Shown here in pieces: positions 1 to 64,000 of a stretch of DNA of 64,000 bases. The stretch comes from Uranotaenia lowii (lineage: Eukaryota; Arthropoda; Insecta; Diptera; Culicidae). The stretch spans positions 165,212,031 to 165,276,030 of the forward strand of contig NC_073693.1 of assembly GCF_029784155.1 (NCBI RefSeq), given 5' to 3'. The notes under the pieces were generated by a model. It did no database searches, had not been told where the DNA came from, and was given only the letters and a program-made list of their open reading frames with translations. A program made the translations under genes and the position numbers. The stretch's first letter is position 1; each line of letters opens with the position of its first letter.

Positions 1-70
1 CCCGGGATTTTTCCATCGTTTCCCGGGATTCGGGAACGCCCGAGAAATCCCGGGACGGACACTCGACAAG
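1..70. repeat. CCCGGGA-rich dispersed repeat, left-truncated by the window
   Basis: The window opens with several copies of the palindromic core TCCCGGGA in about 60 bases of otherwise AT-rich DNA. Similar pieces recur at about 3629-3655 and 4243-4290 (CCCCGGGAGAGG, TTCCCGATTTCCGG). This looks like a dispersed element terminus, but only one edge is visible and I cannot define its ends or family. Confidence 0.5.
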
Positions 71-800
71 TATGATTTCTGAAAAAAAAATCCCCCTTTT
101 TCCCTCAATTATAGTTCAATTATGGCTCAAGAATTCATAATTCATGACACATTTTTAAAACACTATACAATATCTAAATGCAGATCCCAGGGCCAAGAGT
201 TATTAGTGTAGTAAAACATCAAACGAGAAGATTTTAAGAAACAAAAACCATTAAATGTAAGCCTCAAAACTCTAGGTGACACAGTTTAGGAAACCTAATT
301 CTGAAAATCATCGTTGGTGCGTGAAATTTCAAAATTTTTAATCTCAATTGCAAATTTTAATTCAACGTTTTGAAAAGCAATAACTGAACGATGATCAGAT
401 ATTATTTTTGAGTTTTTTTTTATTTCAATTGAAACTGAAAATAATCTCAATGAAGAGGGGGGAAGGGTTAACACCCAAACACCTCTCCCTATTGAAATCA
501 GAATTCATATGAAGAAATGTTTTATTCAATCTCAACTATCTAATCGGGAAAATTTTTCATACCACATTCTGCATCATTAATTATTTTATCAATTTGGTCG
601 GAGAAAATTGATGTTTTAAGTCATTGCACAAGTAATAACACTCAACTCCTGCGGATATCTTAGAAAACCCCCAAATTTATGCAATGGTTTTAAATGAGTT
701 TCTCTGTTTAAAAAAACCAATTTATTTATTTGGAAGCTTTCTGGTTCACAGACTGAAGATATCGAAAATTATCAAATGGTAGAGCCGTTCTAGCGCCAGG
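71..800. other. AT-rich non-coding stretch
   Basis: I see nothing supportable here: there is no long reading frame, no inverted repeat with a target duplication and no tandem array. Purine and pyrimidine runs are typical of insect intergenic DNA. Confidence 0.6.
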
Positions 801-839
801 ACGCCGAAATCAAAGCCAGCAGCAACAGCCCCGATTGAT

Positions 840-1054
840 GGGCTATAAAAATAAGCGATCCTTGCGGAATGAACTCCAGTTCGTTTGAGAACGCGGCGCG
901 AGAAACAAATCCTTCCGAAGGATGTAGCAAAGTGTAGTGAAAACGGATAGATTGCTTTCCCTCTACCTTCTGGATACCTATTGCTGCTACTGTTTTCCCT
1001 CCTGCCCTCCTTCTTCACCTGCTAAGCTAAGCTAAGCTCTTTTTGAAGCCGTAA
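840..1054 (+). promoter_or_regulatory. Candidate TATA/initiator core promoter and 5' UTR exon
   Basis: A TATA box (CTATAAAAATA, TATAAAAA at 844-851) is followed about 34 bases later by an arthropod-type initiator match (CCAGTTCG, CAGT at 877-880). Both sit in a block of about 250 bases (780-1035) that is clearly more GC-rich than its surroundings. A possible splice donor (GCC then GTAAGG) lies at about 1051. If real, this would be a non-coding first exon of a + strand gene, possibly TRPA1 or an unseen neighbour. Each motif is short and could occur by chance. The overlapping minus-strand 90-codon frame at 746-1018 matches nothing I recognise. Confidence 0.35.
1021..1038. repeat. Short (GCTAA)n tract
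   Basis: Three to four direct copies of GCTAA (GCTAAGCTAAGCTAAGCTC). A similar tract is seen at about 17183-17198. Confidence 0.7.
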
Positions 1055-2170
1055 GGGAAATTTTAGTGATTTGTAAAAGTTCGAAGAAATCAAAGGGTTT
1101 TTCTACCTGTGACTGTGGATTTATCTGTGAGCAAGTTGGGCAGTAAGGAATACTTATCGTTTGACGGGGTTTTAATGATGTGGTAATAGTGAAACTCGAA
1201 AGTGATTAACCGCTAAGGTAGATCACGCTACCAAGTTCAAATGTGCTCAAAGAACGGGAGAATCGTTTGGTTGTTAAAAGCGACAAAGCCTATGCGTGTG
1301 ATTGCAATTTCATGATGCTAATGATGGTTGATTTCCTGGAAAAGAAACTTAAAGTCAAGGCTTTAAAATTTTCGTGAGGTCTTAACGAATAAATTAGTAA
1401 ATGCGAAGAACAAATGATGTAAACAGTGATTATTGAGCAGTAAAGTGAAACCTCAGACGCATAAAACCTTGCATTGTGGATTGGAGCGCCAAATATTGAA
1501 ATTTTCAAATCGAAATATTAAACAGAAGAGAAAACCAAAAAACTGAAAATAAATTTAAATTAAAATCTTCCCTTTATTTTGAATCTCAATGGTTGTTAAT
1601 CTAAATTATGGTCCTGATAACTGATCCCTCCTCAAGTTTTTCGAAATTTTAACTCCAATTTTCAATAATTTAAATAGAGATGATTTTTTTTTACTTCAAT
1701 GCTTAAGAATGCACATATTTTAGTTCTGAAACTTACCTGTAATTTTTAATAAAATTTTTATACTAATGTGATCAGGGCCGTAGGAAGAACTGACTCATGG
1801 GGGAGGGTTTAGGTAACTAGTTTTTTTCTATAGTACTTTTCAATGAATAAAAAAACTTTAAAGCAATTTATTTTCGGCAGTACTTGCATGATTATTCGAT
1901 TTTTAGTTCTTTAACAGAAAAAGTTTCTCGTATTAAATCGTGACTTTAGAAAATATGTGTTTAAATTTTTAAATCGGTGATGTTCAAGGATTCATTATAG
2001 TTTTGAGTAACAAAATAGAGAACTCTCTTTCATCGATGGTTAAAGTCTTTGAATTTTCTCAGGAGTCTTGCAGATTTAGCCTACTTGATTTGAGCATACA
2101 ACAAGTTCTTTAAGAAAGCCTTCAATTTTTTAAAAAAAAAAAAGAAGATTCGTATATCAAAAAAACCTAT
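1055..2170. other. AT-rich non-coding stretch with one repeat terminus
   Basis: There is no recognisable gene. At 1775-1812 the motif GGGCCGTAGGAAGAAC followed by a G-rich run resembles the motif GGCCGTAGGAACGGGG at 14231-14259, so both may be ends of the same dispersed repeat. The rest is featureless. Confidence 0.5.
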
Positions 2171-2180
2171 TATTCTAAAC

Positions 2181-2600
2181 TAAGCTTGACAGATTGCCCA
2201 GTTGTATCTGGATTTGCCCTGATATTTAATACAAAATTTAAGGAAAAGTCCGCTCCGGTCCGGTTGCCTGGATTTCATTGAAAAATCCGGATTTCGCCCG
2301 GATTTATTCACTTTATTTGCCAAATTAAAAAAAAATGTGTTGTAATTTCTTTTTATCTATGCTTCCAAAACGAAATTTTTTGAATACATTTCATAAAAAT
2401 AACCATGAAAGGTTTTTTGGAAGCCTAAAATACGATAAAAATCTGCAAATAAGTTTTGACGGAAATTTTTTTATTTCAATTTTTTTTATTGAGTAATTCC
2501 TGAGTTTTGACCAAATTTGCCCGGATATTGCCCGGATTTCAGATAACATAGCATGAATTTGTCCGGTCGGATGCGTGCTGAAAAAAAAATTGGCATCCTT
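2181..2600. mobile_element. Short non-autonomous DNA element (GCCCGGATTT family)
   Basis: The element is bounded by imperfect terminal inverted repeats (AAGCTTGACAGATTGCCC on the left; GGCATCCTT on the right, whose complement AAGGATGCC matches the family start AAGGTTGCC). It is flanked by a 9-bp duplication, ATTCTAAAC, at 2172-2180 and 2601-2609. It contains repeated CCGGATTT/GCCCGGAT motifs. Related fragments lie at 37832-38010 (left end) and about 44085-44215 (right end). It has no coding capacity. The 9-bp duplication is suggestive of a MULE-like insertion, but the family is not established. Confidence 0.7.
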
Positions 2601-2609
2601 ATTCTAAAC

Positions 2610-4845
2610 ACTTGAGCAAATTTAAAAAATTTCACCATCGATAAAAATAAATCAAATTTCTTAAATTTAAAGTAAGCGATTCAATTTTTTTTTAATCTGA
2701 TTCTTCTAACTAACTTGATCCTAATTTAAGACTTCAGTTTAAAATTTGACTTTTGAAAAACTGAACTATTGATAATGTTAAACAAAATACCATGAAATTA
2801 TACCAATTTCTGCAGATTTTTTAGATGAAGATCAGGTACATGTTACTCTATCAGCAAATATGATTAATTAAAAATCAATTCCATAATTCAATCTAGAGAA
2901 TAATTTTCGAAAAATAAAAATCAGTTTTTTTCCTAAAACACAGCTTAAAAATTAACTCAATTTCTATTGATATTTGGGACTTCAAATTAAACGTGTGTAC
3001 AAACTAATTGTGTTTGAAAAATTAAAAATTTTGACCTGCATAAACAAGCAAATTTATAAGTTTGGGATATCTTCAATATCTCAACGAAATAATTATTCGA
3101 TATTATTATCGTGATTGGAGAACTCAATTCCGAGCTTTATCTGAATCAAAATTTAAAGTCTGCATTCTTAATATTTATTCTGATCCTGATTTGAAATTTT
3201 AATTTTGAATCTGTTTCCGAATTTCAATATGATTTATGAAATACTCAGAAGCTAAGATTTCCGTACCTTAATTCCAGATCAGAATTTGGAAAATGAAGCA
3301 ACAAGTTGTTCAGAGCCTATCTTAAGCCTATTTAAATTCTAAAGTTCAGGGTTTCGATCTAAGTTTATAATAGAAATTATTAGTTTTTTATCCATATTGT
3401 GAACCTGATTTAAAATATGAAAATAGAAATACAAGTTTCGTTTTAGTAATATGAAACCTGAACCTCTGAAATGAGTTTAATCTCGTTTAAAATTTTATAT
3501 CAAGATGGAATTTCTAGGAACAAGTGAGAAAATTTTGAAAAACTGTAGCACAACTCTAAACTTGGGAATTGTTATAGAGGTTTTATTATTAGTTTTGAGT
3601 CTTGAGTCTAGATAGATCCTGGGAAACGTTTAAATATCCCGGGAATTCTCGAAGCTAATAATAGTGCTAAATTAGTACAAATTTACACGATCTAAATTGA
3701 AAACAAAAAAATCAGATTGAGCAAGGAATTGATAGGCTTAGACTTTAATTTTTTTTTCTTGAAACTGGTTAATACATTGATATGATAAAAAAACATGTTT
3801 TCCGTTAGAAAACTTAGTGTAAAAGTGAAAAATGACAAAAAATATATGAAACCAAACAGTTCCAATAAAGAAACGCTACGCAACGAATCTGAATGTTCTA
3901 TTTTGCTCATCATTTAGAACTTCCATTTAGCAAACTTTGACAGTAGTTAAAACATCGGCGAAGAAATTACATTTTTTGAAGCAAAAGGATAGTTATCTGA
4001 AAATTTACGAGACCTAATGAATGAGGTCTAGCTAACCAATTTCAATCGAGTGTGAAAAATCTTTCACAATTTTTTAAATTTTTTGCAGCAGGAATTAGAT
4101 TTTTTTTTTTTGTTAAAATACTTAGTTTTTGGGTGTTGGGATTCATAATTGCTTAATGAATTTTTAAGGCATACCATATTAAGTTATGGTATGTAATAGA
4201 GTTTTAAAATTTTAATTTTCAATTTCTTCCGAGATCACGAGAAACCCCGGGAGAGGCCTCGTCAGACTTCCCGATTTCCGGAACTTGAAAATGGCCTGGA
4301 AATAAACACTCTAAATACCTTGCTTGCTTTTCTTTTGCACATTCTCATGGTTAATATTCAAGCATAATTTTAATTGCCATCAAATTTAAATCTATGACTA
4401 AACCGATGCTCAAAAAGCATCTTTTAGAAATTGGTACTGGATTTAGCATATCTGTGACTGTGATATTTTTCGTTGTACCTATCATACTTTAGTAATAACG
4501 ATTCTGGGATGAAAATAAGCTTAAAAATATTTTTTTAAGATCAAGTAGAATCTGAAATAAGAAATTTACAATCATCTCTGATAAAGAAAATCCAATACCA
4601 AATACCTACCAAATTTCCAATATACACATTCCACGTGCTTATATATGTACGCAAGATTGCCTAAAATTTATGACAAAAAAAAAATCTCGATTTCTATGAT
4701 TTGAACCTAAAATTCTGTGACGGTTTTCTGTGACGCTATTTCTATGAAGTTTATTGGGAAATCATGGGAAACATCAACAAATTGGAAACTGCTTTCAATT
4801 TTGATAGAAAAAAATCAATTTACATTACCTCGTTTCCATATGAAT
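2610..4845. other. AT-rich non-coding stretch
   Basis: There are no coding features. Small islands with CCCGGGA motifs occur at 3629-3655 and 4243-4290, and a decayed piece of the 'tctgtga' repeat family lies at about 4650-4750. The 73-codon minus frame at 3692-3913 looks like chance: it is a hydrophobic, low-complexity product of AT-rich DNA. Confidence 0.55.
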
Positions 4846-4847
4846 TA

Positions 4848-6061
4848 AAGGGTGATATGGTCAAAATTTGGTCAATATCAACTTGACGTATTTCTTCCTC
4901 ATTTTGAAGGTGTGTGTGTGTAGAATTTTGCTCCTATTTTGATTTTGGAATTCACTCTTCAGTTGTCAAAATGCCGTCCAAGGGAGAAAAGCAGCGTATC
5001 AAAATTTTGCTCGCGCATCGCGAAAATCCGAGCTACTCGCACGCAAAGCTGGCAAAATCGCTAAAAGTTGCCAAATCAACCGTTACAAATGTAATTAAAG
5101 TGTTTGGGGAACGTTTGTCGACAGCCAGGAAGTCTGGATCGGGGGGAAATCGAAAACCGGAAGCCGCTGAGACGACAGAGTTGCCGGTAATTTCAAGCGA
5201 AACCCTAACCTCTCTCTCCGAGATGCCGCAAATAAATAAGCTGAGTGTATCGTCTACAATCGTGCATCGATCCAAAAAAAAATACGACGGCCAAAGCGCG
5301 AGCCCGGAGGCTGTATACGACGATTTTGACGTAGTGTGACTTCGTGGTAATGGACGACGAAACCTACATCAAAGCCGACTACAAGCAGCTTCCGGAACAG
5401 GAGTTTTATACAGCAAAAGGAAGGGGAAAGGTAGCAGATATTTTCAAGCACATGAAACTGTTAAAGTTCGCGAAGAAATATCTGGTTTGGCAAGCCATCT
5501 GTACCTGTGGCTTGAAAAGCAGCATTTTCATAGCTTCCGGGACTGTCAACCAAGAAATTTACGCGAAAGAGTGTTTGAATAAACGTCTGCTGCCTTTCCT
5601 GAAGAAACACGGTTGTTCCGTACTGTTTTGGCCGGATTTGGCATATTGCCATTACGGTAAAAAGGCCATGGAGTGGTACGTCGCCAACAACGTGCAGGGG
5701 GTTCCCAAGGACAAGAACCCTCCCAACACGCCAGAGCTCCGCCCAATTGAGAAATACTGGGCTATTGTCAAGCGAAACCTAAAGAAGACCAAAAAAACTG
5801 CTAAGGACGAGCAGCAGTTCAAGGCAAACTGGTTTTCTGCGGCGAAGAAGGAGGACAAGGTGGCTGTACAAAATCTGATGGCAGAGGTTAAGCGTAAGGC
5901 CCGGCAATTCGGATTTGGAAAAGCGGAAGCCTAACTGAATATTTTTCCTGAATTTTATACTAATTAAACTTGAAAAAAAAAATTTAATTTGATTTTTTAA
6001 ATAAACGAGTTCACCGGTTAACACGCGTTTTCCCTTGACCAAATTTTGACCTATCACCCTT
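4848..6061 (+). mobile_element. ITmD37E (Tc1/mariner superfamily) element, defective
   Basis: The terminal inverted repeats are long and near perfect. The left end starts AAGGGTGATATGGTCAAAAT; the complement of the right end starts AAGGGTGATAGGTCAAAATT. Both flanks carry a TA dinucleotide (4846-4847 and 6062-6063), the target duplication of this superfamily. At about 1.2 kb it is close to full length, and it carries the transposase relic described separately. ITmD37E elements are known from mosquitoes, so this is also a taxonomic clue. Confidence 0.93.
4971..5934 (+). pseudogene. ITmD37E transposase, broken
   Basis: The product would cut and paste the surrounding element in the nucleus. The first part (start MPSKGEKQRIKILLAH at 4971, ending at a stop at 5337-5339) is the paired-type helix-turn-helix DNA-binding region, with the pattern SYSHAKLAKSLKVAKSTVTN. 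The second part (5344-5934, another frame) has the catalytic core: the first Asp in VMDDETY, the second Asp in WPDLAYCHYG, and the Glu in ELRPIEKYW. Exactly 37 residues separate the second Asp from that Glu, the DD37E signature. Between the two parts an internal stretch is missing and the frame shifts (5270-5345), so it cannot make a working enzyme. I chose the 4971 start because the longer upstream frame lacks family-like sequence. The region is clearly more GC-rich than its surroundings, as expected for a transferred element. Confidence 0.92.
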
Positions 6062-6063
6062 TA

Positions 6064-8370
6064 GAGTCAGAAATAAAAAGCCGAAAGGGCGTTAAAAATT
6101 TATAATTTTGGAAATCTGTACAAGATTTAGATGATCGGTGAATTCTGTGAAAATTTTAAAAAATGTGTCACAGATTCTGTTACGAAGTTTTGCTCAAAAT
6201 TCTGTGATAATATCGATTTTTTCAGTGATTTCGGCAACCTTGCTTATACCGCTCAGAAGTGATTTTTATCCGTTCTCAATCCAAAAACTAATCTCATAAT
6301 CGTCAATAATTTCAGATTTTTTTTCCTTTTTTCTCAGGGATTTTAAATTTCAGAAATTCAAATAACAAGAAATCACAAGGATAAAAACCTTTTTTTGAAA
6401 ATGAAGAGACGATTCTGACACACTAAATTTTAAAGAAATCGGTTGAAATCCAGCTGACAACAAATTCAAGTGAACAAAATTTGGTTTTTTGAAAAAACTT
6501 TCTAAGGGAAATATGCTCTGAAAGCTGTTTTGAATCTTGATGGTCGGATTTTTACAAATACAACATTTTTACATTTTTTTTTCCATGAATCATAATTTAA
6601 AAAAAATAAAGTTACTGGAAAAAATGAAAATTTTTTTCAAATATTTAAATATAAGTAGATTATGAGAAACAGAAGTAATTTTAATGCACGATTCCTCAGT
6701 ATGTTTTTATAACTATAAGTGCTAGTCAAAATAAGGAAAAAGATACTGAAAAACTAAGATTTAACAAGTCGGAATAACATAAATTATGTTACATAATATC
6801 ACTTTTAAAAGTGTACACAAAATTTGAAAACTATAAAGTATGGTTCAGAACAGCTTGAAATTTCGTGACGTGAAATCAGTTCACAACCCTGTTGTGTTTA
6901 AACTGAGTGAATTCACGTCACAACTTTAAATCTGTTCAATCAGAAAGCTACGTATATCAAGTTGTGGCTAACTAAGGAGTGTATTCGAAAAAAACAGCAA
7001 CACTTTGCACCTTTTGAGTTCATGAATGGAAGTTGATAAAATTTTCTGCAAAGTTACCTAGCAATGTAAAATGTATACGTCACGTGTACAAAATTTGGTA
7101 ACAATATGTCAAGTAGCTTTCGAAATAGAATCCAATTCTGAAGCTCATGTACAATTTTTTTTTTTGGGCGGAATCGTGAAAAATCCAGGAAAGTGGCAGA
7201 CTCAAAAACAGCTGGAAAACAACTATTTAATCAAAGTTCATATTGTAAATCGTTTAAGGAGTCAATCATACTCATGACAATGAAAATTTAATTAGTTTGC
7301 TATTTTGCTATTATTTTTATCATTCTACAGTAAATTGGTTGACTTCTAGAATGACAACAGTTTAGAAAAGCCCGCAAAACTAAATTCACGTCATGGTGGA
7401 ATGTGTCAACAGTCATTGGTTAAATCTGTCATCAGTGATGGTAAATTTCGCCCGTCACGCTTGACCCGACTAGTTTTGTTTCATCAAACGAATGGCACTG
7501 TTCTCAATTGACGGAGCCTCACTACTCGCATGACGGATAAAGCACAACAACAATCAACATTTCTCCATCATCGACTGGCGAAGCTCTTACACATGGTCAA
7601 AATTTCTCCTGAGAGTGACTGGCAAATCTCTTCACACTTCGACCGGCTGCTGACGGCAGGTACAACTAATTGAACGACTTGCTGGCAGAGAGCAACAATA
7701 GCAATAAAAAACTGAAAACGGGCTTGCTGGCAGGAGCAACAATAATAATAAATGCTTTTCTTGTTCCTCTTCGGTCGTCTTCGGCTTGCTGGTAGGAGCA
7801 ACAATAATAATAAATGCGTTTCTTTTTCGTCATCGGTCGCTTGAATGCGATTGCTTGACTAGGTTATTATTTTAGCTTCAAATGAATGGGGAATGAATGA
7901 CTGGCAAACGAAGTGACTGGTCGTTAAGGAACAGTCAATTGAGTTTGACGGACCAAGAGGCTTCACAGTCACAGCTTCACGCCTCATGACGATGACTTTT
8001 GCCAAGCATATCTGTCATTATTAAATCTGCTTCTGAATTCACACCCAAATGATAAATCAGATTTTATATTCCATTCTTAAATCTGAATCCCAATGTTGTA
8101 TGTATGACTGTATGTTTGTAATTCCAAATTTGAAATTAAAATCAGTATTTTAATTTTTATTTCAATTTTGTATCCTAATTGTAAGATCACAAGCAATTCC
8201 ATCAACACCTAGGACGAGAAACTAACTAAAAGTTGAGTTAAAACGTAAATGAGAAATCAGGATCAGATTTTAAAAAAAATCAGAGTGGATAATTTTCCTT
8301 ATTGAGCAGAGCGACGGCCGAATAAACAGACGAATTCCAGATAATTTTAACTTCATCATTCGTTGGTATA
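6064..8370. other. Non-coding stretch with a decayed repeat copy and a GC-richer block
   Basis: At 6110-6242 there is a minus-oriented copy of a repeat ending GATTTCGGCAACCTTGCTT. At 6866-6922 an inverted repeat, GTGACGTGAA/TTCACGTCAC, sits around a 36-base spacer. From about 7380 to 8000 the DNA is richer in GC, with recurring TGACGG and TGACTGG motifs, but no protein is recognisable. The small frames at 7071-7277 (+) and 7568-7804 (-) look like chance. Confidence 0.5.
7672..7820. repeat. Tandem repeat, about three diverged copies
   Basis: A unit of roughly 70 bases begins GGCTTGCTGGYAGGAGCAAC and continues with AATAATAATAAATGC. Two good copies and a weaker first copy can be read from about 7672. 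The minus strand reads this as an 'LLLPAS' style peptide, which I consider meaningless. Confidence 0.7.
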
Positions 8371-8371
8371 G

Positions 8372-8705
8372 CAAGCAAGGTTGCCGAAATCGCAGAAAAT
8401 CATATAATTTCACAGAATTTTGAGCAAATTTTCATCACAGAATCTGTGTCATAGATCACAGAATTTTGCAAATATTCACAGATTTGTACATCTTTCTAAA
8501 ATTCTTTTTTTTTTTGACAATATAAATTTTGGATTTTTAAATTTGTTTTGAAAAAAAAGTAGAAATTTAAAAAAATCCATTTTTTCATGACTTTTGCATA
8601 AATTAATGCTATTTCCATAACAGAAAACCATTTCAGAATTTCTGGGTTAAATCACAGAAAGCCGAATTTTTTTTTTCGCAGAAACACAGAATTTTTTTCG
8701 GTTCG
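8372..8705 (+). repeat. Dispersed repeat, 'aaggttgccgaaatc' family
   Basis: It starts GCAAGGTTGCCGAAATC and is rich in ACAGAATTTT and TCACAGAAT motifs. Other copies: 6110-6242 (reverse), about 28150-28435 (reverse) and 31999-32130 (forward, starting GCAAGGTTGCCGAAATCACA). The shared end AAGGTTGCC also matches the 2181-2600 family, so both may be lineages of one non-autonomous DNA element. Confidence 0.6.
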
Positions 8706-9323
8706 GAGTTCTTGATATCGAGTCCATTTTCAAGAACGATGAAATGGGTTTTGAACTTTATCACAAAGCACAATTCAAAGATAAACAGTCATTTACAGAA
8801 GTAAGAGACTCCAGTGTTGAAGCTGCATAAAATGTCCCCCATAAAATCAACATCTTTCATCGATTTCAAGCCCTGCGGGGATTGTGTGTTTGTGTGAACT
8901 TGTTGCTTCCATCTCATGACACTTGGTGCAAAAGTCGCATCGAAAGAATACAGATCGAGTGATTAAATCAATGGGCGCCACAGTCTGCTGTGCGTCACTG
9001 GCCACTGCATATCAAATTGTCCTGGTGTCTTTAATTTGTCTCGTCCAATGTTTGAAACTAAAGTTGAGCTTCAAAACGCTAAACGACGTAATAAATCGAA
9101 ATTAAAAATAAGAACAAAAAATTGGTTACTGTACTGATTCTACATTCAGTAAAAAAAAAAGTTAAATTGAAAATTAAAAAAAAATTGATTAAAACTTTTG
9201 AAAAATCCAAAATTAGGGCTTCAAACTTCAAATCAAATTTCTGAAATACAAACAACGAATGAAAAACTGAAGAAAAGTGTCAACGTTTAAATTTTGAAGA
9301 ACAAAATTTCTTCAAAAAAAACG
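8706..9323. other. Non-coding stretch
   Basis: I see no gene, structured repeat or motif here. The 60-codon + frame at 8923-9105 has no recognisable features. Confidence 0.5.
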
Positions 9324-10285
9324 ATTGTATCCCATTTACCCGAAAACCATTGACCAGAATTAATTTTTCCCAGAATGACAAATACCCGAAATCAAACCCC
9401 AGAGTAAACCATTTCCCAGAAAAAAATTCCCCAGAATGCACCATTTACCAGAAATTTTTTTCCCAGAATGGACCATTTCCCAGAATTTTTTTCCCCAGAA
9501 TGGAACACTTACCAGAATGGCACAAATCCCAGATTTTTTCCCCTAGTATTTTCATTTGTTTTTTTTTTCTAATGAATTCTTGAATATTTCATATGATTCG
9601 AAATTATTTTTTTCAAAAAGATTTTTTAAATGAAACTACGACTTTGAAATTCCAACTAAATTTATTTTAGAACCAATATTGTGCTTTGTTTATGGTTTGA
9701 GTACTTTAATTGATTCAATGCTTACCATGTTCCTTTAAAAAGCCGTTTTGGTATCCGACTCCTCACGCTGCGCGTTCGAACTTGAAAGACGTTTTGTCCT
9801 TCACGCTGTCGCGTGGCGGACGGGGCTAAGGGATCACCCCTAGCTTTCACGCAGACCTAGGAAGCCCCGACAGACCTAGACCAATGTCTAAGGGCCGCCG
9901 CTTCCGACGGCGGCCTCCTCGGATTTGGGAGCTTCGGCGGCTTTGTGCCGCCTCAGCCCCTTCATCCTCGTTGGTTGCGGCATTGCCGCAAAAGAATAAA
10001 GTTATGAAACCCCATTTTTTTTGTAACAATTCCTTTTTTTTTAATAATTTCTAGTAAGGATAAATGTTTTCAATTTTCTGGGAAATGGTCCTTCTGGCGA
10101 AAAAATTTCTGGTACATGGTTCATTCTGGTGAAAAAATGTCTGTGAAATGGTACATTCTGGCGAAAATTTTTCTGGGGAATGGTTCGTCTGGGGAAAAAA
10201 ATTCTGGGGAATGGTTCTTTCTGGCGATTGGAATTTTGGGGATTTTTCATTCTGGGCAATGGTTTTCGGGTAAATGGAGTACAAC
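9324..10285. mobile_element. Non-autonomous element with long TIRs made of CCAGAATGGACCATT repeats
   Basis: Both ends read inward as TTGTAYYCCATTTACCCG and then GAAAACCATTG, followed by about 200 bases of degenerate tandem units of the type CCCAGAATGGACCATTTCCC with T-runs. The two arms are inverted relative to each other (about 9324-9545 and 10062-10285). The centre holds a contrasting GC-rich patch (9740-10000). A partial copy of one arm occurs at 19486-19625. No transposase is visible and no target duplication is clear. The + and - frames in the arms merely translate the tandem units. Confidence 0.75.
9740..10005. other. GC-rich hairpin cluster inside the 9324-10285 element
   Basis: This patch contrasts sharply with AT-rich flanks and contains successive inverted repeats: GGGCCGCCG/CGGCGGCC (about 9890-9913), GGCGGC/GCCGCC (about 9926-9946) and TTGCGGCA/TGCCGCAA (about 9973-9990). 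A 60-codon minus frame (9847-10029) spans it, but the sequence looks structural rather than coding. It may be a captured fragment or a structured part of the element; its origin is unknown. Confidence 0.55.
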
Positions 10286-10289
10286 CAAA

Positions 10290-10775
10290 AAAACTATTGA
10301 AATTCGAATTATAAAGTTGTTAAACTCCCTGGAACAATAAGGCATAAGTATCGGGTTGTTTTATATTATTTACTGCAGTGCTTCTGGTTATCATACCGAG
10401 AAACAGATGACAGCGTTTCGATCTGTCGTAAGATTTGTTTATCTAATGGTGAAATTTTTGGTAAGGATTGGTACACGCGTTAAAAAGATATACAAGATGG
10501 ACTGCGAGAGAGGAAAAATAATTCTGCACAATCACGTTGCAAATCCTATATGTTCAGGAGGAATGATCGCCAATCTTCCAAACTCCAAAGATCAACAAAT
10601 TCCGGGGCAAAAAGAAGAATGTTCCAGATTGCTTCACTTTGTTTTCGCGGAAGAATGACCTTAACGGGTTAACTCCTCTCAAAACGAAAAAAAAATGATT
10701 TTTTTCGCGACTATATTTGTTCGCATGTTGATGATTTGACAAACCAAGTTTTATATGTACAAATTTGACAATTTG
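10290..10775. other. Unassigned stretch with a 100-codon + frame
   Basis: The + frame at 10356-10658 would encode a 100-residue peptide beginning MFYIIYCSASGYHTEKQ. I recognise no domain, signal peptide or neighbour relationship, and its composition matches the local AT-rich DNA. I leave it uncalled as a gene. Confidence 0.4.
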
Positions 10776-10862
10776 ATTCATATTTTCATGGCATGCTCGG
10801 CGAGATGAACTTTTTTTTTAAGAGAATTTTTTACAGATATGAAAGAAAGGTTGATAAAACAG
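10776..10862. repeat. Left arm of an inverted repeat flanking the RT fossil
   Basis: This arm of about 88 bases (containing TTCATGGCATGCTCGGCGAG and ACAGATATGAAAGAAAGG) is matched in reverse complement at 12517-12604. The two arms bracket the reverse transcriptase relic. They differ by a few substitutions and indels. Confidence 0.8.
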
Positions 10863-11307
10863 GCATTAGTGCGGCAATAGAAGAAAGCTTGATAGGTGTT
10901 GAAATTTTGGGCTAGAGAGCATGTTGATAAAAAGCTACCATGAATTGTAACGCCTTTGCTCTACACACTAGCGACCTATGCATGAAAAACTGAGAAACAG
11001 AATTCCCATGTATAGACAGGGCGAGTATGAAACGTTACGCGATTACTCTATAAAACGTGTGACCAACACGACCAACATCTATTTGCTAAGTGTTAGTGAA
11101 TCTTGTTTTTAAGCATTTTTGATCAGATTGAAGCTTTATTGCCTTGGGATCATTGGAGATAATAGCTTAAATCTAAGAAAAAACTTAAATCAGAGAAATG
11201 TTCTTCTTACGGCTTCTATAACGTTGCATCCGGCTGCACTGTCAAGCTTTTTTCGTCAACCGTAACGTAGACTAGTTTGATACATGTACATTTCCTTAAG
11301 AATAGGT

Positions 11308-12500
11308 TTAAGCAGTGTCTGCTATACGCTCCGAAACGATATCGTTTACAAATGAAACCATTGCATATTCGCGGCGTTCTTTTCGTGTTTGTATGTCAAT
11401 GAGCATGCAGCGCGCTTTATATGATGGAAGTGGAAATGATGTCCAACCTAATTTACGAAGGGCATATAGTAGAAATTGCTTTTGGACTGATTCTATTCTT
11501 TCTTCGTGTGAAATCGAATATGGGGACCAAACAACGCTGCAATATTCCAGTTAAGACCTTACATAGGCAATATATAGTGTTTTTATTGTGTATAGGTCTT
11601 GAAAATTAAAGCAAAAGCGCTTAATAAAGCCCAGCATGTTATTTGCCCTATGAATGATAGTATTGTAATGGTCTGTGAAAGTAAGTTTGGAGTCTAAGAT
11701 AATTCCTTAATCCCTGACTCGTTCACATTTTTCTACGTTCTGATCTCCTAATGTGATTGCGATGTTTAGTGCTGTTCTTTTTCTTCTAAATGATATGAAA
11801 TTGCATTTTTTTACATTGAGCTTCAGAAAGCTTTTTTTGCACCACAGGTAGAAAATGTGAATTTCATTATGGAATATGCGGATGTCTTCTTCATTTCTTA
11901 TTTCCCAATAGAGCTTCATGTCGTCAGCATAAATGAGCATTTTGAGATTTTTGAGAATAAAGGAAATGTCGTTTACATAAAGTATGAAAAGTAGAGGTCC
12001 TAAATGAGATCCTTGCGGAACTCCTGAAGTGACTTGGATAGGGAATGATTTCTTTCCATTGAAATTTATTATTTGTTGGCGATTCGTGAGGTATGATTGA
12101 AGCCATTTTAGGAGTTCGGATTTTATTCCATTTTTTTGTGATTTGAAAAGAAGCATTGGTATGTCTATGCGATCAAATGCCTTACTAAAGTCTGTATAAA
12201 GAGCTTCCACATGGTTGCCATCATCCTTTACATTCAATGAAAAGTCTATAAATTCAATTAAATTAGTTGAGGTTGAACGGCCTTTGAAAAAGCCATGTTG
12301 CCTGTCAGTTATTCGGTTCTTAATTAGGGAAAATAATTTTTCGTTTATAATTGCTTCAAAAAACTTGGGAATGCAAGAGATAATGGCTATTCCGCGATAA
12401 TTTCAAATGTCAGACTTTCGACCAGATTTGAATATAGGCACAAAAAATGAGCTTTTCCAAATTTTAGAAAAATTTCCTGATTCCAATGACATATTAAAAT
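11308..12500 (-). pseudogene. Non-LTR retrotransposon reverse transcriptase (Jockey/CR1 group) fragment
   Basis: Read on the minus strand, one frame runs from about 12500 to the stop at 11308-11310. It contains the usual RT order: KSSFFVPIFKSG, NYRGIAIISCIPKFFE, TDRQHGFFKGRSTSTN, LYTDFSKAFDRI (motif A), SGVPQGSHLGPLLF (motif B), LIYADDMKLY (motif C, the catalytic YADD), then the C-terminal YTIKTLYIAYVRS and LEYCSVVWSPYS. The same frame carries at least three stop codons (about 12403-12405, 11707-11709 and near 11550), so it is a fossil. The endonuclease domain and ORF1 are absent, as in a 5'-truncated insertion. The best open part is 11707-12237. The clade is judged from the general look of the motifs and is not firm. 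Confidence 0.93.
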
Positions 12501-12516
12501 GCCTGTCTGCCTGTCT

Positions 12517-12604
12517 ATCCACCTTTCTTTCATATCTGTGAAAAAATATTTCTCTTAAAAAAAAGTTCTTCTCGCCGAGCATGCCATGAAAATTTGAATC
12601 ATAT
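12517..12604. repeat. Right arm of the inverted repeat flanking the RT fossil
   Basis: Reverse complement of 10776-10862 (CTCGCCGAGCATGCCATGAA here). On the minus strand it is in frame with the RT reading frame, so it may be original retrotransposon sequence of which the left arm is an inverted second copy. Confidence 0.8.
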
Positions 12605-12609
12605 AAAAA

Positions 12610-14687
12610 TACGGCGATTAAAATCTTCAAACATATTTGACAATTGTAAATTTCGCTGTTGAAGGGAGACAAAAGTTTTCATCACTGGAGCAACCATAAA
12701 TGGACAATTGGATAAGTTTAGAAGAAGAAATGTCTCCCGGAGTTAGATTTGCCATTTATCTAGTAAGGCGAAGGCCCCGTGAGGTTCTAGCCTGTACTAA
12801 CTAGCTACCACAACACCTGGGATAAATTATAATGGTACCAGAAGAATATTTTTGATGTGTTTATATAATGTTTTATTCCATCGAACTGCCCACAGTTTCG
12901 TCCCATCTAAAGACATTGGGCAATAATCAAGCGTAAATTGAAAAGGGTTTAAAATCAATGAAGTCATCATCTGTTATGGGAAAATGATAGAAAATGTTCG
13001 ATGCGGTCCATGTTTTGTTACCACTGAGCAGAATTTTATGGGAGGTATTTTTCCCTAAAAGTTAATTTAAAGTAATTAACCCTACAAAACATATTTCAAC
13101 CAATTTCGTACCTTATTTCCTCATAGAGTAATTGTATGTATGCGACCCAATTATAAGTTGTAGACGGCAATTCTTAAATTTTTGAAATAAAAAAAGCAAA
13201 CATGGAAGCGTAAACAGTGCCATAAAGCCACCATTCACAATAAGAATAAAGAAACTTTAAATTAATGCCTAATAGAAAATAACCAGAATTAGTGTCATTT
13301 CAGTAGCAAAGTGTATAAAAAAATTCAAAAGGTGAAAATTTCAAAACAATCGATGCATAATCTGACATCAAAATCAAAATTTGTACACAACCAAATGAGA
13401 CATTATGAACAGCTTTCGGAGTCCTTCCAAGTTTAGGAATAAAAATATATCCAGAAGAACAATCGTAGTTAATTCAGATTCAAAATACAGAAAAAGAATG
13501 CATATTGAAAATTCTCCTTCAAGTGAGCTAAATTTAAATGAATTGCACACAAAAAATGTTAATTTGAATTCAAAACTAACATTTCAAAAATCAGGAACAA
13601 GAAATGACTAGGAAAGTAAACCAAAAAAATGCTGATACGGGACAGTTGGGTCGCAATAACAAGTAAAATGAAAATTCTATTTCCTCTCATCCGATGAGAA
13701 AGAAAGAACATCACGAACCACAACGAGGATGCAATTTTTCTCCAATGGTGAAACAGTTCCTTTTTCAATGTCGCGTCTTTTTTGTTTTATGTTGCTCTGA
13801 AACCAAAGATGGATGTGAGCTTTGAAGCAATGATGTTAGCAATCCAATCGTGAATGAATCAACTTAATTTTGCGAATGAAAGTGTGAATTTACATACTTG
13901 CGATCTTTCGGGGTTTTTTATTTATAAGGCCTGTCCCGACTAAAAATGCATCACGGGAAAACACTGCAGAAAATAAACTAGTTGACCGATTATTTTAAAA
14001 TACTCAGACAACGAAATATAACGAATTAGTGAGCTTTTCTACACATTTGGCTTCGGCTTCTTCTTTACAGAAATCAACTTTTTATTAATTTCTTCCTCAG
14101 GACTAAACTCCTCGAAACGTTTTAGTAGTGTTTGCTTAAAAAATGGGTCGATGGGTCTTGAGTTCCGGGGAATTTCTGTCCTAAGGTACAAAAGATACCA
14201 CCTTTGGTTCATATAAATATCTCCAAGCATGGCCGTAGGAACGGGGGGGGGGGGGGGGGATTGTAGGTTATACCACTCTCATGATGGTCCAAAAATGCAT
14301 TGCAAAATGTTCTTCTAAACTAAAAATTACAAATTTCTAATCAAATTTTGATGATCGACTAAAATTATTCAAGTGTAAAAATCTCGACTCAGAAGCTAAG
14401 CCAAAACCTTGAAATCTTATCCAAGGTCAATAATTCTGCTACAGTTTTTCGAAAAATTTCTAATTTGTTGTTTGAAATTCAGTCCCGGATATAGAGTTTC
14501 AATAAGTTGGCCAAATCGTCAAGATTTCCCCCAAGTTTTTGCACTTTATTTGCTGAACCAATCTGAAATTATAATTGAGTCGTTAAAATTATGTATTTGA
14601 GTCTAAATTTTTTTTAAATAACTTCATCAAAAATAATGTGAATTATTTTTTGAAATAGTCGTTTCAAACTCGGAATTCATATTTCAA
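12610..14687. other. Non-coding stretch
   Basis: I see no supported gene. The + frame 13405-13611 and minus frame 13559-13768 overlap and look like chance. At 12764-12830 a small GC-richer patch (GGCGAAGGCCCCGTGAGG) has no clear identity. At 14229-14259 a repeat-like motif GGCCGTAGGAAC runs into a G tract. Confidence 0.5.
14243..14259 (+). repeat. Homopolymer of 17 G
   Basis: An uninterrupted G17 tract directly after GGCCGTAGGAAC. The similar motif at 1775-1812 is also followed by a G-rich run, so the tract is probably the edge of a transposable element rather than a random microsatellite. Confidence 0.9.
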
Positions 14688-15372
14688 CACTCAGAAAAAT
14701 ACTATTAAGTTTGCCATAAGATTCTCTTAGGAACTGGCGCCATAAGAAAAATCATTTGAATTTATAAGATTGTCTTATGACGCGAATGAATTCTTCAGAT
14801 GAACGCCTACTTCGTTGATAGATTTTTGCTTTTCATAAGAGGGTCTCATGGAAACAGAAAATGTCATGTTTGATGAGAATAGCTCAAGATAATTGATGTT
14901 AAATACATTTTTTTAATTTACAAGCTAATTTGTTACATCATTATCAAGAACAGCAGCACACAAACACCCGGTTCTTAAAAAACTATTCTGCCGCATCGGG
15001 TCCTTCGAGTTTTTACTTTTTTCCGGTCCATGTACTGAAAAGTAAACAAATAATAATGTGTTTGAGTTTACAAATAATGTCAACGTTTACAAAAAATAAA
15101 CTTTCAATTTAGAATAACATAATCACTTAACTTTTAGGAAAACTATAATGGCTTCACTGCTGTTTGATTCTTCGTATGACAATGAAAAATAATGACTGAT
15201 GGAATGAATGTGTCCATTATTTTTCACAATGCCGGTTTTTCTATTTTTCATAAGAACTTACTTTGAAAATTCGAAGAATTTCATAGGACTCTTATGAAAA
15301 TCATTTTTACACTCTAAAATGCGGTTCATAAGACGCATCTTATGATAATTATAATAAGAATTTGCCTGAGTG
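14688..15372. mobile_element. Non-autonomous hAT-like element
   Basis: The ends are inverted (CACTCAGAAAAAT... on the left; the complement of the right end reads CACTCAGGCAAATTC...). Both subterminal regions carry CATAAGA/TCTTATG motifs in inverted order (for example TAAGATTGTCTTATGACGCG and ATAAGACGCATCTTATG). The flanks TATTTCAA (14680-14687) and TATATCAA (15373-15380) fit an 8-bp target duplication with one mutation, as for hAT. There is no transposase. Confidence 0.75.
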
Positions 15373-15380
15373 TATATCAA

Positions 15381-16740
15381 AATTAAAACTTCAAATTTAG
15401 CTCGAAGTTAAGTATTATAATTAAGATTAAAATATCTATGTGAGAATTTTATCAAGGATGCAAATTACAGGCGATCGCTGTTTTATAGTTTTGATTCTGG
15501 ATCCAAAATTAAAAATTTATATTCAATCAGGGTTATCTTGGAATACAAAGCAAAAGAAATCCCATACGTAAAATAAATCATGAAATGAATTATTAATAAT
15601 TATTTTTTGTGGCCAAAGAACTTGTACTTTATTTCCAAGATAAAAGTCATCTGAGAACATATTTTACTGGTTTTTTGTTTAACATAATCTATATTGCAGA
15701 TTCTTCTTAAACAAAGCTTGAAACTGAAATCTTTAATTTTACTCGATTTTACAAGAGTAGAAAAAAATCTGATTTGAACCGCAAACTTAATCTCTTACTT
15801 TTATTTATCAATATTTGACTAATTTTTACCAATGCCTCAAATGGTCATGCTTGTGGTTAAAAAAATGAGCTTTACTACTTATAAATGAATTCTTCCAATC
15901 CCTTATTTATTTTCAAAAAATTCTTGGAAAAAAAAATGGCAACTGCTATAATTATTTTCGAAAGACAAAAAATAAAATAAATATCTTACTATTAAAATAA
16001 ATCAACTAAAACCTGAATAATTGTATACAACCTTCATTTTTTTTTTACTTTTTGTTATGTATGCATTGTTAAAACAAAAGTTGTAGGAAAAATTTCGTCA
16101 ACTACTTGACGTCATTTCCAACTTTAAAAAAATCGACATATAAAAAATACATTTGAAACTATCTTTATGAAAATTTTCATGAAAAAATATTCAATGGGTT
16201 ATTTTCTACCCCTTGATGCAATTTGAATAGGGACAGGCCTCAAATAGCAAGGCATTGCATGGCTACTTTTCAAGGAATACTTCGATAGGCACAAGAAGTT
16301 TAAAGTGAAAATTGGTAGACTGTAAGTTGAGAGATTTCAGAATATTACATTGGTAATGAAAACTTTAATTATTTCCAAATCCTATGCATTCTTGGTTAGT
16401 TTTATCTGAGAATAAAACACATTAAATTTTTTTTGTTTAAGATGAATTCAATCCCATCAGTTATTTTACTTTTGATTGAACTCATCAGTTTGTGTAAATA
16501 GGAATATAATAAACAAAGGAAACATTTAAAGTTTGATAAAGACATCAGATAAAGTAGATATTCTATAGCAAAGTTTTTACAATTTGTTTGTTGAATAATA
16601 GCAAAAGTGATGAATCTATACTACAGAATCAAATTCTTTAATAAAATCAGAAGGAACGTAGGTTAATATACGATAGTTTGTCATTGTTTGATTTTTACAC
16701 TAGTCAAAAGTGTCTCCTGATCATATCCCTCAACCCATCC
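15381..16740. other. AT-rich non-coding stretch
   Basis: There is no gene or defined element. At about 16225-16310 a piece (AAGGCATTGCATGGCTACTT, then ATACTTCGATAGGCACAAGA) resembles 17196-17222 and belongs to the repeat described at 17190-17540. Confidence 0.5.
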
Positions 16741-16744
16741 TCAA

Positions 16745-17040
16745 AAATTAATTATTTGCTAGGATGCAGAGGTAACCTCGGTCCTAAAGCACAAATTTGT
16801 TCTTTAATCCCTTTCTCTCTTTTCCAAGATCTGTCTATTGACTACTAGGACGTGGCCGGCGCCGTTATTGATGTTTAAAGAGAGAGCATCAGTTTTGTTC
16901 ATTGTGAATGTGCTGTCAATCCCAGACACCATTCTTTTGACCTCTGTACAAAATTGATGGCCTCGGTCAATCACGGAGTAGCAACCATTGGCGATGTGGA
17001 ATTCGTTCTACTGAGCCACGCCTACGATCATGGAATTCGA
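16745..17040 (-). mobile_element. tRNA-derived SINE-like unit
   Basis: On the minus strand the unit begins near 17040 with a good tRNA A box (GTGGCTCAGTAG, about 17010-17022) and has a weaker B-box-like GGTTGCTACTCC about 30 bases later, in the arrangement of an RNA polymerase III promoter. The block of about 295 bases is GC-richer than its flanks and lacks an open frame. I infer a SINE. No target duplication or clear tail was identified, so a fragment of another retroelement remains possible. Confidence 0.5.
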
Positions 17041-17189
17041 AATGCGGTTGTTTTTAAAAGATTTCCATCATTTAAAAAAATATCAACTAAGTCTACGAAG
17101 CTTATTAAAATATATCGAACTTAAATATTCTTCAGGTTGTATTTCGAGTTCAATGATTTAGGGTGGATGTGAGTAGTCAATCAAGCTAA

Positions 17190-17540
17190 GCTAAGCTAAT
17201 ACTTCGATAAGCACAAGAAGTGATGTCAGTTGAATTGATTGATTTTCAATGCCGTATGACATACCCCTCTCTATTCAGCAGAAATTTCCTTTAAAGAATT
17301 TATTAATTGGCCCATAACCAGGCTCGGTTCCTTAGAGGAAACAAAAATGAGGTTGATTTTTGAAAACAAAATATTTAATTTTCCCATAAAAACTTAAAAG
17401 TTCAAATTTTCTCATGTAAACGTTAATTCAAAATTCTGCAAAAAATCATGGATGACTTCTCAACCCGAACGAAGCTTTTTAGACCCCAGGGTTTGAGAAA
17501 TACAAAAATGATCCCAAATCGACTCTGCCTAATGTCTTTT
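17190..17540 (+). repeat. Dispersed repeat, shared with 29470-30105
   Basis: The block reads through AAGCACAAGAAGTGATGTC, CCAGGCTCGGTTCCTTAGAG and AAGCTTTTTAGACCCCAGGG to CCCAAATCGACTC. The same modules in reverse orientation make up most of 29577-30000. Preserved over about 350 bases, it represents a dispersed element whose ends are better seen at 29577-30103. Confidence 0.7.
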
Positions 17541-18603
17541 TACCTGAATTTCTTGTACAACTTTGATACTCAATCTCCGCAAAAACAACGACAAGATTAA
17601 AGTCTCAAAGCCCTGCAAAGAGAAGACAATTTTATTAGCAGAATTTGGTGGTGAATTCATGGTCTTAACTAATTTCAGAAAGAGGAGCTTGCTCATTTTT
17701 ACGTGACTTTTTTTGTCTTCCACTCTTGAAGAAATACTTTTGGTTAATATTTTAACAGAATTGTGATTGTGAATTTGTTCATTGTTATTTGCTTAGGGAA
17801 CTTGAGATTTTTTATTTCTAAATATAAATAGAGAACAACTTCCAGGAGATCAAAGGCGTGTTTTGTAAAGTTCTGTTTTATTTTAGAGAAAACTGTTAAC
17901 GTTAAAATTCTGGCTCCATAATCACTGTTTCAGAAAAACATATCACAGGTTGCATATGAATAGATGTTATTTTTATATTATCAGTGATCCAAATCACATG
18001 ACACATCATTTTTTCATTGTTCAATTGTATCAGAAATCAAATAGGTACACCAGAACTGTACCCCCTCTCGCAACTCCGAATACCTTTTGTGATATTGTGT
18101 CCCATTTTCGAGGTTTCAAATTATTCTTTTCATTTTGCCCGTGGTAATTGTACACACTGAATCAATAGTGGAAATGAAATTAGGATTAATCAGAATCAAT
18201 GTAACCGGCCTCAAAGAAAAACAAAATTCGACAAGGAAACTGTCATCGTGCTGCTTGCCACCCTCAAGGTGTTGTGCAGAGCGATCCCCATCCATCATTT
18301 TCCAATCATGTTCATCAGTTATGACAGTGATTGAATTTATCGCTCCTTCCAGGACACAATCGAGAAAAATAAAATAAATATTTCGAGCACGGATGGTTTC
18401 GTTTATGCAATCTTGCCAGCCAACCAACCAGTCGAGGACGAAGCTAATTAAATTCTTTGCCCTGCGCGAGTTACGTGAAATGTGGCTGACGGAGGCTGAG
18501 GTGAAATTTTACGTAAAGTGACATTACATCGAAATTCTGAATTGAAATTTAATTTTCGCGCGAAGAAAAGTGACTTTGATGTTGATTGTTGTTAACTATC
18601 AAA
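17541..18603. other. Region upstream of TRPA1 first exon A
   Basis: From about 18130 to 18500 the DNA is less AT-rich than its flanks, and it lies immediately 5' of the first coding exon at 18604. It probably holds the promoter and 5' UTR of the first TRPA1 isoform group, but I cannot pick a unique TATA or initiator. Minus (18116-18427) and + (18135-18377) frames overlap here and resemble no protein I know. Confidence 0.4.
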
Positions 18604-18753
18604 ATGTATAGCAGAAAATCGTTGCGGCACATGTTACGAGATTGCTATCCTGAGAACACGCTGACAATCGCAACGCCACTGAAAATTCCGGTCAACTGGA
18701 GTCGCGTCCTGCGGCTGCAATCGTCGCGGATCAATCCGGAAATTGTGCTGCAG
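18604..18753 (+). CDS. TrpA1: TRPA1 alternative first coding exon A
   Basis: Encodes 50 residues, MYSRKSLRHMLRDC... to ...INPEIVLQ, then a GT donor (CAG|GTAACT, phase 0). The motif PLKIPVNWSRVLRLQ matches the N-terminal stretch of the canonical insect TRPA1 form (basic, with a Trp-x-Arg-[VI]-Leu-Arg core) just before the first ankyrin repeat. TRPA1 is a tetrameric, non-selective cation channel of the plasma membrane of sensory neurons that responds to heat and reactive electrophiles. I chose the ATG at 18604 because it has an AAAATG context and the upstream in-frame codons give no family-like sequence. It joins in frame to exon 2 (GCG GCC GAA...) at 33106, across an intron of 14.4 kb. Alternative first exons with different N-termini are known in fly and mosquito TRPA1 and change its sensitivity. 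Confidence 0.88.
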
Positions 18754-19485
18754 GTAACTGGATTCACATCATTTTCGAACATGAAATTAGGGTTTAGTCA
18801 ATTTATTACTTTACTTACCAATTGAATAATCTGCTATGTCTGCAACGATGCGTTTAATTTTAAAAATTCAAACAAGATGAAAGAGAGCTTATTTCACGAT
18901 AATTTCAAAAAGCCCTACGAGAAGAAAAGATTATTTTTCAGGAGCGCCTTACAAACCTTCATCCGTAGATTCAGGCTTCTATTCCACTTCAAATAAATTC
19001 AGATTTTTCTAAAAAAAAATATTTTTTGATCTTGGGTAATTGGCCTGCCTTCGACCAGACCGAACTGAGCGCCATGAGAAAATTTGAAAACAACAGAAAC
19101 TAAATCTCGAGTAATACATATCTTACATCGCAAAACTGAATACCATTGACTAAAATGAATTCCTTGAATTATAAACTATTTATTTAAGCTCATAAACATC
19201 TAAGATTTTGTGCCTAGATGAAAATATATGCACATAAAGTTCAAGTGTATCGAAAAAATGCTGATGGCGTTCAGTTCGGTCTGGTCGAATCCCGACCAAT
19301 TAATGGATATGAGATAGGTACCCCAGAGCTCCAGCAACAGTTTTGGTTCTATGAGTTACTGAAAATGCGCTATAAATCAACATTTTGTTTTATTTAACAT
19401 TTTATCATCTTTAAAACATTTGTATATATACAAAAGACCCTAAACACGATCAAAAGAATCTCATTTAGCCATAAGGTATCAGAAG

Positions 19486-19625
19486 GGCCTCAGAATGACA
19501 AATACCCGAAATTAAACCCAATAATGGACCATTTTCCATGAACAAATTTCCACCACATATAAAAAAAATTAATCCCACAGAAAGGACCTTTTTCCCATCA
19601 ACATTTCCCAGAATTTCTCAAAACC
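19486..19625 (+). repeat. Partial copy of the 9324-10285 element arm
   Basis: Reads CAGAATGACAAATACCCGAAAT, nearly identical to 9371-9391, and continues with degraded CCATTTTCC and CCCAGAATT units. The following AT-rich segment (about 19640-19720) also resembles 9555-9640. It is a truncated one-ended copy. Confidence 0.7.
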
Positions 19626-21460
19626 TTTTTTTTTTTAATTATCTAGTTTGATCTTTTTTTATTTCATATAAGTTGAAATTTAATTTTTCAAAAACATTTT
19701 CCAAATGAAAGACTTCTTTAACTGATGCTATATATATACCAATCTGTCTGCCACATTCGACAAGATAAACCTACTATCGAACAGCGGTGCGTAAACGTTT
19801 AGAAGACTTACTTCAAAATTTTTGTTTGCGTTATTTGATGGAAACATCAAGTTCACTCCAAAAAACATGTTTTTATTAAAAATAATAAAAATATTCATCA
19901 CAACGAGGCGGCAAACGCCAAAATGCCTTATATATCAAAATGTAACATGTGACAATCATTCTTCCAGAGGTAGTAAACATATCGAAAATTTAGCTTTTCA
20001 AAATACACTTTTCTACATCCTGATATCGCAGCAAACATGGCGGCGGATGTCTTTTTCGAGTCAAATATTGGTGCACTTTTTAAACTCATTGTTATCGTAA
20101 TGTGGGAGTCAGCAAATAAAAAGAATGGCATTTTATCATGGTATTCGAGTTTTCTCAAGAGTTCAAGCATTCAAAATTTGAACGTGGTCTTGTGGGCATT
20201 CTTCCCCAATTTTGATATGATTGATTACGGTTAAAATTTGTGAGAAGTAGATAAGTAAAATACAACAAAATATTTATAGTCTTCCAAAAATGCATGCTTC
20301 AATGCTGTTTCTAAAATCTAAAGTCGTTTTAATGAACTTTTCATGTGTTAAATGATGTTTGCTACAATAAAAATGAAGAAAAACATCATTAGAAGCCATA
20401 GGTTAGTGTATTTTTAAGAAAGATTGGCATGGGCCATCTTACTCTGGTATGTCTTGTACAGTTTTCCCCTGCTTTATTGTTATAGCAAATTTAAATCAAA
20501 TAAACAATGTTTAGAATTTACTGAATCAAAGAGTTGTACTGATCACTTAATTTACTTTAATAATTTAACTTAAATGTAATGATTAAAATACTAATAAAGA
20601 CATATGAAAAAAAGAAAAAACATGTATAGTCCAACTCATCTTTATAAATTAGAAGATATTAAAATAAAAAATGAATAAAAAATATTATATCCAAATGTTG
20701 CAACAAACTCTGCTGTTGCATGATGTCCCGTTTGACGGTAATTCAATAAACCCGTTTAATCATTTCTCAAATCACTAGAGAACTTTTCTGAGTTTTAAAT
20801 AAGAATAACCTTTCGCATTTTCATCGAAAATTCAGATATTTTATTGAACGGCAGAAGAGAACTGAAATCAAATCATTTATAACTTTCTTCACAATAGCCA
20901 AAGTTGCTCGCGATTGAAGACAGTTGATTTAAAATGTTTAACATATAATACTTTTGAATATTCTACAGTGATGCCAAACAAGTTGAGAAGTTTTCATGTC
21001 GGATTTCAAGTAAATTTTTCAATGAAACGCTTGAAAAATAACGTGATCGAATCAACATTTCTATAGTTTTTTCAGAAAAGTTTTTATTTAAAATTCATCA
21101 TCCGAAATCAATATAAAACTCCACAAAACTACAAGTTTTGACATAACGAGATAATTCCTTATTCTAGATTACCTCCACCTTAGGTACAAAAATAACTCCA
21201 ACAATTTTGAAGCTACAATCACCAAATTTGGAACACAAGAAAGTTCTGACATACCTTAAAAGATGAATGTTACAATGAATGATGTCTCCTATTTAAAAAT
21301 TGGAAGATCTCATAGAAAATTATATAAAATTCAACACATACTGAACAAATTATTCACGGTTAAGCTTAAGGTTAAAAGCAATGAAAAGATGTTGAAAATG
21401 GGTTGCCTCGTGAATTGTGAGTGTTTTTTCTAAGAATTTATATCCTTAACCTGAACTATA

Positions 21461-21925
21461 CACAGCAAAAAATAATGTAACGATGGACGATGTAATTTCT
21501 GGGGATTACGTATTTCTGTTGCAATAATACATCTAAATGATGTACACAACGTGAATACGTCGTGAAGTGTAATATCACAACCTTCTATGTGATATCACAT
21601 CAAGTAGTCAATGTTTTCCTTTGTTGACGTTGGAATTTGATTTCATTTCAAAAATAAAGAAACGGATTATGGACCTCAGCTGTATTTGTTTGGCTTGTAA
21701 GTACTTCCAAAATTAATTAAAAATATAAGCAAACCCACTGCTTCAAAACAAATTTCATAATTTTTCCTTTTTTAGGAAATTTGGCCCATATGGATCAGCG
21801 GTACGAAACAAATTATTTGTCTCCAAACAGCCGGGCACATCAAGACAATGTAAAATCAGGTACCATTTGCGACTCAAGTTATGTGCAGGTATTTGATGTA
21901 ATATAGCAATACTTTTTTTGCTGTG
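21461..21925. mobile_element. Short inverted-repeat element (MITE-like)
   Basis: The ends are CACAGCAAAAAATAATG on the left and TACTTTTTTTGCTGTG on the right, inverted over about 13 bases. Subterminal GATGTAAT motifs occur at both ends. It is 465 bases long with no coding capacity. The flanks (ACTATA left, TAGTTTATA right) do not give a clean target duplication, so the family is open. Confidence 0.6.
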
Positions 21926-22162
21926 TAGTTTATAACTGACAGGCTCACGTACTCCTAAGAATAAACATTAAACATTAAACTTTTTTTGTTTAACCCAAAT
22001 ACAAATATGGGAAAATGACTGACAAATAAACTACGTGAATTTGCTTTAAAATATTTATGTATAAAATCTAAAATGCTACCTAATTGTTGATTGACGGCAC
22101 TTTCTCTCTGGCCTGTAGACTGAAAGAAACCAACGATGCGATGGCATTTACCAAGCTATTCA

Positions 22163-22384
22163 TCATCCAACATCGGTAACGCTTTCACGTAAAGCGCGAA
22201 AACATTCCCAAGCTAAAGTTGGATCCTTTTGAATAAAAAGTTTTCCCCGCTCTGTACCCGTTGATTTCATCACAGCCGTTGAGAAACCACGAGAGAGAAA
22301 TAAACCATACATCTGCTGAACACTGAATCGCTGAGCTGAGTTAAACCACATAAAACAATCCACAAAATAAGTTATGCCCCACAC
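22163..22384 (-). other. Unidentified 73-codon frame with coding-like composition
   Basis: The minus-strand frame reads MWGITYFVDCFMWFNSAQ... and later ...GKLFIQKDPTLAWECF..., ending at a stop. Unlike most chance frames here it has a balanced amino-acid composition and lies in a GC-richer patch (22080-22390). I recognise no domain. It could be a decayed exon of a transposase or an unknown small gene. There are no convincing splice sites or partner exons. Confidence 0.3.
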
Positions 22385-22934
22385 TTACTCAGTTTGAGTT
22401 GATAATGTACCAAAAGTTTAAAATTCCTACAGTAGGAGCGTAATATAACAGACAAATGTACATTATATTTATGACAATTGTAATACGAGCCAATAGATTG
22501 TGATAAAAATACATATAAACTGCATAATATTAAACTATGTTAGAGTGTTCAAATAGAGTTTTTAATAGTCAGTGTTCAATTGTTTAAACTAAAAACTAAT
22601 TTAAAAAGACATTAAAAAGAGAAGAAAAATGGAGAAAAACACAAAAAAAACATCGTAACCTTTGTTTCGAGGCTATATCAAATGGATGTTAACAACATGA
22701 AATCATTGATTCCAGAATAGCACCCGGAAAGTTCAAAGACCACCATACAACCGGATATAAAGGGATCTAAAGAATGTCACGGACTGTAAAGGAAGGAGTT
22801 TCAATAAAGAAATGACATTCCTAAATATACGTACCTATGTACCTACATAAGCTTTCAACACATCTTCATTTCCGAAAAGTTTGAAAAGGATCGGCTTCGA
22901 GGAAAAGTTTTCAGAAATCTTCGGGCTTCCAATA

Positions 22935-23759
22935 GGGGAGAATGAGGATACTTGATCCCTGGGGATACTTGATTCCTTCGCTATATCTTGAATTCAGAAT
23001 GACTCAAATATTCTAGAAAAATGTGCCAAATAGAAAAAAACGACAATGCTGTTATCTTAACAAATTTTCAAAATTTTATTTTTTGAGTTTTCGAACTTTG
23101 TTTGAAAAATTTAACAAAATGTGATTTGAAGATCTTTTTCTATCACTTTAAAATGATTCCCATGAACATCATAAGGCCGTATTTTCAAAGTTTTCCAAAA
23201 TTTATGTTATTGGTTTTAATTGATCCCTAGAGTCCTAACAGATATTTCTCTTCTAAAAGGATCGTGATCATTGGTTATCACTGAATTACTAATATTTGTC
23301 CAGTAACTAATGTTTAACCAGTAATTTTCTGTTTAAAAGGACTCAAAATACTGGATTTATCTAAAAACTATAAAATTGCGCCTGAAAGTATGCAATGAAT
23401 CTAGGCTAGTAGACAAACTTTAAGAATTATCTTTGTCTGATACTTACAGATTGTGAAATGAGAACAAATATGGTAAAAAATAGTCACCGGACCTTTTATC
23501 TTTTAATTTTGCTAGATTTTTGCCTAGGGTCAGGGCACCCTGAATTAATTTCCTTTAACTTAAAAAATATCAAATTTTTTTTGGTCTCACGAAAATGCTT
23601 CTAGTTCATCTATGGGTTTATGTATCTTTCTAACTTTTGGAGCATACAAACTTGAAATTACACGCTGTCAGAAAATGCAAAAGATGGTGAGTTGTTAATT
23701 TTTTTCCAAAAAGATATGATGAAAATGAGAAAAGGGGATCATGTATCTCCATTCTCCCC
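22935..23759. mobile_element. Non-autonomous Tc1/mariner-like element (TA target)
   Basis: The ends are GGGGAGAATGAGGATACTTG on the left and, complementing the right, GGGGAGAATGGAGATACATG; both then run into GATCCC. TA flanks both sides (22933-22934, 23760-23761). A second internal copy of the terminal motif (GGGGATACTTGATTCC) follows the left end. 825 bases, with no open frame of note. Confidence 0.85.
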
Positions 23760-24552
23760 TATACATGTTTCATTGACTTTAAACGTAACATGCTCTTGTA
23801 ACATCTGAAGGTGATCTTTCTGGAAAAATAAACGTGTGCAGCCGCTGAGAAAGATATAAATAAAAAAAAAGGAGCTACAAGACCCGTCATCATTTTTTTT
23901 TTCTCAACAATTGAAAAGCATCCTCGTCAGTTATAAGATCGAATCTAGCGACAGGGCACATCTAGTGTAATGCTTTACTATTTCGTCAAGGATGTTTTTT
24001 TTTCAACCTTTCTCAATACATCAATCAGAATCCTGAAAAAACTATTTCTTTTCTCGAGCAAACGAACGATAGAACATTGTCAACGTGTATATGTATAGCA
24101 TCTTTTAATTTGATTCACAGATTTTGATTCGATTCTTTTCTAAACAGGAAGCTGATTTCTAATCTGCTAATATTTTTAAAAAAAAATCTTGAACCTTTCA
24201 AAGAAGATTTCTTTGTTCGCGAAACTTTTTTTCTTTGTTTGGCAAACTTTTGATACTATGCACAGCAAGAGACCCTCAAATCGACTCACCATTCAGACAA
24301 TTAACTGTATGATAAAGCTGCGATAAGATCTAAATAGATGGCACTAATTGCCAATGCTAAGCCGAGAACATTGGTTCGGAAGCCTCAAATAATGATGTTG
24401 GTACCTACGTTTCAAACGCATCTATACATTTTTAATGAAGGGTCTCATGTACATCTCAATGAATTAAACCGATAGGTCACGGCATTAATCATTCGGTGGC
24501 AAGGTGAAACAGTTTGATTCCGGCTAAGGCTTGTAGTCGAAAAAGTTTCGAA

Positions 24553-24723
24553 ATGGCTTGGAGTAAATTGCAAAAATCTTCTCGAAGCAAAAGTTCCACT
24601 AAAGTTTTGAATAAAATCGAAATTGTGCAGTCAAAAAGTGCGGATCATCCTATGAAAGCATTTCGAGCGGCTTGGTTTGATATTTTCAAACATGTGCTTT
24701 TCGAGGGGGACAAATTGATTGAG
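24553..24723 (+). CDS. TrpA1: TRPA1 alternative first coding exon B
   Basis: Encodes 57 residues, MAWSKLQKSSRSKSSTK... to ...VLFEGDKLIE, followed by a strong donor (GAG|GTGAGT, phase 0). It joins in frame to exon 2, giving ...GDKLIE-AAEQGNLDEF. The first half is basic and Ser-rich; the second (AFRAAWFDIFKHVLFEGDKL) has the hydrophobic/aromatic pattern I associate with the alternative N-terminus of insect TRPA1 isoforms. It lies inside the intron after exon A, so using it needs its own promoter. I chose the Met at 24553 (AAATGG context); an upstream ATG-less extension exists but is not needed. Which isoform letter this corresponds to cannot be settled here. Confidence 0.75.
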
Positions 24724-25097
24724 GTGAGTATCTTTACTCAGGGAAGGTGTTCCTATTATTATTATTAACATACAGAGTGAATTTAACTGTTTGTGACGTT
24801 ATTTTCCACTTATCACACAAAAAAAATTATTCAATTAGTCATGTAACGGATAATGTTAATTTTAGTGAAACATACAATTTAGTTTTCTATCTTAGAAGAT
24901 TTAAAGTAAAACCTGTTTTTAATAATATATAAAATATGATCGAAATTCTATGCATTTTTCTTTTAAAAAAATTTATGCCTTTTTTTAATTTCTGCTTACG
25001 TTACTTACTAACCGCACACACTTTTTAAATTTTGTGACTTAAAAAATCACGAAAATTCTAAAACTCATAAATTATGTTAAAAATAAAGCATAATACC

Positions 25098-25135
25098 ATA
25101 ATTGGCCCGTTGTTTCAAAAGGTTTCTCATTCCTG
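25098..25135 (+). repeat. Solo right end of a hAT element
   Basis: ATTGGCCCGTTGTTTCAAAA... to ...TTCTCATTCCTG closely matches the right terminus of the 27483-28879 hAT element (TTGGCCCGTTGGTTCAAAAG, ending CTCCTG). No matching left end was found nearby, so it is a truncated or solo end. Confidence 0.75.
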
Positions 25136-25423
25136 GTCTAACTGGCTCTTCATATTTGTCTGTTCACTTGAAGATATTGTTATGCTTATTAACACTATTC
25201 GAACCAGAGGGGGTTAAATGAAATTTTTTGAATTTCTAATGACTTTACTCCTATTATAATTGTTTTTACACTAATTTTTCTTCATGACTCTTTTTATTTG
25301 AACGTTTTTTTTCACTAATTTGTGATATTTTGGCATTTATAAAACACAAAACACAGAATTTTTGCCGACTATTGTAGCGTTATAATTAAGTATTTGTGTT
25401 GTTTGATTTTGAGTGTGTAGTGA

Positions 25424-25710
25424 TTGTTTAAATCGAGCCAAACTCGAGTATTTAGAGTTTATAGTGTAAGATGTCAAACGAAACCACGTGAACAGCAGCT
25501 TCGTTCAATCGTAAGTAGCGATTGGTTTCGACTAGTTTCTGTCAAGTGGTCGTTGTTCAATAGGCTGATGTTTTGGTTGAAACAGGTCTGGTCGTTGTTC
25601 AACGGAGCAAGTTGAAATCGCTCGAAACTAGTCGAAACCGATCCAGCTCGAAAGCAGGATTCATTTCTACCACACTAACACACAGGCAGCGTGTGTGTTA
25701 GACAGAGAGC
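25424..25710. repeat. Hairpin-rich block
   Basis: Two clean inverted repeats: GGTTTCGACTAGTTTC (about 25525-25540) with GAAACTAGTCGAAACC (about 25625-25640), and CTAACACACA (25675-25684) with TGTGTGTTAG (25692-25701). Further TTGAAAC/GTTCAAC motifs recur here and at 26745-26870. A TTCAGTCGG initiator-like motif lies downstream near 25760. The block resembles the edge of a retroelement or MITE, but no complete element is defined. Confidence 0.55.
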
Positions 25711-26929
25711 ATGTTTTTGTTTCGTTTTCGCCATTTCATTTTCGTGCTCTGGATGTTTGGATTCAGTCGGCGGTCGGTCCTGTGTGTTTCGTGTCGGGAT
25801 AGTCGCGGTGCTTCCTGCAATTAATTTTTCATACATGATCTCTGCTGGCACCGCAATCAAACGGTTTGATGTGGTGCTTGCGGGAGGTACTTTTGAACTT
25901 TTTAGGTACCAACCAAAGCCGTGCGAACCCGCCCCCCATGAAGATTTTTTCCAAGTAAATTTTTTTGTAGAGTTCCGGAATATTACTTGACCTTAAAAGG
26001 TGTTTAATAATAAGTGTTGACAAACAAGTCAGAAATTTGGTTCGCCTCCGGCGGAATTAACACTTTAATCAACCTAATTTCATTTGACGACACTATAATT
26101 GAAAATATAATGTTTAATTGTAAATTATAAATTGCAATTCAATTAGCCTTTTGTTTTAATTGAAACTCTAAATAAGACATACAAAAACACTAGCTCGTCA
26201 TTTGAATGGGTTTTAATTAAGAAGTGTAACTGAATAAGAACATAGTTTGAAACGAACCATTATAACTTCAAAATTTATTAATCGAATACTTGTTTTATAC
26301 ATCGACAAATTTGAAACCATGTAACAGGAGTTCATTTATGTAATTGAAAATGTTCTGATGATATTTATGTGCCCTGAATCTGAATATGCAATTTTTCTAC
26401 TAGCTCTTGATGTTGAAAAAACTTTTCTAAATAGGTTAAAATTATTTAACGCTTTTGACAAAAATTGAAAACAAAAACGTGGCATTCTAGAATAAAAGTT
26501 TCGAATTAATTATCAAACGTTCCTTAATACTTCAAATAATTTTGCGTTCTGCGAAAAAAGTAAAAGAAGTTTTCTATTTGATGACTTTTGCTCATTTAAT
26601 GAATTTTGAAAGAAATTTTAAACGAAATTGAATTTTAGAAAAGTATAAATGTAATCGTTTCGCAGGTTCCAAAAATTTTTGAATGAAAACGGTCTGTCTG
26701 GAAATTCGTGTGTACAACGCACAAAACACGCATTAGTATTGGTGAACGTATGTTCAACGGACGACCTGGTTGAAATCGGTCGAAGTCAATTGGAAAGAGA
26801 CAGATTATCAACTGTCAAAACCCATTCCTACTTGTTTCGACCTATTTCAACCTGTTTCAACCAACTTTCATTGAACACACATAACATAAACAAGATTCGG
26901 CAAAACAAAAACAAAATTGGTGGAACAAA

Positions 26930-27470
26930 ACAAATTAAGCGCCAGAATTCGTCATTGCGATTGTGATTTTCGGAACGTCGTGGAGTTACCGTCCATCGCT
27001 TACTTTCCGGAGTAGAAGCCAACAAACTGGAAGCCCAATTCAAGTTGGTTTGGTGAAGAGGCAACGGGAGATAGCGGATGACCCACCAACAAATAGAACT
27101 ATATCCAGCAGAAAAGACGCCGTAGGTCGAAGGCGTTTCCGTACCACTAGCAAAAAGGAAATTGGAAGACGAAAGAAAAATTGTGCCGGAACAAAACCAC
27201 TAGCTCGGCTATCATCCGGTTCGTTAGAAATTTTGATTGGAAGAAGACAACGATCCCTCGTGGATCGTTGTTAAAGAGCCGAGTGCCGTTGTTCGGGAGC
27301 TAAAGGCACTATTGGCTCCAGCTCAGTCGGTCGGGCCAAGCCGGAAGAAATCCAGCCGGAAGCCGACAACGGAGGTGCTCCGGGCCTTCGCCATGTGCCC
27401 GTTGAGCAGTGCAACCAGGCACATGCCGTGTGCCATCCGAGCTGTGATATGATTGTTGTTAGTTGTTATT
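26930..27470 (+). other. GC-richer block of unknown origin
   Basis: Over about 540 bases the composition is markedly more GC-rich than the intron around it, ending just before the hAT insertion at 27483. Overlapping + frames (26963-27274 and 27237-27452) give Arg/Ser/Lys-rich peptides, such as one with ELKALLAPAQSVGP, that match no domain I know. It may be the 5' region of a retroelement or a captured host segment. It is not TRPA1 coding. Confidence 0.4.
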
Positions 27471-27482
27471 GTTTGGATATGT

Positions 27483-28879
27483 CAGGGGCGAGCAACCCGC
27501 GGCCCGCGGGCCGCATGTGGCCCGCGAGACCCTTTTGTGCGGCCCGCGTAGCTTTTTTAAAATTTTTTGCCTTACCTTTTTTTCAACAATTGATTGATAG
27601 GAAAATTTAAATGACTTGATCAAAATATGCTCTTATCTGCGTTTTCCCCACTATCATTGAAATTGTTAACTTTTTCTGGCTTTTAAGCATATATTATGTT
27701 CTGTTCAAGGCATAAATGCAATATTTTTTATTGGCATAACGTAATTTTGATTTTTTTTAAAATCAGGATACATTTTTCCTAGTTATTTAACTCCTACCAC
27801 CTTGAAAAGCAGAATCCATTAAAATGAGGAAGAGCAAGTAAAGCTACACATGATCAAAGGAATTTCGAAGCCCATTTTAGTGAAGTCATTATTTTCGTCT
27901 CAAGCAAAAATAAAGATGAATGATAAAAAATATGCTCAGCAGATAATTTTCTATCTTATTCGGTAAAAAGGCTTGTTCTGTTAGCATCCAAATACTGGCA
28001 AAAAAATTCAAACCAAAACCTGGGGAAATATTATTTATTTCTGAATATTGACGAAAAAACGAAAGTTTAATAATAAAGCCTGGGTGAACGATTTTAGGTT
28101 TTATATTAACATGAATCAGCCGGCATTAAAGTTACCGACAAAAATGATTATTTCTTGATAAAAACAATAGATATCTGAAATTCTGTGATTTGACCCAAAA
28201 GTTATTTGACGATTATCTGTGATGCTTTTAACAGAAATTTTATAGAAAATTTATAAAAAACATCGATAAATTGAGTTGTTTCACTCATAATATAGCTTTT
28301 GAAATCCTATCCCAATGATATATAAATAAGATTAAAAATTATGAAAATCTGGATAAAAATTCTAGAATTTTGAAGATAGTGGCTTGAAAATATGTGAAAC
28401 TGAAATTTTTTCTGTGATTTCTATACAACCTTGCTCAACATCTCTATGCAAAGATCCAATACAGAACTTCGCTTTAAAAAACGAGGTTCTTATCGTTTGT
28501 TGGAAAAAAATCTAGGCTTTGAGGACAAGTTTTAATTATGGAAAAACAAAACACAGAAAGTCAATTAGCAGTTATACGTTCAACGCCGAGAAGACGGTGA
28601 TTGACTATTGAAAAATTGAGAGAGAGTAAAAATTACAAAGATTTAGTGATGTACCTTTTCATTGTCGGGTTTTTAAAAAGTCGTGTTGATTTTCTGTTTT
28701 TAAACTCGTAAATTCGGTTAATCTTTCCTTTTTCAGATTTGTTTTCGCCAAACATTTGTAGTTATAAAAACTGACGTGAAGTTCTGCTGATTATGAAAAA
28801 AAAATAATTTAAAGTGCGGCTCGCCGACAAGTTTTCAAATTTAAATTGGCCCGTTGGTTCAAAAGGTTGCTCACTCCTG
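27483..28879. mobile_element. Non-autonomous hAT element
   Basis: Perfect 8-bp target duplication GGATATGT at 27475-27482 and 28880-28887. The left end is CAGGGGCGAGCAACC; the complement of the right end is CAGGAGTGAGCAACC. The left end continues with dense GCGGCCCGCGG/TGTGGCCCGCGAG palindromes; the right subterminus has GTGCGGCTCGCCGAC. There is no transposase frame. The interior includes a decayed copy of the 'tctgtga' repeat (about 28150-28435). Confidence 0.95.
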
Positions 28880-29576
28880 GGATATGTTATATGTAAGCTA
28901 GCTTAAAATGTCGTGTGTAAATAAATAATTATAATTGCTGCAAGTTTAGGGTTTTGCGTGTTTGTGTCTTGGGTAATAGTTAGCCGTGCACTACACACTG
29001 AAAATCAGTGGTGCTCAACTTGTTTCACTATTCAAATGTAGCTGTTTTTATACATTTTTATCAATTGCATTTTCTGAGACTATTCTTACACTTACCTTCG
29101 CCTTTGCACTGGATTTTGCGTATTTTCCCGCAAAATTTGGGCAATAAAACTATATGCACAAGAACAGTGCTTAACAAAAATATGATAAATAAAATAGAGT
29201 TGTAGTTTCTGTATTTTGAAAAATCAGCAAAAATTCTTGCTTGGCAGACGGGCGCAGATGGTGGAAATATCTCAAAGCCATTTCGCACACGAAGACGGGT
29301 GAAAGGAAACGGAAAAACAAACAAGCATTAGCGCAAATATTCTGGTTTTGCTTTCAGAAAAATATTTAACATATCATTTAAAATCGATGAATGTCTTCTC
29401 AGCGTTGGACGTTTAATCGTTGTTGAATTTATAGACTTAAAATTCTATTTTCTGTGCGCATTTTCGAAAAAAATTTTCACAATTTAAATTCTATCCTCGA
29501 AGACCCAATTGTATTGAACAAACAATGAAAAAACTGAAGTTTGAAGTTCCGTATAAGATTGCATTGTTGCATTAGA

Positions 29577-30103
29577 CTGCTGAGTCGATTTGGGGTCCTT
29601 TTGGAATTTCTCAAACCCTTGGGTCTTAAAAGCTTCGCCTTGGTCCAAAACTCATCCACGATTTTTTTAGAAATTTTTAAGTAACGTTTACATGAGTAAA
29701 TTTGAACTTTTAGGTTTGTATGGTAAATTTGAATATTTTGTACTGAAAAATCATTTTTGTTTCGTCTGTGGAACCGAGCCAGCTGATGGTTTATGTGTCA
29801 ATTTATAAAATTCCTAAAGGAAATTTTCCACTGAACAACTTTGTCCAAGACCGTAACATCGTATCTTATTAGGATAAAAAGTTATTAGCTGTTTAACAGG
29901 GGTATGTCTTTTCGCATTGATTAACAATAAATTCAGTTGACATCACTGCTTGAGCCTCGCGAAGTGTTGCATGGAAAGTAGTCATGCAATACCTCGCTAG
30001 GCACCCTGCAGGGATGTCAATACAATTTATTGTTTATCAGACCCAGAAGCTTTTTAGACCCCAGGATTTGAGAAATTCCAAAATGACCCCAAATCGACTC
30101 AGT
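29577..30103. mobile_element. Inverted-repeat element (AGTCGATTTGGGGTC family)
   Basis: Arms of about 60 bases: TGAGTCGATTTGGGGTCC... at 29579 and its complement ...GACCCCAAATCGACTCA ending about 30103, both containing TTTCTCAAA and AAAGCTT modules. Homologous to 17190-17540. Flanking sequence just outside is also partly inverted (TAGACTG), so the true ends may lie slightly further out. No target duplication or coding sequence. Confidence 0.7.
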
Positions 30104-30807
30104 CTATTGTTGCATGTTATGCAAAGTTGTCAAAATCACAGAATCAACAGATCAGAAAATCATAATTTCTCAAAAATTAAAAGCAAACTTTGTCAAAGTT
30201 TTGATCCCAAAAAATTTTCACTGATTTCATGAATTTACTTAATTGGGATTGGCATTCCTGAAAATCATATGACTTTAGTAATGTGGATTGTAAATTTTCA
30301 AGTAAAATGACTCGATTTGTTGACGTTAGGCATGATTTTTCGATGAAATTTTGAAAAATAGCATCGTAGATAATCGTCATAAAATATTTGGAACGAGTCC
30401 CAGAATTACAGATATTATTTTTGTCTATAATTCAGAGTTTTAATCGGAGACTTTGATGCTGAATCATGTTGATAGAAAATGTAAAATAGTTCATTCAGTC
30501 TTCATTATCCCACTTCCCTCAATTCCGTCTTTATACAAGAACAAAAACATTTCACTCGTTAATGGTTTAATTTTTTTCAGTATTTAAGTGTTAACAATCA
30601 TTTTTTATTTTTCAAATTTAATGGAATAAAAAAATTTCAAAAAAAATGTGCTTTACTAGCATTTTTAGCATACAATAACTTTATCTTTGCCTGAAACTGA
30701 AAACTAATTATAAATAACGGACTTCAAATGCCTGTGATCACCTGTATCCTTCCGATTTCATTTTGCTCTCTCGACCTGCTTTCTTGAATTTGAATTTAAA
30801 AACGGTA

Positions 30808-32541
30808 GGGTAAATGATCTTGAGCGGAACCATTTACATTTCCTAAGATCTAGGTAATGATTATTTATGAATCTTATCGAAATGTTGAAAAAACACTTTT
30901 TCCAGATCTTTTCATACAAGCTTTGTCAATTTTGCTAAAATTAATGAAATGAAATGATGTTATTAGAAGCTTTAAAAACATACGCATTTCTGCTGCAATT
31001 TTCACCAATCTATGCTGACTTTGAACGTCAATTTTTGTAACCCTTGACCGTTATAAACTGATTCTTAATGATCAAAATGGTAAAATAATTCTTAAAAAAG
31101 CATTATTCGGGTTTTTGTAACAAGTTTTCCATCAAAATATCAATTAATCGCGTAGTTTTTTAAAGTAAAATATGATCTTGAGTTTAACCATCTTTGATCT
31201 AGAGCGGAACTACTAGCTTCCAAAATATACCGCTATGTGCGCTGCCTTATGCCTTATATCTCACACGCAAGTTTTACCCCTGAATGTATGCAACACCTTT
31301 GTATTTTTTTCTTATTATATCAGCTTTAGGGACAGAAAAGATGTACTTAATTCGAATAGAACCAAAAATTACTATAATTGGTGTCATTGCGTACCAAACC
31401 AGGCACACAAAATGTTTAATTTTTTGGGGTACAAGAAATGTTTTTCGATTCTTTCTTTCAGACGGATGACGGTCAGGAGGAGGAAGACATTCTGTCACGT
31501 CCTGTGACCTTTAACTTTCACTATGTCAACTAGGTATATACTTTTTGGCATAATTCGAGAACTAATAAAGCCAATAAAGTAAAGTCATTATTTCAGAAAA
31601 ATAATCAATCTTCATTGCCATTACTATTCGAACTTTAAGAAGCAGCTTTCGTTTAAGAGATTGTTCTTGATGTTGAAATTCCAATTAAAAACGATATTCC
31701 AATAAGCAAAAATTCAAATTACTTTTAACAAGAATTCCTTCAGTCCTACAAAGTGTAGCAAAGCACACCGGGTTAGCTATTTTATAATACATAACGATTC
31801 AATTGGAAGCCTGGGATTGAAATCCTATCCGATTGCTTGAGCTCGAACTCATGGATATTGGTTTGGGAAAAAAATCTTTTATCAATTGAGCTAAATACTT
31901 AATGTTTCCATAATTTTATAATATAAATGAATTTTATCGTGATTCTTAAGAAACTGAAATTTATTATAAAATTTATGCTATGAATGAGTTGTTTAGAGCA
32001 AGGTTGCCGAAATCACAGATAAATCTGTAATTTCACAGAATTTTGAGCAAATTTTTATCACAGAATATGTGTCACAGAACACAGAATTTTGAAATATTCA
32101 CAGATTTCACAGAACTTTTGAATTTCGATTGGATTTGCATAGTTTTTTTGTTGAATATAAAATTTAGGATTCTTACTTTGAATTAGAAAAGTATGATAAG
32201 ATTTTCATTTATTTACGTAAAAACATCAATTTTTTAACTTTAAAACCTTTAAAGATTAAATTTAATTGAATTGTTCACAGTTACGCAAAGATTTGGAATC
32301 CGCTCAAGATCATATTTTAGTTCCGCTCAAGATCAGAATTTTTTTTTCAGTAAAACAGCTCTAGAGTTATTAGGATTTACTCTAAAATATTCTACAAACC
32401 ATCATTAGAAGGCAGAAACCAAAATATATCCGCTGAACTAAAAAAGATTCGTTCGGATATAACCTCTATCCATACTGCTTGGTCAACTGTTCCGAGTTGC
32501 GTCGAATTGACCCAATTAGTTCCGCTCAAGATCATTTACCC
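30808..32541. mobile_element. Non-autonomous TA-flanked element with subterminal repeats
   Basis: Terminal inverted repeats GGGTAAATGATCTTGAGCGG and (right, complemented) GGGTAAATGATCTTGAGCGG are identical over at least 20 bases, with TA on both sides (30806-30807, 32542-32543). Diverged internal copies of the motif occur at about 31172-31212 (ATCTTGAGTTTAACC, GATCTAGAGCGGAAC) and 32290-32340 (TCCGCTCAAGATCA twice), a pattern seen where transposase binds multiple sites. It contains a nested 'aaggttgccgaaatc' repeat (31999-32130) and a tRNA-like unit (31804-31910). No transposase. Confidence 0.88.
31804..31910 (-). mobile_element. tRNA-like SINE fragment
   Basis: On the minus strand TTTAGCTCAATTGATAAAAG is a good match to the tRNA A box/D arm, followed at about 35 bases by GAGTTCGAGCTC, a good B-box match, and later by GATTTCAATCCC. 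It does not fold as an intact tRNA by eye, since the acceptor pairing is missing, so I read it as a pol III-promoted SINE head or tRNA fossil. Confidence 0.5.
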
Positions 32542-33105
32542 TAGTTGAAAACTTAGGAAAAAATGTAATCTGAGCCAGACAAAACTCCAATGTCCTTTTT
32601 GACAATATGAAATATTGCATCAAATGCCTTTAAAAGAACATAAAACGTGCCCAAAATGCAAGAAAAGGTTTGTGGGGCAAAGCAACTGCAAACATGTGAA
32701 GTGCATATTTCATCAAGATAACAAAACTAGCCATTTTTACATTAATTTTTTTAATGGAAAAAAATTAATAAACCATGAAATAAAAACAATTTAAGAAATG
32801 ATTCGCAGGCCTTACAAACATCCAAATCCCTCATTAAATTCAAAATAGTTCATTGATTTTTGCAATGTTTTAAAAATTTGGCAGCCCCGGATGACGGATC
32901 AATAGCTTTCAATTGCATTCATTTTAATTGACTGATAATTTACGTTTGCTACCGAAATTTATTTGCTGCTTACGTAAGCAGTTTTATTTTTCACTCTCTG
33001 GAGCCACTCGTGACTCCCAACGTTATTCATATTGTTAAGACGCATCAAGATAGATTCGAGCAATCATAATTCACTATTGTGGGTATCATTCTCTTTTCCT
33101 TATAG

Positions 33106-33352
33106 GCGGCCGAACAAGGAAATCTCGACGAGTTCATACGACTGTACGAAGGCGACAACAGTCGACTGGGGGTGAAAGACAGCAAGGGACGTACCGCAGG
33201 TCATCAGGCCGCCGCCCGAAATCGAGTCAACATACTTTCCTTCGTTCACGAGCAGGGTGGCAATCTCAACGCCCAGGATTTGTTCGGCAACACTCCGCTT
33301 CACGTGGCCTTGAAAACGATTCGCTCGATGCTCTGGAGTTCCTGTTGAACGT
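33106..33352 (+). pseudogene. TrpA1: TRPA1 exon 2 (ankyrin repeats 1-2), with an apparent 1-base frameshift
   Basis: Starts after the acceptor TATAG with AAEQGNLDEFIRLY and continues through DNSRLGVKDSKGRTAGHQAAARN and RVNILSFVHEQGGNLNAQDLFGNTPLHVAL, clear insect TRPA1 ankyrin sequence. In the printed frame it then reads KTIRSMLWSSC and stops (TGA 33346-33348). Reading one base earlier from about 33316 gives NDSLDALEFLLNV, exactly what the family predicts, and the donor (AACGT|GTAAGT) then leaves phase 2 to fit exon 3. So one base is missing near 33311-33316 (TTGAAAACG). The homopolymer location, and otherwise intact exons, suggest a sequence or assembly error or a rare allele rather than a dead gene. 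I typed it as pseudogene only because the printed frame is broken. Confidence 0.88.
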
Positions 33353-33983
33353 GTAAGTATTTTTTCAACCCCCCTACCACAAATTTGGTAGGTCGTTTGA
33401 AAATGGCGCAAATTGACAGCGACAGCTAATTAACAAGCTGATTGGCGTAACTAAACTACTCCGTTTTCTTGGAAAAAGTATGAGACCTAACCAACTTCGC
33501 TCTCTGTAATATTTTGAAATTGAAGAACTGGAGGTGTTTCATTTGAATTGGCAATTTTCATTGGATCTATGAAGTTAATTTGAAAAGTTTAATAACGCTT
33601 GTACATATCATCAGTTAATTACCTTGTCGCTTTCTTCCAGGTAGTTCAATTATTATTGAATCGGTTCATTGAGGATTCAAAGTATGTAATTGTTTTGAAT
33701 CTGAGAAATAAAAAAACATGATTGAATGTTTTATTAATCAATTGGTTTTATTAATTGATTGTTCATTACGATTGACATTTTTTTTTTTTAATGATCACGA
33801 ACGTGAGGTTTTTCAAAAAAAATATTCTGAAGGGTACAGTAATGCTGTGTTGTCGATTGTTTGTTCACTTCGGCAAACAAAATGAAGCAAAACTTGAAAT
33901 GCATCCAAGTAATTGATTCTGGCGCGCAAACATATTTCATCATATAAGTTCTACGGTACCATTTCCTTTTTTTCGGCTCACAG
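33353..33983 (+). other. TRPA1 intron 2 (631 bp)
   Basis: GTAAGT at 33353 to CTCACAG at 33977-33983, AT-rich. A short frame on the minus strand (33788-34027) crosses into exon 3 and is a shadow. Confidence 0.85.
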
Positions 33984-34179
33984 ACCTGTCGAGACGAACT
34001 TACTAAACGAGAAAAAGCTGGCCCCAATCCATCTGGCCACCGAGCTCAACAAGGTCAAGGGGTTGCAGGTGATGGGCAAATACAGAAGCGTTATCGACAT
34101 ACAACAGGGAGGCGAACACGGCCGCACGGCCCTTCATCTGGCTGCGATCTACGACAACGAAGAGTGTGCGCGAATTTTG
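33984..34179 (+). CDS. TrpA1: TRPA1 exon 3 (ankyrin repeats 3-4)
   Basis: The exon contributes the last base of a split Val codon, then 65 codons: PVETNLLNEKKLAPIHLATE, LNKVKGLQVMGKYRSVIDIQ, QGGEHGRTALHLAAIYDNEE, CARIL. Two ankyrin helix-turn-helix signatures (APIHLATELN and TALHLAAIYD) are visible. It starts after CTCACAG and ends at TTG|GTAAGT in phase 0. The sequence is intact and strongly insect-like. The following intron is 14.1 kb. Confidence 0.95.
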
Positions 34180-34323
34180 GTAAGTTTTTCATCTTCTGAC
34201 CTTGAATATAACTTTTCATCCTACTAAATATGATGTATGATTAGATTAATATGTTCAAAACCAAATAAATAACACGGTTTCCAAAGAGTCTAACGCTTCA
34301 TTAAAAAAAAAATCTTTGGGGTG

Positions 34324-34660
34324 TTCTTTGAGTTTTTCTCTCTTCTCTCTTCTCTCTTCTCTTTTCTCTCTTCTCTCTTCTCTGTTCTCTCTTCTCTGTT
34401 CTCTCTTCTCTCTTCTCTCTTCTCTCTTCTCTCTTCTCTCTTCTCTCTTCTCTCTTCTCTCTTCTCTCTTCTCTCTTCTCTCTTCTCTCTTCTCTCTTCT
34501 CTCTTCTCTCTTCTCTCTTCTCTCTGTTCTCTGTTCTCTCTCTGTTCTCTCTGTTCTCTCTCTTCTCTCTCTTCTCTCTCTTCTCTCTTCTCTATCTTCT
34601 CTCTCTCCTCTCTCTCCTCTCTCTCTCTTCTCTCTCTTCTGTCTCTTCTCTCTCGTTAGG
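34324..34660 (+). repeat. (TCTCTTC)n microsatellite
   Basis: A pure pyrimidine tract of a heptamer TCTCTTC, cleanest at about 34390-34525, degenerating into TCTC and CTCTT variants at the 3' side. Two + frames through it (34316-34861, 34321-34659) give Leu/Ser/Phe repeats and are not genes. Confidence 0.97.
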
Positions 34661-34700
34661 TACTATCTTTTCATGAATCTTTTTTATCATACCGTCTATC

Positions 34701-35085
34701 GGGGCATCATGCAACACTTTTCAACTTCAATGTACTCTAAAAGTTTAATGTTTACAGATAATCTTACCACTTGTACTTTAAAAGTTTTAAGGTTATTGAG
34801 TCATCAAATTGACGTATTGGTTAAACTAGTTATTATTAAATTTTACAAAAACAACGCGTGATGCAAAATAATCATATTCCAGCATATGGAAATGAGATTT
34901 AAAAGGTGAATCTTTGATTTGCATTTTGACGCATATTAGCCCAGACTAATAGCTTAATTATAAAAATATTTATTTAAAAAAAAAAGGTGATTGTACGAAA
35001 AATATGTTTACTCCAACAGTGTTGGTATAGGATAATAAAAGTAATACTAAGTTTGTAGGTGAAATCGTTAAGCCAACCCGTCATA
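34701..35085. mobile_element. Truncated element, GGGGCATCATGCAACA family
   Basis: It has the same end (GGGGCATCATGCAACA, 34701-34716) as the element at 44553-46725. Its interior at about 34855-35035 (GAATCTTTGATTTGCATTTT and others) matches 44760-44935 in reverse complement. It is cut off by the retroelement tail at about 35098. Confidence 0.65.
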
Positions 35086-35600
35086 CTGGGTAAAGATTTT
35101 TTTTTAATTCAAATAGTTCTTTATTGAAGGCCATTTACTTTTACAAGTTTCATAGGGCCGGGGGTCAATTATACAAAGCAAAAGTGGGGGGAGGATCGAC
35201 GGAAGGTCAGGATTTAGGAAGGGATGAGGAATGAGGATAAGTTTTGATGCGATTTGCACTCCGTGAACGGGTCAGAATTGGACAGTTGTCTCCAACTTTG
35301 GGTAGACGATTGTCTTCCATATTTTCTGTCGGCACGGGAGGGGGCGGCTGTTATGTGATTCTTTTCCTAGGGGGGGAATCAGCATTAAACACGGGAATTG
35401 GGTTTGCGGTGGCTGCTGTGAAGCGATCTCTTTTCTCTATCTCCTTGCTTGTTTGCTGCTGCTGTTGATTGTCTTCTTGTTGAATCGGAACTTCTCGTTG
35501 TCCGCTTGCTGGTCTGGTTGTTTTGTTCGGTGCAGATTGTGTGCTTCAATTTGTCTCTTTACGATGTCGGCGTATGATGAGTTGGAATTATTATTGTCAA

Positions 35601-37461
35601 CTATTTTGGAGTTTGGAGTTTTAGAGCAGCAGAATCAAAAACCCATATTGGGCAGGACCTATCGGTAGGAGAATGGTTTTGTTTGCAATCTCGGCAAAAT
35701 TTTACCTTTGAGGTACAATTTGCGCTTCCGTGGTTAGAAGAGCAAATTGTACACGACATCTGATAAAGACATCTTGCTTTAGTGTGGCCGTAAGTAAGGC
35801 ACTGCCGGCACAACATCGGTTGCGGATAGTACCCAGGTAACCATAAGGCACTGTTATAAGCCGCATATCAGCAGCATAACAGCATTTCAGTGCCTGTTGG
35901 CCGTATAGAATGTTTACTAAAGCCTATTGGCCCTGTGACATCCAAATGACAGATAAGCCCTAAATGAGCTATGAGAGTAAATGCCAGTGCCTTTAACCGG
36001 CTTTGTGCGTGACATTTCTAAAAAAAAAAAGAAGAATCCATAAGAATCAACAAAGCGCATAAAAATCTCAGATTGATTTAGGCGATTCAACCAGCTAATA
36101 AAATGGTGACCGAATTAAAAACGAAGTTCCAGATAATCCAGCGGCTCTGGGAGCTGAAATCTGAGCCGTCAAGCAATAGGAACCGGAGGATCTCCCTCGA
36201 GCTATTGAAGATCCGTCCACTGTAAAGCAGGCGCCCGCAAAAGGAATGTACCCCGATGGAAATCCACACTGTGCCTTATAAGTGCTTCAATTGAAATTCC
36301 CAATTAAAATGTTTGTTTATTGCTGATGTTCTAATATATTAAATTATAAAAATAACCAAGTGAATTGCGTTGTGCAATTGATGTGAAAAAATATTTGTAT
36401 TGTGATAAAAAAAATCATTGTGTATCGGGTAAAAAATGAAATAAATCTGAAATTTTTACACTAATTTAAGCTGGATGTTTTTTTTTCTCAGTTGAATACC
36501 ATAACAAAATTATAATTCATCTTTTTAATATTGCAGTGCCGATTATATCGTTTAGGCCACCGGTAAGCATTTCAATTTAAGTAGAACAAATTTACCGAGA
36601 TTCATAAAAGCATGGAATAGTGCAAGGAGAAAAGGCACTGGTAAGCCTTTAGAGTTCAAATCCCGGTTCTGCATATGTCTCATTCGACAAAAAAAAACAA
36701 CTTGAGAAGCATGAGTGAGGGAGATAGAGAAAACAAACAGCATGTAGGGAAAAAGATAAAACATCACATTTTTTCCATTGTTTAGATTTTCATCCGGTGG
36801 GTTGTACCCACTGGATTAATTTTTTGACATTTCCTCACAGGCTGTATATCGGCCGAAATACACGCCAAAACCGGCTTTTGAGCAGCCCTTAAGTCGAATA
36901 TAGAGCTCTAAGGCTTTGTGTTTCTATATCCGAATATACGGCCGAATAAGGGCCATTTTGTACGGCTTATTGGTTACTTGGGTAGGGCCTTGCTCGAACT
37001 CTTAGTAATCCAAAGTTTATGAATTCCGGTACAACAGTACAATTAATCGTCAACACCAGAGTTGGTGTGTTAACGATACCACTAGCAGTCTTCTTACTGA
37101 TATGACGAACATTTGTTATTTTCTGGGGAGCAGGCTCAACCTCTATTTCTTTTTCAGTCATATCATCCACTTCGTTACACAAAACCACTAACTTTCGCGA
37201 ATTCAGCTCTGGATGGCGACCAATTTCGATGTGCGTACCATCTTTCAACGCTGTTAGAGTGAATAACTTCCTACTTTGGTCCTTGCTACGAATTTTGATG
37301 ACATACCATGATTTGCGTTTTTCATAGTAGCCTCCTTCCACCTTTCCTGCGTGTTCCTCTACTGATTTCCCAATCACGAACGGGTTTTTGGAAAGCGTAT
37401 AACCTGGTTTAGCACGTAAAAACATATAATAAAGTCTTCCTCGCAGGCTTTCCGTGTCCAT
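35601..37461 (-). pseudogene. Jockey-type gag (ORF1) with three zinc knuckles, split by an insertion
   Basis: An RNA-binding ORF1 protein that packages retrotransposon RNA. The N-terminal part (37461 down to 36985) has KSWYVIKIRSKDQSRKLFTL and ends ...EFINFGLLRVRARPY. After the inserted element the frame resumes at about 35829 with YPQPMLCRQCLTYGHTKARC. Three knuckles follow: Cx2Cx4Hx4C (CRQCLTYGHTKARC), Cx2Cx3Hx4C (CTICSSNHGSANC) and Cx2Cx3Hx6C (CRDCKQNHSPTDRSC). The reading frame then hits a stop at about 35601, just where one missing A in CCAAAATAG would keep it open into NNNSNSSYADIVKRQ. The insertion lies at Tyr-Tyr (TAC TAT), so the original junction can be read exactly. Confidence 0.92.
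35832..36982. mobile_element. Non-autonomous DNA element inserted in the gag gene (TA target)
   Basis: Ends CCCAGGTAACCATAAGG on the left and (complement of the right) CCCAAGTAACCAATAAGCC, flanked by TA at 35830-35831 and 36983-36984. Removing it with one TA rebuilds an uninterrupted gag codon pair (TAC TAT), which proves the ends. 1151 bases, with subterminal TAAGGCACTG and AAGCCG motifs; no transposase. A tRNA-like T-arm (GAGTTCAAATCCCGGTTC, 36653-36670) lies inside and may be a small captured SINE. Confidence 0.93.
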
Positions 37462-37831
37462 CCATTCTGGGACAGTTCGCCCAGGATGGTCTCCTCCTCA
37501 TCACCGCTTCACTGACTCACGCATCCAACAAAAAAAAATCAGTTGCCTTTTAGATCCGAAATAAGCACACTCTTAAAATGCGACTGGTCGGCTCGAAGGA
37601 AGAGAGTGAACTTAAAGATTTTTACGGCATTGAAAATTTAAAAAAAATGTACATCTATTGTTAGATTTTCTTAAATGTTCTTTGAGAATTAAAAACTTTA
37701 CAAAACTATCTCACGATGTGAGAACTATGTCATCATCATTTTGTTATCACTTAAACTTTTTCAGTTTATATTTAAATAAAAATTGAATAAGAGTTGTGGT
37801 ATACAAATGTTTCATCTAACCCTGCTGTTAC

Positions 37832-38060
37832 ATTAAGGTTGCCAGATTGCCCGGTTTTATTCGAGTTGCACCGGATATTTAATACAAAATTTGGGAACAG
37901 TCCGGCCCGGCCCGGTTGCCCATATTTTATTGAAAAAAACCCGGATATGGCTTGGATTTATTCACTTTATTTGGCGAATGAGGATTTTTTCCTCCACAAA
38001 ATTGTAAAATTTTATTTATTTTTACGACTTAGAAACACATGCATTTTATCAGATTTCCTA
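37832..38060 (+). repeat. Left part of a GCCCGGATTT-family element
   Basis: TTAAGGTTGCCAGATTGCCC, then TATTTAATACAAAATTTGGG and GGATTTATTCACTTTATTTG match 2185-2320 closely, so this is a second copy of the 2181-2600 family. Its right part was interrupted by the 38061-38793 element and is not clearly recovered afterwards. Confidence 0.8.
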
Positions 38061-38793
38061 CACGCTCTTTTTTTTAAACTCAAAATAAAGTATTTTTGGT
38101 TCAAAACAGCACTTCGATGGCTTCCCTCAACTTTGAGTTCGACTGGGCAATAGCAAAACTAAGTTCTGATAGGCGTACTCAATACTAAGTTCGGCAGCCG
38201 AACTCGGATTTATCCTTTTTTTTTCGAGGGTAGCTGATTTTCAGGGAATTAAAGGATGATTAAAATTTGTTGCACCCGGATGTTGCTGTTCCGGTACATT
38301 GCATTGCAATTACAGAGCGGTGGAAAGTTTTGACATTCCCGATCAAAGAAAACTTCCGGATGTTACTTCCCACGGGAAGTAAACAACATCCGGAAGTTTC
38401 CGGACATTCCAAGCCGCTCACCATATGATGACAATGACGGACAGAATTTTACGCTGACACGGTGAACATGCATTTCATTATGAAGTTCCTTCATAGTCTT
38501 CCGGTAATTGTTCCGGAACGACATAATTTTGCGACGTGTTCGTTGGTTGCTGTTCCGGTTCGGACTGAACTCGCTAAGTGTTTTCAGTCCAACAAAGAGA
38601 GTTCAATTTTTAGTTCATAAGGTCGAACTCAGCTTTGATCCCTCGCCGAAGGAAAAAAAGGGATCAATTTTGAGTTCGCAGTTCGAACTCCGTTTTGATC
38701 CATCGCAAGGAGGAAAAAAGGGTAAGTTCATAGAATCGTACTATGTTTTGAACCTCGGTCGTACTTAATTTTGAGTTAAAAAAAAAGAGCGTG
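38061..38793. mobile_element. Non-autonomous TA-flanked element with GAGTTCGAAC motifs
   Basis: Ends CACGCTCTTTTTTTTAAACT and (right, complemented) CACGCTCTTTTTTTTTAACT, flanked by TA at 38059-38060 and 38794-38795. Subterminal units of the type AGTTCGAACTCNGNTTTGATCC recur, mainly at the right. A 48-base near-perfect hairpin (38351-38398) lies in the middle. No transposase. Confidence 0.88.
38351..38398. repeat. Long hairpin
   Basis: AACTTCCGGATGTT pairs perfectly with AACATCCGGAAGTT, and inside it ACTTCCC pairs with GGGAAGT, leaving a tiny loop. It is a cruciform-capable palindrome within the 38061-38793 element. Confidence 0.93.
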
Positions 38794-39077
38794 TACATTA
38801 TTATTTTTCCAGTTAGATTTGGTTAGATTTTTTTTGTGCTGCAAACACTCTATAAAGCACGAAAATAGTGCTTTTTACCTCCTTTGATAAGTACCTTTGT
38901 TTCCACGTGGTAAGAAGCATGCGCTACCTGCATATTTGAGTGCAATTGTTCGATCATTGTTGGTTTTCGATGCAAAAAAAGAGATTTTTTGTCATTGTTT
39001 CTTTCATAACTCTTGAAGGAGTTGTTGGCCCACTTTGGTGTGTTCTGATGAAAGTTTCATCATTCTATGGGCTATAC

Positions 39078-41530
39078 CAGTGGTCGGCAACCTTTTGAGA
39101 CAGAAGAGCCAAAAATAGCAAATCAAGGAAATGTCCAAGTTTCAAAGAGCCGCAAATCATTTTATCCTTACTACAAATAATGGTGATCGCTAAGATACAT
39201 GCATCCTGATGTTAACTCAGTTTTATTACCATTTTTCACAACGCCACAGATTTTCGTTGTTTATTGGCAAACGGAAGAGATTTTCATTCTTCTGAATCAA
39301 CACATTTTCATAACGGGTACAGCTTAGTAACGTTGAAATTTTGGCGATTTACCATTGTGACCTGATAAAATTTATCATTTTAAACTTTGGTGCAATTCTT
39401 TTCCTACACCTATTCCTAGATATAAAAAATAGACTTTCGATGTGTTCTGTTGAAATATTAAAAAGAAGCATTGAAAATTTTATATCATAAAAATGCATAC
39501 TACACGATGTAAATTAATATAAAAAAAAACTATACGAGGGTTTGTCTATTTTATTTTTCTTCAAATTCTACAAATAAGCCTTCAATTTTTTTTGGTTATA
39601 AACATCCGTTAAAATCCATTGAGATTCATTTGTTTGTTATGCGCGTAAAACTATCATTTTAAATAGAAAAATATTTTTCGAGCCTTAGATTAAATAAACC
39701 AACAAATTTTAATTCATTAATGGATATTTTACGGATTGAAAAAAAAATAGTCAAAAAATTAGTCTATAAAAAATGGTTATAAAATTTCTTTTAAATTTTT
39801 GTCATTACAAGCCTTCCGATTCAGCTCTCTAGTTCTCATTTTGATTTCTGATAAAATAAAAAAAAAAGGTTTCAAAAATTATATTTTTTGATAACGAAAA
39901 TTTAAGTTTAAATTTTTATTCTGTTCAAAATCGTAACCCTTCCAAGTTGTTTCTTCTCCATACTAATGAAATCTCAAAAAAAATGTCTAAACCTCTGAGT
40001 TTCAAATATATCATGGATTCAGATTGATCCTTCTGTCAAAGTTTCTATGAATTCACAAGTTCATATTTTAAATTTTTATACAATTAGTGATTTGGAATTT
40101 AATCTATTTGATTTTTTCAAACAGATATTTTAATTTGTTGAATGAATTCTCAGTTTTCACTTGCGAATTTGTAATGTTAAACATTATAGTAGTTTGTTGG
40201 CGGTTCCCTGGCCGAAAATCTTAACCAATTTTATTTATATAAGATTCGTTATGTGAATAATTTATTCTAATTTTTCCATATTTCAAAACAAAACAATTTT
40301 TAATATTTCAAAAAGTCGAAAAAATATTTTTAAAATACTTTTAATTCTTGACAGATTTACTGTATTTCAGAGTATCTAGGATTTTTGGAATAGTCAAGAA
40401 TAGATTCAACCGATGATGTAGAAATATGCTGGGATCCGATGAAAGTTTTGATAGCTATCTCGGATCTCCCATAACAATAATAAATCTTACATGATAATAG
40501 ACATCGAATTTTGACTTTGCTTCGCTGTATTTCATTTTTTAACGAACAGATTTTTAAACTCAAATTTTAGTTTTTTGACGTTATTTTGATCATCACTTCA
40601 TAGAACAAACCAAAACCAAAATTCTGATAAAGAATTAGAAATCAACTTTTAGAACAGTCATGACGTTTAAAAATAATTGCAGATTAGGAATTAAATTAAG
40701 AATTTAAAAAAAAAAGATGTAAAAGTTATTAGAAAATAGATATTAATGTTTATGGAGGAAAATGCTTCTTTACCCAATAAAGTTTCTCCTTCGAATAAAT
40801 TCTTAAAAATATTCATATTATACATGAAATTCTAAAATAAGACCAGCACTCAGACAAAATTTTTTATTAACAAACTTGAAACTTTTGTTCACTTGAACTC
40901 ATGTTCAAAATTAGAACGAAGAAATTGATTTTTTTCATGAATTTGAAAAGGAACATTGAGAGATGGAGTTCAATATTTGAAAAATTAAGAAAGAAATTTT
41001 GATGCACAAAACAATTATTATCAGTATTCAAAGCATTATTAAAGTCATCATCTGATGTTCATATTTGATCAGAACGGTGGAAAAGCAAATTTGTTTTTGA
41101 AATATTCAATTCAAGAAAAACAAACTCAATTGCATAATCTTAACAGTGAGGACTTTATTTGACAATTAAAAAATGTTCGGTTTTTATCCGATTAAATCAG
41201 AAAATCAAATTTGACGGATAACTTCCCATCCCCCGAAGAAAAATTTCTCCACGCTTCCAAATGCTATATCAGACTTTTATGAAGAACGTTCACGGATTTC
41301 TAAATTTCAACTGGGTTGCAATCTGACAAGATGCTGTTAATTTGTTCTATTTATAGTAGTTCTTTTTGAAGCCTGGGAAATATTATCTGAACTGGAGGAA
41401 CTTATGTTGCGCCCGTTTACACTAGAAAATTTCGAGGATTTTCAAAATTTTCACACATTGAGCTTAAGAGCCGCAGTTATACATCCAAAGAGCCGCATGC
41501 GGCTCGCGAGCCGCAGGTTGCCGACCTATG
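39078..41530. mobile_element. Non-autonomous hAT element (CAGTGGTCGGCAACC)
   Basis: Left end CAGTGGTCGGCAACCTTTTG; the complement of the right end is CATAGGTCGGCAACCTGCGG. An 8-bp target duplication with one difference: GGCTATAC (39070-39077) and GGCTATAT (41531-41538). Both subtermini are rich in AGAGCCGCA motifs and the right end has GCATGCGGCTCGCGAGCCGC palindromes, a widespread animal hAT terminus. The interior is AT-rich, without transposase, and includes a diverged copy of the 54270-54725 repeat at 40200-40620. Confidence 0.93.
40200..40620 (+). repeat. Diverged copy of the 54270-54725 repeat
   Basis: Shared modules in the same order: TTTTGGAATAGTCAAGAATA versus TTTGGAATTGTCAAGAATAA, GGGATCCGATGAAAGTTTTG versus GTGATCCGAAGGAAGTTTTG, then CGCTGTATTTC and AACTCAAATTTTAGTTTTTT. 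It lies within the hAT element at 39078-41530. Confidence 0.75.
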
Positions 41531-42360
41531 GGCTATATAATGATATTTTTAACAGAATATTCGGTGATGCAGACGGTACTTTTAAACACCATTTGAAGTT
41601 TATTTACAATTTTTCATATTAAATTTCATTACCTAATTTTTTAATATTTTATTTGAAAAGCTGATAAAATTTCAGTACGTTTGATGCGCTATTTTATGAT
41701 TTGCGTTGAAAATACCAGAGTAATGTAGCTTTGAAATATGGTTTTATTTAATTAACAAAAAAGTCTAACCAAATCTAACTCGAAAAATAAAATTGTTAGA
41801 AATCTAAAAAAAATACAAGTGTCTTAAGTCGTGGAAATGAATCAAATTTTCAATTTTGGGAAGATCTGAAGACCCCCGACACAATCTTATCAGATAACAA
41901 AAAAAAATCCACTAATCAAACTAAAAAAAAAAACAAATTGTGTAGTATTTTTTTTTAATCTGACAATTAAGCTAGCAAAATTTTATTATGTAGTATCTAA
42001 ACAGAAAAGAGAAATAACTTGAGGCCAAATTAGTGTGGAATTAGTGTCGATTGTAGTTAAAACGTGGTCGAGTGTTCTTCGAATTATCGATTAACTGATT
42101 TAGCCACGTGTTACCGTTTAGTTCAGGAGGTATTTAGTGAAGATAACTAACGTAAACTTTAGATTTATGAATCTTTACTTTCTAAGCTAATTGCATGCGA
42201 ACTGGTGCTAAGATACCGTATTCCGTCTTTCATAATTACAGTTCATATACTTCGATGGGTAAAAACGTGTCGAGTACATAATAACGGCTAGCTGATTACT
42301 AATATCCCTCAGTTCTCGTCATTATTTAAGGTGCACTACGAACGAACATAGGATAATCAT

Positions 42361-43828
42361 TAGACTAGTTCACTTTTCGGCTTTTGCGCAGATCAAAGCC
42401 GGACTCATATGGATTGTTCCTCATGCATTTTCAAGTATTTCTGCCAAATTTGAGATCTATTGGACTAATTTCTGTTCTGCGCAATGAGTTTTTGTAAAAA
42501 AGGCCATTTTTCTTGAAAATTTTCTTATAAGAGTTCTAGAAAGCCCCTGTTGATATTAAATGATAATTTTAGAATGCATGGTGGTTGATATTATTAGCTA
42601 TTTTATGGATCTGTTTTAGATAATCGTTCAAAACAAACCGAAAAAATTTCAAAAATCATAAACTACCAACTTGTACAGAAATTCTACTTACAAGTTGAAG
42701 GTTTAAAATCTACAATAAATCTGAAAAAAAAAATATTTTTCACAAAATCTTTTCTTGTTAATATAGCCCTGAAAGCCCTGTTTATTATCAATCATTTGAT
42801 GTATAAAATTTAATTATCGCAAGAATAGGAGCAAAGTTATTCAAATATTAATGCATCAGTTTTTAAATCATAATTATGTTCCTATTCAAGTTTTAGCTTC
42901 ATGCAACCTGAAAAACGTGGCATCAAGAGAACTTGCATATAACTTGATCAAAGCGCGCGCTTTTTTTACTCCTGGCCCAGTTTTGGGGTAGGTACTAGAT
43001 TGAATAAAATATTTTTGCTTGCGCACAAGTTGGTGAGGAGAAAACTTGAATGAAAAATATTTTATCAATTCAAATTTGTTGCAAACATCTGTAAATAACT
43101 TGATCGCTATATACCCAATTTGTATGTTTATTACATCAAAAGAAAGGTAATAAAAAGGGCTAGCTTTACAAGAAGAGCTTTTGCGAAAAATATTTTTTTC
43201 TAATTTACTGTACATTTTTAACTTTCAACTTGTAAGTAAAATTTCTGTTCAAGTTGGTAGTTTATGATTTTTTAAATTTTTTCGATTTGTTTTGAACGAT
43301 AATCAAAAAAAGATCCATTAAAATGCTAATAATATCAACCACTGTGCATCCTTAAGTTATCGTTTCATATTAAAAGGGGCTTGCTAGAACTCTTATAAGA
43401 AAATTTTCAAGAAAAATGGACTTTTTTCACAAAAACTCATTGCGCAGAACAGAAATTAGTTCAATCACAGAGAACAGACGTACAAGCTCGAACAAAAAAT
43501 CGTCAAAAAAGTGTGTAAAATTTCAAATGCTATCACCAAATAATACGATAGAAATCGACTGCAAACAGTGCCATCTATAGCGCCGTTCAAAAGTCACAAA
43601 TCAACTTTAAAGTGCCCAGTTTTCGAAAAGGCGTAATCATATATAACCTCACAAAAAATCAAAAAGGGTGTTGGGATTTTTACACAAGTTTCGTGGGCTA
43701 GCTTGTACGTCTGTTCTCTGTGGTTCAGTAGATCTCAAATTTGGCAGAAATACTTGAAAATGCATGAGGAACAATCCATATGAGTCCGGCTTTGATCTGC
43801 GAAAAAAGCCGAAAAGTGAACTAGTCTA
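42361..43828. mobile_element. Palindromic hAT-like element
   Basis: A perfect 8-bp duplication ATAATCAT at 42353-42360 and 43829-43836. Ends TAGACTAGTTCACTTTTCGG, inverted at the right. The arms (about 42361-42760 and 43190-43828) are inverted repeats of several hundred bases, giving a foldback structure. The right arm carries a nested 257-bp MITE (43466-43722) that is absent from the left. A minus frame at 42886-43215 in the loop has no recognisable domain. Confidence 0.9.
43466..43722. mobile_element. 257-bp MITE nested in the palindromic element
   Basis: Inverted ends CACAGAGAACAGACGTACAA and (right, complemented) CACAGAGAACAGACGTACAA, identical over at least 22 bases. Flanks GTTCAAT (left) and GTTCAGT (right) suggest a 7-bp target duplication with one change. 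The empty site is preserved in the left arm at about 42459-42478, confirming the insertion. Confidence 0.92.
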
Positions 43829-44084
43829 ATAATCATTCTACGGTGGGGTTAATTGGCCCTTTCTCTAACAGTAATCCTTTAACATAACCTCAAACTGTTA
43901 CAGATACCTACACCCAGCACAATGCACATTGAATTCATTTCAGATTCGTTGCAGTTGTGTGGCTGACCACTGACTGTAAGTCAAATCAAATTGTAACAAT
44001 CAAGTATATTTGTAAAGTCGAACCTATTTTTTGGAATTTCATATTTTTCGTAAAGGACCTAATAATAAAATAGGTTGATTGGGT

Positions 44085-44215
44085 TGATCTGGGTTTTAAC
44101 AAAATTTAGGTCGGATTTTAGGTCGTCTATTTAGAAATCAAAGCCCGGATTTTTTCAGGTTCTTTTATAAAATTTCTCTGATATGTCCGGTCAGGATACG
44201 TGCTGGAAAAAAAGC
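44085..44215 (+). repeat. Right-end fragment of the GCCCGGATTT family
   Basis: AAAGCCCGGATTTTTTCAGG and TGTCCGGTCAGGATACGTGC match 2529-2579 (GCCCGGATTTCAGATAACAT, TGTCCGGTCGGATGCGTGCT). Confidence 0.7.
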
Positions 44216-45366
44216 AACCATTTGCTCCCTGAGTATATTTAAGATTTTATCAGTATCCTTAGTTACGAAAGATTATGAAAGATTCCATTCATTCTATAAA
44301 TGGCTTTGTAACGCTACAAACACCTTTCTCATAAACCTACGGTAAGAGCTCATCCCAGATCAACCATTTTCATTTTTACTGTGTGTCAGTGTCATACAAA
44401 AATACTGCCACCGGGATACTTGTCCGTGTTGTACCAGGTGACTTATCCAGTAGGACTTATCAACGCTTCAAAATACCTTGAATTCGGCAAATTTCAACTG
44501 CAATGGATCCTTTCAAGAGGCGGGCCAGAAAATCAAAAAAATACCTTAAAACGGGGCATCATGCAACAGCAAGGTTAGATGAATCATTTGTATACCATAA
44601 CACTAATTCAATTTTTATTTTGATGTTATGTAATAATGTTATCATTTAATGATAACAAAAGGATGATGAAATGGTTTCTCAAATCGTGAGAAATTTTTCA
44701 ATCATTTTCGTTTAATTTTCAAATTTTTAATCATTTTTTTAAAATATCGAGCAATAGATGTAAAATTTTTTACATCATCCTATACCAACAAATGATTTTC
44801 GTTCAATCACCTATTTTTTATAAATATTTTTATAATTCAGTTTTCAGTCTGGGCTAAAATGCAACAAGATGCAAATCAAAGATTCACCTTTCAAATCGCG
44901 TATCCATGATTGTTTTGCATCGCGCATTTGTTAACATCAAGATTTCATCCATTAAAACAATAATTTTCATAATTTTAGATAGTTGAATATTTTGTAGTAT
45001 TTTTTACTCCTAAATATATGCAGCACCCTTACACTTAAAAACATTTTTGACAGAAAAAATATATAATTTAATTCGAGCAAAACCAAAAATTACTGCTTTT
45101 GGTGCTTTGTGCGTTATGACATCATAAAAATATTATAATCTATAAATTTTTAAACGTTTTCATTTGATTTTTCATTGAAAACAAAGTTTTTTGCTACTTA
45201 CCCCTTTTTCTAAGTAGGGTGAAAATCGCATTATTTTTTTTTTATTTTAGAATAACTAATGAAAGCAATAATTTTCTGATTACGTCAATTTTATATTACA
45301 TAAACCTTGAAACTTTTTATGTACAAACGTTATGATTATCTGTTTACATTAAGTTTTTAGAAGCCA

Positions 45367-46673
45367 GTTCACGTCGGGCTCTAGACGCGCACGGTTCGTT
45401 CAGGTCATTCTGCTTATCTGCCGGCAATGTTTTTCAATGGTCGAGTTATATTAGAAAGACGATATTGATTCTAAAGTGCATTTGAATAGTGTTTAAGTTG
45501 GGTGTTATTTTGTCAATTGAATTTCTTCTTTGAATGAAGAAATGTTTAAATATTGTGACAATTTCTAAGTGAAGACTCCGTTTGATTCCTGTTCAAGTTC
45601 GATTGTGTGCGTGTTATTGCAATTCGCATGATGGAGTCGCGGCGCAGCCTGCCTTGTCCAAACGGGGGAATGGACAGACGGCTGAGTTGATTCATTGAAA
45701 AATGACGCTTATGCGCAAAGTGTTGTGTGATGTGTGTAAATGTGCTCTGTTAATCTTCACCTACTTTTTTGCAATGAAATGAAAAAATAATAATTTACTC
45801 GTGTCGGGTTTCAATAAATAATGGAAGTTGATTTTTGGAATAATGGTGTGGGCATTGTATGCGGGTGGGGTTGGACCATCAGAGTTTGTTTTTTGAATTG
45901 AATAATATGTGCCCAGTTCATGAGGTTTCAAATGATAAAACGAGATGGAAAAAATTAGAATTTGATTGTAGAGGAATTTATATTGTAAGTAATTTGAATT
46001 GTTTATTAGAAGTGTATTAATGTTAAAAAAGCACAAGGCCAGAGGCACGCAGCAAACAGGTGACGGCGAGGACGTGATGACGATGAGCGACATGCTTGGA
46101 ATATCAAATTGAGAATGGCGTATTAAAAATTGGTGAGATCGTTTCATAATTATTTAATAATCTTGAACTTTTTTGTAAGACTATAATGATCTACGTTGAG
46201 CATCCTTATATATGTGAAATCTAGAACCTTCTACAGATACGGCACAGTTGCAAACTAGTACCGATAACATTGATGTGCAAATGCAGTGACACACCGAATT
46301 GCCATGTATCCTTTTTAATAATTTATATGTGCTTTATCAATATTATTTATCTGTATCATTTTAACTAATTTGTCATGATTCATTATTTTATATTCAAATA
46401 TACTATTCATTCTTATAATATTATTAACCGTAATTTTCCGAATTTTCAAGATCTATACATCTTTAGAAGAAATGCATCTGGGGATAACCTAAAGAAATAT
46501 TGCAAGCGGCACGGGTAGCCGGCCATTGTAGGTTTCTAAGGGTTGGATGCCTTCCTTCGACGAACCATCGGACCGTGGAAGCCCTAGAAGAAATTCGAAG
46601 GCCAAGCCACACAGACATAGGCAGGACCTTGCTACCGATGGGGGAACCATACATACATACATACATACATACA
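45367..46673 (+). mobile_element. Non-LTR retroposon with a 22-bp target duplication
   Basis: A 22-bp direct repeat, TACATTAAGTTTTTAGAAGC plus CA, occurs at 45345-45366 and 46674-46695; part of the match at its first bases may reflect the TACA tail. The element starts GTTCACGTCGGGCTCTAGAC, a GC-rich 5' end with CGGTTCGTTCAGG downstream as in internal promoters, and ends with a GC-rich 3' region (46490-46648) and a (CATA)n tail (46649-46673). The middle is AT-rich with no reverse transcriptase, so it is a non-autonomous or internally deleted copy moved by a LINE recognising the CATA-tailed 3' end. Confidence 0.88.
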
Positions 46674-46679
46674 TACATT
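46649..46679 (+). repeat. (ACAT)n tail
   Basis: About seven copies of CATA/ACAT that form the 3' tail of the 45367-46673 retroposon. Confidence 0.95.
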
Positions 46680-47270
46680 AAGTTTTTAGAAGCCATTTAA
46701 GTTGAAACGTGTTTCATGATGCCCCAGTTGACGGTACGTTATTTTATTGCATCAGTTATTGCTAGATCCAAATAAACCGTTATCCTGCTTGTGCTTACTA
46801 ATTAATCAAATCGAACCACCTGAACAACTAGTGACAATTTATGGACAAGCTCAATACATGTCTCCTGTTAGTTGCGAATGCCTCTGACGATGCCCGGTGG
46901 CAATTTATCCGTAAATGTCGTTCCATTTTTGGGTTATGTTCGATATCTCATCTTGAAGCTGAGAATTTTCCTATAAAATGTTCTACGCCGGGTGGTCCTT
47001 TAAGGTATACGTCTGTGAGTTTGATAGGGGAGTACCGTCAATAGCGAAAAATTCTACTTTTTAAAGATTTTTTTTTTAATTTTGTAGCGGCCCCCCACAC
47101 TCCCCCATGCCTAAAAGCTCATTTGAGCCCCTTGGCAATGGACGCTACTGTTCTCAGCACGTCTGGCTGTAACAAAAAATATAAAAAAAAAACGCAAGCA
47201 AAATTTTGCTCATGCTGAGAACTGAAATGTTCAAATTAAATATAGTGCGACGAAATGTAATGATAATAAT

Positions 47271-47960
47271 AAATTGAATACTACATGGATCTCAATGAAA
47301 AACAGATTTCCTTTAAATATATCCACTATTTGATATTATTGCTACTAAGCGAAAATTTAATAAAATAAGTAATCATAATTAAAAAAAAACAAAAAGAAAT
47401 TAAATTGCTACAAAATTTACAAAAATATAATTAGAAAAGAAGAAAACTGGTAACTGATCGAAAGTTTTTAACGATTCAATTTTTCTTTTAATAGCTGTAT
47501 TACCTTGATTTTGAACGTGGAACGGTTGTTGATGGTTTTTATTTCTTAAGAGATTATTTTTTTGACCTAAGGATGTCATGAATCGGCTTCGTTGTAGAAA
47601 ATCTGACTGGCGAGTGTTATGAGTACGCAATTCCGTTGTAAAATGGATGTTTTTATTACTGAAATTAGTGTGTAAATTGTTGTAGACATATATTATAGTT
47701 TGTAAATCACAAACGTCGTTTAATTGAAGAATGTTATGCGCTCTTAAGGAGTAGAGCTGTTGGGTAGGAAAGAGCAACGGGATTCTATAAATATTTTTCA
47801 AGCATCTATTCTGTAGAGTTTGAAGTTTTTGTAAATTTGACAAGATTACAATGCTCGGTCGATTTGGCGGAATTCGTCTAGCTCTAAGCCTGCTGAAGTT
47901 GTGAATTCCGATCTGCACGGCTTCAAAACATAACGGAGGATCCGGTGTTTAGTGGTTAGA
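47271..47960 (-). pseudogene. Non-LTR (CR1/Jockey-type) RT C-terminal fragment
   Basis: The minus frame 47918-47400 encodes LQKLQTLQNRCLKNIYRIPL, LFPTQQLYSLRAHNILQLND and later LRTHNTRQSDFLQRSRF, the typical C-terminal tail after the RT thumb of CR1-like LINEs (the QNRCLK and HNTRQ signatures). Upstream RT motifs are missing, so it is a 5'-truncated copy, and I cannot find its exact 3' end in the A-rich sequence below 47400. It is a different family from the 11308-12500 fossil. Confidence 0.85.
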
Positions 47961-47970
47961 AGCATAGGTC

Positions 47971-48005
47971 CTGAAGTTACACTCAAAAAAGAAGTGTAAC
48001 TTCAG
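47971..48005. repeat. Perfect 13-bp hairpin upstream of TRPA1 exon 4
   Basis: CTGAAGTTACACT and AGTGTAACTTCAG are separated by a 9-base loop, about 300 bases before the exon 4 acceptor. It could be the edge of a small mobile element or an RNA hairpin in the intron. Confidence 0.9.
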
Positions 48006-48305
48006 AATAAATCCGAAAAAACTTATTTCGATTTTTTAGCTGAAAAACGTGTGACGCTCCCTTACTCAAGTTAGCCGCTCAGATTAGCCACACGTTGCAA
48101 ATCTTGGAATCTCCCTCTTTTTTTTCTCGCTCCGAGAACTTCTTTGGGCCTGGTTAGTAAAACTACCAAAATGAGTGTGGCGACCAACGTGGTCAAGGAG
48201 GTCTCAACATATAGCTACATGTATATAAATAAGAAAATTCATGCGTTTTTTTTATTTGAGAGTAATTTATGCAAGTTTCTTTTTTTTTCAATCATCATTA
48301 TATAG

Positions 48306-48602
48306 ATTTCTGAATTCGGTGCCTGTCCACGAAGACCATGCAACAACGGCTACTATCCGATACACGAGGCGGCAAAGAACGCCAGCTCCAAAACGATGGA
48401 AGTGTTCCTGCAATGGGGTGAATCGAAGGGTTGCACCAGGGAAGAGATGATTTCGTTCTACGACTCCGAGGGCAATGTGCCCCTTCACTCGGCCGTCCAC
48501 GGTGGCGATATCAAGGCCGTCGAACTTTGCCTGAGATCAGGGGCCAAGATATCAACGCAACAACATGATCTTTCAACACCCGTCCACCTGGCGGCGGCTC
48601 AG
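48306..48602 (+). CDS. TrpA1: TRPA1 exon 4 (ankyrin repeats 5-7)
   Basis: 99 codons in phase 0 on both sides: ISEFGACPRRPCNNGYYPIH, EAAKNASSKTMEVFLQWGES, KGCTREEMISFYDSEGNVPL, HSAVHGGDIKAVELCLRSGA, KISTQQHDLSTPVHLAAAQ. It starts after TATAG and ends CAG|GTGAGC. Three ankyrin motifs are visible (YYPIHEAAKN, NVPLHSAVHGGD, STPVHLAAAQ). The linker GCTREEMISFYDSEG is a hallmark of insect TRPA1. Undamaged. Confidence 0.96.
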
Positions 48603-48659
48603 GTGAGCATTTCTGTTTGTAGAGTAATCTTAAAGGTTTGTATGAGTATTTTTTTCTAG
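48603..48659 (+). other. TRPA1 intron 4 (57 bp)
   Basis: A minimal insect intron, GTGAGC to TTTTTTTCTAG, in contrast to the 14-kb introns elsewhere in the gene. Confidence 0.93.
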
Positions 48660-49469
48660 GGTGCTATCGAAATTGTCAAGTTGATGTTCTTGATGCAGCC
48701 GCAGGAAAAGCGCATAAGTTTGAACTGTACAGATATACAGAAGATGACTCCACTGCATTGTGCCGCCATGTTCGATCATCCGGAGATCGTCGAATATCTC
48801 GTTCAGGAGGGTGCCGACTTGAACGCCTTAGACAAAGAAAATCGATCCCCGTTGTTGCTTTCGGCGTCCAGAGGAGGATGGCGTACTGTGATGATTTTGA
48901 TACGATTGGGAGCTAATATTTGCTTGAAAGATGTCAATTCTAGGAATGTACTGCACCTGGTCATCATTAATGGAGGCCGGCTGGATGAATTCGCCAAAGA
49001 AGTATGTTGCACGCAATCCGAAACGTATCTGTTGTTGCTTTTGAACGAAAAAGATGACACCGGATGCTCTCCTCTACACTACGCCAGTCGTGAAGGTCAC
49101 ATCCGGTCGCTCGAGAATCTGATACGGTTGGGTGCTTGCATTAATCTCAAGAACAATAACAACGAAAGTCCGCTGCATTTTGCGGCTCGATTTGGACGTT
49201 TTAACACTGTCCGTCAGTTGTTGGATTCCGAAAAAGGCACATTTATCATCAACGAAAGTGACGGTGAAGGACTTACGCCTCTGCACATCGCTTCCAAGGA
49301 GGGGCACACTAGAGTGGTTCAACTTTTGCTGAACCGAGGAGCTTTGCTGCACAGGGATCACAACGGGCGGAATCCTCTCCATCTGGCAGCCATGTCTGGC
49401 TACACACAAACTATTGAGCTGCTCCATTCGGTGCACTCGCATCTGCTTGATCAAGTGGATAAGGATGGG
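48660..49469 (+). CDS. TrpA1: TRPA1 exon 5 (ankyrin repeats 7-14)
   Basis: 270 codons, GAIEIVKLMFLMQPQEKRIS to ...LLDQVDKDG, phase 0 on both sides, donor GGG|GTAAGC. It carries a run of ankyrin signatures: MTPLHCAAMFDHP, RSPLLLSASRGG, RNVLHLVIINGG, CSPLHYASREGH, ESPLHFAARFGR, LTPLHIASKEGH, RNPLHLAAMSGY. This is the core of the cytoplasmic ankyrin stack that carries thermal and chemical gating information. The sequence NLIRLGACINLKNNNNESPL is diagnostic for dipteran TRPA1. No stop or frameshift. Confidence 0.97.
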
Positions 49470-50026
49470 GTAAGCAATTTGCGTTGACTCAAATATTAAA
49501 TTTCAATATTCTTATCGAAGTTTCACATTCAATAATCAAGAAAAATGGCACATTCCAGCTTTATATGGCTGCGTACGTTTTATAATAATTATAATGTCTT
49601 CTATTAACTTTTACTTTATGACCTCAACACATCATAAGACTTGCGGTTTAAGCGTTACATTAAAAAATAACCTTCCTGTGCTAATGGTTGACACTTTCTT
49701 GTTACAGAAGAATTCGCCTCATTAAAGCAAATAATAATATGTTCGAAAATCTGAGTTAGAAATACGAAAACAGTAAAATTTCTTGGAAAGCATCTCTTCA
49801 AGAGGAATTATGTATTTCGTGTTTGTTTAGGCGAGGAATGTTAAGAATGGATTTGAATAAAAGCTAGGACTGTAAAATAACTTGTTTTATGTGTTTTGGC
49901 GTTTCCCAGAAAAAAATTAAAGAAATCATTTAAACTTACTAGGTAAAAATGAAATGAAAACTTTAGTTTAAACAATAATTTGAAACCAGCTTACTTAGTT
50001 ACATTCTCTAAACAACCTCTTCACAG
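49470..50026 (+). other. TRPA1 intron 5 (557 bp)
   Basis: GTAAGC to CTCTTCACAG. AT-rich, no feature seen. Confidence 0.92.
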
Positions 50027-50341
50027 AATACAGCACTGCACCTGGCGACGATGGAAAATAAACCGAATGCAATTGTTTTGCTGCTCACTTTGGGTTGTAA
50101 ACTGTTGCACAACTATATGGACATGAGTGCCATCGACTATGCCATTTACTATAAATATCCGGAGGCAGCTCTGGCTATGGCCACCCATGAAGAACGAACG
50201 GCCGAAGTGATGGCTCTAAAGTCGGACAAACATCCGTGTGTGACGCTCGCCCTGATTGCTTCCATGCCGAAGGTCTTTGAAGCCGTCCAGGATAACTGTA
50301 TCACCAAGGCCAACTGTAAGAAAGACTCGAAGAGCTTCTAC
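50027..50341 (+). CDS. TrpA1: TRPA1 exon 6 (last ankyrin repeats and start of the pre-membrane linker)
   Basis: 105 codons: NTALHLATMENKPNAIVLLL, TLGCKLLHNYMDMSAIDYAI, YYKYPEAALAMATHEERTAE, VMALKSDKHPCVTLALIASM, PKVFEAVQDNCITKANCKKD, SKSFY; then donor TAC|GTAAGT in phase 0. After repeats NTALHLATMENKP and SAIDYAIYYKYP comes the linker. Cys in KHPC and in QDNC align with human TRPA1 Cys621 and Cys641, two of the cysteines modified by electrophiles, so chemical sensing should be intact here. The alignment is from knowledge of the family, by eye. Confidence 0.96.
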
Positions 50342-50583
50342 GTAAGTAACAATTTGTAGTATACAGACAAGATCTTCTGAAGGGTGTATACAGCAATTTG
50401 AAGAATAAGTGAACGAAATTATATTACATTCGATATCGGATGATTCACTAATAACTTTATCATGAATAATGTTTTTGAAAAAGAAAAAAGTATACGCCCT
50501 TTGAAGTAATGCTTGTCGATTGTCGTCACCATACGACGCTGATCCCGAAATAATGACATCTCAATTAACGAGAAAACCACTAG
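50342..50583 (+). other. TRPA1 intron 6 (242 bp)
   Basis: GTAAGT to ACCACTAG. The acceptor is preceded by a purine-rich stretch (CGAGAAAACCACTAG) rather than a good polypyrimidine tract, which would make exon 7a a weak, regulated exon. Confidence 0.85.
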
Positions 50584-50694
50584 ATAAAATACTCCTTCAG
50601 CTGCCTGCAATGCCCTGCTCTATACGCCCAGATGGACGCAAAAACGGGTGACGCCGTTCAGATCTCCAAACCAATTCCCTTGCCTGCGTTGAAT
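50584..50694 (+). CDS. TrpA1: TRPA1 alternative exon 7a (linker cap, 37 residues)
   Basis: Encodes IKYSFSCLQCPALYAQMDAK then TGDAVQISKPIPLPALN, phase 0 on both sides, donor AAT|GTAAGT. It is the cassette between the ankyrin stack and the first membrane segment. In Drosophila a single 37-residue cassette at this place is chosen by mutually exclusive splicing and strongly changes heat responses. The motif LQCP aligns with human YLQCP, whose Cys665 is electrophile-reactive. A second cassette with the same ends lies 425 bp downstream. The downstream exon is outside the window. Confidence 0.93.
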
Positions 50695-51119
50695 GTAAGT
50701 TGGATCATGAAAAAAGAAGCATGATACCAATTTTTGGTCATTTTTTATCAATATTCTCACCTAATCTATGCATGATCAATTAACAGTTTATCAATTTATT
50801 CTTTAATTCACTGATATATGCATGCAGTCAATTTACTAATCGCGACCACCCAATCGGATGTAAACTAATCTGGACATCTTTCCCATTGCATGCCGATAAC
50901 AGGCGCCAAACTACGCAAACGATAGAGCAGCGAAACATTACCCACTTGTCTAGTAATTTTCTCGATATATGTCCCACTTGATGAGCAAAACCTAAAGTAT
51001 CCCGTCTAAAGTTCTCTCCCACAATCCCATCATTTGCAGAGCTGATACACGACAGTGTATCCTTGTTCGTATTGTTCATTTTGGCTTCTTTTCTCCTTAC
51101 ACTTATCGCCAACCACCAG
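50695..51119 (+). other. Intron between the two alternative cassettes (425 bp)
   Basis: GTAAGT at 50695 to AACCACCAG at 51119. The 3' end has a good pyrimidine tract (TTTTCTCCTTACACTTATCG). An overlapping minus-strand frame of 136 codons (50828-51238) covers exon 7b and is a shadow. Base-pairing between this intron and exon flanks could enforce mutual exclusion, but I see no obvious docking pair. Confidence 0.85.
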
Positions 51120-51227
51120 ATCAAATATTCCTTCCACGCATACCAGAAATCCAAAGAAGAGGTCGAAAAAATCCGGATTACGCTCAACGATCCCAACTGG
51201 CGTCCACATCCTCTACACGTGGCTAAT
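51120..51227 (+). CDS. TrpA1: TRPA1 alternative exon 7b (linker cap, 36 residues)
   Basis: Encodes IKYSFHAYQKSKEEVEKIRI then TLNDPNWRPHPLHVAN, phase 0 on both sides, after CACCAG and before AAT|GTGAGT. It begins with the same IKYSF as exon 7a and ends with a similar PL-x-x-x-N, as expected for a duplicated cassette; the middle is quite different, charged and without cysteine. Including both cassettes would keep the frame and add 73 residues, so exclusion must be imposed by splicing control. Choosing 7b removes the Cys665-equivalent residue. I identified it from splice phases, sites and shared ends. Confidence 0.9.
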
Positions 51228-51616
51228 GTGAGTTGCATGCTTGTTGTTCACTGCTTCACTGCTTTTTGATTTGGGAAGAAAAATGCTAGCAATAAAATAT
51301 TTTAATGTGTGTTTCTGCAATCTTCTCGCTACGGCACCATCTAGGTTAAAACTAAGAAATCAAATTTATAGCATTTCGTTTCTTGTCAACATACTGTTGT
51401 GTAAGCGCATCCAGATGCAACATAACGTGAAACTTAATATTGCCAAGCGAGGGTAATCTACTTTGACACTCTGATGGTGGCTCCTGAGAGCAAATATTAC
51501 TGATGCTTGTTTTTTCTGTGCAGACTTTACGTGTTATATCTTAGTGTAGTCTTAAAATGTATGCAATAAGCCTCTCAAAACATTTGTGGATTTTGATGAA
51601 ATTTACAGTATAAGTA

Positions 51617-52703
51617 CAGACCCCGTTCGATTTTGGCAACACGCCCGTACATTTTGTGTTGCCAAAATCGAATGAACAATTTTTTATTTCTCATCTTTTT
51701 TTCAGTTATTTTTACAAAATAACTATTATTCTTATCAAAAACGTTATTTTTAGTCAATTTCCGACCATTTGTAGTCATTTTTTAATTTTTCTCATCATGT
51801 TTTTGATGCATTTTGCACCATTCTTGCTTTGTTTATAATGTTTGTTTTCTTTTGTCATATTTGCTGTTTTTGACATTCTTCATCATTTTTTAGTTGTTTT
51901 TTATCATATTCAGTCTTTTGTTTGAATTTGTTTTTAAACTTTTTAAATTTTTCACCTTTGTGTCATTTTTGAGTACTTTATACAATTTTAAAAAATCTTT
52001 GGTTTTTATTGATGTATTTTATCACCATTTCAGAACAAAAAAACGTATTTATGGTGTTTGTCTAAATTAAATTGGTCCTGTTATAATGAAAACTAAAAGG
52101 TAATTATGTTTCTAAAAAGCTACAGACCCCGTTCGTTTTTGGCAACATTCGATTTTGGCAACATTCGATTTTGGCACATGTGCCTAAATCGAACGGTATT
52201 TAGAAACAACATTACCTTTTAGTTTTCGTTATAACAGGTCCAATTTTATTTACACAAACACCATAAACACGTTTTTATGTTCTGAAATGGTGATAAAATG
52301 CAAAAATAAAAACAAAAGTTTTTTTAAAAATTTATAAAGTACTCAAAAATGACAAAAAAAAAGAAAAATTAAAAAAGTTAAGAAACAAATTCAAACAAAA
52401 GGCTGAAAATGACAAAAAACAACTGAAAAAATGATGAAGAACGACAAAAACAGCAAATATGACAAGTGAAAACAAACATTATAAACAAAACCAGAACAGT
52501 GGAAAATGCATCAAAAACATGATGAGAAAAATTAAAAAATTACTACAAATGGATGAAGATTAACCAAAAATAACGTGTTTGACAGTTATTTAGTAAAAAT
52601 AACTGAAAAAAAAATTGAAAAAAAAAAACCGTTCAATTTTGGCAACATTCGATTTTGGCAACACAAAATGTACGGGCGTGTTGCCAAAATCGAACGGGGT
52701 CTG
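51617..52703. mobile_element. 1.1-kb palindromic (foldback) element, TA target, CAGACCCCGTTCG family
   Basis: Ends CAGACCCCGTTCGATTTTGG... on both sides, flanked by TA (51615-51616 and 52704-52705). The arms (about 51617-52105 and 52195-52703) are inverted copies of almost 500 bases, and the centre (52120-52200) carries another terminus copy with GTTCGTTTTTGGCAACATTC. The TTGGCAACA/TGTTGCCAAAATCGAA motif is repeated at each end. No transposase; a second, smaller member lies at 58693-59112. Confidence 0.92.
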
Positions 52704-52729
52704 TATTTTTACATTAACATTCAACATAT

Positions 52730-54050
52730 TTATTTTTTTTATTTTCTTTAATTTTTTTTTTTATTTTTATCTTTATTTTATTAGTTTTTTTTTAAATTAT
52801 TTTTTATCTATTTTTTCTTATTTATTTTTTTAAATTTTTTTTGTATATCATTTTTTTAATTTTATTTTATTTTATTTTTTTTATATTTTATTTTTTTAAT
52901 TTTTTTTATTTTTTTTTTATTTTTTTATTTTATTTTATTTTATTTTTTTATTTTATTTTATTTTTTTATTTTATTTTTTTTTATTTTACTTTTTTTTATT
53001 TTATTTTTTTTTATTTTACTTTTTTTTATTTTACTTTTTTTTATTTTACTTTTTTTTATTTTACTTTTTTTTATTTTACTTTTTTTATTTTACTTTTTAT
53101 TATTTTTATTTTTTTATCATTATTTTTATTTTTTTATTATTATTTTTATTTTTTTGATTATTATTTTTATTTTTTTATTATTATTTTTTTTTATTATTAT
53201 TTTTTTTTTATTATTATTATTTTTATTTTTTTATTATTATTTTTATTTTTTTATTATTATTTTTATTTTTTTATTATTATTTTTATTTTTTTATTATTAT
53301 TTTTATTTTTTTATTATTATTTTTATTTTTTTATTATTATTTTTATTTTTTTATTATTATTTTTATTTTTTTATTATTATTTTTATTTTTTTATTATTAT
53401 TTTTATTTTTTTATTATTATTTTTATTTTTTTATTATTATTTTTATTTTTTTATTATTATTTTTATTTTTTTATTATTATTTTTATTTTTTTATTATTAT
53501 TTTTATTTTTTTATTATTATTTTTATTTTTTTATTATTATTTTTATTTTTTTATTATTATTTTTATTTTTTTTATTATTATTTTAATTTTTTTATTATTA
53601 TTTTAATTTTTTTATTATTATTTTTTTTATTATTATTTTTTTTAATATTTTAATTTTAATTTTTTTATTATTATTTTTTTTGATATTTTAATTTAAATTT
53701 TTGTTTAATAAATGTTTTAAATTTTATTTTTTTAATTAATCTTTTTTAGTTTATTTTTTTTATAATTTTTTTAATTGATATTTTTAATTTACATTTTTAA
53801 ATAAGTTTTTATTAAATTAATTTTTATAAGAAAATTTTTTAAAATTTGTTTTTTATTTTTTTTTTATTAATTTTTTTAATAATTTTTTTTAGGGAATTTT
53901 TTTAAGTAAATTTTTTATTATTTTTTACTTAAGTTTTTTTTTTAATTTTTTTCTTTAATTTTTTTTCTTTATTTTTTTCTTAATTTTTTTTCCTAATTTT
54001 TTAATTTTTATATTGTTTTATTTTTTTATTTTTTATTTTTTTATTATTTA
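52730..54050 (+). repeat. T/A low-complexity block with near-complete absence of C and G
   Basis: About 1.3 kb of T-runs interrupted by A on this strand; G and C appear only sporadically (for example TATTTTACTTTTTTTT units at 52985-53095). The long + frames through it (52841-53653, 53154-53606) give Phe/Tyr/Ile/Leu repeats and are not genes. Confidence 0.98.
53215..53570 (+). repeat. 20-bp tandem array (TTTTATTTTTTTATTATTAT)n
   Basis: About 17-18 copies of the exact 20-mer in perfect register, so lines of the sequence repeat every 20 bases. It looks young and homogeneous compared with the flanking T-rich DNA. Confidence 0.97.
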
Positions 54051-54054
54051 ACCT

Positions 54055-54725
54055 TCCAAATTCGTTCGGGTCAATATGACCCGAAGCGCACATTCAAATC
54101 ATCATAACTCTTCGAGAAAAAATCGCAAAAATTTGATTTTTAAAGCCTCCCTGGGGAATCACAAAATACACAATCTGTAGTACCAGGCAACTTCCTGTGA
54201 CCACCGGAAGTGCTCCCTCAAAAAAATCCGTAATTAGGCTGTTCGGGTCTATATGACCCGAGAGTTTGCATAAGTTCCCTTGGCCGCAAATATTGACCGA
54301 TTTCGATGAATTTTAATTCATTGTATAGATAATTTATTCTAGTTTCTCAATATTCAAAAAGTAAGTCGAAATATTTTGCGAGATCACCAGTAGCTGATTC
54401 CGAATGAAAAAAGTCCCGAAAAAGAACTCTTTGTAGAATGCTTATAACTTGTGAGAGATTCCAAATATTGCGCTGATTTTATAATATTTGGAATTGTCAA
54501 GAATAAATCTATCCATGAATGTATAAATTTTTTGTGATCCGAAGGAAGTTTTGGCCGCTATCCCGGAACTTCCGGTAGAAAAAAATCTCACTTCAAAAAA
54601 GTCACCCAATTTTGGATTTGCATTGCTGTATCTCGCTTACCAATGGACCGATTCTCTAAGTTCAAATTTTAGTTTTTTTTTCGATAACTTCATTATTATT
54701 TTCGTAGAACATAGTTGGTTCCTCA
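54055..54725 (+). repeat. Dispersed repeat with TTCGGGTCAATATGACCCGAA palindromes
   Basis: Two near-palindromes, TTCGGGTCAATATGACCCGA (54063-54083) and TTCGGGTCTATATGACCCGA (54242-54262), sit 160 bases apart. The rest (54270-54725) is the better copy of the repeat also found at 40200-40620. Its inverted partner is not found at 59495, so it is distinct from the palindrome that follows. Confidence 0.7.
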
Positions 54726-55456
54726 AAAATCTCTGTTGTTCAGTATATTGTAATGAAACTCACATCTTTTTTGTCATTTTTCAAACTCCCCCTCATGTCG
54801 GTGGGTTTACGGGATTTTGGTTGCGTGATTTCTCTAAAATTTGAACTCAAATTGTGTACTTTTTATATACCTAAAGATTCATTAGAATCTCCTCTTTCAA
54901 TGGACATACTTTTTGTGTGGTGTTTTGAAAATTTGTAGCAACGTTTTTCGAATTTACTGGAAGCTGTCAGATTTCAACCAGTTTGGCCCTCATTTTCAGT
55001 AGGTTGGTGTACAAATCTCGCACCCCTCACGTAGCCGCGGGAAAAACAAATCCTTTAGCTCTCTTTTTGTCGCTCACCAAATCTACCACCCAACCCAGCA
55101 GCAGAAGGAACTGCCGTCTCACCGCGTGTTTTTTTTTTCTTTGGGTATTGATGGCTAGGGCAAATTTGCCCAACTCGCAAGTCGCGTGGTTTATTGATTG
55201 ATTGTGCTCATGCTGATACCTCTTGGCGTAGTAAAAGTTTTGATTTTAAAATAGAGAAAGATTATTGCTCCAAATTGAAATAAACTTCTTTAATCTTTTT
55301 AGATATTTTATCATTAGAATTCTTCAGTGACCTACATTTGTTTTGAATGTTATCATGGTTCTTTTCTTTTATTTCAAGCAGTGTCTACTGCAAGAGAAAC
55401 AAAATCTATGATTTAAGTAACAAATATTCTGAAATTTTATTCAGAAACTTTAATCA

Positions 55457-56268
55457 GAAGTCGGAATCTGAAATCTAAATCTGGAATCTGAAATCGAATC
55501 TGAATCTGAAATCTGAAATCTGAAATCAGAATCTGAGTCTGAATCTGAAATCTGAATCTGAAATCTGAATCAGAATTCTGAATCTGAAAGCTTGGGAAAT
55601 AATTTTGTCGGCTATATCAGTGAAATTTTATATTTTTTTAGAAAGAATATTTATGAATTGAAAGATTATAGGCGGATAGAAGATTAGAATAAGATGAAAG
55701 ATGTTGAAATTGAGCGGAAAGGCAATTTTAATTTGAACTTTTTATCACATTTCATCGTTTTGTTCCTCACGGGCCTACTTTATTGCAGTGGTTGATACAG
55801 AAAGATTTCTTTCTCAAAGAATATAAAATTTCACAGATACAGCCGATAAAATAATTTCCCAAAATAAATTTACGGTGATTAACTCTTCATTTCAAGAATT
55901 TGAGATCTGAATATAAATTCTGAAATCTGAATCTGAATCTGAAATCTGAATCTGAAATCTGAATCTGAAATCTGAATCTGGAATCTGAATCTGAAATCTG
56001 AAACTGAAATCTGAATCTGAAATCTGAATCTGAAATCTGAATCTGAAATCTGAATCGGAAATCTGAATCTGAAATCTGAATCTGAAATCTGAAATCTGAA
56101 TCTGAAATCTGACTCTGAAATCTGAATCTGAAATCTGAATCTAAAATCTGAATCTGAAATCTGAATCTGAAATCTGAATCTAAAATCTGAAATCTAAAAT
56201 CTGAAATCTGAAATCTGAAATCTGAAATCTGCAATCTGAAATCTGCAATCTGCAATCTGCAATCTAAA
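55457..56268 (+). repeat. (CTGAAATCTGAAT)n arrays in two blocks
   Basis: A 13-base unit made of CTGAAT and CTGAAAT, block 1 at about 55457-55590 and block 2 at about 55905-56268, both in the same orientation, degenerating at the end to CTGAAAT and CTGCAAT. Read on the minus strand it gives a meaningless DFRFQIQISDSD peptide (55887-56300). Between the blocks is an inverted pair around unrelated sequence. Confidence 0.95.
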
Positions 56269-57712
56269 TCATGGACGTGAACTTTTGAAATGTTGCCCAT
56301 CCATTAAAATATTTTCAATAAAAAATATCAAAAAAGATTCAAGCAATTCCTACAACAATAAAACATTCATTTCGTTATCAGCATCAGCACATTTAATCAA
56401 CAAACCACGCGGCGAGACGGCAGTTCCTCCTGCTGCTGGGTTGGGTGGTAGATTTGGTGAGCGACAAAAAGAGAGCTAAAGGATTTGTTTCTCCCGCGGC
56501 TACGTGAGGGGTGCGAGATTTGTACACCAACCTGCTGAAAATGTGAGCCAAACTGGTTGAAATCTGGCAGCTTTCAGTAAATTCCAAAAACGTTGCTACA
56601 AATTTTCAAAACACTACATAAAATGTATGTCCATAGAAAGAGGAGATTCTAATGAATCTTTAGGTATATAAAAAGTACACAATTTGAGTTCAAATTTTAG
56701 AGAAATCACGCAATCAAAATCCCGTAAACCCACCGACACACAGTGGTCCAAATCCTTAAAAAGCTGGCAAAAAGTCTTTTTTACAAGTAAATGTTTTTTA
56801 TTCTCTGCGTTTTGATTCATATTCTGCAACAATTGAACAATACAAATACGCAGGAGTTGAAATTTTAAGTTATTTTGTAAAAGCGTAGCATTATATTTGT
56901 CAGTGAAGAATTCAATTTTTCTTTCGAATTTTCATCAAAATGATACACATGTTGTACTTGAGCTGGAACAAAAGTTTGTCTAAATTTTGAACCGAATTAT
57001 TTTTTGTCAATCAAAACATAATTTTTCAATCACTTTAAGTTATTATTTGGATAAAAATATCGTTACAGAGATTTTTAATCGATTTAAAAAGGAAAAAAAT
57101 CAACAAATTTTATCAATACTTCAAATTTAAACAGTCTTTAAAAAAAAACTCCACATAACTCCACTCGGAAATTATGCAAGACGTGTTGCTACATGTTCTA
57201 ACTACACAATATAGCAATTTGGGCTGCCTTTTTTTTGCCATTTTGGGAGAACGGTAGTAAACAGTGGGAGAATATCTAAAATCAAATTTGAAAAATTCGA
57301 AATAAAATCCAGTTGCTGTTCAACAATCAATGCACTCGCAGAAACAACTTTGTCCAAATTATCTAGCATTTTCACAAATACACAAACAGTTCGTTTTAGA
57401 GCAATGCCAACATTAAAGTGAGGTTATGAAGATGAAATCACTTATGTGTTGTGAGCCTACTTAGTTAGTATAATACAGTTCAATTCGATCTGCCATCGCA
57501 TAAAGGTGCCACGTGTTTACTCTACTCTTATATGGAAAACGATTTGCCTTTTTTTTGTATCAATAATCCAGTTTTGTTCAGTTTTAATAACAAAAGAAAG
57601 CGTTTTGAAGGTGTTTCATTCTGGAAAAAACAAATTAGAAAAGATTCAATAGTAAGTACCTATTGATTTATTACAACAATCCTGTGATTATTCTGTTTAT
57701 TTTCAGCAGATC

Positions 57713-58075
57713 ATGATATCGATTCGCCGTTCTCTGCTCTGTGGAGTGATTTTTGACAACATCAACAAGAAAAGAATGGTTCAAAGGGAATTTTTGATAC
57801 GGTATGTTGAAAACGTTTTAGCTGAAGAAATGTCTGACAATGAACTACCAAAACTTAACCTGAAAGAAAAAATGTCCTTTATGCATTTTTTGCAAAGTTT
57901 TTGACTCGTTGGGAGAGAAGTAAACGGTATCGCCCAACTTTTGAAAAACTAAATTTTTAGTGGCTTAATGGACTAGAAAAATTCGTATTGTCCTGTAGTA
58001 ATAATATCACGAAAAAAACAGGTCGTCCAAAAAAGTTTTTCGAAGAATCTGCTCCTGTTCCCGAGAAGCTACGAT
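57713..58075 (+). pseudogene. Degenerate transposase N-terminal fragment inside the Transib-like element
   Basis: The + frame MISIRRSLLCGVIFDNINKK... runs to a stop at 57902-57904; directly after it, in another frame, LTRWERSKRYRPTFEKLNF continues past an in-frame stop to GRPKKVFEESAPVPEKLR. The GRPxKxFEES pattern is common in N-terminal regions of cut-and-paste transposases and suits its location, but I cannot see the DDE core. Broken by a frameshift and a stop, it is not functional. Confidence 0.55.
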
Positions 58076-58692
58076 GAGTGACTTGTTTCATAGATTTCTT
58101 TTAACAGGAGATATTTTATATTCATCAATTGCAAACTAACAACTGGATGTTGAAAATACTCTTCCAGATGCTGTAAATACTCCTCTGGCCGTTGAATAAA
58201 GAATTGATTTGGAAAAATTTTGTTTAACTCATACAATGAAATATCAAAAAAAAAACGATTAAGACTTTCAATCTCTTTTCCTCTATATTTTCAATGTATT
58301 TTAATACAAAAAAATCAATCTCCTTCAAATTTAATCTTGATGAAAATTTAAATAACAAAACCAGAATAATTCCTTCTCTGGAAATTAGAAATAAAATGTA
58401 TGGTAAAAATTAATTGCGGTATTGCTACTGGGTTCTTCAATTTTTCAAATTTGATTTTAGATATTCTCCCACTGTTTACTACCGTTCTCCCAAAATGGCA
58501 AAAAAAGGCAGCCCAAATTGCTATATTGTGTAGTTAGAACATGTAGCAACACGTCTTGCATAATTTCCGAGTGGAATTATGTGGAGTTTTTTTTTAAAAG
58601 ACTGTTTAAATTTGAAGTATTGATAAAATTTGTTGATTTTTTTCCTTTTTAAATCGATTAAAAATCTCTGTAACGATATTTTTATCCAAATA

Positions 58693-59112
58693 CAGACCCC
58701 GTTCGTTTTTGGCAACACGCCCGTAAATTTTATGTTGCCAAAATCGAATGTTGCCAAAATCGAACGGGTTTTTTTGTCACTTTTTTATTTCAAATTTTAA
58801 TTTCAAATTATTCAAAATTGATGTAAAACCTTATATATGCATAAAATTTTTCAATTTGGCTCAATTATATTAGTTTTAAGCAGTAAAATATGGAAAAACT
58901 CGTGTTTTTACAGTTTAAAACTATTATAAATAAGCCAAATTGAAAAATTCCATGCTAATATTACGTTTTACATTAATTTTGATAAATTTGAAATGAAAAT
59001 AAAAAATAAAAAAGTTACAAAAAAAACCGTCTTTTTTCGATGTTGCCAAAATCGAACGGTTTTTGCTCGGATGTTGCCAAAATCGAATGTTGCCAAAATC
59101 GAACGGGGTCTG
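58693..59112. mobile_element. 420-bp palindromic element, CAGACCCCGTTCG family, nested
   Basis: Same ends as 51617-52703, with TA on both sides (58691-58692, 59113-59114). It sits in the right arm of the Transib-like element. The left arm (about 57038-57052, AAGTTATTATTTGG) shows the uninterrupted sequence with a single TA, so the insertion and TA duplication are demonstrated directly. Confidence 0.95.
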
Positions 59113-59495
59113 TAATAACTTAAAGTGATTGAAAAATTATGTTTTGATTAGCAAAAAATAATTCGATTCAAAATTTAGACAAACTTTTGTTCCAGCTCAA
59201 GAACAACATGTGTATCATTTTGATGAAAATTCGAAAGAAAAATTGAATTCTTCACTGACAATTATAATGCTACGCTTTTACGATATAACTTAAAATTTCA
59301 TTTCCTGCGTATTTGTATTGTTGAATTATTGAAGAATATGAATCAAAACGCAGAGAATAAAAAACATTTACTTGTAAAAAAGACTTTTTGCCAGCTTTTT
59401 AAGGATTTGGACCACTGTGCGACATGAGGGCGAGTTTGAAAAATGACAAAAAAGAGGTGAGTTTCATTACAATATACTGAACTGTCGTGATTTTT

Positions 59496-62089
59496 GCACT
59501 CCATTTTACCACATACAACACACCAGCCTCGAAACAACTTCAGATTCCCGTCTGTTGGATTTTCGGATTTCACTCAAAACACAACCGTTCCTGTCAACAA
59601 CGTTTTGCAAACTGATTTTATTTCCTTTTTCTTTCCCTGTTACAGCCGTTTGTTTTCTCTATTGATTTCTCTTTTCCTCTCGCCGTTATTTTTCTCTTTT
59701 CGATAACGGCTCATTGCTGCGCCGTCAGCCTACCAGTGCAACCAAAATTTATTTGAATATTTATCTCTCACGCTATGAAATTGTTACACCTAATAATTGA
59801 TTTACACTATAAGCTATTGTTCCTACATCTTCCCTCTCCCCTACTCTAAATCAATACGATAAAAAATGTTTTTGAATTATTCAGGTTTTTTTTTTAGGTT
59901 CCGATAAGAGCTTTTTGATGGATACTCTTAAGCTTCTAACAAAGGATACTCCATGATGTTCATTTGTTCAGTCTAAAAATGATATAACTTCCTAACTTCC
60001 TTATTGGAAACCTCTTTGAGTTTGTCCGTTGAAATGGGATGCTCAACCTTATCTTCTGTATAATCTCAACCTGGAAATAAGGAAACATTAATATTGGCAT
60101 TTAAGATTACTTACAACAACCTCTGTTCAGAGTACATTATACCACCAATTGTTTACAGCTGGTAGTGATATTTTCCTGACTATTCCCATAGTTTTGAACG
60201 CATCTGTCGTCACGGATAATGAATTCAGACCTAATGAGCTTCAAAATCGCATATCTTCCTGTTCCTTATTGGGGCTGATTTCAGTCGTATGAGAGTTTAA
60301 CTCGTAGAATGCTGAACCTAGGGAAATATTTCGAAGACACCGCACATATCTTACCTGAAAACACTTTAGTAGCATGAAACAAATTATATTGGTGCTATTA
60401 AACCACTTGTATCTCAGGACTGAGCCATGAAATTGAAATATTTTTTTTTACACAGTCAATTCTGCTGTGATAGTGAACAAATATTTTTCGAATCAGAATT
60501 GTTTATTGAGAATTGCTAGCTAAATCCCTTATTTTAAAATTCCTAAGTTTTTAGATCTTTGGTTAAAAAACATTTTTCCTTTCAATTAAACTACATACTG
60601 AGCCAAAATAAAACGTTATCATAAAAAGCTCGTTAATATCCGCGAAAATCTAAAATAAACATACAAGTAGAATGAAATTATGACAAGTACCTCATTGCCC
60701 CACAATTAAGACGTGTTGCTCCCTATCAGTGAAAAAAATAATAAAATAAAGAGACATTGAATTAAGCTCATACATTGTTTTCTATCCCATGTACTAGCAA
60801 AGTTTTTTTTAGATTTTTATCAGTTGTGAAAAAAAATTTTTTTTTATTTCTAAAAATCATAACTATGAGCATGACGATAATTAGTGTAAGAGATGTATCT
60901 ACCTATACACAAAATTTTAATTTGCCTTCTTTATTTAAAGTTAATAAGTATGTTCAACCATATTGATTTTTAAAAAAATTAAACCAATTAACATGTAATT
61001 ATTTCCGTACAAAAAAAATCTTGAAAATGTATCTACTTTTTGTAATAACACCAGTAACACCGTAATAAAATACGCGGATTTTTGATTTCTTTTACATGGA
61101 CTACAGAAAAAAATGTTAAATAAAAAATATTTTTTTATAGATATATTTTTTCACATTATTTTTTAAATTTCAATCCCCTGATTTCAACAAAAAACATTAT
61201 GTACACGATTTGGACTCCAACTTATAAGCAATGCACGCGAAACATTCAAGAGAGAAAAGTTTTCCTTCAGTCCTATTAAGATTAAAAAAGATTTTCTGTT
61301 GACTTTTAAAGATTTTTTCTTACTAGATTTTGATTTGATGGACATTTCACTTACGCTATTCGATCTTATAAAATCCGAAGATTTTTTTTTATACAATTTA
61401 ATTTGATTTATTTAGAGAAAAAACTATTGAAAAACACACTCACAATTCTAACATATTTTAATAATGACGCTGCAAAAAAAAACTAGGAGATCTTACCATT
61501 TAACAGAATTAACAAATCCTCAAATGAAAATTGAATAAAGAAAGTTCTTTCAGTTGACCTTAGACATATATCTAATTACCTCCTTTTATAATAATAAGTC
61601 GTTGAAGGATAATTACACTAAGAATGAAGTTTGATGTCCTTGAAAGTTCTGGCGTCTGTTGAGTGTTTCTCCCCTGATAGCATACGTTTTGATAACAAAA
61701 AAAAACAACTTATTACGACGACCTTATGTTAAAGCGAAAAATAATTGTATATGTTTTGCCAACCTTTAAAAAAAACCTGAACTTCCTCTCCAGTCGTTCT
61801 TCCCTTGTATTAAGAATTTACATTAAATGAATAGACAAATTACCTTTTATAATATAGTTAGTAATCACTGTAGGCTTCAACTGAATTATAAATTTATTCA
61901 TTTTTGTTGCCTCCTATACTTTATTAAAAATCAAAAAAATATTTAAACACGTACTGCTCAAGATTTTTCATTGTCAATTTAAATTACAAAAAAAAAAGAG
62001 GCCCTGTAAAATATTATGAACCAAAAAAAAAAATTTTTTTTTTAACCATTTTATAGTAGTTAAAACATTATTAGTCACACGTGGCTTCC
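59496..62089. other. AT-rich stretch
   Basis: I find no element ends, arrays or coding features. The small frames at 59494-59706 and 60775-60966 (+) and 61184-61396 (-) look like chance. A short GC-richer piece at about 59490-59720 carries pyrimidine runs only. Confidence 0.5.
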
Positions 62090-64000
62090 AGAAAGCAAAT
62101 GCTGCCACACTAAAACATTTCTTTCATCGTGCCAATAAAGTTGTTTTAATTGTTATTTTGCATCTTTCAATATTTTGGTATTTTTGGTCTGGTATTAAAT
62201 TGACACCTTTTTTATTCCCACTCGATATGCTGCAAATCAAAACTCGCAGTAGTGTAGAATAAAGTATTCTTTAATTTTTAATTTTTTCCACTTGATGCTT
62301 CCACCAGCAATAAAATGCTTTCGTTAAAACACATTTCTTGAAAAATTTTTTAATGCAGAGTCTATATTCCATTAATTTTAAGCTTTCATCAAATCATTAC
62401 TTATTGTCACTCGGGGATTTTTGGATTAGAATGCTGCTAATCTAAAATGTTTGATAAGTTACGCTCTTCGATGATTTTTAAATTATAATATTGCTTGAAT
62501 ATTTTTATTTCGATTCTCTTATTAACAAATTTTATTTGTTGCCACTTGATGCTTTCAGCAACGAAGTGCTTCCATTCTAAAGTATTTCATTTATTCACCA
62601 ATCGATGGTATTATATTTTGGTATTTCCATTATTTGATTCTTTTTGTTGTTTTCTGCATGTTACAAATCTACGAATTAGCTAAGTAAGTTGCCGTTCAAG
62701 ATTCTCAGCCATAAAATCCTTCTGTTTTGATATGATTTATTTAATTGTGCCACTCGAGGCTATGATTTGCAACGATAAAATAATTTAGATTTTTTTTATT
62801 TTAAATGATTTAAACATTTCTAGGTAATTTAAAGTTTGTTGCCAATCTAAGTTCTCGGCTCCAAAATGCTAATATTCTTGTAATGCATAATTCGTATTTA
62901 GCAATTTCAATTATTTTTCGTTAATTTTATGAAACATTATGTGTTGCCACTCGAGGCTTTCTGCATTAGAATGTTCGGATTCTTAAATATTTGGTAAGTT
63001 GGGCAACTCGAGGCTCTTCATTGTAATGGAAAATCCATGTTTTGGTATATTCATACAATAAATTTAAATTTTGTTGTTGCCACTCGTGGCTATTTGATAA
63101 ATTTTGCCACTCGAGACTTTTTTTACTCTATTGGTCCATCCAATATTGTCACTTCGTTTTTGAATTCATTTAAACTTGACTTGTTGCCACTAGAGGCTTC
63201 TAGCAGTAATATGCTTCCTTTCTAAAATATTCCATTGAATGTGCCACTCGAAGCTTTTTTGTAATGCAGAATTGATATTTGTAACATTAATTGTTGCCAC
63301 TCGAGGCTTTTTGCATAAAAATGCGGCCAATCTTACATTTGATAGGCTGTTACAGTTGTTTGAAAATTCAATTTTTTTTTAAATTTCATTTAAACTTTAT
63401 TTGTTGCCACTCAAGGCTTTCAGCAATAAAAGTGCTGCCATTGGTATTTTCACCCTTCAGTTTTTAACTTTTCTGTTGCCACTCGAGGCTGTTTGCACTA
63501 ATGCCAATCTAAAAAAAAATGATAAATTGTGCCACTCGAGGCTTTTTGTTGTAATGTCGAACCCATATTTTGGTATTTCCATTTTTTCAATTTAAATTTT
63601 GTTTTTGCCACTCGAGGCTTTTTACTATGTTGATCAATATATGTTATCTCTCTTTTTTCATTAAAACTTGATTCGATGCCACTCGAGGCTTTTACTATAT
63701 ATTTTCATTCAATATCATTACTATTTTTTTTTATTTAAACTTAATTTGTTGCCACTCGAGGCTTTCAGCAAAAATTAGCTTTCACTTTAAAATTCTTCAA
63801 CAATTGCGCCTCTCGAGGCTTTTCATTATTGCCAAATTCATATTTGAAACATTATTTCTTGTCACTTAATTTTTTATTTAAACTTTATTTGTTGCCACTC
63901 GAGGCTTCTAGCAATAATATGCTTTCACTCTAAAATATTTCATTAATTCTGCCACTCGAGGCTTATTGTTGTAATGCAAAATTAATATTTGTACCATTAT
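62090..64000 (+). repeat. Degenerate satellite with a GCCACTCGAGGCTT core
   Basis: At least 20 copies of TTGCCACTCGAGGCTT or variants, every 50-110 bases, continuing past the window end. The copies alternate between two half-units: one continuing TTCAGCAATAATATGCTTTC (A) and one continuing TTTGTTGTAATGCAAAATT (B), giving a higher-order repeat of about 125-145 bases. The core contains the palindrome CTCGAG and is better conserved than its AT-rich spacers. Copies before about 62900 are more diverged (CCACTTGATGC, CACTCGGGG). Confidence 0.9.

What the first reader, a model, noticed from the sequence alone, without database searches (positions are those of the whole stretch)
50584..51227. Two mutually exclusive-looking TRPA1 cassettes, one lacking the Cys665-equivalent
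Exons 7a and 7b share phase 0/0, nearly equal length (37 and 36 codons), the same start (IKYSF) and a similar end. In Drosophila this position is a known alternatively spliced 37-residue cassette that sets heat responsiveness. Here only 7a has LQCP, matching human Cys665, so splice choice may tune electrophile as well as heat sensing.
Basis: partly seen in the sequence, partly recalled or inferred. Interest (0 to 1): 0.8.

Follow-up and report, generated by a model that had tools for sequence, protein, structure and literature searches.

The report
Mosquito TrpA1 alternative exon pair, known
A mosquito gene for the irritant- and heat-sensing channel TRPA1 carries two interchangeable short exons, only one of which has a cysteine known from the human channel; the same swap is already described in fruit flies and mosquitoes, and a published fly test found that losing that cysteine does not weaken irritant sensing.

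Summary
In detail: 50584-50694 (111 nt) and 51120-51227 (108 nt) are two in-frame exons of a mosquito TrpA1 gene; only the first has LQCP, aligned to human Cys665. It is already known. Aedes aegypti TRPA1A/TRPA1B differ by 111/108-nt exons at this place (PMC6934445), Anopheles gambiae has exon 6a/6b (PMC11471635), Drosophila exon 10a/10b. The cysteine point is in print too: fly C694 (human C665) is lysine in dTRPA1-C, as in 7b here, and C694S and C694K channels kept their N-methyl maleimide response, C694K with larger currents (PMC10073219). In Anopheles gambiae the b exon lowers EC50 (12.7 versus 43.8 uM), the reverse of what loss of a reactive cysteine suggests; some other comparisons show no or opposite differences. 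In 147 parsed insect proteins the cysteine is present in 77 of 81 a-type and 2 of 95 b-type cassettes; the Cys621 and Cys641 equivalents lie in the shared upstream exon. Mutual exclusion cannot be read from DNA: both exons are multiples of 3, and 29 of 147 predicted proteins hold both. An upstream ankyrin exon shows a frame change (assembly error or lesion).

The parts
50584..50694 (+). Cassette 7a (a-type; LQCP; homologue of Drosophila exon 10a/12 and An. gambiae exon 6a)
   Evidence: translation and splice borders; 92% to An. stephensi and Toxorhynchites cassettes; aligns with 7ykr_A 685-721
51120..51227 (+). Cassette 7b (b-type; Lys at the Cys665 column; homologue of Drosophila exon 10b/13 and An. 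gambiae exon 6b)
   Evidence: translation and splice borders; up to 72% to other b cassettes; tblastn E 1.8e-12
50611..50613 (+). Codon of the Cys665-equivalent (Drosophila C694) in 7a
51147..51149 (+). Lysine codon at the same column of 7b
50027..50341 (+). Exon upstream (exon 6): last ankyrin repeats and start of the allosteric nexus; holds equivalents of human Cys621 (codon at 50237) and Cys641 (codon at 50297)
   Evidence: equivalence counted by hand, and for Cys621 it agrees with fly C650
48660..49469 (+). TrpA1 ankyrin-repeat exon
   Evidence: Ank matches; tblastn
48306..48602 (+). TrpA1 ankyrin-repeat exon
33984..34179 (+). TrpA1 ankyrin-repeat exon
   Evidence: the start used was one base early
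33106..33352 (+). TrpA1 ankyrin-repeat exon with a change of reading frame near its 3' end
   Evidence: borders read by eye; tblastn
18589..18759 (+). First coding exon, as in An. stephensi TRPA1 isoform X5 (extent of the tblastn match, not exact exon borders)
   Evidence: tblastn 67%, E 1.7e-17
50695..51119 (+). Intron between 7a and 7b, 425 nt
   Evidence: RNA fold no stronger than shuffles, z -0.82

Best explanation
[quoted passage not shown] They arose by an ancient tandem exon duplication. A transcript normally takes one of them. Shown here: identity, borders, homology, and the Cys-to-Lys difference. Inferred from published work on relatives: 7b gives a channel that responds at lower electrophile doses and 7a the less sensitive one, with heat effects that differ by species. 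The difference comes from the whole cassette changing how the nexus is coupled to the gate, not from removal of a reactive cysteine. The Cys621 and Cys641 equivalents are in the shared upstream exon, so both isoforms keep them.
For: Exon pair with the same lengths (111/108 nt) in Ae. aegypti; exon 6a/6b of An. gambiae with 6b left-shifted to NMM; Drosophila exon 12 in isoforms A/D and exon 13 in B/C, isoform A (1197 residues, C694) matching 7ykr_A with LQCP; C694 replaced by Lys in dTRPA1-C, and C650S, C694S and C694K all NMM-responsive; C-type EC50 for AITC overall lower than D-type in Scaptomyza and Drosophila. Own survey: a-type cysteine 77 of 81, b-type 2 of 95, Lys at that column in 59 of 95 b cassettes; in 43 orthologues chosen from the 150, C650 is at least 90% conserved and C670 invariant, numbered as in fly P0028.
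Against: No transcript or functional data for this species or gene. Published comparisons do not all agree with b being more sensitive: PMC10073219 says in its introduction that the four fly isoforms respond similarly to electrophiles; fly EC50 hardly differs between 10a and 10b (13.6 versus 14.1 uM), only the low-dose response does; in PMC6934445 An. stephensi TRPA1C was less chemosensitive than TRPA1A while Culex TRPA1C was more, forms that by the fly naming differ at the N-terminus too; fly C and D forms have similar menthol sensitivity. Heat effects conflict between Drosophila and Aedes. The nexus is predicted with low confidence (block means of pLDDT 31-69 over the cassette) and the loop is missing from the fly cryo-EM maps, so the coupling step is inference.
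Confidence: 0.75

Rival explanations
1. One reading: 7b channels respond less to electrophiles because the Cys665-equivalent is missing.
For: 7b lacks the cysteine; human C665 is one of the modified cysteines, as cited in PMC10073219; An. stephensi TRPA1C was less chemosensitive than TRPA1A, though its exon content was not seen and the N-terminus differs too.
Against: C694S and C694K keep the NMM response, C694K larger; b-exon channels are more sensitive in An. gambiae and the C-type in Scaptomyza. Two b cassettes, of Sitodiplosis (P0066) and Lycorma (P0117), carry a cysteine at that column.
Confidence: 0.06
2. The pair is mainly a heat switch: 7a heat-responsive, 7b not.
For: Drosophila isoforms A/D (exon 12) reported temperature-sensitive, B/C not (PMC5666710 passages).
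Against: Swapping the pair in Ae. aegypti gave comparable heat responses; canonical C- and D-type isoforms all responded to heat in oocytes.
Confidence: 0.12
3. Not strictly exclusive: transcripts with both cassettes are a regular product, perhaps a weak or silent subunit.
For: Both exons are multiples of 3 and phase 0/0, introns of 242 and 425 nt leave room for splicing; 29 of 147 parsed insect proteins hold a then b.
Against: Most of the 29 appear to be predictions, and frame-preserving exons invite gene finders to chain them; fly and mosquito cDNAs are described as one or the other.
Confidence: 0.1
4. The gene in this assembly is broken upstream, so the splice choice has no protein consequence.
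For: In the ankyrin exon 33106-33352, three of nine orthologues queried match in a second frame from about 33306; two end at 33318 and four run on at 54-61% identity.
Against: The later exons in the window are open and, cassettes apart, 87-94% identical to five mosquito orthologues, which fits a sequencing error better than a decayed gene.
Confidence: 0.05

Closest known systems
Aedes aegypti TRPA1A / TRPA1B middle exons (Li et al. 2019, PMC6934445)
   Same: Same place between last ankyrin repeat and first membrane segment, same lengths 111 and 108 nt
   Different: Species; Aedes has cDNA and channel recordings, this window has none
Anopheles gambiae TrpA1 exon 6a / exon 6b (Du et al. 2024, PMC11471635)
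   Same: Alternative exons encoding the same domain (called BAT there)
   Different: Function measured there: 6b more NMM-sensitive
Drosophila TrpA1 exon 10a/10b, also numbered 12/13 (TAC, BAT or nexus loop)
   Same: 37- and 36-residue cassettes; Cys694 in one, Lys in the other
   Different: Residues between the ends of the cassettes diverged: 7a 58% to fly a-type P0102 and 7b 57% to fly b-type P0028
Human TRPA1 Cys665 (A-loop)
   Same: 7a aligns with the LQCP stretch of TRPA1 chains taken to be human (species recalled)
   Different: Whether the human gene has an alternative form of this segment was not looked for

Membership tests
TRPA1 (TRPA subfamily) channel gene | Long N-terminal ankyrin-repeat domain orthologous to insect TRPA1 | tested here: met
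   Ank Pfam matches for exon 48660-49469; 91.8-95.7% identity to twelve mosquito TRPA1 proteins over joined exons 33985-50341
TRPA1 (TRPA subfamily) channel gene | Six membrane segments and ion-transport domain | tested here: inconclusive
   tblastn with nine orthologues found no such exon between 51231 and 64000; the gene appears to run past the window; the own genome could not be searched
Insect TrpA1 alternative exon pair (10a/10b, 6a/6b, 12/13) | Two tandem exons of about 37 and 36 codons, same phase, after the last ankyrin exon, a-type first | tested here: met
   a-type comes first in the 29 two-cassette orthologues, judged by eye on the listings
Insect TrpA1 alternative exon pair (10a/10b, 6a/6b, 12/13) | a-type LQCP...PLPALN and b-type YQKS...NDPxWRPxPL consensus | tested here: met
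Insect TrpA1 alternative exon pair (10a/10b, 6a/6b, 12/13) | Mutually exclusive use in transcripts | not testable with these tools
   No RNA data; DNA alone neither enforces nor excludes it
Cysteine-dependent electrophile switch at Cys665 | Loss of the cysteine lowers electrophile response | not testable with these tools
   No recording for this gene; published Drosophila mutants speak against it

The most novel reading that the evidence does not exclude
Across winged insects the duplicated exon has been kept as a cysteine-to-charged-residue switch inside the electrophile pocket of TRPA1, giving each gene a low-threshold irritant receptor (b) and a heat- or high-dose receptor (a); in many orders a third form with both cassettes in series exists and damps the channel, and beetles, sawflies and stick insects have lost b.
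Probability: 0.2. Interest if true: 0.45.

Novelty: already known. Interest (0 to 1): 0.18.

Why it matters
TRPA1 is a target of irritant repellents in mosquitoes (PMC8764911 passages), and which cassette is spliced in can change the dose response. The case here adds one more mosquito to a known pattern. What it adds of its own is the survey: the pocket cysteine is present in nearly every a-type and absent from nearly every b-type cassette sampled, while published fly mutants show the cysteine is dispensable there, so the conserved difference needs another explanation.

Tried and rejected
Looked for a third cassette by motif: none following an AG. Looked for a stable RNA fold between the exons that might enforce exclusion: energy no lower than shuffles, z -0.82, 18 of 100 shuffles as good; without other dipteran genome DNA covariation was not tested. 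Scanned Rfam at gathering scores: 0 matches in the window. Genome contigs holds bacteria and archaea; its two loci are 27-30% identical and were not used. AlphaFold models of the full-length b-type P0028 (Drosophila melanogaster) and a-type P0102 (D. simulans) have low confidence in the nexus (pTM 0.46 and 0.47); the b model shows a helix at 696-705 (block pLDDT 60-69), the a model no helix of four or more in its cassette (31-43); I draw no conclusion. A regex with a few motifs recalled for downstream exons found nothing, nor did tblastn. Dropped before the cassette count: 3 of 150 proteins could not be parsed (P0076, P0080, P0084); by eye, P0084 (Timema) has an a-type cassette with LQSP, no cysteine at that column. 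P0140 was moved from b to a, and P0072 split into a and b, by hand. The survey saw the best 120 of 217 and the best 120 of 255 hits, clustered at 90% identity, so absence of b in an order is not proof of loss, and non-insect arthropods were not reached. The donor used for the first ankyrin exon was wrong and that row is not used. Searches that bear on what is in print; Zhong et al. 2012 and Gu et al. 2019 were not held and are known here only through other papers.

Full report
What is there. The window carries the 5' and middle part of a TrpA1 gene on the + strand. Over the joined exons from 33985 to 50341 the protein is 91.8-95.7% identical to the twelve mosquito TRPA1 proteins compared, best Aedes albopictus (95.7%), against 81.6-88.6% for the seven other insects; a FastTree tree puts it on the culicine side of the split from Anopheles (support 0.948; its place within is weakly resolved). 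A first coding exon matches at 18589-18759, and ankyrin exons start at 33106, 33984, 48306, 48660 and 50027. tblastn with nine orthologues finds no membrane-segment exon in the remaining 12.7 kb, so the gene appears to run past the window.

The two cassettes. 7a is 111 nt and 7b 108 nt, both phase 0/0 with AG before and GT after. They share IKYSF at the start and PL..N at the end; the global alignment score beats all 5000 shuffles, and 98 of 5000 shuffles reach it when IKYSF is left out; profiles of 67 distinct a and 68 distinct b cassettes align end to end (hhalign probability 74%, P 3.4e-6). The simplest origin is a tandem exon duplication (inference). 7a has a purine-rich acceptor (7 of 18 pyrimidines against 12 for 7b and 12-15 for the four exons starting at 33984, 48306, 48660 and 50027) and a donor with 8 of 9 consensus matches against 7 for 7b, so 7a inclusion may need help; this is a count, not a measured strength.

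The cysteine. phmmer against solved structures aligns 7a with residues 685-721 of 7ykr_A, whose length (1197) and C694 fit the fly TRPA1-A of PMC10073219, and with the LQCP of other TRPA1 chains; counting along the printed alignment the residue is 665 in 7or0_A (species of the chains recalled). 7b aligns only through its first residues and has lysine at that column. The Cys621 and Cys641 columns fall on cysteines of the upstream exon, at 50237 and 50297 (counted by hand), so both isoforms keep them.

Survey. Two protein searches retrieved 150 insect TRPA1 proteins (the listed best 120 of 217 and best 120 of 255 hits, overlapping). 147 of 150 could be parsed: 81 have an a cassette, 95 a b cassette, 29 both. 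The cysteine is present in 77 of 81 a cassettes (66 at column 10, and 11 of Lepidoptera at column 9 of a cassette that I take to lack one residue; 63 of 67 distinct ones) and in 2 of 95 b cassettes (2 of 68 distinct): Sitodiplosis and Lycorma. The b residue at column 10 is Lys in 59 of 95. Cysteine anywhere: 80 of 81 a, 14 of 95 b; the 14 include the mosquito Malaya, at column 33. The four a cassettes without the cysteine are from Condylostylus, Timema, Leptidea and Bemisia; the unparsed Timema P0084 looks like a fifth. Drosophila and other close relatives are over-represented. b cassettes occur in cockroach, termite, Orthoptera, Hemiptera, thrips, Lepidoptera, a caddisfly, a flea and Diptera (names, orders from general knowledge; cassettes). 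None was seen in 9 beetle rows, 2 sawfly rows or the 2 parsed of 3 stick-insect rows. Non-insect arthropods were not reached.

What it does. Du et al. 2024 (PMC11471635; parts 1-2 of 4 of the text and passages read) show by RT-PCR in Drosophila that TrpA1(A) uses either exon while 10b was not detected above background with TrpA1(B), and that in An. gambiae the 6b form has an NMM EC50 of 12.7 against 43.8 uM; in the fly the EC50s are alike (14.1 and 13.6) and the b form differs at low doses. Wang et al. 2023 (PMC10073219; passages and one section read) name C694 as the C665 equivalent, note that it is lysine in dTRPA1-C, and find C650S, C694S and C694K all NMM-responsive, C694K with much larger current density, and heat responses mostly retained; their introduction also says the four fly isoforms respond similarly to electrophiles. 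PMC8541009 (passages) states that C694 is spliced out in isoforms B and C, and that C and D, which differ only in exon 10, have similar menthol sensitivity. The Scaptomyza preprint PMC12132172 (passages and one section) finds EC50 for AITC overall lower for the C-type than the D-type and suggests that this is general in Diptera. Li et al. 2019 (PMC6934445; passages and one section) cloned the 111- and 108-nt forms in Ae. aegypti and saw no difference in heat response; in the same paper TRPA1C was more chemosensitive than TRPA1A in Culex but less in An. stephensi, and An. gambiae TRPA1D and TRPA1A were alike, forms I could not resolve to single exons. In Drosophila the catnip response was seen in TRPA1C and not TRPA1A, two forms that differ also at the N-terminus (PMC8764911 passages).

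Reading. The cassette as a whole can tune electrophile response, in the cleanest mosquito comparison with b the more sensitive, and the cysteine itself is dispensable in the fly channel. I take the nexus loop as a coupling element whose swap shifts the dose response (inference; the loop is absent from the fly maps, and poorly predicted). Exclusive use is plausible from relatives but untested here.

Verdict. A correct reading of a known exon pair in a further mosquito; low surprise.

Noticed in passing
window 33106-33352: Reading frame of the ankyrin exon changes near 33306-33315: three of nine orthologues match on in a second frame, two stop at 33318, four run on at low identity. Assembly error or lesion upstream of the cassettes.
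   Followed up: partly
window 51594-52726: Fold-back element of about 1.1 kb in the intron after 7b: nested inverted arms of 81, 52, 168 and 201 nt at 84-91% complementarity, containing TACAGACCCCGTTCGATTTTGGCAACA.
   Followed up: partly
window 50559-50583: Acceptor of 7a has a poor pyrimidine tract (7 of 18) compared with 12 for 7b and 12-15 for four other exons of the gene.
   Followed up: no
proteins P0066 and P0117: b cassettes of Sitodiplosis and Lycorma carry a cysteine at the Cys665 column, the two exceptions among 95.
   Followed up: no
proteins P0111, P0115, P0118, P0137, P0138, P0141, P0142, P0143, P0146: All nine beetle rows retrieved have only an a cassette, shortened to 31-33 residues in P0111, P0115 and P0118; b may be lost in beetles (capped hit lists).
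   Followed up: no
29 orthologues such as P0006, P0083, P0132: Proteins carry both cassettes in series, a then b; artefact of gene prediction or a real third isoform.
   Followed up: no
window 36967-37497 (-) and 47400-47948 (-): Reverse-strand open frames that look by eye like remnants of mobile elements; no Pfam match at E 0.01.
   Followed up: partly
window 52727-53700 and 34294-34662: Long low-complexity tracts, T-rich and CTCTTT-like, inside TrpA1 introns.
   Followed up: no
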